A DNA stretch of 39,672 nucleotides from Spirochaetales bacterium (GCA_016936615.1 JAFGXN010000001.1:1-39672); one strand, 5' to 3'. Shown: positions 1-39,672, numbered from the stretch's first letter. Translations and numbers: made by a program. Notes: generated by a model from the letters alone, not told the origin.

Positions 1-666
1 ATAACTTCCACCAGCATCTAGTGTAACTGGAAAGGTTTCAATATCAGATGAAAAAACAGAAGAAGAAAACTCTAATCGAGTAAGCTTTAATCTTCGAGAG
101 CTAACATTTTCAATAATTACTGGACGAACAACACTCTCACCGATAGCAACATCACCGAATTGGTAAGACTTCTTATTCCCACGAATCTCAAAACCAGTAT
201 TGTTAAACCCACCAAGAAGTCCTGTTACATCTGAAGTTATAGGAAATATCAACTCCTTTAAGCCTTCACCATCCTCGTAAGATGCAGAAACAATAAGATT
301 ACATATTACAGTCCCCTCTTCCTCAGGATTCAAGGTAACAACTAGCACAAGAATCTGACCAGGAACCAATGTAAAACCGCTACCTAAATCTGTTCCATCC
401 AAAGATTCCACAGAATACTCAGGATTTGATGTAGTTACAGAAGAAACAACAATATTCTTCTTAGAATGTGTATTCTTTAATTCAAAAGAGACACTCTGCT
501 CTCCATCCTTTTTCGCGCTTGTAAAATCAAATCCATCATCGAAACTTACAGCATTACCATCAAAAGACAAGACTAAACTAGAGTCGAGAGGAATCTCTTC
601 CTCCTGACAACCAAAAAACATAAAACTTACCAAAACTAAAAAAATCAAAAAAAGTTTTTTTCCCAT
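1..666 (-). CDS. Partial lipoprotein with ASH/HYDIN-like domains (C-terminus outside window)
   Basis: The reading frame is open from an ATG at 666 down to the window edge (222 codons, no stop), so the C-terminus is missing. The start has a Shine-Dalgarno GGAG 8 nt upstream. The protein opens with a lysine-containing hydrophobic segment ending in FMFFGC, a lipoprotein signal peptide with the lipid-accepting Cys near residue 20. Two beta-rich stretches follow (about residues 35-140 and 165-222). Each has the pattern of an ASPM-SPD2-Hydin/choice-of-anchor type Ig fold: conserved polar strands such as VSFELKNTHSKKNIVV and VRPVIIENVSSRRLKL, then a P-G-Q-x-L-V-L-V-V-T-L-x-P motif. It starts 26 nt after the upstream lipoprotein stop, so it is probably the last visible gene of the six-lipoprotein operon. 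The likely location is the outer membrane surface or periplasm. Binding partner unknown. Confidence 0.85.
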   Translation of the reverse strand, partial: MGKKLFLIFLVLVSFMFFGCQEEEIPLDSSLVLSFDGNAVSFDDGFDFTSAKKDGEQSVSFELKNTHSKKNIVVSSVTTSNPEYSVESLDGTDLGSGFTLVPGQILVLVVTLNPEEEGTVICNLIVSASYEDGEGLKELIFPITSDVTGLLGGFNNTGFEIRGNKKSYQFGDVAIGESVVRPVIIENVSSRRLKLTRLEFSSSVFSSDIETFPVTLDAGGSY

Positions 667-692
667 CACAAGATCTCCTTATTAAAACAAAA

Positions 693-2813
693 TCAATAGC
701 TCACTGGGATAATCCTCACGTTATCAACAAACGTCTCAACCCCATCATCATCGCCCCATCCATATACATCAGTCTTCTGGAATTCTATTAAGACATATCC
801 ATCCCTATCTGGTGTAAATCTAACCTTCTTCTGATGCCAAACTTCAGGCAAATCAGAAATATCTCCTTTTAACCTAACGGAAACAGCATTTCCATTATTC
901 TGCTTAAACAACATACCTCCAGGAGTGTTATCATCATCGACTTTTATAGAAAAAATAATGTCCTGAGGACTATTCTCCCCCCAGATTCGATACATCATCC
1001 AAGAACTTGCTTCATACTCTACATCCTTATAGACAAAGACCCTTCTCTGAACTAACTTCCCAACTGTCCGATTGTACCAATTTGCAAAATTGATTGGAAT
1101 TACACCAACTACTGGATCATAAACTGCGGCTGAGGTGGAGGTCTCACCAGCCATCCATGCAGAACTAACCCCATGCTTAGCAACAGACTTCAACCCACAA
1201 AAAGCTTGCATATATTCTCCAGCCAAAACAGACTGAAAACCGTATCCTGAATAATTATAAATACCATCATCTCCCCAAGAAGAAGCCCAAGAATACCATT
1301 CTCCCTCCTGTAGCATCACATCTGTATTAACCCATTTCCATCCAATCTCTAATCCTGAATCAGTATCAAGATAACCAACCTCAGTTGGGTTATCCTCAAA
1401 ACTCCAATTATTTACTACTGGATTTGGAGGTGGAAGGATATTAACATTCCTAGAGAAATATGGCGTAGAATTTCCCGAAGGATCTATTCCAACAAATGTT
1501 GTAGAATACGAGCCGACAACTCTAGTATCTATAGAATCCCGAGAAACTCCCGTAACAGAAACTCTAAAGTTAGGATCATTATCAGTACAGACAGGATCAG
1601 GAAAAATAGAAAGTGGATCAGAACCATAGGGTAGATTTTGAGTAACAACCTGATTTGCTGTAACTTCAGTTCCTAAATATGTAAGAGAAGGGAAAATTGT
1701 ATCAACTACAAAAACTCTTCGAACCGAAGATCCCACATTTCCAGCCGTATCTATTGAAGTGTAAACAACTTCATATGCCCCAACAGAATTAACCATATCA
1801 AAAACAGTTATATCAGCAGAGATAATTTCATCACCAGCAACTTTATTTATGACAATCTCTGGTGGTGTAGGCAATAAAACTTCTTTATCAAATGCCTTTG
1901 CTCCATGCTCAATATATGAATCAATTCCAATCTCTATATTAACTTCAGAACTACCATTCAAAATAACAGCAGGAGGAGTAGCATCATCTACCAAAGAAAC
2001 ATATCTATAAACCTCATCAGCTGCTACACCATCAGGATTCTGCAAGGTGTAACTTAAAACATAACTATCACCTTTTGCCCCTTCAATCTCACTATAATCT
2101 ACAAGAACACTATCAGAGATATCTCCATATTTCTTATCATAGGCAATATATCCAGGTTCAACTCGTGAAAAATCAGTAATACCTCGCTCAGCTCTAAAAG
2201 GTTTACTCTCAGAAAGCCCTGATCCATTTAAAATAATTACTGGCTTAAGAGAATCCAGAACAACAAAGACAGAAAGCTGCGCAGTGACATCATTTAAGTT
2301 CGAATCAATAAAGCTATAAGAGACCTTGTACTGCCCTATAACACTTGTGTCCACTACCTCATAGAAATCAGAATCCACAGAATCTATTATTGAACCATCA
2401 ATATCGTATGCAATACAGCCGGGATCATAAGCTAACTCGCCTAAAGTAAAAAAACAAGATTCACCCTGATTTAAAACTATCCACCCCTTAGTAGCTCTTA
2501 CAACAACTGTCCTCTCTACCACCTCAGAAAAATTGCCAGACAAATCATAAACCTTATAATAAATCTTATACGTTCCTGGAACATTAACATTTAATTCAGA
2601 ATCATCAACAATAACCCTTGATGAAATTTTCCCATCTACATTATCTGCAGCAATAAATCCTGGCTCCACATATGTATCACCTTGATTCAAAGTTACAGTC
2701 GGTGTTGTCCCAGATTTCAAAAGAACAATGTATGGATTCTCTTTATCTCCATCATCTGAACACCCAAAAATAAGCAAAATAAGTAAAAATATTAAAAAAT
2801 TTATTTTTTTCAT
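693..2813 (-). CDS. Multi-domain Ig-like (DUF5011-type) lipoprotein with C-terminal jelly-roll-like region
   Basis: 706 residues. The N-terminus has a lysine-rich start and hydrophobic core ending in LIFGC, giving a lipidated Cys at about residue 18. About five repeats of roughly 80-95 residues follow (about 30-106, 108-185, 190-273, 276-372, 374-460). Each carries the pattern VxLNxGxxYxEPGxxAxDxxDG...I ending in a VVxxAxDxxGN-type strand, typical of DUF5011/HYR-like Ig domains of surface proteins. Residues about 470-706 form a separate domain beginning NWSFE and ending TFVDNVRIIPV, a pattern common in jelly-roll carbohydrate-binding regions; this is my inference. The start overlaps the upstream stop by 4 nt (ATGA) and has a strong AGGAGGG. 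It is the fifth gene of the lipoprotein operon. The likely role is surface binding or adhesion, perhaps of a glycan. Confidence 0.85.
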   Translation of the reverse strand: MKKINFLIFLLILLIFGCSDDGDKENPYIVLLKSGTTPTVTLNQGDTYVEPGFIAADNVDGKISSRVIVDDSELNVNVPGTYKIYYKVYDLSGNFSEVVERTVVVRATKGWIVLNQGESCFFTLGELAYDPGCIAYDIDGSIIDSVDSDFYEVVDTSVIGQYKVSYSFIDSNLNDVTAQLSVFVVLDSLKPVIILNGSGLSESKPFRAERGITDFSRVEPGYIAYDKKYGDISDSVLVDYSEIEGAKGDSYVLSYTLQNPDGVAADEVYRYVSLVDDATPPAVILNGSSEVNIEIGIDSYIEHGAKAFDKEVLLPTPPEIVINKVAGDEIISADITVFDMVNSVGAYEVVYTSIDTAGNVGSSVRRVFVVDTIFPSLTYLGTEVTANQVVTQNLPYGSDPLSIFPDPVCTDNDPNFRVSVTGVSRDSIDTRVVGSYSTTFVGIDPSGNSTPYFSRNVNILPPPNPVVNNWSFEDNPTEVGYLDTDSGLEIGWKWVNTDVMLQEGEWYSWASSWGDDGIYNYSGYGFQSVLAGEYMQAFCGLKSVAKHGVSSAWMAGETSTSAAVYDPVVGVIPINFANWYNRTVGKLVQRRVFVYKDVEYEASSWMMYRIWGENSPQDIIFSIKVDDDNTPGGMLFKQNNGNAVSVRLKGDISDLPEVWHQKKVRFTPDRDGYVLIEFQKTDVYGWGDDDGVETFVDNVRIIPVSY

Positions 2814-3184
2814 TTACCCTCCTCAACCCTAAAATAGGTACTAGCCTTGTTATCCTTCAAATATAGACAAGTATCTGTAAGAACATACCTGATAGTGAAT
2901 TCATCACCGCTCTCAAGATTTAAAACCAAAAGTGGATAAGGTACTCCGCTCTGAAAATAAATCTCAGTCTCATAAACACCCGTCCTTTCGGAAATTACAA
3001 ATTCTTCATTATTAACCGTAGTCAATTTCTGCCACATGAATTCGCCATCCTCTCCTAACTCAAAGACCTCGTAAGCATCGCTAGACTGTTTCATCCACTT
3101 CCCAACAATATTTGATTCCTGCTTCATTAAGCAGCCAGAAAGAAAAATTACAAAAGCAGTAAATAAAATAATTCGTTTATTCAT
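2810..3184 (-). CDS. Small lipocalin-like lipoprotein
   Basis: 124 residues from the chosen start. The signal peptide ends in IFLSGC, a clean lipobox. The mature part begins with an IVGKW motif and continues as alternating short beta strands, the pattern of lipocalin-like domains found in bacterial lipoproteins. The frame is open to an ATG at 3196, but I prefer the ATG at 3184. It gives a normal signal peptide and recreates the 8-nt overlap (ATGAATAA) with the upstream stop that is also seen at 5977-5984. No strong Shine-Dalgarno is visible, so translational coupling is likely. It overlaps the next gene by ATGA. It is a clear architectural counterpart of the first gene of this operon (7557-7949), which has the same IVGKW start. 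The ligand is unknown. Confidence 0.8.
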   Translation of the reverse strand: MNKRIILFTAFVIFLSGCLMKQESNIVGKWMKQSSDAYEVFELGEDGEFMWQKLTTVNNEEFVISERTGVYETEIYFQSGVPYPLLVLNLESGDEFTIRYVLTDTCLYLKDNKASTYFRVEEGK

Positions 3185-5984
3185 ATTGATACCCATATCT
3201 CATAACCGGATGTTCCTCTGTTCCAAAATCATGATTCACAGGAACAGATCGATATTTAAAGTTAATCCTAGTAAAATTACAATTCCACGAATAATCCCCA
3301 GAAGTTGGGAAAGGATCTGTTCCTGAATCAAATGCAACGCGTCCAAGAGGACCGCCATTCTTGTCTTCAGAATTTTTAGGTAAAATTAGACCTGGTGCGA
3401 AAGAAGTCTTAGAACCCCTAAAATAGACATCCACGGTGCCGTCTTCTCTTCTATCCAATCCCCAATGATAATTATAATCTCTCACAAATACTGAGTAATA
3501 CATTGAACCACTGTAATAAGGTGTTTGAATTGTTACCCATTGAGAAACATTCCTTGTAACATTACTTTCAAGCTTTACAGCCATTGAAATTGGTGAATTA
3601 TTACCGTTATTATCTTTTGTTTCGATAACCATCCCTGGCCAATCACAATAGTTCTCAATACCACCACTACCTGCACCACCGAGACCATCCTTCCAAACAC
3701 TTAAATAAGCACGTCCATTTGATCCACTATATTCATTATATTCACCTTGAATTGACTGACTATTTCCACCAGCTAGCCAAGCCAAAGTCATTGCATAGTG
3801 GTATCGAGGAATCAAAATTAGAGATAACCTATTCATAGCCACATCCTTGAACCACATAGCCATATGAGCAAATTGAAACTCTGTCAATGCTGGCCATCCA
3901 ACAGTTTCACCAACTAAAGGAGACCAAGTAGCATCAGACTTCCTCTCAACAACAACCTTATACTCTACATTCATTGCTCGTTGCATATTAAAAGGACGTT
4001 TTCTCTTAATATCTTTCCAAGCCTCAGTATCCCAATCTGCATATAGCCATCGTTGCTTCTTATAACCATCAGGCTCAGAGGAATCAGGTATAAGCTGACC
4101 ATTTTCAAAAGCATACATAGGATCAACATAGGTGAACTCCCCAGTTGCAGCGTTTAAATAAACATCATCATTCAAGTTTATTTCCAGAATAGATTCAACG
4201 TGAGGAACTCCAACCTTGGTAAAAGATACTCCACCAATAGTCTTTCTTGGTTCAAACAAAGGATGAACGCCATCCTCATAACCATATCTACATATTCTAA
4301 CTAATTTAAAGTTTAAATTATCAAGATTACTTGTATCACTTAACTTACCTGAAAGAACAATATACCCTGCATGATTTGGATCATTCTGAGAAGCTACTGG
4401 AGCGATGTCAAATACAGGCATTGGAACAGTATAATCTCCATCAAAGCCAGAATCACCACTCTGATAAACAATTGGTTCTTTTCCAAAAATCGATAAATAC
4501 TCCGCAATTAACGAATTAAGAGTAATATCGCCAAAAATCTCATTCGCCCCATTTATAACAACTCCATCATCATCTACAAAAAGCTCATAAGCAGGTTTCA
4601 CCTTATAGAACAATTCATCAGACTCTAAAATAAAATCAGGAATATCAGCTTTAATATTCGACTCTGAATCTAAGAAAGAAAGACCAGTAACATATGAAAT
4701 TTTCTCAAAGCTAGAATCCATGTTTGATGCAGGCTCTGTCGAAGATCGATAAACATAATAACCCTTTGCCCCTTTACACTCTTCCCATTCTATAAAAAAT
4801 CCATCCTTTGTTACTCTTACATCAACAGGAGCCCCTTCATAAGGGGAAATTCCTGAACCTCTAAAAAAGTCTAAATCATCCAAGTTAAGATCTGAACTTC
4901 TTCCAGGACCTATGGAATTGATTCCTGCAACTCGGTAGTAATAATCTTCTCCAGTAGAAACATCAGAAGAAGAATCATAATAATACTGACATGTTATAGT
5001 CTCCCCATCTACTATGATATCCTGAGAACCTAAATCATCTAAACTCAAGTAAATCTCATCACCATAGTAATTTCCAGCCTCAATCTGACTTGACGAAACT
5101 TTATAAAGAACAAAAGAGGTGGCGTTAAATTGCTTCCATACTACCTTAATTGCATCAGAGAAGACCCCTTTAGAAACGTAAACAATCTCAGTCTGCTTAG
5201 GAGCACCAACGACCTCAAGAGAGCCCTTCACTGGATTATCTATAAACTTGTAAGTATTATTATCAAAATGAGCTGCTAACAAATACCAGTACTCTTTCTG
5301 AGAGATCAAGTCACCTTTAGCCTCTGTTGAATAGTCGTAAAAACTAGTACCTACGATAGAATCGCTAATTAAATCATATTGTTGAACCAATTTTGGCGCT
5401 GAACCATCTGATAATGATTCTGCTCGATAGATAGTATAATACAACGCACCATCTACAGGCTCCCAGGTCATAGCAACCTTATCCTTAAAAGCACGTTGAG
5501 TAACAACAAACTTCTTTACATCGCCTAGAAGAAAGCCATCTGCAGCTGCTGAAAACTTGGAAATTTTCTCCTGCTCTAAACTTAAAGCTTTTACACGATA
5601 AAAATATGTCTTTCCAGGTACCAGCGACGACCCCTCTGAATAATCAATGAAAGATGGATCATCCAGCAAAGTGTTATTTAGCTTTACATAATCTTCAGAA
5701 ATATTTTCAGATCTGTAGATCTCATATTTTAACTTCTCTCTATCAAAGACAACTGGATTCCAAGAAATTTCAATTTTATCCTTAAAATTCCCTTTTGAGA
5801 CAACAATATTGCTAGGGATTGGAATAGAAAGATCTTCAACAAACCTTAAGTCTGGATCAGTCTCACCTGAAGAACTCAACTCGACCTCAGCCTCATTAAA
5901 CTCACTGACTTTTAAGATATTATCTTTACATCCTATAAAAAGACTAAAAACTAAAAATAAAAAAATAAAAAACCTATTATTCAT
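3177..5984 (-). CDS. Large fibronectin-III-repeat lipoprotein with novel C-terminal domain
   Basis: 935 residues. The signal peptide ends in LFIGC (lipidated Cys at about 19). Four Fn3-like repeats follow at about 52-152, 154-255, 258-365 and 378-470. Each opens with a variant of VxKGxFxDxIxxxW and has a central YxxYR strand and a late YFYRV strand. The region from about 500 to 935 does not look like Fn3. It is rich in Trp, Tyr, Gly and Asn (for example YDWPG-like and YHWGLDRREDG segments) and could be a beta-sandwich ligand-binding domain, but I do not recognise a family. The gene has a strong GGAGG before its start and overlaps the upstream stop by ATGAATAA. It is probably surface-exposed and part of a glycan-capture complex, judged from the operon and the glycosidase neighbours. 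Confidence 0.85.
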   Translation of the reverse strand: MNNRFFIFLFLVFSLFIGCKDNILKVSEFNEAEVELSSSGETDPDLRFVEDLSIPIPSNIVVSKGNFKDKIEISWNPVVFDREKLKYEIYRSENISEDYVKLNNTLLDDPSFIDYSEGSSLVPGKTYFYRVKALSLEQEKISKFSAAADGFLLGDVKKFVVTQRAFKDKVAMTWEPVDGALYYTIYRAESLSDGSAPKLVQQYDLISDSIVGTSFYDYSTEAKGDLISQKEYWYLLAAHFDNNTYKFIDNPVKGSLEVVGAPKQTEIVYVSKGVFSDAIKVVWKQFNATSFVLYKVSSSQIEAGNYYGDEIYLSLDDLGSQDIIVDGETITCQYYYDSSSDVSTGEDYYYRVAGINSIGPGRSSDLNLDDLDFFRGSGISPYEGAPVDVRVTKDGFFIEWEECKGAKGYYVYRSSTEPASNMDSSFEKISYVTGLSFLDSESNIKADIPDFILESDELFYKVKPAYELFVDDDGVVINGANEIFGDITLNSLIAEYLSIFGKEPIVYQSGDSGFDGDYTVPMPVFDIAPVASQNDPNHAGYIVLSGKLSDTSNLDNLNFKLVRICRYGYEDGVHPLFEPRKTIGGVSFTKVGVPHVESILEINLNDDVYLNAATGEFTYVDPMYAFENGQLIPDSSEPDGYKKQRWLYADWDTEAWKDIKRKRPFNMQRAMNVEYKVVVERKSDATWSPLVGETVGWPALTEFQFAHMAMWFKDVAMNRLSLILIPRYHYAMTLAWLAGGNSQSIQGEYNEYSGSNGRAYLSVWKDGLGGAGSGGIENYCDWPGMVIETKDNNGNNSPISMAVKLESNVTRNVSQWVTIQTPYYSGSMYYSVFVRDYNYHWGLDRREDGTVDVYFRGSKTSFAPGLILPKNSEDKNGGPLGRVAFDSGTDPFPTSGDYSWNCNFTRINFKYRSVPVNHDFGTEEHPVMRYGYQYE

Positions 5985-7560
5985 CGTTACCTCCTACAAC
6001 AACAATTACAGAATCTGTAAAATGCGTTCTGATTCCATCAGTACCCACGAATCTAATCGCATATTCATAGGCTCCAGAATCCAAACCTGTATCCTCATAT
6101 TGATACTCCAGCTGACTTGAAGAATCTATAGAAACAAGCAAATCATAATTCAAACTACCAGCTATTCTCTTCATAATCTCATATTTTTGAACTTCAACTC
6201 CAGATTCAGTATCAATCATGGGTGGAAGTAAAATTGTAATAGAAGAACCACTAGCAGAGGCTGAAAATGAGAAATCACTAGGCTCAAAATTCATAGCTTC
6301 AGGGTTAGCAGCAAATCCACGAGACATTGAACTAAAAGGAGAAATATATTCATTAAATTCTGAAGAGTTATAGATACCAGCAATTCTAAAATAGTAAAAT
6401 TTTTCCCAAGAAGAATTAAACTCAATCTCAGGTATTTGAATATCAGAAATACCAAGACGGTAAACCCACTGTACATAAGGAATACCATCAACTTCAGCAT
6501 CTTTGTAAAACAACCTTGGGTCAGATACACTCTGTGAAAAAGACTCCAAACCCCTTGTTAAAAATGATCCATCGAATTCATAGAAAGCATTTAAAGGCTT
6601 AGGATTTTCAATATTTATATCAAAAACCTGGTCTAAGGTTAAATAATCACTTGATGTAGGGTCAAAAACAGAGTAAACATCCCATTTATCAGCGGAAACT
6701 TCATCATAAGTTCCATCTGAATATAGAATACCTTTTGAAACCATCCAAGAAATATCAATAACAGAATAATCCTCACTATAGCCATTAGATCCAGCTACCC
6801 CTCTCACAAAAGAGCCCTTAGTCGCCGAACAATTCACAGCACTTGGATAAGAAAACCCTTTAATTGCAACTGGACTTGGTAACCCAGAAAACCCAACCTC
6901 ATTCACTGGAATAATTTGATAATCATAATATCTTGAAGACTCAGCCCCTCTATCAGTCCATGAAAAACTAGAACTACTCGGATCAATTGGAATATACCTA
7001 TCATTTACAATAGAAAACTCAGAACTCCCTGTTTCACGCCTCAAAATAGTATAAGAAAAAGCTTTATGCGAGGGAATCCAAGTTAAAACAATGTTTTTAG
7101 ATACACCTTTTGAAACAAAAAGATCTTCAACCGAGCCAACCTCTTTTGATTCAGTTAACGATAACATATAACTTGGAGAAAACCCGCTCTTCATCCCCTC
7201 AGTAGTAACAGACCTTAATTTGTAATAAACAAGGTCAGATGAAAAATCTAGAATATCCTCTGAAAAAGAATTCTCAGAAGCATATTTTTTAAATTCAAAA
7301 TTTTCTCCATCTCTAGAAGAATAAACCTCATAGTAGCTGGCAAATGGAACACTATCCCAAATAAGATTTGCCTTTGCAATACCAAATTCGTTAGCAACAA
7401 ATGCAGTGCCTTTGATAGGAGGATCTATAACCGACTCAGACAATAACACCTCTAAGACACTCTTATCTCCAGAATCATTAGTCATAGGATCAGTCTTAAA
7501 ATCAGGCAAATCACAAGAAAATATAAAAAGAATCAAAGTTAACAAATACATTCTCTTCAT
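5977..7560 (-). CDS. Fibronectin-III-repeat lipoprotein
   Basis: 527 residues. The signal peptide ends in LFIFSC (Cys at about 16). Fn3-like modules are visible at about 44-133 and 142-232, the latter with the VSKG...IVLTW opening shared with the downstream paralogue. A longer, degenerate module lies at about 236-415 and a final one at about 425-523 with a clear GAYEYAIRFVG strand. A strong Shine-Dalgarno (GGAGG, 7 nt spacing) precedes the ATG, which overlaps the upstream stop by ATGA. No catalytic motif is seen. Fn3 modules in bacterial surface proteins usually act as spacers or mediate binding, so a scaffold or adhesin role in the lipoprotein complex is the best inference. Confidence 0.85.
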   Translation of the reverse strand: MKRMYLLTLILFIFSCDLPDFKTDPMTNDSGDKSVLEVLLSESVIDPPIKGTAFVANEFGIAKANLIWDSVPFASYYEVYSSRDGENFEFKKYASENSFSEDILDFSSDLVYYKLRSVTTEGMKSGFSPSYMLSLTESKEVGSVEDLFVSKGVSKNIVLTWIPSHKAFSYTILRRETGSSEFSIVNDRYIPIDPSSSSFSWTDRGAESSRYYDYQIIPVNEVGFSGLPSPVAIKGFSYPSAVNCSATKGSFVRGVAGSNGYSEDYSVIDISWMVSKGILYSDGTYDEVSADKWDVYSVFDPTSSDYLTLDQVFDINIENPKPLNAFYEFDGSFLTRGLESFSQSVSDPRLFYKDAEVDGIPYVQWVYRLGISDIQIPEIEFNSSWEKFYYFRIAGIYNSSEFNEYISPFSSMSRGFAANPEAMNFEPSDFSFSASASGSSITILLPPMIDTESGVEVQKYEIMKRIAGSLNYDLLVSIDSSSQLEYQYEDTGLDSGAYEYAIRFVGTDGIRTHFTDSVIVVVGGNDE

Positions 7561-7949
7561 TCTTTCACCTCCATAAATCTTTTACCTTTATAACCAGCAG
7601 GAGTCGCTGTATCAACTAACAAAAGTGCGCGAGCCCCATCTGCTAACATAAAATTTCTAAAAACCAACTCTCTTGTTTCATCATCTGGCTTGAAAATAAT
7701 AACATAATCATCCTCAGGAATCTCATAAGAGCCTCTGAATGATAAATCATCATCTTCAACTCCATTTACAAAATACGTCCATTCGAAACTAAGATCTTCA
7801 TTTATAAATACTCTTTGATTCAACTTTTTTCCTGAAACATATTCATTGCTTTGCCACTTTCCAACAATATCTTTTGAATAAATATAAGAATCGCAAGATA
7901 CTAAAAATGAAAAAACCAGAAATACTGCTCCAAAAACATATAATCTCAT
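7557..7949 (-). CDS. Small lipocalin-like lipoprotein, first gene of the lipoprotein operon
   Basis: 130 residues. The hydrophobic leader ends in FLVSC (Cys at about 19). The mature part starts with a DIVGKW motif and has repeated short strands ending FMEV, a lipocalin-like layout matching the protein encoded at 2810-3184. A Shine-Dalgarno GGAGGG lies close to the ATG. This is the promoter-proximal gene of the operon: upstream are a TTGACA -35, a weak -10 and two LacI-type operator half-palindromes 21 bp apart. Expression is therefore probably controlled by the same sugar-responsive repressor as the GH2 operon. The ligand is unknown. The family assignment rests on the motif and length only. 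Confidence 0.8.
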   Translation of the reverse strand: MRLYVFGAVFLVFSFLVSCDSYIYSKDIVGKWQSNEYVSGKKLNQRVFINEDLSFEWTYFVNGVEDDDLSFRGSYEIPEDDYVIIFKPDDETRELVFRNFMLADGARALLLVDTATPAGYKGKRFMEVKE

Positions 7950-7962
7950 AATCCCTCCAAAA

Positions 7963-7974
7963 GGTAACGTTCAC
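7963..7974. promoter_or_regulatory. LacI-family-type operator O2 of lipoprotein operon (degenerate)
   Basis: GGTAAC-GTTCAC with the same AACGTT core. Its centre is 21 bp (two helical turns) from the centre of the other operator, placing both on the same face of the DNA. It lies in the 5' leader just before the Shine-Dalgarno. Confidence 0.5.
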
Positions 7975-7983
7975 ATCTCTAAT

Positions 7984-7995
7984 GTTAACGTTACC
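7984..7995. promoter_or_regulatory. LacI-family-type operator O1 of lipoprotein operon
   Basis: GTTAAC-GTTACC, an almost perfect 12-bp palindrome with the central CG step typical of LacI/GalR-family operators. It lies at about +2 to +13 of the predicted transcript. The same core occurs before the GH2 gene at 13771-13782. Confidence 0.6.
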
Positions 7996-8003
7996 CATAC
8001 TTT

Positions 8004-8032
8004 ATTTTTTGTCTATTTCTTATTTTTGTCAA
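8004..8032 (-). promoter_or_regulatory. Predicted promoter of the six-lipoprotein operon
   Basis: On the minus strand a perfect -35 TTGACA (8027-8032) is followed after 17 bp by AAAAAT (8004-8009), a 4/6 match to the -10 consensus. The inferred transcription start falls at about 7997, directly against the first operator. Confidence 0.55.
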
Positions 8033-8136
8033 CCTAATTTAGCCTATTTTTACACTTTTTACTCTTTTTTTAAAATTGTAATACAAAAACAGAGAAATAA
8101 TGCTATTATATCCAAACTTCTAGTTTGTCTTTTTTC

Positions 8137-10182
8137 TTAGATCAAATCGCTTTTCTGAACTTTTTGAACCTCATAGACCCTAACTTCAAATCCATCAAGC
8201 TCGAAATCCATGTTTTTACCCGAGTTTAACACCTCAAGACTATTGCCAATCGGCTTAGCAAGAAAATCCATCTCAGTTAACGAATAATCCCCAGTCTCAA
8301 AATCAGCCAACTCCAAAATTTCTGACAAACTCACAGAAATTTTATTTTTCTTATCATCTGAGTTTCTTAAACAAATTATTCCCTTATCTCCATTCCAAGA
8401 ACACCATCCATAAACAGAATGCTCAAAGGGATTTCCACCAAGCCAATGAGTATCAGCAAGCACAGATTCATTTGCTCTAGCCCAATTTGCCCATTCCCCC
8501 AAGATTTCCCAATGCTTATTTGTCAGAAGCCTGTGATTGACATATAGCTCCTGCAGATTAGCACCGCTACAAAAGTAGCTCTTTACTTGGTTCTTCCAAT
8601 CTTCAATATTCCCATCCAAATCCTTGGCCAAACCTAAATCTGCACAAACAATGCCATGAAGCATCAAAGAGTTCAGAGGATAATATTTAGCACGCGATTC
8701 AATTGAAGTATAAGTTGCCCCGTCTCTAAAATTAAGCCACTTCTGATTATTATTGCCCTTACCACGCATTGCAACATCACCATCGCCACCACGCCATATT
8801 GAATCACAATATCGCAACCAGAACGGAGAAGGCCAAGTACCTATTGTAATATTAATAAAAACATCAGGATTTGCAGTTTTTAAATCCTTAGCAAGATTCA
8901 AAACCGCTTCTTTATCCTCAAGTTGCTTATTCTCGTCGAAACTTCCCGCCAATCGGTCAAATTTAAAATAGTTAACCTGATAATTATTTACCAGATTTAA
9001 GCAAACTTTTCTAAAATAATCATAATAACTTTGGTCTGACATCAAAAACCCAGCACGATCTTGGGCTAAACCTAATTTTTTTCCAGCTTTCAATCGCTTC
9101 TGCTGTTCTCCAAGATATCCACCAGCAGGAGAAATCCATACGCCAATTCCTGAGCCTGTGGCTCTAGCCAAATTATTTAACGGAGAAAACCCATCCTTAA
9201 ATCTTTCTGGGTGAAATTGCCATAGATTATCATAATCATCCCAGCCATCATCTAATGCGAATGAATCAAATTTGATTCCATACGGGATAATAAATTTTTC
9301 TTGCCAAGCCTTTATAACATCGATACACTCTTTATCACTAAAAGGTCTCTCATACCATGCGATATCATACCAACTATTGTAATGAAGAAACTGTTTATAA
9401 GGCCTAGCCCTTCGTCGCTGAAGATAATGTTGAAAACTTCGTCTCTCCTGTCCTTTGACAAAAGCGCCAATAACACCACTTTCGGAAAGCTTCTGACCAG
9501 CTTTAAGACAACTACCCCGATTAACTACAAGATTTTGCCCCATACGAGAATTATCAATTCTAGAAAAAGGATGCTCTGAAGCTAGAAAGAAAGATTCACT
9601 CTCAAGTGGGGAACCTAGCACACTGCCAGACTCAACAAAGACCGAAGGTATAGCAGTCCAAATTGAAGAACTAAGAACCTTTTTTTTCTTTATTGGGAAA
9701 AAATCGACTTCTTTGACAAGATAATTGGAGCCATCTCTTAGAAGAAACCGAACTTCAACCTCAAAAGCCTTAAACTTGTCTTTAAACCTTATGCTAACAC
9801 CTTTCCCGGAGTAAGAATTCTCAAGAACAGAGGATTTAACAGGAGAAAGCTCTATAACAGAATAATCCTCACATGCAATCAACGAAGATGAAGAGATTCT
9901 GCCTCGCCCCAATATATTGTATTCAAAGAACCTAGAATCAGTATATTTTGAATTTGAATCTACTCGATTAAAAACTTCAAGTCTCCACCCAGTAGAACTT
10001 TTTGATAAATTACAAATAACCAAATTATTCTGAAGGCTAACCTCACTGCCAGTTTGAGTTAAACTAACCGCACCTGGCTCGACCTCTGAAAAATAAAAAT
10101 CCCGTCCAATTACCTTTGCAGACAAATTTAAATCACAAAGAAGTAATAGTAAAACCGCAAAACCAATTCCTTTTTTTTTCAT
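8137..10182 (-). CDS. Secreted clan GH-D glycoside hydrolase (GH27/GH36-like)
   Basis: 681 residues. A signal peptide precedes a likely cleavage after LSA (about residue 22). Residues about 25-240 form a beta-rich N-terminal domain, and 255-560 a TIM barrel. Motifs match retaining alpha-galactosidase-type enzymes: FALDDGWDD (308-316), KFD (407-409, D409 as candidate nucleophile) and WRGGD (463-467, D467 as candidate acid/base, resembling the WR..GD motif of GH27). A C-terminal beta domain follows. The substrate could be alpha-galactosides or alpha-N-acetylgalactosaminides, but the match to characterised GH27/GH36 enzymes is distant. The gene overlaps the upstream GH2 stop by ATGA and has a strong AAGGAGG, so the two are cotranscribed and probably act on the same extracytoplasmic glycan. 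Confidence 0.75.
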   Translation of the reverse strand: MKKKGIGFAVLLLLLCDLNLSAKVIGRDFYFSEVEPGAVSLTQTGSEVSLQNNLVICNLSKSSTGWRLEVFNRVDSNSKYTDSRFFEYNILGRGRISSSSLIACEDYSVIELSPVKSSVLENSYSGKGVSIRFKDKFKAFEVEVRFLLRDGSNYLVKEVDFFPIKKKKVLSSSIWTAIPSVFVESGSVLGSPLESESFFLASEHPFSRIDNSRMGQNLVVNRGSCLKAGQKLSESGVIGAFVKGQERRSFQHYLQRRRARPYKQFLHYNSWYDIAWYERPFSDKECIDVIKAWQEKFIIPYGIKFDSFALDDGWDDYDNLWQFHPERFKDGFSPLNNLARATGSGIGVWISPAGGYLGEQQKRLKAGKKLGLAQDRAGFLMSDQSYYDYFRKVCLNLVNNYQVNYFKFDRLAGSFDENKQLEDKEAVLNLAKDLKTANPDVFINITIGTWPSPFWLRYCDSIWRGGDGDVAMRGKGNNNQKWLNFRDGATYTSIESRAKYYPLNSLMLHGIVCADLGLAKDLDGNIEDWKNQVKSYFCSGANLQELYVNHRLLTNKHWEILGEWANWARANESVLADTHWLGGNPFEHSVYGWCSWNGDKGIICLRNSDDKKNKISVSLSEILELADFETGDYSLTEMDFLAKPIGNSLEVLNSGKNMDFELDGFEVRVYEVQKVQKSDLI

Positions 10183-13100
10183 ATATCCTCCTTATTAATT
10201 GAAATAGCAGAAATAACAGCTTGAGTAACATTTACAAAAGGAAAATTAATTTCAACAACACCATTTTCATCTGCAACAACATCCTCAGCAGTCAGAGAAA
10301 AAGCAGTATCATGCCCCGCAGCAGCAAAGATATCAACATTGGCAAAATAAACTTTACCATTGACACCTATATCAAACAATCTCCATCCCGAACAATCAGG
10401 ACCACCACCAGTCCCATACCAAGGTTCAATAAAATACATAACAACTTTAAATTTTCCACTCCCAACCGTGAACTTGAAGCTAAGCTCATCTCGACCATAT
10501 CTGTAAGACTGAAAAAGTCTGTCATTATTGGTTTTACTAATCGGATCAAAGGTCTCTCGAACACTGGCAAATCTGTTAGACTTCCCGAACTTCTCGCCCC
10601 ACGAAAAAGTTCCATTCTCTCCATCAAAAGGATGATCACCACGCCACAAATTACCAAACGAATCGTTGTAATCTCCACCCCCGCAATTGTACCGAACAAC
10701 AGAATCTCCATGGTTTTTCAAAATCTCAATTTGATCAGCTAATTTTGGATGATTATAGCTTGGCAAATTATTAAGTACAACGATATCAGAGCAGACCTTC
10801 TGTCCATCAACATAACCCACAGCATACAAAAAATTATTAGAAATATTAGCATTATCCCATCTAAAATGAGTACCTTTAGCGCCCTTAAAACGTTTTCCCA
10901 AAGAATTTTCGCCATAACCATTAAAAAGCTCAACAGAATCGCAATTAGAATAAACCCTTATATTATCCTTTTCGCCAACATGATCCCAACGATCTGGCCA
11001 AGTATGCGAAACAATATAGACGAAAGGGCCTTTAGTCGACGGAAGATAATTACCCATGTACATATAGAAGGCATCTACCGGCTCACCCCAGCTTGCAATC
11101 AATCCCTTATAATTTACAATCCCCACAGCGTTATCTCCTACCCCATCATTTGTCATTGTTTCACTGCGTCCAGGATTTGCGTGCGAAATAAAATTCCACT
11201 GAAAATGACCACAGAACTGATCTCTCATCTCCTCGCCAATTCTTACCTTAGTCTCAAGTATGTGAGTAAAATCTTCTTCATATGCATTATAGTAATCAGA
11301 AACAGCATTTGTCGTCTCACCATCCCGATGCAGCCCAAGAGTTCGCCACGCACCATACTCACCTATAAGCTGTTGATCTACAACAAAACTCCCATAATCT
11401 TCAGCAAATCCGCCATAAGTTCCGCACCAATTCTGAGGCACGTTCCAATCAGATCCTACTCCACCATTACATGTAGTTGTTGGCCGTTCAACAGTACAAA
11501 GGGGATCTAACAGCTTAATTTCCTGGGTCAACTTCTGTGCAAACCATTCTGGAATATTAGACTCATTTTCCAAACCATACAGAACCAACGAAGGACTATT
11601 TCTCCTCTCTTTAACCCATTCTCTTGTTAATGTTATAAAATTTTTGCGAAAAATATCCGAATCAAAGTAAAGTTGAGAAGTCATCTGAGACCACCAAATA
11701 ATTCCTTTATTATCCCAATGCTCACTATACCGTAAATTATGAGGGTGATGCGCATCTCTAAAGGCATTGAACCCTGTAGCTAAAATCTGCGAAACTCGTG
11801 AATCAATTTGCGAAGAAGTAAAAGCATGGTCATTGCCCAAAAGATGCTCATATTCGCATGTTCCATTTAAAAAATAAGGCTTCCCATTTATCTTAAAAAC
11901 AGAAGAAGTATTATCGCTACTTTCGATATTTTCAACATCAACGTCTAATTCTGATACAGCAATAAAATCAATCAAAGGACCAAATCCAAAAAGACCACGA
12001 ATTGTCAAACATAAATCATTAGCCCCCTTGTTCAACTCAATTGGTAGACTAAAATATTCCCACGCATCATCACGCAAAGTTTTATCAAGTGTAAAAAAAT
12101 AAGAAGAACCATCATTCACAGAGATCGAAGCCTTCCTCCCAAATTTTGAAGAATTGGAAAATCTAAGAATCAGAGAATACGTACCAGCTTGCTTCGCATC
12201 ATAATTATAATACAACCTTCCATACGCCAGACCTTTCTTCAAACCATAATACCCGGCACCGTTAAACCCGCGTGCATCAGCTAATTGTCGAATTGCCTTT
12301 GTCTTATAACCTTTTTCAATAGGACTAACTTGTTGACTTCGCTCAATTATAGAATACTGACGATTTAAAATTGGAAATAATTCATCGAGAACAAAAGGAG
12401 TTTCAGACATCTGGACAATATCTCCTGATTTGTCATAAATAGTAGATCTCACTTTATAATAGAAAGGATTGGTAAAATTCCATAAATACGGCTTAATCAG
12501 GTCAGGATAAGAGTGAACAAAAACATTCTTACCCCTTTTAAAACTAACAGTTTCTCTTTTATTTTCAAAAAACCGTGTTCCATCGTAAGATAAAATAAAA
12601 GTATCAAGGACCCCATCAAAGTCCTCTAAAGCCTCAAACTCAACCCGAGTCTCGAGCGATGCGATATCATTAGTTATGCTCTTTCCAGCAATTTGCACAT
12701 TCGGAATACCAGAAACAACGTTAATTTTATTATTTGAAATTAACTTAGTAAAAAAATCATTATCACGTGAAGGAAGAATATCAAACAATAAAGAATCCAC
12801 AGTTTTCTGACCAACTTTTATTGATTTGAAATTATAACTTTTTTCAGAAATAGGCCAAGATATAGTTCTAAAACCAGTCATGGTTTCCTTTGAATCAAGA
12901 ATTTTGCCATTTTCATAAATTTCTGTCACACATCTATACATAAAAGGTTGCTCAGGCGACCAAAGTGTAGGCTGTAAAATATCAGGCATAACAATCTTGT
13001 TAGTCATTTCGCCATGACTAACAATCTCTGTAGATATAGAAAATGAGGAAACCTCAACATTTCCACAGTAAATTTTATTCTTAATCATAATACTACGATT

Positions 13101-13757
13101 TTTATCTGAATAATTGGCAACATCAACCCAAACCTGAGGAGTAACCAAGTCAGCACTCACCTTTTGACTAAAGACATATACTCCAAATGGTGAAATCCGA
13201 ATATCTTCTGTTGTCAGAATCCCAACAGGTCTAAAAATCCCAAAAGGCTGAGAACCTTCAGTCCTTCTTGCACAAGCACCACATATAAACGGCAAATCAG
13301 TTATCCCTTCAGGATGATCAATTTTCACACTGACAAAATCCTTCCCGTCATACTTTAGAAAATCAGAAATTTCTACAGAAAAGCATGTACGACCACCAGC
13401 ATGGAACCCCGCCTTCTGCCCATTAACAAAGACAGTAGCATAACTTCCAGCACCTTCAAAGACTAAAAAAATCTTTTTTCCTTTCATCAGCAACTCAGGT
13501 TCTAAATCCCGCCTATACCATGCAGTCCCATGAAGATTCCCATGAGGAAGACCTTTATAACCATGATAAGTCTCGTGATTGTGCGGAATCACAACTTTTT
13601 CCCAAGAATCAAAAGCAAAATCTTCTTCGAGTGAATCTGAAGGATCACCTAAAATTGTATTCCACCCGTCATTTATATAATGATCAACCCTGGGCAATTC
13701 TGCCCATGATAAGAATATATTTACAAGAAAAAGAAAAAAAAAGATATGACGTTTCAT
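10179..13757 (-). CDS. Secreted multi-domain GH2 glycosidase (beta-galactosidase/beta-glycosidase type) with malectin-like domain
   Basis: 1192 residues. The signal peptide ends in LSWA (about residue 19). Domain order: GH2 sugar-binding jelly roll about 30-190 (motif GxLPHGNLHGTAWYRR), Ig-like GH2 domain about 195-300, a second Ig-like domain about 355-460, a CBM6/35-like galactose-binding domain about 495-605, TIM barrel about 615-850, DUF4982-type Ig region about 900-1000, and malectin-like domain about 1010-1190. Catalytic candidates are E732 in GLENES (acid/base) and E800 in IGEYG (nucleophile). GH2 enzymes cleave beta-galactosides, beta-mannosides or beta-glucuronides; the exact substrate cannot be read from the sequence. 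It is the first gene of a two-gene operon with its own promoter and a perfect LacI-type operator. It is longer than typical GH2 enzymes because of the extra binding modules. Confidence 0.88.
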   Translation of the reverse strand: MKRHIFFFLFLVNIFLSWAELPRVDHYINDGWNTILGDPSDSLEEDFAFDSWEKVVIPHNHETYHGYKGLPHGNLHGTAWYRRDLEPELLMKGKKIFLVFEGAGSYATVFVNGQKAGFHAGGRTCFSVEISDFLKYDGKDFVSVKIDHPEGITDLPFICGACARRTEGSQPFGIFRPVGILTTEDIRISPFGVYVFSQKVSADLVTPQVWVDVANYSDKNRSIMIKNKIYCGNVEVSSFSISTEIVSHGEMTNKIVMPDILQPTLWSPEQPFMYRCVTEIYENGKILDSKETMTGFRTISWPISEKSYNFKSIKVGQKTVDSLLFDILPSRDNDFFTKLISNNKINVVSGIPNVQIAGKSITNDIASLETRVEFEALEDFDGVLDTFILSYDGTRFFENKRETVSFKRGKNVFVHSYPDLIKPYLWNFTNPFYYKVRSTIYDKSGDIVQMSETPFVLDELFPILNRQYSIIERSQQVSPIEKGYKTKAIRQLADARGFNGAGYYGLKKGLAYGRLYYNYDAKQAGTYSLILRFSNSSKFGRKASISVNDGSSYFFTLDKTLRDDAWEYFSLPIELNKGANDLCLTIRGLFGFGPLIDFIAVSELDVDVENIESSDNTSSVFKINGKPYFLNGTCEYEHLLGNDHAFTSSQIDSRVSQILATGFNAFRDAHHPHNLRYSEHWDNKGIIWWSQMTSQLYFDSDIFRKNFITLTREWVKERRNSPSLVLYGLENESNIPEWFAQKLTQEIKLLDPLCTVERPTTTCNGGVGSDWNVPQNWCGTYGGFAEDYGSFVVDQQLIGEYGAWRTLGLHRDGETTNAVSDYYNAYEEDFTHILETKVRIGEEMRDQFCGHFQWNFISHANPGRSETMTNDGVGDNAVGIVNYKGLIASWGEPVDAFYMYMGNYLPSTKGPFVYIVSHTWPDRWDHVGEKDNIRVYSNCDSVELFNGYGENSLGKRFKGAKGTHFRWDNANISNNFLYAVGYVDGQKVCSDIVVLNNLPSYNHPKLADQIEILKNHGDSVVRYNCGGGDYNDSFGNLWRGDHPFDGENGTFSWGEKFGKSNRFASVRETFDPISKTNNDRLFQSYRYGRDELSFKFTVGSGKFKVVMYFIEPWYGTGGGPDCSGWRLFDIGVNGKVYFANVDIFAAAGHDTAFSLTAEDVVADENGVVEINFPFVNVTQAVISAISINKEDI

Positions 13758-13770
13758 AAAACCTCTCTAA

Positions 13771-13782
13771 GTTAACGTTAAC
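13771..13782. promoter_or_regulatory. LacI-family-type operator before the GH2 gene
   Basis: GTTAAC-GTTAAC is a perfect 12-bp palindrome with a central CG. It sits between the predicted -10 and the GH2 start codon, just downstream of the predicted start site, the same position as the operator in front of the lipoprotein operon. The repressor gene is not in this window. Confidence 0.65.
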
Positions 13783-13788
13783 ATACAT

Positions 13789-13817
13789 AGAATACACTCA
13801 GATACTATTTTTAGCAA
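13789..13817 (-). promoter_or_regulatory. Predicted promoter of the GH2 operon
   Basis: Minus-strand -35 TTGCTA (13812-13817), 17-bp spacer, -10 TATTCT (13789-13794). The LacI-type operator begins 6 bp downstream of the -10. Confidence 0.55.
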
Positions 13818-13855
13818 GAAAAAATATTACAACAGATTATACAAAAACGTCCAAA

Positions 13856-14323
13856 CTACTTCCCCGACTTAATATTGCACCAGCTAACATCATCGATTCC
13901 CCGCACAATCTGATAAGAATTGACAGCAACACGAAAAATCGCACAATCTGTGGACATCAGAAACAAGCGAAGCTCTGGATGTTTCGCCGCGTGAATTTGC
14001 AGAACACGTTCATAATCATCTTTGCCAACTTCCACAGCAGCTCCAAAGGCTGTTACCACCGCTGAGTCCAGCTGATTTAAATTATTTAAAGATCGATTTT
14101 CAACCAGGACAGCGACCTTCTCATTAGTCATTAAATTTTCATATTTACGAGTCGCCCGATAGGTTGCAAAAATAAGCTGTCGAAACTCATCAGTCGGCGT
14201 AATAGCAACCAGACTTGCATGAGGCTGCCCTGCCCCCTCAGTCGCCAGCACCGCAGGATTATTCACCTGAAAAAATTCCTTAATAAAATCCAGCTGCTCA
14301 GATATTTTTTCTACATTATTCAT
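13856..14323 (-). CDS. Pyridoxamine 5'-phosphate oxidase (PPOX) family FMN-binding protein
   Basis: 155 residues, a full-length single-domain split-barrel flavin-binding protein. The N-terminal part reads AVLATEGAGQPHASLV, the usual first strands of the PPOX fold, and is followed by a conserved TRKYENL segment and a hydrophobic AVLVENRS strand. The family includes pyridoxamine phosphate oxidases, F420/FMN-dependent reductases and many uncharacterised flavin reductases; this small type is most often of unknown substrate. No signal peptide, so cytoplasmic. Start chosen at ATG 14323 with GAGG 6 nt upstream. It looks monocistronic, with its own predicted promoter. Confidence in the fold is good; the reaction is unknown. 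Confidence 0.8.
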   Translation of the reverse strand: MNNVEKISEQLDFIKEFFQVNNPAVLATEGAGQPHASLVAITPTDEFRQLIFATYRATRKYENLMTNEKVAVLVENRSLNNLNQLDSAVVTAFGAAVEVGKDDYERVLQIHAAKHPELRLFLMSTDCAIFRVAVNSYQIVRGIDDVSWCNIKSGK

Positions 14324-14342
14324 TTTTGCCTCTTATTAAAAT

Positions 14343-14371
14343 AGTATAGTGGCTTGTTGGAGTATCGTCTA
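14343..14371 (-). promoter_or_regulatory. Predicted promoter of the PPOX-family gene
   Basis: Minus strand: TAGACG (14366-14371), 17 bp, TATACT (14343-14348). The -10 is a 5/6 match and the -35 4/6. It lies 20 bp upstream of the ATG. Confidence 0.45.
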
Positions 14372-14500
14372 GGGGGGAAAAGTCAACGTAATCTCTCTTC
14401 TTTATATTTTTCGATTTCAGACAATTTAAAAGATAGCTGCTCCATGAAAGCTACGGGAAATTTAGAATAAAATCAAATAGATCTATCTAATCGCCTCAAT

Positions 14501-15001
14501 TTACTCTTTTAAAAATACGAAACTAAGAAGATACATAAAAAAAATAACTATTCCATTGGAAATTAGATTAGCAAACAATGTACCTAGAACTATTTTTAAA
14601 ACTTTGTATCTCTTATGAAGCAGAATCAAGTTAACAGCTAATTCAATAATTATTGATAAAATCAAAGCCACAAAAAAATAAAGAACAAAGCTTCCAATAT
14701 TGTCAAATTTCACTTCATTTTTACTGACCCATGGAAACCACCAGACAAGCCACCAGCCACCGTTCTGAGCCATTGAAGCAATAACACCAAAAGCTCCACT
14801 TATGAGATTACTGAGAATTGCGGTTAGAGTTATTTTTTTATCAAAAATCGTCTTCTCCAGATATTTACTCATAAAAAAAGATTCAAGAACTAAGACGAAG
14901 AAAATTACAAACCACCCTGGAGGCAAGAAAAGAAAAATCCCAAATGACACATTATATAACTTTAAATCATGTTTTTTCAAACTATTTTCTATTTTAATCA
15001 T
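14501..15001 (-). CDS. Uncharacterised integral membrane protein
   Basis: 166 residues with about four hydrophobic segments (roughly 17-42, 58-78, 100-125, 135-162). I do not recognise a family. A short PPGW motif follows the first residues of the first segment, and a Trp-rich loop (WWLVWWFPW) lies near the middle. Polar and aromatic residues are concentrated between helices 2 and 3, so that loop may be exposed on one face. The start at ATG 15001 has only a weak AGGA upstream, but a good promoter (TTGACT-17-TATTAT) lies just before it. It has no obvious functional link to its neighbours. Inner-membrane location is likely. Confidence 0.65.
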   Translation of the reverse strand: MIKIENSLKKHDLKLYNVSFGIFLFLPPGWFVIFFVLVLESFFMSKYLEKTIFDKKITLTAILSNLISGAFGVIASMAQNGGWWLVWWFPWVSKNEVKFDNIGSFVLYFFVALILSIIIELAVNLILLHKRYKVLKIVLGTLFANLISNGIVIFFMYLLSFVFLKE

Positions 15002-15026
15002 ATTTTACATCCTAACTGTATCTGCC

Positions 15027-15055
15027 ATAATATCACGATTAAATTCGAGAGTCAA
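15027..15055 (-). promoter_or_regulatory. Predicted promoter of the membrane protein gene
   Basis: Minus strand: TTGACT (15050-15055), 17-bp spacer, TATTAT (15027-15032). Each hexamer matches the consensus at 5 of 6 positions. Confidence 0.6.
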
Positions 15056-15081
15056 TAATAGACTTTCCAATACACCCCCCA

Positions 15082-16263
15082 TCACTCCAACAAAAATTCC
15101 ACCAGTTTCCGATGAACTATCCCATCCTGAGAGAAATCAAACTTGTCTAGGCTGAGGACTAGTTTCGGGAAGTTGTCTGTGATCTGGCGAAGAGGTGCGA
15201 ACTCGCGGTCGATGATTTGCTGCGAGGCTAGGAGGTATGCGACTTGGAGATAGAGTTTCTGGTTGTCTTTGACTGCGACGAAGTCGACTTCTTTGTCGCC
15301 GATTGTGCCGACAGAGACAGTGTAGCCTTTTCTGCGGAGATGAAAAAAGATGATGTTCTCAAGGATTTTCTCGATGTCGGGCGAATTGTTGAAATAGATG
15401 GAACGCAGCCCCTGGTCGTTTATGAAAATTTTCTCTAGCGTCTTCAGATGTTCTTTTCCCTTGATATCGTATCTCGGAGCTGAGTACAAAAGAAATGCTG
15501 ACTGACAATATTTCACGTAAGTGTATATTGTCTCACGGGAGAAAGCCCTTTTTTCATTTTTCAAAACCTTAGCTATGCTGTTCGGAGAGAAGACCCCGGA
15601 AGTATTCTCCATCATATAAATTAGCAGACGCTCAAGCAAATCAACATCTCGAATATTGTATCTTTTTACCAAATCCTTCAATAATATTGAATTGAAAAGG
15701 TCGGAAAGAAAAAGCTTCTTCTGATCCGGTGCATCAAACCTTTGAATGGAAGGTAATCCGCCGAAATTTATATATTCTGTAAAAAGCCTATCCCTATCTG
15801 CTTCTGGATTAGCTTCGACAATTTCCTTAAAAGACAGAGGAAAAATCTCAAAGCTGACATATCGGCCTGTCAGAAAAGTACTCAACTCGCCCGACAGCAG
15901 GTGAGAGTTCGAACCTGTTATATAAATATCAACGTTCTTACTAACTGAAAGACTATTTATAACCCTTTCAAAGCCGTCAACCTCCTGAATTTCATCAAGA
16001 AAAAGATAATACTTGCTGTCATCAATAATTTTTGCAGAAATATAATCGTGCAAGGAATTAGGATCGAGCAAATCACGAGCCTCCCAGACCTCAAAGTTAA
16101 GAGAAATAATATGTTCAGAATCAATACCAGAACTTTTCAGATAATCAATAATCTGCAGGAACATCGTGGACTTGCCAACGCGGCGCATTCCAACAAGAAC
16201 CTTGATTAAATCATCACCGACAAAGGGAATAATCTTTTCTACATAATCATATCTGTCTATCAT
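15082..16263 (-). CDS. AAA_14-family ATPase with C-terminal DUF4143 domain
   Basis: 393 residues from ATG 16263, chosen because it has TTGAGG 5 nt upstream; the frame extends to a GTG at 16290 that lacks such a signal. Residues about 15-200 form a P-loop ATPase with Walker A GMRRVGKST (K31), Walker B YLFLDE (D90-E91) and a TGSNSHLL sensor-1-like motif. Residues about 200-390 are the DUF4143 region, including a PD-(D/E)XK-like EVDFVAV...LQVA stretch that in this family resembles a nuclease fold. These ATPases are widespread, often horizontally transferred, and of unknown function. The upstream region carries three evenly spaced palindromes. The last third of the gene is clearly more GC-rich than the first two thirds. 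Confidence 0.85.
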   Translation of the reverse strand: MIDRYDYVEKIIPFVGDDLIKVLVGMRRVGKSTMFLQIIDYLKSSGIDSEHIISLNFEVWEARDLLDPNSLHDYISAKIIDDSKYYLFLDEIQEVDGFERVINSLSVSKNVDIYITGSNSHLLSGELSTFLTGRYVSFEIFPLSFKEIVEANPEADRDRLFTEYINFGGLPSIQRFDAPDQKKLFLSDLFNSILLKDLVKRYNIRDVDLLERLLIYMMENTSGVFSPNSIAKVLKNEKRAFSRETIYTYVKYCQSAFLLYSAPRYDIKGKEHLKTLEKIFINDQGLRSIYFNNSPDIEKILENIIFFHLRRKGYTVSVGTIGDKEVDFVAVKDNQKLYLQVAYLLASQQIIDREFAPLRQITDNFPKLVLSLDKFDFSQDGIVHRKLVEFLLE

Positions 16264-16293
16264 AACAACCTCAAGATAATTATACGCCACATC

Positions 16294-16391
16294 TGTCTTA
16301 CATACAAGACAAAATTATCTCAAAACATAAAAATGTCTTATACAAAAGACAAATTAGACATTTAAAGCAAGTTTGTCTTTTATAAAAGACA
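16294..16391. repeat. Three 18-bp palindromes at 40-bp spacing upstream of the AAA ATPase
   Basis: Copies at 16294-16311, 16334-16351 and 16374-16391. All have identical outer arms TGTCTT...AAGACA around a variable 6-bp centre (ACATAC, ATACAA, TTATAA). The third is a perfect 18-bp palindrome. Starts are exactly 40 bp apart with 22-bp spacers. They fill the space between the terminator of the upstream lipoprotein gene and the ATPase start, so they are probable operators or binding sites for a dimeric DNA-binding protein. The unit is too short and the spacers too few for a CRISPR array. Confidence 0.75.
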
Positions 16392-16425
16392 AAAAAAAGC
16401 AGTCCCCCCGACACCGAGAGACTGC
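16391..16425 (-). terminator. Rho-independent terminator of the SUMF1-domain lipoprotein gene
   Basis: On the minus strand GCAGTCTCTC pairs with GGGGGACTGC (with G-U pairs), followed by a run of eight T. It lies about 70 bp after the stop codon at 16492. Confidence 0.8.
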
Positions 16426-16491
16426 ATTTAATTATTTTAACTTCATAGTTTAATGTAAAATTTAATTTTCACAATAGTATAAGTTCGAAGA

Positions 16492-17847
16492 TTATGGAGT
16501 CCTGAATAGACGGAAACCGTTTGTAACATAAGAGGAATCTTCGTGGTCCCCATAATATAAACCTATTTTAGAATCAGCGCCTTCCAGATCAGTAAAACTA
16601 CCTCCATGCCTGTGAAGATAATCGCCAGTAGCAGAAAAAGACCACTCCCAAACATTGCCCGACATATCAAAGAGACCAAGTCCATTCTTTTCTTTTGTAG
16701 CTACGACCTGAGTGCTTCGGCCATCTCCTGTATCACTGTTATTTCTATACCAGGCTACTGCTCCTGTGGCTGTTGAATCACTACTATTGTCAGTTGCCCC
16801 ACTAGCCGAATCCCCCTTAGTAAACCATGGATTACTATAACCTTCAACTGTATTTGTGCTATTATTACGCCACCTTGCTGCTAATTCCCACTCCGCTGAA
16901 GTAGGTAATCTGAAACCATTATTAGAAGTGGCTACTGCATCATCACATGCGAGAGCATTAGCATCCCTCGAATCTCTTACAACATTTCCCTCATATCTAT
17001 ATACTGGCTCTAAGTTAGAACTTGTCTTTTCATTATACCACTGGGTTACAGCATTACACCACACAATACAATCCCTCCAGGATACTCTAGTTACTGGATG
17101 CATCTCTGTTCCGACTGGTAAATCAGAAAACCAATTAGTATCGCCCCCCTGTCTTCCAGGATTCTGAAAATAATAAATATCAACGCCTCTATCAGAATGT
17201 GTTGCCCAATCATAGACTATCTTCCACATTCTCCAGGTGACTTCAGTATCACAAACCTGATAGGTATAACCGATACTTGCAGTACCAGAATCTGATTCCC
17301 CAATTGGAAAAGTTATTCCTCCACTTGGCACTGAAACTGTATTCATATTGAAAGAAAAAGTTGAATCTCCAAAAGTTTCTGATTGAATCCACATTGCCTT
17401 AACTGCAACAATCGTTTTTACATCTTCAAAAGAGTGATCCCACCCAATAAAAGCAAATCCGCTCTTACTCGCTTCAGGCGCTGTAGCACTACTTCCATAT
17501 GTTGTAGACTGGGACAACTCACCACCGCCAGTTCTTTCTCCACCATCAAGATCAAAGGTTACTGTGTAACTGTTGATAATCCACACTGCCTTAACAGAAA
17601 GAACCTCTTTAATATTGGAAAAATCCTTATCCCACGATAAACTATGCCCAGTCTTTACAGCAACCGGAGCAACCGCAGACTCTCCATATTTCACAACCTG
17701 ACTCAACTCACCTTCAGTCATTTCTCCACCATCGAGGTCAAAGCTTACGAGAAAAGTATCACTCTCCAATATTTCCTTTGGATTACACCCGAGCACAACA
17801 ACAACCAAAACAAAGACAAAAGTTTTCTTTAAAAAAATCTTAATAAT
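16492..17847 (-). CDS. Lipoprotein with two InlB B-repeats and C-terminal SUMF1/FGE-sulfatase-like domain
   Basis: About 451 residues if started at the ATT at 17847 (alternative ATT 17844). No ATG is available, and the first conventional start, TTG 17808, would cut the signal peptide to eight residues. From the ATT the leader reads as a Lys-containing hydrophobic signal ending in VVVLGC, and GGAG lies 5 nt upstream. Two InlB-type repeats follow (VSFDLDGG...VKAVW and VTFDLDGG...VKAMW). The rest is a SUMF1-type domain (TEVTWRMWKIVYDWA, FRLPTSAEWELAARW, DMSGNVWEW, GGSF, GFRLFR). The paired catalytic cysteines of true formylglycine-generating enzymes are absent from the GGSF region, so it is probably a C-type-lectin-fold binding protein. 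It is a paralogue of the protein encoded at 19736-23098. Confidence 0.85.
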   Translation of the reverse strand: MIKIFLKKTFVFVLVVVVLGCNPKEILESDTFLVSFDLDGGEMTEGELSQVVKYGESAVAPVAVKTGHSLSWDKDFSNIKEVLSVKAVWIINSYTVTFDLDGGERTGGGELSQSTTYGSSATAPEASKSGFAFIGWDHSFEDVKTIVAVKAMWIQSETFGDSTFSFNMNTVSVPSGGITFPIGESDSGTASIGYTYQVCDTEVTWRMWKIVYDWATHSDRGVDIYYFQNPGRQGGDTNWFSDLPVGTEMHPVTRVSWRDCIVWCNAVTQWYNEKTSSNLEPVYRYEGNVVRDSRDANALACDDAVATSNNGFRLPTSAEWELAARWRNNSTNTVEGYSNPWFTKGDSASGATDNSSDSTATGAVAWYRNNSDTGDGRSTQVVATKEKNGLGLFDMSGNVWEWSFSATGDYLHRHGGSFTDLEGADSKIGLYYGDHEDSSYVTNGFRLFRTP

Positions 17848-17977
17848 ATTTTCTCCGCGAACAAGATGCTAAACAGTACTACAAAAGAGCATCCTGCACA
17901 AGAAGAACAATGGGAAATCTTAAATATAAAATAATATTCGCTACGGAAGCTGATACCAGCCGTCAGAGAACGGCAGA

Positions 17978-18175
17978 TTATTTGCCAGGCAAATTGTGAG
18001 ACGTGGCTGGTCCTAGAACCTTGTACGCAACAGATAAATCACCCCCAGCTTCATCACATACAAAGCGGAGAAGAATCCGCGCATCAGCTTTATCCATATT
18101 TACACAGGAAAAAAGCACAAAAATAGCAGCAATACAAGCAGTAAATTCAATTATTCGTTTCAAGTTGGACTCCAT
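17978..18175 (-). CDS. Possible small lipoprotein
   Basis: 65 residues. The N-terminus has Lys/Arg followed by a hydrophobic stretch ending in FVLFSC, a plausible lipobox with Cys at about residue 24, and only about 40 mature residues. I do not recognise it. There is no Shine-Dalgarno, but a TAAAAT hexamer lies 6 nt before the ATG, compatible with a leaderless mRNA. Without this gene, 17848-18319 would be a 470-bp non-coding stretch. The alternative is that the frame is fortuitous. Confidence 0.45.
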   Translation of the reverse strand: MESNLKRIIEFTACIAAIFVLFSCVNMDKADARILLRFVCDEAGGDLSVAYKVLGPATSHNLPGK

Positions 18176-18319
18176 CGCAATATTTTATCATGAAAAAGAA
18201 AATGGATCAGAATATTGAATTTTTTTGCCTCTTCATAAACGGATAATCCTATTGCCTCAAGCCTTCTTAATTAGTAACTTTATATATATGCTATTTTTTA
18301 TATAAAAAAAGGAGGCATT

Positions 18320-18817
18320 ATGGAAAAGAAAATCGTTCTTGCAGGCGGATGTTTCTGGGGGATGGAAGAGCTTATCAGAAGCCAACCTGGAATTTTGGAT
18401 ACAACTGTCGGCTACACCGGCGGAAAGGTGATAAAACCTACATACAGAAATCATGAGGGACATGCTGAGGCAGTTGAAATTGTCTACGACGATACAAAGA
18501 CATCTCTCGTGGTGATTCTGGACTTTTTCTTCAGAATTCATAATCCTACTACAGTAGACAGACAGGGCAATGATATTGGCTCGTCTTACAGGTCTGCGAT
18601 TTTCTATGCGAATCAAGAGGAGCATGATGTTGCAATAGATTTTATTAAAATCGTGAACAAATCAGAACGATGGACGTACCCTGTCGTGACAACGCTTGAA
18701 CCTCTGGCGAAATTCTACCCGGCTGAAGAGTATCACCAGGATTACCTGCAGAAGAATCCTGGCGGCTACACATGCCACCGTGTATACTTTGGAAGCTACA
18801 TTGGGAAAAGCAGTTAG
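18320..18817 (+). CDS. msrA: Peptide methionine sulfoxide reductase MsrA
   Basis: 165 residues, the normal length for a single-domain MsrA. It reduces the S-epimer of methionine sulfoxide in proteins and free methionine, repairing oxidative damage in the cytoplasm. The catalytic GCFWG motif is at residues 10-14 (C11), followed by GYTGG, a NPTTVDRQGNDIGSSYRSAIF segment and EEYHQDYL near the C-terminus, all diagnostic. Strong Shine-Dalgarno GGAGG, 5 nt before the ATG. Its stop overlaps the convergent nfo stop by 4 nt. No MsrB domain is fused. Confidence 0.96.
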   Translation: MEKKIVLAGGCFWGMEELIRSQPGILDTTVGYTGGKVIKPTYRNHEGHAEAVEIVYDDTKTSLVVILDFFFRIHNPTTVDRQGNDIGSSYRSAIFYANQEEHDVAIDFIKIVNKSERWTYPVVTTLEPLAKFYPAEEYHQDYLQKNPGGYTCHRVYFGSYIGKSS

Positions 18818-19653
18818 ATGAATGACCGCAGAAGTTCGATCTCGGCTGGCCACAATTCAGGTCTTATTGTCTCCAGAATCAGAGGGATGTTGTCAGTCCG
18901 TGGATCTTTCATGATCATGCGGAAGGCTTCTAGCCCGATTTGACCATGCCCCAGGCTGTCATGACGGTCAAGATTGGAGCCGGCCTTACCTTTAGAATCG
19001 TTCAAATGCATTCCACGCAAATATTTAAAGCCTATAACCTTGTCAAACTCATCCATCACCGCGTTGTATCCTTCCTCTGTCGATATATCATAGCCGGCAG
19101 CAAAGATATGACATGTATCGATGCAGACACCGACACGCGACTTATCGCTGACTCTATCTATAATCTGTGCAACCTCATCGAAGCTACGGCCAAGACCTGA
19201 ACCCTGCCCTGCAATCAGCTCAATCACAGCAACTACACCGCTAGTCTGAGCCAGAGCCTCATTGATTCCATCTGAAACCATAGAAAGTCCGCTAGCCACA
19301 TCGCACCCGCCAAGCGTCGCCCCCGGATGAAAATTAAGTAAGGTCAAACCCAGCTTTTCCACCCTTTCTGCCTCATCAACAAAGGCCTCAAGACTCTTCT
19401 GTCTTTTCTCCCCATCAGGATTTGCCAGATTTATCAGATAACTGTCATGAACCAGCACATTTTCAGGCAGAATACCATTAACCCGCAGAGACTCCCTGAA
19501 CCTCGCAATCTGCTCATCGGCCAACTCCTGCGACCTCCACTGTCTCTGATTCTTCGTAAAAATCCCGATTGCATCAGCCCCGATAGCCTTCCCGTTAGCA
19601 GGCCCATTCTCCAGCCCACCGGCAATACTCACATGCGCCCCGATAAATTTCAT
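18814..19653 (-). CDS. nfo: Endonuclease IV (AP endonuclease)
   Basis: 279 residues, the typical length. It cleaves DNA 5' to abasic sites in base-excision repair, using three Zn ions in a TIM barrel. The predicted metal ligands fall at the same numbers as in the E. coli enzyme: H69, H109, E145, D179, H182, H216, D229, H231 and E261. The family motifs GAHVSIAGG, HPGA, IDTCHIFAAGYD, HLNDSKGKAGSNLDRH and ETIRP are all visible. The usual ENTAGQG reads ELIAGQG here, with the metal-binding Glu kept. It converges on msrA with a 4-nt overlap. Both are stress-repair genes. Confidence 0.96.
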   Translation of the reverse strand: MKFIGAHVSIAGGLENGPANGKAIGADAIGIFTKNQRQWRSQELADEQIARFRESLRVNGILPENVLVHDSYLINLANPDGEKRQKSLEAFVDEAERVEKLGLTLLNFHPGATLGGCDVASGLSMVSDGINEALAQTSGVVAVIELIAGQGSGLGRSFDEVAQIIDRVSDKSRVGVCIDTCHIFAAGYDISTEEGYNAVMDEFDKVIGFKYLRGMHLNDSKGKAGSNLDRHDSLGHGQIGLEAFRMIMKDPRTDNIPLILETIRPELWPAEIELLRSFI

Positions 19654-19702
19654 AGTAGCTCCTTAAGGTCGATCCAAACTCGACATAATTTTATCACTTA
19701 TG

Positions 19703-19730
19703 AAAAAGCCCTCTGTTCTTTCAGAGGGCT
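19703..19730 (-). terminator. Terminator of the large collagen-like/SUMF1 lipoprotein gene
   Basis: On the minus strand AGCCCTCTG, a 6-nt loop and CAGAGGGCT form a perfect 9-bp stem followed by TTTTTC. It begins 6 nt after the stop codon at 19736. Confidence 0.88.
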
Positions 19731-19735
19731 GATAG

Positions 19736-22700
19736 TTATAAATTTCTATAAAGACGAAATCCAGAAGAATAACCAATTGCACTTGGGCTAGTCGTATAAA
19801 ACTGCCCTATAGGAAGACAAGAAGTATTATGGTAAATTTCTCCACCAACAATGATTCGTTCTGATTCGTATAAATCAAAAGTGAACTCCGCAACATTCCC
19901 CGACATATCATAAATACCTAAGCAATTTGGAAGCTTTTTTTTAACTTCTGAAGTAATTGGAGATTTATCATAAACACTATTCTCTCTAGTCCAAGCAACC
20001 AATCCAGAAGCATCAATATCAGAATAATTTGCAGAAGCTCCACTAGCAGAATCGCCTTTAGTAAACCAGGGAGAACTATATCCGGAAACAGTATTTATAT
20101 TGTTATTCCTCCATCGAGCTGCCAATTCCCACTCATCATAACTAGGAAGTCTAAATCCATCAAATGCTCCAGCTTCAGCATAATCAGTAAGATACGACTT
20201 TGATTCAGTAGAATCTCTAAGAATCATGCCACTTCTTCTATAAACTGGTTCTAAGGAAGAACCAGCAATATCATTATACCACTCAGTAAAGGCATTACAC
20301 CAAACAATACAATCCCTCCAAGAAATAAGAGTAACAGGATGCATTTCATTCATAAGACTTGATGAGGATCCACGACATCCCATTAACCCATAATTATCGA
20401 ATTTATAACGCTTATCACCCCTCTCTATCGCAGTAGCCCAACCATACACTATTCTCCAAAGTTTATACGGAACCTCTGTTTCTCCTACCTGATATACCGA
20501 AGAAACAGAAGATGTTTTACTATCTCCAGTACCAACAGGAAAAACAATCCCTCCCTCAGGAACAGGAACAGTAATCATCTTCAAAACATACTCAGGAGTA
20601 GAAAATTCCTGAACATCACTCCAAAGTGCTTTAAATATGATATTGCCTGTAATATTCGAAATATTGGAACTCCAACCTAAAAAGTTATGTGAATTTTTAG
20701 AGACAATAGGCGACTCAGCCGAAGAACCATGTTCAACTTCCTGAATCAAACTACCTCCGCCTTCATGCTGCCCACCATTGAGATCAAATGAAACGGAATA
20801 TTTATTGATACTCCAAACTGCAGATATCTCAAGATTCGAAGAAACATTTGTATAAGATTTATCCCACTCTATAAATGTATATCCAATTTTTTGGGTCAAA
20901 GGGACAACAGCATCTGTAAAAGGTAAAACAACCTGAGAAAGCAGTCCACCCCCAGTTCGAACACCTCCTTCTAAATTAAAAAGAACAGAGAATCCCCAGA
21001 TAGCTTTAACAGAGATATCAGCGGAAACATCATCGAACTGAATATCCCACCCCATAAATGTAAAACCTTCTTTATTAACTACAGGAGCCACTGCACTATC
21101 CCCTTTCCGAACAACTTGAACTAATTCTCCCCCTCCTGCTCGAACTCCTCCATTAACATCAAATAAAACAGCATAAAAAGCTAATTGCTGGTGCAAAATA
21201 TGCCACATATCATTATCATAAATATATGAAACCTTATCAGTAGTATTATAATAAGCCCAGAGCCTTTCTGGATTTGTAAGTGCAGTTGCAGAACTTCCCT
21301 TCCAGACTATTGATACTCCATCTGCTCCATTCTGTCCGTCTGAGCCATTTGCTCCGTCATTTCCATCTCGGGCAAGTACCTGCCAAGCTGATCCATCGTA
21401 AATATATGAAACTTTCTCCACAGAGTTATAATATGCCCAATTCAAGGCTGGATTTACCGGTGCAACTGCAAGACTTCCCTTCCACACAATAGAAGATCCA
21501 TCAGATCCGTTCTGACCATCTTGTCCATTTTGTCCGTCAGAACCATTCGCTCCATCACTTCCATCCTGGGATAGAATCATCCACTGTGTTCCAGTATAGA
21601 TATAAGCTGTCTTCTCAGTTGTGTTGTAGTATGCCCAGTTTATTCCAGGATTTGAAAGATGACTTGCTGAACTTCCTTTCCATACAATAGAAATTCCATT
21701 CTGGCCATCTTGACCATCAGCACCATCTGCTCCATCACGGGCTAGAACCTGCCATGCATATCCATCATAAATATATGAAACCTTATCAGTAGTATTATAA
21801 TAAGCCCAGAGTCTTTCTGGAGTTGTAAGTGCAGTTGCAGAACTTCCCTTCCAGACTATTGATACACCATCTGCTCCATTCTGGCCATCCTGACCATTCT
21901 GACCGTCAGAGCCATTTGCTCCGTCACTTCCATCTCGAGCGAGAACCTGCCAAGCTGATCCATCGTAAATATATGAAACTTTCTCCACAGAGTTATAATA
22001 TGCCCAGTTCAAAGATGGATTTGCAGGCGCTACTGCAAGACTTCCCTTCCACACAATAGAAGATCCATCAGATCCGTTCTGACCATCTTGTCCATTCTGT
22101 CCGTCAGAACCATTCGCCCCATCACTTCCATCTTTAGCCAAAATCATCCACTGTGTTCCAGTATAGATATAAGCTGTTTTATCTGTTGTATTGTAATATG
22201 CCCAGTTTATTCCAGGATTTAAAAGATGACTTGCTGAACTTCCTTTCCAAACTATAGAAATTCCATTCTGGCCATCTTGTCCGTCAGCACCATCTTCCCC
22301 ATCACGGGCTAGAACCTGCCAAATTTTTCCATCATAAATATATGAAACCTTGTCCGAGGTATTATAATAAGCCCAGTTTATCTTCGGATTACTTAATGCA
22401 GAAGGATGTGCTCCTTTCCATACCAACCCATTATTAGAATCTCGTAACTGTTCACTAGTAAAGCTTCTTGGTGCTATACTATGAATCTTTGAGGCAAGAG
22501 AAAAATCAGTAGCCAAAACATCAACAAAATTACCTTTTATTACAATAATTGCATAGTTTTGTCCAAGAGGAACATCAAAGATACTGAAATTACCTTGATA
22601 ATCAGTAGTGGCAAGAAAAGATGTTCCAGCAACACTGACAAAAAAACCATAATTTCCACTTTCCTGAGAATCTACCGTGATTTGACCAGAAATTGTCCCC

Positions 22701-23098
22701 ACAGCAGTTAAAGTCAAATTACCAACCAGAACAGCTTCCCCTGCCTTCACAACTACATTAGTCTTAACAGCCTTCCGTTTATTATCATCTGAAGAAGCAG
22801 TGACCGAATAAAGTCCTGCATCAAGATCCTTAACAGAATAATTACCATCTTTGTCTGCAAAAACCGTTGCAGAAACAACTCGTGAGTTATCTCCACTGAA
22901 CATTCTCGAAGCCGTCTCAGTAAAAAGCCCATCGCTCTTCTCGACAACAATGCTAATTCCAGAATTATTATCATAATTCTCAAAAAACGCTCGACCTTTT
23001 ATCTCTCCAGATTCTTTCTTTAGTTCTGGATCACACGAAATAAAAAATGCCCCAATAATGAACATTAAACCTAAAATGAAATGGATTTTTTTCCCCAT
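19736..23098 (-). CDS. Giant modular lipoprotein: collagen-like repeat modules, InlB repeats and SUMF1-type domain
   Basis: 1120 residues from ATG 23098. An ATG at 23104 abuts the AGGGGG, which is at correct spacing only for 23098. Lipobox GAFFISC (Cys at about 22). Two carboxypeptidase-regulatory-like beta domains follow (about 70-135 and 136-200). Seven modules at about 222-640 each have the core VWKG...WAYYN...YIY(D/T)G..W.(V/I)L, and the first six end in a G-X-Y linker of collagen type such as DGADGQDGQNG. Three InlB B-repeats (about 640-826) and a SUMF1-type domain (about 845-1120; FRLPSYDEWELAARW, DMSGNVAEF, GFRLYR) complete it. Modules 2-3-4 and 5-6-7 are near copies. No FGE cysteine pair. 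Probable surface adhesin or binding protein. Confidence 0.88.
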   Translation of the reverse strand: MGKKIHFILGLMFIIGAFFISCDPELKKESGEIKGRAFFENYDNNSGISIVVEKSDGLFTETASRMFSGDNSRVVSATVFADKDGNYSVKDLDAGLYSVTASSDDNKRKAVKTNVVVKAGEAVLVGNLTLTAVGTISGQITVDSQESGNYGFFVSVAGTSFLATTDYQGNFSIFDVPLGQNYAIIVIKGNFVDVLATDFSLASKIHSIAPRSFTSEQLRDSNNGLVWKGAHPSALSNPKINWAYYNTSDKVSYIYDGKIWQVLARDGEDGADGQDGQNGISIVWKGSSASHLLNPGINWAYYNTTDKTAYIYTGTQWMILAKDGSDGANGSDGQNGQDGQNGSDGSSIVWKGSLAVAPANPSLNWAYYNSVEKVSYIYDGSAWQVLARDGSDGANGSDGQNGQDGQNGADGVSIVWKGSSATALTTPERLWAYYNTTDKVSYIYDGYAWQVLARDGADGADGQDGQNGISIVWKGSSASHLSNPGINWAYYNTTEKTAYIYTGTQWMILSQDGSDGANGSDGQNGQDGQNGSDGSSIVWKGSLAVAPVNPALNWAYYNSVEKVSYIYDGSAWQVLARDGNDGANGSDGQNGADGVSIVWKGSSATALTNPERLWAYYNTTDKVSYIYDNDMWHILHQQLAFYAVLFDVNGGVRAGGGELVQVVRKGDSAVAPVVNKEGFTFMGWDIQFDDVSADISVKAIWGFSVLFNLEGGVRTGGGLLSQVVLPFTDAVVPLTQKIGYTFIEWDKSYTNVSSNLEISAVWSINKYSVSFDLNGGQHEGGGSLIQEVEHGSSAESPIVSKNSHNFLGWSSNISNITGNIIFKALWSDVQEFSTPEYVLKMITVPVPEGGIVFPVGTGDSKTSSVSSVYQVGETEVPYKLWRIVYGWATAIERGDKRYKFDNYGLMGCRGSSSSLMNEMHPVTLISWRDCIVWCNAFTEWYNDIAGSSLEPVYRRSGMILRDSTESKSYLTDYAEAGAFDGFRLPSYDEWELAARWRNNNINTVSGYSSPWFTKGDSASGASANYSDIDASGLVAWTRENSVYDKSPITSEVKKKLPNCLGIYDMSGNVAEFTFDLYESERIIVGGEIYHNTSCLPIGQFYTTSPSAIGYSSGFRLYRNL
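21200..22420. repeat. Tandem intragenic repeats encoding seven collagen-linked modules
   Basis: Within the lipoprotein gene, about 60-residue units repeat seven times with a three-unit higher-order period. The segment beginning tgcagttgca at 21281 recurs almost unchanged at 21830, a 549-bp offset. Indels occur in the G-X-Y linkers, for example the linker after module 6 is shorter than that after module 3. Confidence 0.85.
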
Positions 23099-23185
23099 AA
23101 ACATCCCCCTAATTATTAATCAAAGAAATAATACACAATTATAATAGAATATGCAATATTTCAAAAACCTAAATTCCATCTTTCC

Positions 23186-23214
23186 TTGCATCTCCCCAAG
23201 CTTTTCCATAAACT
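23186..23214 (+). promoter_or_regulatory. Possible promoter of dgkA giving a leaderless mRNA
   Basis: TTGCAT (23186-23191), 17 bp, TAAACT (23209-23214). The -10 ends 6 nt before the dgkA ATG and no Shine-Dalgarno is present. Hexamers are weak (3/6 and 4/6). Confidence 0.35.
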
Positions 23215-23220
23215 TAATGT

Positions 23221-23598
23221 ATGGCTAGAAAAAAACCGAGAACACCACTGCATAAAAGCTTTATTTACGCTGTCAACGGGATGATTCTTGCAGCTCGCGA
23301 GGAGTGGCATATATGGATGATTGGGCTTGGATTTATCCCTGTGGGGATTGCTGCGTGGTTGCTAGAACTTTCAGCTGTGGAGATAGCTATTCTTGTGGTA
23401 GCAGTCTGGCAGGTTGTGATATTTGAATTGATAAATTCAGCAATCGAGAGATTAACCGACAAGGTCAGCCCCGAATACAACAAAGTTGCAGGGCAGATTA
23501 AAGATATATCAAGTGCATCAGTCTTTCTTTCGCTGGTTCTGTGCATAGGAATCTTTCTAATAATTACAATTCCGGCACTGATAAAAGTCCTTAACTAA
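23221..23598 (+). CDS. dgkA: Diacylglycerol kinase (prokaryotic DgkA family)
   Basis: 125 residues, full length. It phosphorylates diacylglycerol (or undecaprenol in some lineages) with ATP at the inner membrane, recycling lipid by-products. Three transmembrane helices are visible (about 32-48, 52-70, 98-120). The diagnostic FELINSAIERLTDKVS and GQIKDISSASV motifs carry the conserved catalytic Glu and the Asn and Asp residues. An amphipathic N-terminal segment precedes helix 1. No Shine-Dalgarno is seen, and a -10-like hexamer lies 6 nt before the start. The stop overlaps the convergent PIN-domain gene by 4 nt. Confidence 0.94.
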   Translation: MARKKPRTPLHKSFIYAVNGMILAAREEWHIWMIGLGFIPVGIAAWLLELSAVEIAILVVAVWQVVIFELINSAIERLTDKVSPEYNKVAGQIKDISSASVFLSLVLCIGIFLIITIPALIKVLN

Positions 23599-24005
23599 CC
23601 CAAAACATTTTCAAAATACTTCTCGTTTCCAATACAATATACCTGATAATCTGAATCAATACTGATTATCTGTCTAGAGTCCATCCGTTGGGCAAGAAGA
23701 ATAAGCGATCCATCGGCGATATCCATCGGCAAATCAGAATATTTGCGAGTCAGATCAATTAACTTAGAGATATCATTTACAGTCAAATCCAGAATCTCAA
23801 GCCCGCCAATCTCAATCCACTTAAGGAAATCAATCTGAGCCTCGATGCTGAACCCTAGCATGTAGCTCACTTCTGTAACAACCAGCCAGCTAGTAACTAA
23901 TCTACATGGATTTGCAGCAAGATAATCAACGACCCGCTTATGATGTTTGTCACGATTATTAAAAAGTGCAATCAGCGGGCCTGCATCAATCAGAATACTT
24001 TGCAT
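23595..24005 (-). CDS. VapC-type PIN-domain toxin (ribonuclease)
   Basis: 136 residues. The PIN-domain acidic residues are visible: D7 in ILIDAGP, E45 in VTEVSYM, D95/D98 in MDIADGS and D117/D119 in ISIDSDY. PIN toxins are Mg-dependent RNases that cleave tRNA or rRNA when released from their antitoxin. The ATG overlaps the upstream antitoxin gene by 20 nt, and GGAGAGG lies just before it, so translation is coupled. Its target cannot be read from the sequence. It could alternatively be a PIN nuclease without a toxic role, but the pairing argues for a toxin. Confidence 0.88.
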   Translation of the reverse strand: MQSILIDAGPLIALFNNRDKHHKRVVDYLAANPCRLVTSWLVVTEVSYMLGFSIEAQIDFLKWIEIGGLEILDLTVNDISKLIDLTRKYSDLPMDIADGSLILLAQRMDSRQIISIDSDYQVYCIGNEKYFENVLG

Positions 24006-24234
24006 TCAACCTCTCCTTCATTCGCTGCTTATAATTCTCAGATAGATCTACTTCATCGCTTCCTGTCCGTCCGAATAATTCATGACCCAACTGATAAGAA
24101 CTCAACATTGCTACATGTCTATCATAATATTCACATATCGCTGCTCTTATGATGTCTGTCTTTGTCTGATTCTCGACTTCTGTCAAGATATTGAGTTGTC
24201 TTTCTACATCCTCTGTCAATCTTAAGCTTATCAT
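23986..24234 (-). CDS. Ribbon-helix-helix (CopG-like) antitoxin
   Basis: 82 residues from ATG 24234. The frame runs on to an ATG at 24321, but 24234 is preceded by AGGAGG at 4 nt spacing, and the extra 29 codons would cover the promoter and operator. The N-terminal SLRLTEDVERQL strand-helix and the following TKTDIIRAAICEYYD helix are a typical RHH DNA-binding domain. The C-terminal tail (about 50-82, acidic then basic) would bind the toxin. It forms a two-gene operon with the PIN protein and is probably autoregulated through the palindrome overlapping its -10. Confidence 0.88.
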   Translation of the reverse strand: MISLRLTEDVERQLNILTEVENQTKTDIIRAAICEYYDRHVAMLSSYQLGHELFGRTGSDEVDLSENYKQRMKERLNAKYSD

Positions 24235-24242
24235 ACTACCTC

Positions 24243-24282
24243 CTGTATTACGTATTGTAATACAGCTATTGTATTCTTTCAA
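24243..24282 (-). promoter_or_regulatory. Promoter and operator of the toxin-antitoxin operon
   Basis: Minus strand: TTGAAA (24277-24282), 17-bp spacer, TACAAT (24254-24259). A perfect inverted repeat CTGTATTAC-5-GTAATACAG (24243-24265) overlaps the -10 and start site. It lies directly before the antitoxin Shine-Dalgarno, as expected for RHH autoregulation. Confidence 0.75.
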
Positions 24283-24390
24283 GCTTTTTAGATCATCAAT
24301 ATAAACTTTTTCTGCAATCATTTATGCCTCCTAATATATTATTATATTTTTTTTATTTCTTGCTTCATGATTTTAGAAAAAGTCGTAGCT

Positions 24391-26031
24391 TTAGCAAAAT
24401 ATTTTAGTTTTTTCCCCTTTTTTTTGCCAGAGAAAAATTACAACACTACTTCCAAGAAGGTTTATCATCTCCGAAGTCTGGGCGCGATATACAAATGAAT
24501 GGTTAAAAGAGCTCTTGTCAATCTCAGGGAATTTTCTGCTTATTTGCTGTCTAAAATCCCTGATGTTAGCATCAATCTCACGGGCTAGAAACTCTGGGAC
24601 TTGCTGAGACGGCGCAATTGAAGCCCAGTCATAGACTAGAAGATCCGTGATGAACTCTTTTTTTCCATCAAATTCTTCTATTAAATATATAAAAAGTCGT
24701 TCAGCCAGCGGTTTCCATTGCCTCGACGATTTACCAGAAATTTTTTCCTGAATAAGTGAGGTAAAAATCGTCCAACCGTCCTTCTGCGATAACAACCAGT
24801 CAAAGGTTGTCTTAAAATATTTCGAATTATAGAAATTATCCAGCAACTCCTCCACCTTGACAAAAATTTTCATCTGCTCAAAGCTCAGAGTCGATGTAGC
24901 TACAACCTGAAACGGCGGAAAATCCGCTGCAACCATGTCGTATTCATCTGCCTCTCGAGCACTCTTTGTTCCAGGCAAAAGTTTGAGAAATCCCAGCTGA
25001 AACTCATCAGGCTTAAGTGCTAAAATCTGATCAAAGCTTTGAGATGCTGTCTGAAAATCATCCCCCGGAAGCCCGACAATCTGATCTACGTGAATATGTA
25101 AATTTTTCATTGAGCACAACCGAGCAACACTCTCGCGGATAGAATCCCAATTCCCGGCACGATTAACTTTTTTCAAAACTTCGGTATCGGTAGACTGAAT
25201 CCCCACCTCGATAAAGAAGAGCCCGGAGGGGACACGCTCCAACAACGAAAAATCATCCTCAGTCAGAAGCCCAGGATGTAGCTCAAAGTGGAAAGGAACA
25301 TCAGAATCCAACGACAATATCATCTCCCATATTGCCCGAGCACGCTCAGGACTGTGGTTGAAGGTTCTATCGACAAGTTTAATTATCTTCGGGTTCAAGG
25401 AGACTAGCTGCGGCAGCTCTTCGCGAACAAGTTCTAAGCTACGAAAATCAAGAATCTCCTGCTGAGCAGATGAAAGACAGTAGGCGCAGGAATATCTGCA
25501 CCCGCGGGAGGTCTCATAGTAGAGTAATCTATCGCGAAGAAACGGCTCCATCTGCTGGCGGTAAGGAAATGCAATATCGTCAAGCCGCAGCGGCTCTCTG
25601 ACCTGATAGACAGCATGGAATTTAACGTCTGAGCCCTCACCCTCCAGAAAGAATTCTTTGACAAAGGCCTCCCCCTGCCCCAGCACGACAAGGTCAGCCC
25701 CCGCAAATTTGGACAAAGCCGCACCGTCGTAGGCAGCCGACGGACCACCGACAATAATTACAGACTCCGATGCAAGCTTCTTCAGCAGAGGAATAACCTT
25801 CGCAAGCAACTCCTGGTTCCAGATGTATGCGGAAAAAAGATAATAGTCCCACGATGAATCAGTCAACTGAGCTAGAATCTCAAGCCAATTAGTGTTTATC
25901 TCAAACTCAAATAGCTGGGTTGAAATTGAACTATCTACAGATAAAACTTTTTCCATCGAATAGAGGGCTAGATTAGTATGTGAACTTCTGGCATTGATAG
26001 CAACAAGTGCGATTGATTTGTGATTTGACAT
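24391..26031 (-). CDS. B12-binding-domain radical SAM protein (DUF4080 family)
   Basis: 546 residues. An N-terminal cobalamin-binding-like Rossmann domain (about 5-130; NARSSHTNLAL, VIIVGGPSA) lacks the DxHxxG lower-axial-ligand motif. The radical SAM barrel follows with the 4Fe-4S motif CRYSCAYC (C178, C182, C185) and later VGIQS and QIVGLPGD segments. The C-terminal region (about 380-520) matches the DUF4080 extension. The substrate is unknown; relatives are common in anaerobes. The start ATG 26031 has no Shine-Dalgarno but TATAAT ends 5 nt upstream. It appears monocistronic and divergent from the transporter operon. Confidence 0.9.
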   Translation of the reverse strand: MSNHKSIALVAINARSSHTNLALYSMEKVLSVDSSISTQLFEFEINTNWLEILAQLTDSSWDYYLFSAYIWNQELLAKVIPLLKKLASESVIIVGGPSAAYDGAALSKFAGADLVVLGQGEAFVKEFFLEGEGSDVKFHAVYQVREPLRLDDIAFPYRQQMEPFLRDRLLYYETSRGCRYSCAYCLSSAQQEILDFRSLELVREELPQLVSLNPKIIKLVDRTFNHSPERARAIWEMILSLDSDVPFHFELHPGLLTEDDFSLLERVPSGLFFIEVGIQSTDTEVLKKVNRAGNWDSIRESVARLCSMKNLHIHVDQIVGLPGDDFQTASQSFDQILALKPDEFQLGFLKLLPGTKSAREADEYDMVAADFPPFQVVATSTLSFEQMKIFVKVEELLDNFYNSKYFKTTFDWLLSQKDGWTIFTSLIQEKISGKSSRQWKPLAERLFIYLIEEFDGKKEFITDLLVYDWASIAPSQQVPEFLAREIDANIRDFRQQISRKFPEIDKSSFNHSFVYRAQTSEMINLLGSSVVIFLWQKKGEKTKIFC

Positions 26032-26036
26032 AAGAG

Positions 26037-26042
26037 ATTATA
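26037..26042 (-). promoter_or_regulatory. -10 element (TATAAT) of the radical-SAM gene, probable leaderless start
   Basis: A perfect TATAAT on the minus strand is followed by CTCTT and the ATG, so transcription would begin at or next to the A of the start codon. A weak -35 (TGGAAA) lies 18 bp upstream. Confidence 0.5.
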
Positions 26043-26104
26043 ACCTGAAAAAAGAATCTTTTTCCATCGAATTTGAAAAAAATTATATTCTTGCTATCTT
26101 TGAC

Positions 26105-26155
26105 TTGATTTTTTTTATCATGCAAAGTATATTTGTATTATAAAGTTACTTTGCA
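26105..26155 (+). promoter_or_regulatory. Promoter and operator-like dyad of the membrane protein/regulator/MMPL operon
   Basis: TTGATT (26105-26110), 17-bp spacer, TATATT (26128-26133). A perfect 9-bp inverted repeat TGCAAAGTA...TACTTTGCA (26121-26129 and 26147-26155) straddles the -10 and start site, and a shorter CTTTG-CATTA-CAAAG follows. This is a good candidate site for the winged-helix protein encoded in the operon. Confidence 0.6.
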
Positions 26156-26178
26156 TTACAAAGCAACAAGGAGAAATA

Positions 26179-26787
26179 ATGGAGCAGGACAAGTATATTA
26201 AAGACATAGAGATAATCAAGGATATTTTGATTAAGCAGAAGAAGACACCAATCATAGAATCTTGGGCATTTTTTGTCTGGTCATTTCTTGTTGTGGTAGG
26301 ATCGATCTCTCATTTTGTGATTTTCAAGACTTGCAACATAGAAAATTCTACTCTAATCCCTTCGATCTGGGTTCCAATCTCACTTCTAGGACTTGCAGGA
26401 GAGACTCTGGGATGGCTAAAAAGCAAACAGAAAAACTCAATTTATATTTTTTCAAATACAAATCTTGCTCTTATATTCACTCTAGTGATTTTAACAATCT
26501 TCGGGATTCTTTTTCTAGCAATTCTCAACTCTCTTGATGCATTGCACCTTGTATCATTTCTGTTAGCTGGGCTAATAGGACTTGCTATGGGATTTCTTGG
26601 AACATTTATCACATCAAAATTCTATTACGTATCGATTTCTTTGATAACCTTAACAACTATTCTCTTTTTTATTCCGCTAGAAAATGAGATTGCTTCACTA
26701 ATCTGTGGAATTCTGATTGCTGCTGCGATGTTTTCATGTGGCTTGATAAACAGATTCGTGATTGAGAGGAAAAAGAATGTTTCATAA
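26179..26787 (+). CDS. Uncharacterised six-helix membrane protein
   Basis: 202 residues. A short charged N-terminus (about 1-28, with a heptad-like KDIEIIKDILIKQ) precedes about six hydrophobic helices (about 30-50, 60-78, 90-112, 118-140, 145-163, 168-192). I do not recognise the family. It is the first gene of an operon with a winged-helix regulator, overlapping it by 11 nt, and an MMPL exporter. Such membrane partners often sense or assist in transport, but that is inference. Shine-Dalgarno AAGGAG precedes the ATG. Confidence 0.75.
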   Translation: MEQDKYIKDIEIIKDILIKQKKTPIIESWAFFVWSFLVVVGSISHFVIFKTCNIENSTLIPSIWVPISLLGLAGETLGWLKSKQKNSIYIFSNTNLALIFTLVILTIFGILFLAILNSLDALHLVSFLLAGLIGLAMGFLGTFITSKFYYVSISLITLTTILFFIPLENEIASLICGILIAAAMFSCGLINRFVIERKKNVS

Positions 26788-27073
26788 AGATTTTGATTCA
26801 ATTTTTATAGAAAAAACACGCCTATCTATCATGACAATTACCTACAAAGAGGAAAAGGTCTCTTTCAACAGGCTAAAACTGTTGCTTGAATTAAATGATG
26901 GAACGCTATATTCGCATCTCAAGAAGCTTGAAGCTGCAGATTATCTTAAAATGAATAAAACTATCATTGATAATAGTGCTGCCACACTATGTTCTTTGAC
27001 AGAAAAAGGAAAGGAGACTCTAGAGAAATATATTGAGTATCTAGAAGCTTACTTGAATAAAATCAAAACTTAG
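26777..27073 (+). CDS. Winged-helix transcriptional regulator
   Basis: 98 residues from ATG 26777; a TTG at 26762 would be the only longer start and has no advantage. The sequence reads as a winged helix of the HTH_27/MarR-like type: FNRLKLLLELNDGTLYSHLKKLEAADYL is the helix-turn-helix and the following strands are the wing, ending in a C-terminal amphipathic helix (EKYIEYLEAYLNK) for dimerisation. GAGAGG lies 8-13 nt upstream. It overlaps the preceding gene and is followed closely by the MMPL exporter. It probably represses its own operon through the dyad at 26121-26155. Confidence 0.85.
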   Translation: MFHKDFDSIFIEKTRLSIMTITYKEEKVSFNRLKLLLELNDGTLYSHLKKLEAADYLKMNKTIIDNSAATLCSLTEKGKETLEKYIEYLEAYLNKIKT

Positions 27074-27082
27074 GAGGTTGTT

Positions 27083-29374
27083 TTGAAAAGAAAAACATTA
27101 GCAGATTTAGCTTTATGGGAAGCTAAAAATCGAAAAAAGACTGCCGTTTTAGGAATTACCATGACTGCCATCATGATTATTCTGACAGCCCTTTTTCTCA
27201 GAGTTGAATTTACATTCTCTTCCATTATGCCTGCAAATGGAGAAAAAGTACAGGATCTAAACAGGATAATTGATGAATTTCCTCAGGCGTCAACGATTAT
27301 TGCAGTAATCGAGGGCGAAGAAGAGCAGATTGTTAAGGCTGCTAAGGAAATGAAGATTGCACTGGAAAATGAGGAGTTTGAGCAGATAGTCTCAAGCGTG
27401 GATATCTCTCTTGAGAAGGATTTTCTTCTGAAGAACGGGATACTTCTAGAACCTATCGAAGAGTTGTTCTCGGATGAAATTCTTAAGAGTCTAACTTCTG
27501 GTGAAATAGAGACTGCTGCATTTGAAGAGATTCTCTCTACTCTAGGAGATACAGAGTTTAGCGAGAATGATTTTTTCTATCTAAACAAGCAAAAAGATGC
27601 TGGGCTTGTATTTATCCACCCGACTTTTACTGCAAATGACATTATGGTGTTAAAGCCTTATGTCTTAAAAATCGATAAGGTTGTTCTGGATATTGCTGAA
27701 GCAAATGGGGTTGTGGCAGGAATAACTGGAATGAATGTTGTCGCAAAGGATGAAGCTGTTACAAGTGAGCAGGGACTTGTTGTTTCAACTCTTATAGCCT
27801 TCATCTTGATAATTCTACTTCTAGCAATAAATTTCAGGAAAAAAAGTTTTCCAGTTATTGCTGCTATTCCTCTTATTGTAGGAATAATCTGGACGCTTGG
27901 ACTAACTGCTATCTTTGTTAACCGGTTAAATCTAATGACTGCTATGTACATGATTGCGCTTATGGGAATTGGAATAGATTTCTCTATACACTTTATTACT
28001 GCGTGGATACAAGAGATGGAAAAAGATGATAATTTCTATGATGCAATATACAATGGAACAAAGAGATCTAGCGCTGGGATTATAACTGGAGGTGTAACGA
28101 GTGCTGCCGCATTCTTTGCTCTAACAATCTCTAGTTCTCCGCTGGTTAAGGAGCTTGGGGTTGTCGCTGGATTAGGAATTCTCTGTGAATTACTTGCTGC
28201 TTTCATCTTCCTCCCAATTTTACTACCTAAGAAGCTTAACAAGGGATCAAAGAAGATAAAACCAGCTCTCTTTGAAAAATATGTAACAGGTCCTATAGGG
28301 ATTTTCGTTGCAAAAAATACTTACTTGACAATATTTTTCATGCTTGCTGTTGGTGTTGCTCTAAGCTCGTTTGCTGGGAAGATTTCAATACAGACAAATA
28401 TCATGGAGATGGAGGCTAAAGGTCTAAAATCAATTGAATTACAAGATCGAATGGTTGAGAAATTTGGGCAGTCTCCTGATGGTCTGTTTATAATCTCAGA
28501 CTCAGTAGAGAATACACAGGAGATTGTATCTAAGTTAAAAGGCATTGATGAGATTGGAAGTATTGATTCAATTGCAACTTTTTTACCTAAAAAAAGTACG
28601 CAGGAGAAGCGCCTTGCTATCGGGTCTCAGATCAAACCGTATCTAATGAATTTTGGAATACCGTTTGAGGTTCCATCATCGTTACTAGAGAAGGAGAATA
28701 TTCCAGACTCAATTATTCAGCAATACTTCTCAGAAGATGGGAAATACAACCTTATTACTATCACTCCATCACAAAACTGCTGGGAGAAGGAAAATCGGAA
28801 TAAGCTAACTGCTGCAATCGACCCAATTACTGACAAGGCTACCGGGTTAATCCTAATTGGAGATCAACTAAGCGCAATTGCTGGTCGTGATGGTATTATT
28901 GCTAGCTTTGCAGCTCTATTTGTTATATTTTTGATCCTTTTCTTCAATTTTAGAAATCTATGGACTGCTATACTAACGATGCTACCTCTTCTTTTATCGA
29001 TTGGTACTCTGTTTGGAATTATGGGACTTACCGATCTGAAGTTCGACTTTGTAAATATTATATCTATTCCATTAGTAATCGGAATTGGAATCGATGATGC
29101 GGTTCATCTTTCACATCGTTTTATCAGCCAGAATGAAAAAATAGAAGATACTGTAAGATTTATCGGTAGAGCTATCCTTCTAACAACATTAACAACTGCA
29201 ATTGGATTCGCTTCATTTATCCCTTCTGTAATGAGGGCTCTAAGTAGCACAGGAATTGTTCTGACACTTGCAGTGTCTTTAACTTTCATCTTCTCAATCT
29301 TTTTCCACTCAGCCGTGCTTAAGGTTGCTCGAGATAAGCTAAAGATAAATCTATCTCCGTGGTTTATGAAATAA
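27083..29374 (+). CDS. MMPL/RND-superfamily exporter
   Basis: 763 residues. Start is TTG 27083, with AGGAGG 5 nt upstream and no in-frame ATG or GTG. Two repeated halves are visible, each with a large extracytoplasmic loop and a cluster of transmembrane helices. Each half has an MMPL/SSD motif: GIGIDFSIHF in the first and GIGIDDAVHLSHRF in the second, the Asp residues probably relaying protons. Related proteins export lipids, hopanoids or other hydrophobic compounds; the substrate here is unknown. It is the last gene of the operon with the winged-helix regulator, and a strong terminator follows. Confidence 0.88.
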   Translation: MKRKTLADLALWEAKNRKKTAVLGITMTAIMIILTALFLRVEFTFSSIMPANGEKVQDLNRIIDEFPQASTIIAVIEGEEEQIVKAAKEMKIALENEEFEQIVSSVDISLEKDFLLKNGILLEPIEELFSDEILKSLTSGEIETAAFEEILSTLGDTEFSENDFFYLNKQKDAGLVFIHPTFTANDIMVLKPYVLKIDKVVLDIAEANGVVAGITGMNVVAKDEAVTSEQGLVVSTLIAFILIILLLAINFRKKSFPVIAAIPLIVGIIWTLGLTAIFVNRLNLMTAMYMIALMGIGIDFSIHFITAWIQEMEKDDNFYDAIYNGTKRSSAGIITGGVTSAAAFFALTISSSPLVKELGVVAGLGILCELLAAFIFLPILLPKKLNKGSKKIKPALFEKYVTGPIGIFVAKNTYLTIFFMLAVGVALSSFAGKISIQTNIMEMEAKGLKSIELQDRMVEKFGQSPDGLFIISDSVENTQEIVSKLKGIDEIGSIDSIATFLPKKSTQEKRLAIGSQIKPYLMNFGIPFEVPSSLLEKENIPDSIIQQYFSEDGKYNLITITPSQNCWEKENRNKLTAAIDPITDKATGLILIGDQLSAIAGRDGIIASFAALFVIFLILFFNFRNLWTAILTMLPLLLSIGTLFGIMGLTDLKFDFVNIISIPLVIGIGIDDAVHLSHRFISQNEKIEDTVRFIGRAILLTTLTTAIGFASFIPSVMRALSSTGIVLTLAVSLTFIFSIFFHSAVLKVARDKLKINLSPWFMK

Positions 29375-29381
29375 AACCTTT

Positions 29382-29414
29382 TACCAGCTAGCGTCTGTTA
29401 GCTGGTATTTTTTT
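29382..29414 (+). terminator. Terminator of the MMPL operon
   Basis: TACCAGCTA, an 8-nt loop and TAGCTGGTA, followed by seven T. It starts 8 nt after the stop. Confidence 0.88.
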
Positions 29415-29453
29415 CTACAAAAAAAGAAAAAGCCGCAGGCAAGAGCCTGCAGC
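29415..29453 (-). terminator. Terminator of the RND/TolC operon
   Basis: On the minus strand GCTGCAGGC-TCTT-GCCTGCGGC is followed by TTTTTCTTTTTTTG. It lies about 138 bp after the TolC-family stop. The stretch 29454-29590 between them is AT-rich and shows nothing else. Confidence 0.8.
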
Positions 29454-29590
29454 AAAGACCTGAACTTGATTTTTTATTGTTACTTTTTCCCTACAACTTT
29501 TTTTAATTTATTTCACGATGCAAGTCCATTCACGGTATAAACTAAGGTTAGGAAAAAAGAATTAGGATGTCAAATATTTTTAACTTTTTT

Positions 29591-31021
29591 TTAAAATAAT
29601 ATTTCTTCTAAGAATTTCTGATTATCCATCTTCACTACAAGAAGATCTGCAAGACGGTGTAGCTCTAGCAGAAGTTGCTTCTCCTGAACATAGTATGCAA
29701 CTATTTTTGCCTGAGCAGAGTCGACTTGATTCAAGGCTTGTATGAGAAAGTTTAAATCAATCTTCCCATCTGAATATCTTGTTGATTCTCGTTGGTATAC
29801 TGCTTGTGCTATCTCATACTGGGTGTAGGAGAGTTCGGTAAGTTGGCGGATATTTTTTATATCGTTAACTAGATTTCTGATCTGTGCCTCAAGCAGGGAT
29901 TTTCTTTTCTCATTATCTAGGTTTTTTATAAAGATATCCATCTTCTGCTTTTCTACACCCACTTTCTTATGGACTGAGAGAAAATCGTAGCTTAAATCTA
30001 TTCCAAGACCAAATGAGAGTGAATCGACACCATCGATAAAGAAGTAATTATTTCCTCTCAAATTAAAATCCATATAGAGTTGTGCTGATGGCAGAAGATT
30101 ATCCTCAGCAATCTTTAACTTTAGATCTTCACTCTTCATAGTAAGGTCGAAGACGCTGTATGTTCGACTTTTTTCCATAAAATCCTTGTGTATCTTGCCA
30201 AAATCAACCTCAATATTGTCGAATATCTGTGGCTTTTCTGGAACAAATTGCTGTGTTAGCTCTATTCCCGCAGACTCAAAGATTAATGTGCTGGTTTCGC
30301 GGAACTTTTTTCCTAAATTATAAAGAGATTCTTGCTTCGAGTAGACTTGCAACAGGGTCTTGTTCTCATCGTTCACATCTGCGATTCTATATTTCATCTT
30401 GTCTCTGATGATTTCGAGTAGTTGATAACTTGTCTTGTAGGCTCGAATTCCTGCTTCATAGCGTTGATAATCAAGAAACCACTGCATGTAGAGGTTTGCT
30501 GCTGTGGCAAGGTAATCTTCATAGGCCTCCACAAGTTGAACTTCTGCGAGGTGGATATCTACAGAGGCCTTGCTAGTTAGCATTCTTTGTTGCCTGCCAA
30601 AGGCGTCGGTCGCGATATTCTGAATAATAGAAAAATAGAGTGCAGATGAGGTTGGGCCTGCGAGGCTGAAGCCAGTTGTCAAGCGTGTCCCAGACTCACG
30701 GAAGATTCCTGCTAGAGAAATGTCGCCTTGATATGAGTGTTCAGTTGAGGTCTCGAAGATATGGGCTAGCTTGTAGCCGGATTTGACGTTCAAGAGTAAT
30801 TGGTCTGCTGGTATTGATAATCGCTTGTCATACTGGAGGTTAAATTGCTGCGATAGTAATTTTTCAAAGCTGGGATTTGTACAGGCTTTTTTTACAAACT
30901 CTTCAAATGTTAGAACTTGGGGGCTTTCTTCTGGCTCGAGGCTCTCTGGCAACAGTGGCTGAGCAAGGAGTCGTACAGAGAGGAAAGTGATGAAAATCAA
31001 GGCTATTTTATTTTTTTTCAT
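29591..31021 (-). CDS. TolC-family outer membrane efflux protein
   Basis: 476 residues. A signal peptide is followed by cleavage after LLA (about residue 20). The mature protein is mostly helical with long heptad-rich stretches, and contains LTFEEFVKKACTNP near the start. A second related helical repeat (about 255-440) ends in a YSDGKIDLNFLIQALNQVDSAQ region, which is the usual TolC signature in the last helical pair. TolC trimers form the outer-membrane and periplasmic channel of RND pumps. The ATG overlaps the upstream pump gene by 14 nt, so the two are cotranscribed and probably assemble together. Confidence 0.85.
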   Translation of the reverse strand: MKKNKIALIFITFLSVRLLAQPLLPESLEPEESPQVLTFEEFVKKACTNPSFEKLLSQQFNLQYDKRLSIPADQLLLNVKSGYKLAHIFETSTEHSYQGDISLAGIFRESGTRLTTGFSLAGPTSSALYFSIIQNIATDAFGRQQRMLTSKASVDIHLAEVQLVEAYEDYLATAANLYMQWFLDYQRYEAGIRAYKTSYQLLEIIRDKMKYRIADVNDENKTLLQVYSKQESLYNLGKKFRETSTLIFESAGIELTQQFVPEKPQIFDNIEVDFGKIHKDFMEKSRTYSVFDLTMKSEDLKLKIAEDNLLPSAQLYMDFNLRGNNYFFIDGVDSLSFGLGIDLSYDFLSVHKKVGVEKQKMDIFIKNLDNEKRKSLLEAQIRNLVNDIKNIRQLTELSYTQYEIAQAVYQRESTRYSDGKIDLNFLIQALNQVDSAQAKIVAYYVQEKQLLLELHRLADLLVVKMDNQKFLEEILF

Positions 31022-34000
31022 TGGATTCTCCCTTTTTTACTTTTAGTTTTTTATTTTTTACCTGCGAGAAGCCCTCTTTTGTCTTTCTTACACTCAGCTC
31101 TGCGAGATATCGGATTCTCAAGATTGAGGTAAAAAGGCAAGGCACTAGAACAAGTGTTATCAGGGTTCCGAAGATTAGGCCGTATGCCATGGCTAACATC
31201 ATGTCTGAGAGCATCGCATCGTAGCCGAGGATTCCATATGCCGTTGGAAAGAGCCCTATCACTGTCGTGAGGGTGGTCAAGAATACTGCTCGTAGTCGTG
31301 TCTTCGAGACTTCTGCCACTACCTCGGGGAATTTTTTAGGATTAGATGTATCTACGGTTTTTCCCAACTTATCTATCATGACTATTGAATCGTTTATCAC
31401 CACTCCGGTAAGCCCTAGAATACCGATCACCGCAAATGAGCCATAGACAACGATTCCATGAGCATAAAATGCGAGTATCGCACCAACAACACCAAATGGC
31501 ACGATTATCAAGATCAAAATCGGTCGCAATAATGAATTAAATAATAGGGCTAGAATGAAATATATCAAGAGGATTGTAAGAACCATTGCAAAGATCATAT
31601 CTTTGTTTGAGTCACGAGTCTCTTTCACTTCACCTGCAAAGGAGAGAGTTGCTGTTGGGTTATTCTTCAATATTTCAGGAAAAACCTCTTTTTCAAAATG
31701 CTCTGCAATCTCAAGTGGAGTTATCCCTGCCCCGTCAGCAATATCAGCATAGACTCGAAGTACTCTCTTTCCAGATTTTCTTCGTATCTCAGCTAGGTTC
31801 TCAGCTACCGAGATCTGCACTAGATTCTCCATGGGAATCATGTATCCTCGCGAATTTGTCATCGGCAAGGTCATTACAGTCTGAATATTTTGAAGATAAT
31901 CAGGATCTATCGAGATTTTCACTGGGATCTCGATATCATCTCTATAATGGTAAAAAAGGTGTGTCCCTGAGACAACAGAGCGAAGTGTCTCTGCGATATC
32001 ACTTGGATTGACACTTAATCTTGCAAGAAAATCTCGGTCAAAATCTATGACATAGTCTTTTTTTGTTAGCTGTCGCTCGATATCAGGATTCTCAAGCCCT
32101 TGATACTCTCCAAGATATTTTACAAGCTGATTTGCAATCTCAGTTCTTCGAATATCACTATTTTCAAGAATCTCAATCTCAATTGGACTTCCTCCCGAAG
32201 ATGTTCCAAACCTCATTCGAGAAATACCCAATTTCTGAAAGCCTTTCTCTTTTTTCAGTTCATCTATCGCTGTCTCTAGCTGGCTGGTATATTCTGAGAC
32301 TGTCAAATCTCTCTGGTCCGAGGCAACTAGGTTAATAAAAATTGAAAACTCATTGGTGTTTGCAGCATTGCCGCGTCGTGAAGAGCCTATTCGAGTTGAA
32401 TAGGTTAAAATATATTTCTCAAGATCTGCATCAAGTAACGACTCGACCTTTCTTGCTAATTTCTCAGTCTCTTCAAGGCTACTCCCTGGCTTTGCTGAGC
32501 CTGCAAGCATAACAAATCCAATCTCTTCGCGAGGGAACATCTCGTATTTCATCTTTGTTACAAGAATAAAACCAGAGAAGACAAGTAGTGCAACTGCGCA
32601 GAGATAGACAATTGGCCTGAATCTAATAACATTTTTCAATACACGTGCGTATAGATTCTCGACCTTGGGAAATAGCCTTTTCTTAGATCTAAATGAGGCC
32701 TTGCTTGAAAAGCGAGAGTTCATGTGGGCTGGCAAGATGAAGATAGACTCTAAAAGGCTTGCAAACAGCATCGCAAAGATGATAAATGGAATGACTTTTA
32801 TCATTTTTCCAATCATTCCTTCAAAAAAAAGTAGAGGAACAAATGCTGCACAGGTAGTAAGCACGCTTGCAAGGATTGGCTTGATGACTGAGTATGTTCC
32901 TTCGGTTATTGCTGTTAGCCGTGGTACTCCTTCATCTTCCTTGCGGATTATATTCTCCGCGATAATGATTGCATCATCGACTACGATTCCCAGAACAATT
33001 ATTACCGCAGCGAGTGTCATATTGTTCAAGGAGTAACCTATCACATAAGCGAAGATCATGGTTGCAGCCATGGAAAAAGGAATCCCCATCGCAACCCAAA
33101 TCCCGCTTCTAAAGTTTAAAAAGATAAGCAGTGAAATTAGAATCAAGAAGAACCCCATCAATCCATTTGAAGCAACTAGTGCAAGTCGATCTCTGACTAG
33201 TTGAGACTCATCGCTATAGATTAGATGCTGAATATCTGAATCTCGAAACGCTGTAGAAAAAAGATTCTCTGTTGTCTGGCGGATTATGTCGGTTGCTTCT
33301 ATAATTCCTACATCTTGAGTTTTTCTAACAGAAAGAAGAATTCCCTGATGACCATTTATCTTTGTGATAGTGGTCACATCTTCAAAATACTGTCTTACTT
33401 CTGCGACATCCTCAACTCGTAGAGCCTGTCCAGTGAAGCTACTTTGAATTATAGTCTTTTTGATCTTTTCAACTGAGTCAAGTTGGTCATAGACTGTTAT
33501 CGATGAGTTATCATCTTGAGTCAGCACCCCGGCAGGAACTCTGATATCATTTCGTCTAAGTGCAGAGACTACTGTAAGATAACCAATCTCGTATTTTTCT
33601 AATTTCTTCGGATCAACCTCTATGCTTACTCGTTCATTCGCAACTCCAGAGATTGTGACTTCGCTAATCGAAGCCAGGGACTCTAGCATCTTCTGCAATT
33701 GAACTGCTGCATCCTGGACTTGTTGGTTTGATTCTGTATCAAGAAGATATTTATTCTTGTTAAAAATTGCAATTTCCATTACAGATCTATTTGCAGATCT
33801 TCGTTCTCTAACTATCGGATCTGTCAATATTTCTTCTGGCAATTTAACCCGCGAGACTGAATCCTTTATCTCATCTATAACCTCATCATAATTACTTAAA
33901 TTAGATTCTAAACGAACAATAAGTGTAGCAGATCCAGAAGAGCTACGGCTCTCTATATCATCAATTCCATCAATACCTTCAAGCGCCTCTTCAATCTCAG

Positions 34001-34196
34001 AGGTTACAAAATACTCAACCTCCGAGGCTGTAGCGCCAGGATAAGATGCTGCGACAAAGACCATATCCGCAGTGATATCAGGCATCTCCTCCTTCGGAAT
34101 AATTTTCCACGAGTAGATAGCTCCGATAAAGACAAAGAGTACTAAAAAATTTACTAAAATATGGTTCTCTGCAAAATATGCAATAATTTTTTTCAT
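31008..34196 (-). CDS. RND-family efflux pump (AcrB/HAE-type)
   Basis: 1062 residues, the full length of an HAE-type RND pump. Twelve transmembrane segments in two halves and two large periplasmic loops are visible. The proton-relay pair D407-D408 lies in VLGIVVDDAIIIAENI. Early motifs such as PDITADMVFVAASYPGATASEVE are typical of the porter domain. It drives export of drugs, solvents or lipids across the envelope using the proton gradient. Shine-Dalgarno GAGG precedes ATG 34196, and a TATAAT -10 with tandem dyads lies upstream. No periplasmic adaptor gene is present on either side: upstream is the terminator of the fucosidase gene. Confidence 0.93.
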   Translation of the reverse strand: MKKIIAYFAENHILVNFLVLFVFIGAIYSWKIIPKEEMPDITADMVFVAASYPGATASEVEYFVTSEIEEALEGIDGIDDIESRSSSGSATLIVRLESNLSNYDEVIDEIKDSVSRVKLPEEILTDPIVRERRSANRSVMEIAIFNKNKYLLDTESNQQVQDAAVQLQKMLESLASISEVTISGVANERVSIEVDPKKLEKYEIGYLTVVSALRRNDIRVPAGVLTQDDNSSITVYDQLDSVEKIKKTIIQSSFTGQALRVEDVAEVRQYFEDVTTITKINGHQGILLSVRKTQDVGIIEATDIIRQTTENLFSTAFRDSDIQHLIYSDESQLVRDRLALVASNGLMGFFLILISLLIFLNFRSGIWVAMGIPFSMAATMIFAYVIGYSLNNMTLAAVIIVLGIVVDDAIIIAENIIRKEDEGVPRLTAITEGTYSVIKPILASVLTTCAAFVPLLFFEGMIGKMIKVIPFIIFAMLFASLLESIFILPAHMNSRFSSKASFRSKKRLFPKVENLYARVLKNVIRFRPIVYLCAVALLVFSGFILVTKMKYEMFPREEIGFVMLAGSAKPGSSLEETEKLARKVESLLDADLEKYILTYSTRIGSSRRGNAANTNEFSIFINLVASDQRDLTVSEYTSQLETAIDELKKEKGFQKLGISRMRFGTSSGGSPIEIEILENSDIRRTEIANQLVKYLGEYQGLENPDIERQLTKKDYVIDFDRDFLARLSVNPSDIAETLRSVVSGTHLFYHYRDDIEIPVKISIDPDYLQNIQTVMTLPMTNSRGYMIPMENLVQISVAENLAEIRRKSGKRVLRVYADIADGAGITPLEIAEHFEKEVFPEILKNNPTATLSFAGEVKETRDSNKDMIFAMVLTILLIYFILALLFNSLLRPILILIIVPFGVVGAILAFYAHGIVVYGSFAVIGILGLTGVVINDSIVMIDKLGKTVDTSNPKKFPEVVAEVSKTRLRAVFLTTLTTVIGLFPTAYGILGYDAMLSDMMLAMAYGLIFGTLITLVLVPCLFTSILRIRYLAELSVRKTKEGFSQVKNKKLKVKKGESNEKK

Positions 34197-34210
34197 AAAA
34201 GCCTCAAATT

Positions 34211-34243
34211 ATTATAATTCACTTATATGAATTTCATATGAAA
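34211..34243 (-). promoter_or_regulatory. Promoter with tandem dyads before the RND pump
   Basis: TATAAT (minus, 34211-34216) is followed upstream by TTCACTTATATGAA (34218-34231) and a perfect 12-bp palindrome TTTCATATGAAA (34232-34243). Both share TTCA...TGAA half-sites in the -35/spacer region, so a TetR- or MarR-type repressor is plausible. Confidence 0.5.
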
Positions 34244-34260
34244 AAATATCATTTTTAGAA

Positions 34261-34290
34261 AAAAACAAAAACCCCTCCGAAGAAGGGTTT
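34261..34290 (-). terminator. Terminator of the alpha-L-fucosidase gene
   Basis: Minus strand AAACCCTTC-TTC-GGAGGGGTTT, then TTGTTTTTT. It begins about 9 nt after the stop at 34299. Confidence 0.75.
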
Positions 34291-34298
34291 GCATAGAG

Positions 34299-35405
34299 CT
34301 ATAATTTTAGATATTCTCGTAGCTCTTTAAGTCTCTGCACATCTTGTTCTCGCATCAAACCACTTGGTCCTGGAGGACAATTTATAATCAAGATATTATC
34401 ATTTGCAGTAGCTATTTTATACAGCCTTGCCAACTCCTCAACAGACTTAAGACCTTTGTCGGTTGAATTGTAGAACCATCTGTCTGAAAGGCAGATTGTA
34501 GTCTCAAAAGGCATGTAATAGTTCTGATTGTTAAAGGTAAAGATCTTTGGATCACTCTCCTCTGGAAGAAATGGATCGCCTAGCCTGAAATCAGAAGGGA
34601 AATATCTAATCGGGTAGCCTTCTCTTTGCTGCGATGGCAAAACTGGATGAAAATCAAGATTATCAGGAAGTCCGATAGACCAGTTCACGCCAATCTGACA
34701 TTCTGGCTGATTTTTTTTAACCATTTCGTAAATTTCAAATAGTGGCCATCTATAATTTTCCTTGACCCAACCACCATCAAGCCAGAGCTCAACAATATTT
34801 CCATATGAGGTCATAAGATGCTCAATCTGTTTTAGCATATACTCATTGTATGCTGAATCAAGGCTTACATCCTTGACGTTAGAATTTCTATTGCGATCCC
34901 ACAATGAGTAATAGATTCCTAACTCTATCCCCTGCTTCTCGCATTCACCAGCAACAGCTGCAATTACATCTGTTGTGTTGCCAGAATGGGCAACCCCGTA
35001 ATCTGTCATTGGGCAATCCCAAAGTACAAATCCATCATGATGCTTAGATATAAGTATAATATATTTCATACCAGCATCCTTTGCACTCTTTACCCACTGA
35101 GCAGCATCGATTGTTGTAGGGGTGTATGTTGCTGGCGAGAGTGTACCATCTGTCCACTCAAGGTCATGGAAGGTATTTATCCCGAAGTGGATAAACATTC
35201 CATATTTTCTATCAATCTGCAAGAGCTGAGATTTTGAAGGCTTGCTCGAAGGTTTCGGGGCATTTACCCCAGGTAGAATTTCAATTCCCTCAAACCTAGC
35301 AATCAACTCATCCTGCGTAATCTCAAACCCGCCAGAAATACATGAGACGTTGCATAGCATAATGAATGCAACAATCGTGTAATTAAACGTTTTCCTTATA
35401 GACAT
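34299..35405 (-). CDS. Alpha-L-fucosidase lipoprotein (GH29)
   Basis: 368 residues from ATG 35405, chosen for its AGGAG 9 nt upstream; the extra 12 codons to 35441 would include the -10. The signal peptide ends in CNVSC, a lipobox, so the enzyme is membrane-anchored outside the cytoplasm. GH29 motifs are visible: KYGMFIHFG, SKHHDGFVLWDCP, and ELWLDGGW with D210 as the candidate nucleophile. GH29 enzymes release L-fucose from fucosylated glycans by a retaining mechanism. It is shorter than enzymes with extra C-terminal domains. It lies next to a GPH sugar symporter, suggesting extracytoplasmic release of a sugar that is then imported. It has its own promoter. Confidence 0.9.
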   Translation of the reverse strand: MSIRKTFNYTIVAFIMLCNVSCISGGFEITQDELIARFEGIEILPGVNAPKPSSKPSKSQLLQIDRKYGMFIHFGINTFHDLEWTDGTLSPATYTPTTIDAAQWVKSAKDAGMKYIILISKHHDGFVLWDCPMTDYGVAHSGNTTDVIAAVAGECEKQGIELGIYYSLWDRNRNSNVKDVSLDSAYNEYMLKQIEHLMTSYGNIVELWLDGGWVKENYRWPLFEIYEMVKKNQPECQIGVNWSIGLPDNLDFHPVLPSQQREGYPIRYFPSDFRLGDPFLPEESDPKIFTFNNQNYYMPFETTICLSDRWFYNSTDKGLKSVEELARLYKIATANDNILIINCPPGPSGLMREQDVQRLKELREYLKL

Positions 35406-35428
35406 AATTTTGCTCCTATATCTAGAGT

Positions 35429-35457
35429 AGTATAAGAGCAAAATTATATTTTATCAA
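35429..35457 (-). promoter_or_regulatory. Promoter of the alpha-L-fucosidase gene
   Basis: Minus strand TTGATA (35452-35457), 17-bp spacer, TATACT (35429-35434); both hexamers are 5/6 matches. No LacI-type AACGTT operator is seen here. Confidence 0.65.
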
Positions 35458-35461
35458 CAAA

Positions 35462-37450
35462 TTATTCGTACTTAGAACCTGTTAAAAGTTCGATTACATG
35501 CTTTACTCGTGGTTCAGCATCAGCTTTTGTTCCGCCATTATTTAATCGATCTAACTCTGCAAGAACAATCTTATGGTTCTTCGGTGTCAAACGGAAGAAG
35601 GTTGCAGCAATAAGCCCAGCAATTACCATAATAATTGGTAAGGTTATGAAAAGTATTCTAATCCAACCAATAGTTAAAGATGCCTGACTAATTTTCTGAG
35701 TATCACCAATACCTGAATACTTGAAATCAGCATCATTTAAGACTTTTCGTAGCTCAATAAGTTCTTGCTCATTCATGAAATTTGCCAAACTCTCATCAAA
35801 GATGTAATTCTCCCCGTCAAAGTTATAACTCTTTTCTATATAAGTTACTTTTCTAAGATCTGAAATTTTATCCCTAGGATAACTTGAAACAACTTTGTTA
35901 TAATCTTCTTCCGATAATTTCTTGTAACTCTGACTTTCTCCCACCATAAGATGACCAGTTACCAATTTCTCTACATCGTATTTAAAGTAATTTAGATGAT
36001 AATTCCCATCCTCAAGAAGAAGGTATGAAGACTCTAAAAATGCAATTTTATCAGCGTGAACTGTTATCTTTTCAGCAGCTTCAAAGACAATATCATTCGC
36101 ATCTCTTATCTCAGTGTCTTGCTTCTCAGAGGAATCTGATATGACTGAACCTATTGCCTTATAAAAATAGAAATCTTTAGCCTCAGCAAATTGCTCCTGC
36201 GTCAAAACAGTTGGAACAGGCTGTTTGTAGCCAATTCCTGATAGTAACAAACCTAGTCCGTTAAGAACAAAAAGCCCCAGAAAAAGCTTTCTTGTCAATG
36301 TCATTGCAGAAGAGTATGTTCCAGCCCTATCCTTTCCAGAAAAAAGCTTATCAACATCAACGACAAAAGGCATCAACTGATGAGGAATTAAGGATCCAGC
36401 TGAAATTCCAAATCCTAAGACAAGCATATTCAGTAACAACAACCAAAATGGAGAGGATGGAGTCTGAAAAGCCATAAAGATCATTCCAACTAAGACTATG
36501 GAGAGACCGATTATATAGGATTTCGCATGTCCTTTTTTCCCTGAAATAAATACGTAAAAAGGGATTGCTGCCATCATAGTAAGCAGTAGTGTACCCTGCA
36601 ACAAGGTAAACTTACCAAGAGTCATAAAACCTAACGAGACAGAGGAATCCATATTCAAATAATCTATAAAATAGAAGAGTAGCCACGACATGATTATATC
36701 AAGGGTTCCAAACGAGCAGACATACATTGCAATATGAATTCTACAAGATTTGTTCTTGAATAATGAGAGAAAATTAACAAAAAAATGGGTTTTATCCTTT
36801 GCCCTCTCTTGCTGAGGAAGCTCCCATGTTCCGAAATAGAGCAATAACCAAGGAAAAGCAAAAATTATTCCAAAGATGATACCCATATACAAATAGCCAC
36901 TTTTTCCACCATCAAACATATCAATTATTGGTTTTGCAATTAATCCCGCAAGTAGAGTAGCAACAAAAGAAAAGAAGATTCTCGAACCTACAAGCTTATT
37001 TCTCTCTTTTGCATCATTTGTCATTTCAGCTGCAAGTGCTGCATATGGCACATACGACATAGTAGTAACAGTGTAGAAGAAGATGTAAGCAAATAAATAG
37101 AAGAAAAATTTACCTAGCTGGCTTGCAATATTTGTTGGGAACCATATAAGCATAAATGTTAAAAAAACTGGTAAAATAGAAGCAAGAAACCAAACCCTTC
37201 TCTTGCCAAATCTATTTTTGGGAGTAATATCTGAAATATATCCCATAAACGGATCATTAAAGGCATCCCACAATTTACCTATCGCAGGAATCAAACCTGC
37301 TAATATTGGATGTAATCCAACAACATTAACCAAATAGAACATTGAGAATGTTGTTACAATAAAAAAAGCTCCACCGCCATAAAGATCGGCTAGACCATAC
37401 GCGAAAATGTTAAAAAACCTAACTTTCCGTTGAGTAATATCTCGACTCAT
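35462..37450 (-). CDS. GPH-family sugar:cation symporter (MFS) with large periplasmic insertion
   Basis: 662 residues, well above the usual 450-500 of the glycoside-pentoside-hexuronide family (MelB-like). The N-terminal part has the family signature: GGGAFFIVTTFSMFYL, then WDAFNDPFMGYISD with the cation-binding Asp residues, and RFGKRR. Eleven helices end near residue 407, and the twelfth is at about 596-620. Between them lies an insertion of about 180 residues (about 408-590) that is hydrophilic, Glu/Tyr/Asp-rich and has no Cys. By topology it would lie in the periplasm. Function of the insertion is unknown. The gene sits next to the fucosidase, so fucose or a fucosylated oligosaccharide is a plausible substrate. 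Confidence 0.88.
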   Translation of the reverse strand: MSRDITQRKVRFFNIFAYGLADLYGGGAFFIVTTFSMFYLVNVVGLHPILAGLIPAIGKLWDAFNDPFMGYISDITPKNRFGKRRVWFLASILPVFLTFMLIWFPTNIASQLGKFFFYLFAYIFFYTVTTMSYVPYAALAAEMTNDAKERNKLVGSRIFFSFVATLLAGLIAKPIIDMFDGGKSGYLYMGIIFGIIFAFPWLLLYFGTWELPQQERAKDKTHFFVNFLSLFKNKSCRIHIAMYVCSFGTLDIIMSWLLFYFIDYLNMDSSVSLGFMTLGKFTLLQGTLLLTMMAAIPFYVFISGKKGHAKSYIIGLSIVLVGMIFMAFQTPSSPFWLLLLNMLVLGFGISAGSLIPHQLMPFVVDVDKLFSGKDRAGTYSSAMTLTRKLFLGLFVLNGLGLLLSGIGYKQPVPTVLTQEQFAEAKDFYFYKAIGSVISDSSEKQDTEIRDANDIVFEAAEKITVHADKIAFLESSYLLLEDGNYHLNYFKYDVEKLVTGHLMVGESQSYKKLSEEDYNKVVSSYPRDKISDLRKVTYIEKSYNFDGENYIFDESLANFMNEQELIELRKVLNDADFKYSGIGDTQKISQASLTIGWIRILFITLPIIMVIAGLIAATFFRLTPKNHKIVLAELDRLNNGGTKADAEPRVKHVIELLTGSKYE

Positions 37451-37485
37451 TTAAAACCCCTATATTTTTATAAAATTAAAAGCCA

Positions 37486-38166
37486 TTATTTAATTTGAAG
37501 CAAAAACTTCCGTTGTTCAGTCTCATGAGGCAAAAAATCCCCAAATTTTTTATAATCAACCATCGCAGTTGATTCTGAGACCAACAAATAATTATCGTAA
37601 AACAAAATTTCTGAAGAGTCTAAATCCAGGTTAAAATCAAAATCTTCAGCAAAAAACTCCTTAGCAACTGTACCGTTTTTTTTATTTCTAAATACCAATC
37701 TCTTCTGAGATGCAAAATAGACTAAAAAATCTGGAAAATCTTCTTGCTTTAGAACAAAATAAAAGGCAGAGGATAATTTCTGACTCCAGAGTAGCTTATC
37801 ATTTATCAAATAATCAAGCAAAATCTCACTACCTTCCTCTGAGAAAAAATTCTGGCTACTTTCTGTTGCAACTATCCTCACAACAATCGACTCTTCAGCA
37901 GAAAGATTCAATCTGAAGCATCTTTGATTATTCTCCTGAGTATAGACCTCCCAATCCTGATATGAAAAATGAGAAAGAGCAACTGCATTCATAGAAAAAT
38001 TTTCAATAAAAGAAAAACCATCTTCAGTCTGAGAAAGAGGAAACAAACAAGTATCTAAATTATTGTCAAAAATATATTTTATAGATATCTTCTTATTTTC
38101 AAATTTGCCGCAACCAAAACAAAAAATAGCAATAATAATTATTGAAAGATGAAATTTCATTTTCAT
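37486..38166 (-). CDS. Uncharacterised lipoprotein
   Basis: 226 residues. The signal peptide ends in IFCFGC, a lipobox, with Cys near residue 19. The mature part is beta-rich with several aromatic strands (FYFVLKQ, YLLVSES). I do not recognise a family. A TATAAT hexamer ends 5 nt before ATG 38166, and there is no Shine-Dalgarno, so a leaderless transcript starting at this ATG is plausible; ATG 38160 is the alternative. It precedes the GPH symporter by 35 nt and is probably cotranscribed with it. It could bind the same sugar, but that is inference from position only. Confidence 0.75.
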   Translation of the reverse strand: MKMKFHLSIIIIAIFCFGCGKFENKKISIKYIFDNNLDTCLFPLSQTEDGFSFIENFSMNAVALSHFSYQDWEVYTQENNQRCFRLNLSAEESIVVRIVATESSQNFFSEEGSEILLDYLINDKLLWSQKLSSAFYFVLKQEDFPDFLVYFASQKRLVFRNKKNGTVAKEFFAEDFDFNLDLDSSEILFYDNYLLVSESTAMVDYKKFGDFLPHETEQRKFLLQIK

Positions 38167-38171
38167 ACAGA

Positions 38172-38177
38172 ATTATA
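38172..38177 (-). promoter_or_regulatory. -10 element (TATAAT) of the lipoprotein/symporter unit, probable leaderless start
   Basis: TATAAT-TCTGT-ATG on the minus strand, the same layout as at 26037-26042. The -35 is weak (TTTTAA region). Confidence 0.5.
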
Positions 38178-38213
38178 ACATAAAAAACTCTATTTTAAAA
38201 CCAAATTTCGATA

Positions 38214-38242
38214 TTGACAGATTAAAAAAAAAGGGTTATGTT
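38214..38242 (+). promoter_or_regulatory. Promoter of trpB
   Basis: Perfect TTGACA (38214-38219), 17-bp A-rich spacer, TATGTT (38237-38242). No leader peptide or attenuator hairpin is visible in the short leader. Confidence 0.6.
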
Positions 38243-38274
38243 ATTATACATAGAAACACTAAATGGAGAAGACT

Positions 38275-39480
38275 ATGGATTACAATGTTCCAAATGAAAA
38301 TGGATTTTTTGGTGAGTATGGAGGACGATTTGTGCCTCCACAGCTAGAAGATGTCATGAAAGAGATAACAGAAGAATACTTTAAAATTAAAGACAACTCT
38401 GACTTTTTAGAAGAGTTACAAGACTTATATGAACACTATGTGGGAAGACCATCTCCACTTTTTCATGCAAAAAACCTATCTAAAAAATATGGGGCAGAGA
38501 TTTACTTAAAAAGAGAGGATTTGAATCATACTGGAGCTCACAAGATAAATCACTGTCTTGGAGAAGCTCTTCTTGCTAAGAAAATGGGAAAGAAAAAGTT
38601 GATTGCAGAAACTGGTGCTGGTCAACATGGGGTGGCTCTTGCAACTGCGGCTGCTCTTGTGGGGCTAGAATGTGACATATACATGGGAGAGGTTGATATT
38701 GCAAAGGAACATCCTAATGTAATTAGAATGAAAATCCTCGGTGCCACAGTTGTTCCTGTAAAATCAGGACTTAAAACACTGAAAGAGGCGGTTGATGAGG
38801 CTTTTATTGCTTATCTACAAGATCCTGTGAATCAGTTTTATGCTATTGGTTCAGTTGTAGGTCCTCACCCTTTTCCATTGATGGTACGAGATTTTCAAAG
38901 TGTTGTAGGAAAAGAGGCAAAGGCTCAATTCACAACCATGACAGGAAAGGCTTTACCAGATAATATTGTAGCTTGTGTTGGTGGAGGCTCAAATGCAATG
39001 GGTCTATTTACCCCTTTTATAAAAGAAAAAAACGTAAACATCTACGGAGTAGAACCTGCTGGGCGAGGTTTTAAGACTGGCGACCACGCTTGTACTCTGA
39101 CATATGGAACTCCTGGAGTTATCCATGGATTTAAATGCTATTTGCTACAAGATGAAGAGGGCGAACCATCGCCTGTATACTCTGTCGCAAGTGGGCTAGA
39201 TTACCCAGGAGTTGGACCTGAACATTCATATTTGAAAGACATCGGCAGAATCAACTACGACTGCATAAACGACAAGGAAGCGATTGATGCCTTTTTCGAA
39301 TTATCAAGGGTGGAAGGAATAATTCCTGCTATTGAAAGTGCTCACGCAGTAGCTTTTGCGCTCAAGCTTGCAAAACAAAGGCCTGGAGAATCTATTCTAA
39401 TAAATCTTTCTGGTCGTGGAGATAAGGATATCGATTTTGTAATTGATAATTATGGTAAAGATTACGGAATTAGCAGATAA
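38275..39480 (+). CDS. trpB: Tryptophan synthase beta chain
   Basis: 401 residues from ATG 38275, which has GGAGA 7 nt upstream. An in-frame ATG at 38263 lies on top of that Shine-Dalgarno and is less likely. TrpB condenses indole with L-serine using PLP, normally in an alpha2-beta2 complex with TrpA. Motifs: [28 protein letters not shown] with PLP-binding K90, [10 protein letters not shown], phosphate-binding GGGSNAMG, and [10 protein letters not shown]. It has all features of the main TrpB1 type. No trpA or other trp gene is present: a terminator follows and then the 3' end of an rRNA operon on the opposite strand. Confidence 0.96.
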
Positions 39481-39487
39481 TGCAATG

Positions 39488-39517
39488 CCCCCAATCATTG
39501 ATTGGGGGTTTTATTTT
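39488..39517 (+). terminator. Terminator of trpB
   Basis: CCCCCAATC-ATT-GATTGGGGG, a perfect 9-bp stem, followed by TTTTATTTT. It starts 8 nt after the stop. Confidence 0.92.
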
Positions 39518-39540
39518 AGGTAAAAAATTTTATACCCTAG

Positions 39541-39572
39541 ACGCAACAAAACCCAGAAGTAGTTCTGGGTTT
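39541..39572 (-). terminator. Terminator of the rRNA operon
   Basis: Minus strand AAACCCAGAA-CTAC-TTCTGGGTTT followed by TGTTG. A perfect 10-bp stem, about 36 bp after the 5S rRNA end. The T tract is short. Confidence 0.7.
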
Positions 39573-39608
39573 CAGTTTGTTGTAATTTTGTCAAGAAGTA
39601 AAAAAAAA

Positions 39609-39672
39609 GTCCGGCAACGACCTACCTTCCCACGAAAACGCAGTATTCTTGGCGCAGAAGGGTTTAACTTCC
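39609..39672 (-). rRNA. rrf: 5S ribosomal RNA, 3' part (continues outside the window)
   Basis: The minus strand reads GGAAGTTAAACCC, then CTGCGCC, TACTGCG, GTGGGAAGGTAGGTCGTTGCCGGAC. This matches the conserved 3' half of bacterial 5S rRNA: loop region with AAGTTAAAC, then the G-rich helix and the 3' terminal helix strand ending GCCGGAC. A T-rich stretch follows. About 64 nt are inside the window; the 5' half and probably 23S lie beyond it. Confidence 0.9.

Follow-up and report, generated by a model that had tools for sequence, protein, structure and literature searches.

A LacI-type operator probably shared by glycosidase genes and a six-lipoprotein operon in a spirochaete genome

The DNA analyzed here (the "window") comprises 39,672 nucleotides and represents the whole of contig C146 in the draft genome of a Spirochaetales bacterium (GCA_016936615.1, JAFGXN010000001.1), which consists of 168 contigs, amounts to 3.26 Mb and is 93.9% complete. 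Two operons on the minus strand lie adjacent to each other in this window (Table 1). The first encodes two secreted glycosidases, whose genes overlap by 4 bp. For the GH2 protein, the nearest model was beta-glucuronidase/beta-L-arabinofuranosidase, scored below the model cut-off. The product of the second gene (8137-10182) gave no Pfam or NCBIfam match, and its best PDB match was a GH31 alpha-galactosidase with an E-value of 0.077. In the preliminary description, this unit was named a GH2/GH-D operon; the GH2 part of this name is firm, while the GH-D part derives from sequence motifs and found no counterpart at the family level. Elsewhere in the window, two proteins (16492-17808 and 19736-23104) join Listeria-Bacteroides repeats to an FGE-sulfatase domain, and the larger also contains a collagen-like stretch.

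The second operon (1..7949) consists of six ORFs that overlap or are at most 15 bp apart, with the sixth truncated by the contig end. Inspection of the N-termini revealed a signal peptide and a lipobox cysteine in all six, in agreement with their earlier description as a six-lipoprotein operon. The conserved C-terminal domain of lipoprotein C showed no known match and was found only in genomes of the family to which the window organism belongs. Structure models of lipoprotein C (pLDDT 61.8, reliable for the fn3 part alone) and lipoprotein E (poor, 50.4) were of low quality, and their fold matches therefore support the fn3/Ig label alone. A scan of the genome contigs with lipoprotein B as query gave no match.

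A second copy of the lipoprotein operon is present in the same genome on contig C145 (11000-21244, at 4801-10152 therein; locus L077), where it reads A-B-C-D up to the contig end. The nearest relatives found to share the lipoprotein genes are the uncultured Spirochaetes MAGs BRZ_BB bin28 (G001) and BRZ_M bin37 (G002), belonging to the same family as the window genome and to a different, sister genus. In these, the order is A-B-C-D-E in several copies, some with an extra gene, and the full-length counterpart of lipoprotein F in G001 comprises 1170 aa. BRZ_BB bin28, at 1.9 Mb, contains three copies of lipoprotein C (L113-L115); even small genomes thus have several copies of the module. In many Spirochaetia (L108-L111 and others), two fn3 lipoproteins of ~740 and ~1150 aa are encoded as a pair ahead of a small lipoprotein, after which a 180-190 aa barrel-like protein is frequently encoded; no function was found. 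These pairs resemble the operon studied here in their tandem fn3 domains and compact organization, but the match is confined to the fn3 region.

Table 1. Features of the two operons (window positions) and operator-like sites elsewhere in the genome (contig:position).
Feature	Position	Strand	Remarks
Operator 1, perfect GTTAACGTTAAC	13771..13782	.	13 nt upstream of GH2 start codon
Operator 2a, GTTAACGTTACC	7984..7995	.	1 mismatch; 34 nt upstream of lipoprotein A start
Operator 2b, GGTAACGTTCAC	7963..7974	.	2 mismatches; 21 bp from operator 2a (start to start)
Putative GH2-operon promoter, TTGCTA-17-TATTCT	13789..13817	-	By eye; under promoter-scan threshold
Putative lipoprotein-operon promoter, TTGACA-17-AAAAAT	8004..8032	-	Promoter scan
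Secreted GH2 glycosidase, 1192 aa	10179..13757	-	Malectin domain; GH2 assignment firm
Secreted probable clan GH-D glycosidase, 681 aa	8137..10182	-	Motifs DDGW...GVWISP and NYFKFD
Lipoprotein A, 130 aa	7557..7949	-	No family match
Lipoprotein B, 527 aa	5977..7560	-	fn3-like; paralog on contig C145, 33% identity
Lipoprotein C, 935 aa	3177..5984	-	Tandem fn3-like domains and conserved C-terminal domain
Lipoprotein D, 128 aa	2810..3196	-	Small
Lipoprotein E, 706 aa	693..2813	-	Three Bact_surface_Ig-like domains (PF16403)
Lipoprotein F, at least 222 aa	1..666	-	Cut by contig end; HYDIN/ASH-type Ig-like domains
Site, ≤1 mismatch	C55:10939		Upstream of phosphodiesterase-GH27 operon (phosphodiesterase first)
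Site, ≤1 mismatch	C55:20048		Upstream of LacZ-type GH2
Site, ≤1 mismatch	C70:7369		Upstream of SASA acetylesterase lipoprotein
Site, ≤1 mismatch	C128:8081		Between divergent GH20-GH89-GH2 and GH35 genes
Site, core intact, 2 mismatches outside core	C128:10446		Upstream of purple acid phosphatase
Site, core intact, 2 mismatches outside core	C44:2165		Upstream of Flg_new repeat lipoprotein

Both operons are preceded by the same palindrome, as first described. The copy before the GH2 gene is exact, and the two copies before lipoprotein A are imperfect. LacI-family operators are mostly even palindromes with a central CG (Ravcheev et al. 2014, PMC4052901), and GTTAACGTTAAC has exactly this form. Our literature search retrieved no paper on a GTTAACGTTAAC operator. 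The location just past the predicted -10 was also confirmed for both operons, with the reservation that promoter calls from a single sequence are weak: operator 1 lies 6 nt after TATTCT (13794-13789), which is separated by a 17-nt spacer from TTGCTA (13817-13812), and operator 2a lies 8 nt past the AAAAAT of TTGACA-17-AAAAAT (8032-8004). For AraQ, a LacI regulator of bifidobacteria, a site 3' of the -10 was interpreted as repression (PMC5928203); the parallel concerns the position of the site. Overall, the window contains five matches with at most two mismatches, compared to 0.95 expected, and five or more were reached in 0/100 shuffles. The remaining two (7154 and 26643) fall inside genes, so the earlier remark that the motif occurs nowhere else between genes in the window holds.

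Across the whole 3.26 Mb genome, the motif proved to be rare rather than frequent, with two exact occurrences of GTTAACGTTAAC, 12 sites with at most one mismatch and 19 occurrences of the core TAACGTTA. In count, these sites do not exceed a reversed-motif control (36), whereas their placement departs from random. Based on a simple SD/ORF rule for starts and coding status, 50% (6/12) of the sites with at most one mismatch are located outside coding sequence and 13-52 nt upstream of an SD-preceded start, including two within 5' extensions of open frames that were deemed non-coding by eye. Against a background of 2.6% of random positions, this corresponds to a binomial probability of 2.5e-7 (1.6e-4 at an assumed background of 8%), and a control palindrome of equal composition showed this placement in 0/7 cases. 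Besides the sites of the two window operons, the six comprise four sites on other contigs (Table 1). Among the matches listed (about 100), two weaker sites with an intact core were also found upstream of genes, and further weak regulon members are possible. A perfect 12-mer on C145 was considered as operator of the paralogous lipoprotein operon, which lies downstream of it. This copy falls within the signal-peptide codons of a gene for an 803-aa secreted protein of no recognized family, and it was left uncounted because it is intragenic and the lipoprotein promoter there is without a site.

The question arises whether the pair of sites before the lipoprotein operon is meaningful. The GH2/GH-D operon could belong to the regulon while the pair is coincidental or too weak to act, the lipoproteins being housekeeping envelope proteins. 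In line with this reading, the two sites are imperfect, and the operator is absent both from the C145 copy and from four copies checked in G001 and G002, a set that excludes the third G001 copy (L114). However, the chance of a site with at most one mismatch in the 187-bp gap is about 7e-4 at genome-wide densities, and that of a second site with at most two mismatches within 30 bp about 8e-4. Moreover, the 21-bp spacing fits the geometry of LacI site pairs, whose distances peak at 13, 22 and 32 bp (PMC4052901), and the variant GGTAACGTTAAC also precedes the phosphodiesterase-GH27 operon on C55. We therefore regard coincidence as unlikely. Operators before both operons and the non-random placement of the six sites suggest shared control by a LacI-type repressor, so the two operons of the window look co-regulated, which we consider probable from the sequence.

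Three LacI genes were found in the genome, none of them in the window. One of these, P0001 (C55:15178-16275), lies between two of the operator sites and is a strong candidate for the LacI-family regulator with matching sites that the preliminary description proposed to look for; together with the form of the palindrome, this supports operators of the LacI type. P0001 combines a LacI HTH with a Peripla_BP_4 domain, and its neighborhood on C55 contains GH29, GH110, GH123-type, GH27 and GH2 genes. Its recognition helix, VSIGTIDR, places it in a subgroup with VSIGT(V/I)DR. Among 20 full-length relatives of the same class with SIGTVDR-type helices, several of them near-duplicates, ten carry the operator (at most two mismatches) within 140 bp upstream, five of these with at most one mismatch, in contrast to none of nine LacI-type proteins whose helices differ (Fisher p 0.009). 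In two further same-helix relatives the operator is located downstream (L042, L060). The operator of these relatives is typically TTGCGTTAACGTTAACGCAA and adjoins their own genes. Close to the P0001 locus (L078, C55:20000-39999, about 960-8270), we also observed a tandem array of alternating families of short lipoprotein and secreted genes, whose recurring starts are MKKVFFTYNQNYFRC and GCPRDPDMDGxYDP; the array appears to have arisen by local amplification of genes.

By homology and exclusion, P0001 is the probable owner of GTTAACGTTAAC. Local regulators usually have an autoregulatory site, but the upstream region of P0001 contains only a degenerate one (GTTAACAATAAC, two mismatches, centre not CG), as might be expected if the palindrome belonged to another regulator, e.g. 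a global carbon regulator or either of the other two LacI proteins. Both of these LacI proteins, however, fall outside the motif-carrying helix group of P0001 (100/100 branch). The one on C93 (L018, 5441-8667) is divergent from a GH2 gene that is directly preceded by a different perfect palindrome, ACAAAACGTTTTGT, and reads as a second, separate glycosidase regulator; the one on C43 adjoins thiamin-type genes. Assignment of the palindrome to another regulator thus appears highly improbable.

Several of the same-helix relatives adjoin genes for ribulokinase, ribulose-phosphate epimerase and arabinose isomerase, which suggests that the ancestral regulator of the subgroup probably served arabinose. 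P0001 shares the recognition helix and operator core with these spirochaetal arabinose-linked regulators. In contrast, it is only 28-37% identical to the operator-bearing relatives, sits on a long branch and is located among host-glycan glycosidases, suggesting that its ligand has probably changed.

The genes at the sites (GH2, GH27, GH20, GH35 and esterase) support the sugar-degradation setting that had been proposed. The enzymes of the regulon and its surroundings (GH2, GH20, GH27, GH29, GH35, GH89, GH110, GH123-type and a sialate-type acetylesterase) presumably act on mucin-type or other animal glycans. Here, the operator was seen before GH2, GH20, GH35, esterase and phosphodiesterase-GH27 genes, while GH29, GH110 and GH123-type genes adjoin P0001 or a regulon site.

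Overall, we consider it likely that P0001 acts as a repressor and controls a dispersed, sugar-induced regulon including the glycosidases and the six-lipoprotein operon. The binding, repression, ligand and co-expression that we infer would combine as follows. Without its sugar ligand, P0001 would occupy GTTAACGTTAAC just past the -10 and block transcription; at the lipoprotein promoter, two dimers would probably bind the 21-bp pair cooperatively. Binding of the sugar, probably a monosaccharide freed from an animal-type glycan, would release P0001 and turn on the secreted GH2 and GH-D enzymes and the six-lipoprotein operon in the window as well as GH2, GH27, GH20-GH89-GH2, GH35, acetylesterase and phosphatase genes elsewhere. 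The lipoproteins, as lipid-anchored fn3/Ig rods, would most likely serve to attach the cell or its enzymes to the glycan. Such an arrangement resembles known local and multi-operon sugar regulons of the LacI family (PMC4052901) in its promoter-near, even palindrome with central CG, its 21-bp pair and its secreted or catabolic sugar target genes. It differs in having six fn3/Ig lipoproteins among the targets and in extending over several loci of an uncultured spirochaete.

The absence of a SusC/SusD pair, initially noted for the window, extends to the 93.9% complete genome, in which SusD had 0 matches and a single TonB plug domain protein was detected. Similar to the Sus-like PULs of Bacteroidota, surface lipoproteins and glycosidases are here under shared, predicted control; unlike in those PULs, SusD is missing, there is only this one TonB plug, the genes are scattered and control is of the LacI type. 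The two operons had been proposed to form one locus of an undescribed kind of PUL. A non-Sus PUL of this kind, with the six lipoproteins as dedicated glycan-capture or handling parts always partnered with hydrolases, would be consistent with the operator common to both operons and with the weak similarity (E 1.4e-5) of the lipoprotein E Ig domain to BT_2262, a lipoprotein from a SusCD complex of known structure. Furthermore, an operon copy lies divergent from a GH20 hexosaminidase gene in both G001 (L105:6901-8829) and G002 (L107:12791-14716), which independently hints at a glycan link. Against this, other operon copies adjoin ruvC/mutY-type or unrelated genes, the remaining examined copies are without the operator, the Ig domain is widespread and no carbohydrate-binding module was recognized in lipoproteins A-E. 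In our view, this makes a dedicated PUL improbable, and the proposal of a single locus of a new PUL kind is not supported, with a regulon spread over several contigs and operon copies devoid of the operator.

The data are better explained by a dispersed LacI regulon for host glycans that has acquired a single copy of a conserved fn3/Ig lipoprotein module. Since the other operon copies examined lack the operator, conservation of the module does not extend to glycan control, and operator control of the window copy looks lineage-specific, given its absence from the C145 and sister-genus copies. Judging from the varied neighbors and the operator-less copies examined, the lipoprotein module probably predates the operator and exists independently of it. 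It is a tentative and rather doubtful idea that the six-lipoprotein operon represents a family-conserved, SusCD-independent surface system for host-glycan capture in spirochaetes, wired here to the genome-wide regulon via an arabinose-derived LacI protein.

The capture and degradation of host and mucosal glycans by spirochaetes, without Sus systems, is poorly described. The operator and its candidate repressor yield a list of genes and tie surface lipoproteins without assigned function to glycan use. Should the lipoproteins prove to bind glycans, they would offer a second solution at the cell surface next to SusCD; failing that, the operator would still mark a regulon for host glycans in a lineage that is uncultured.
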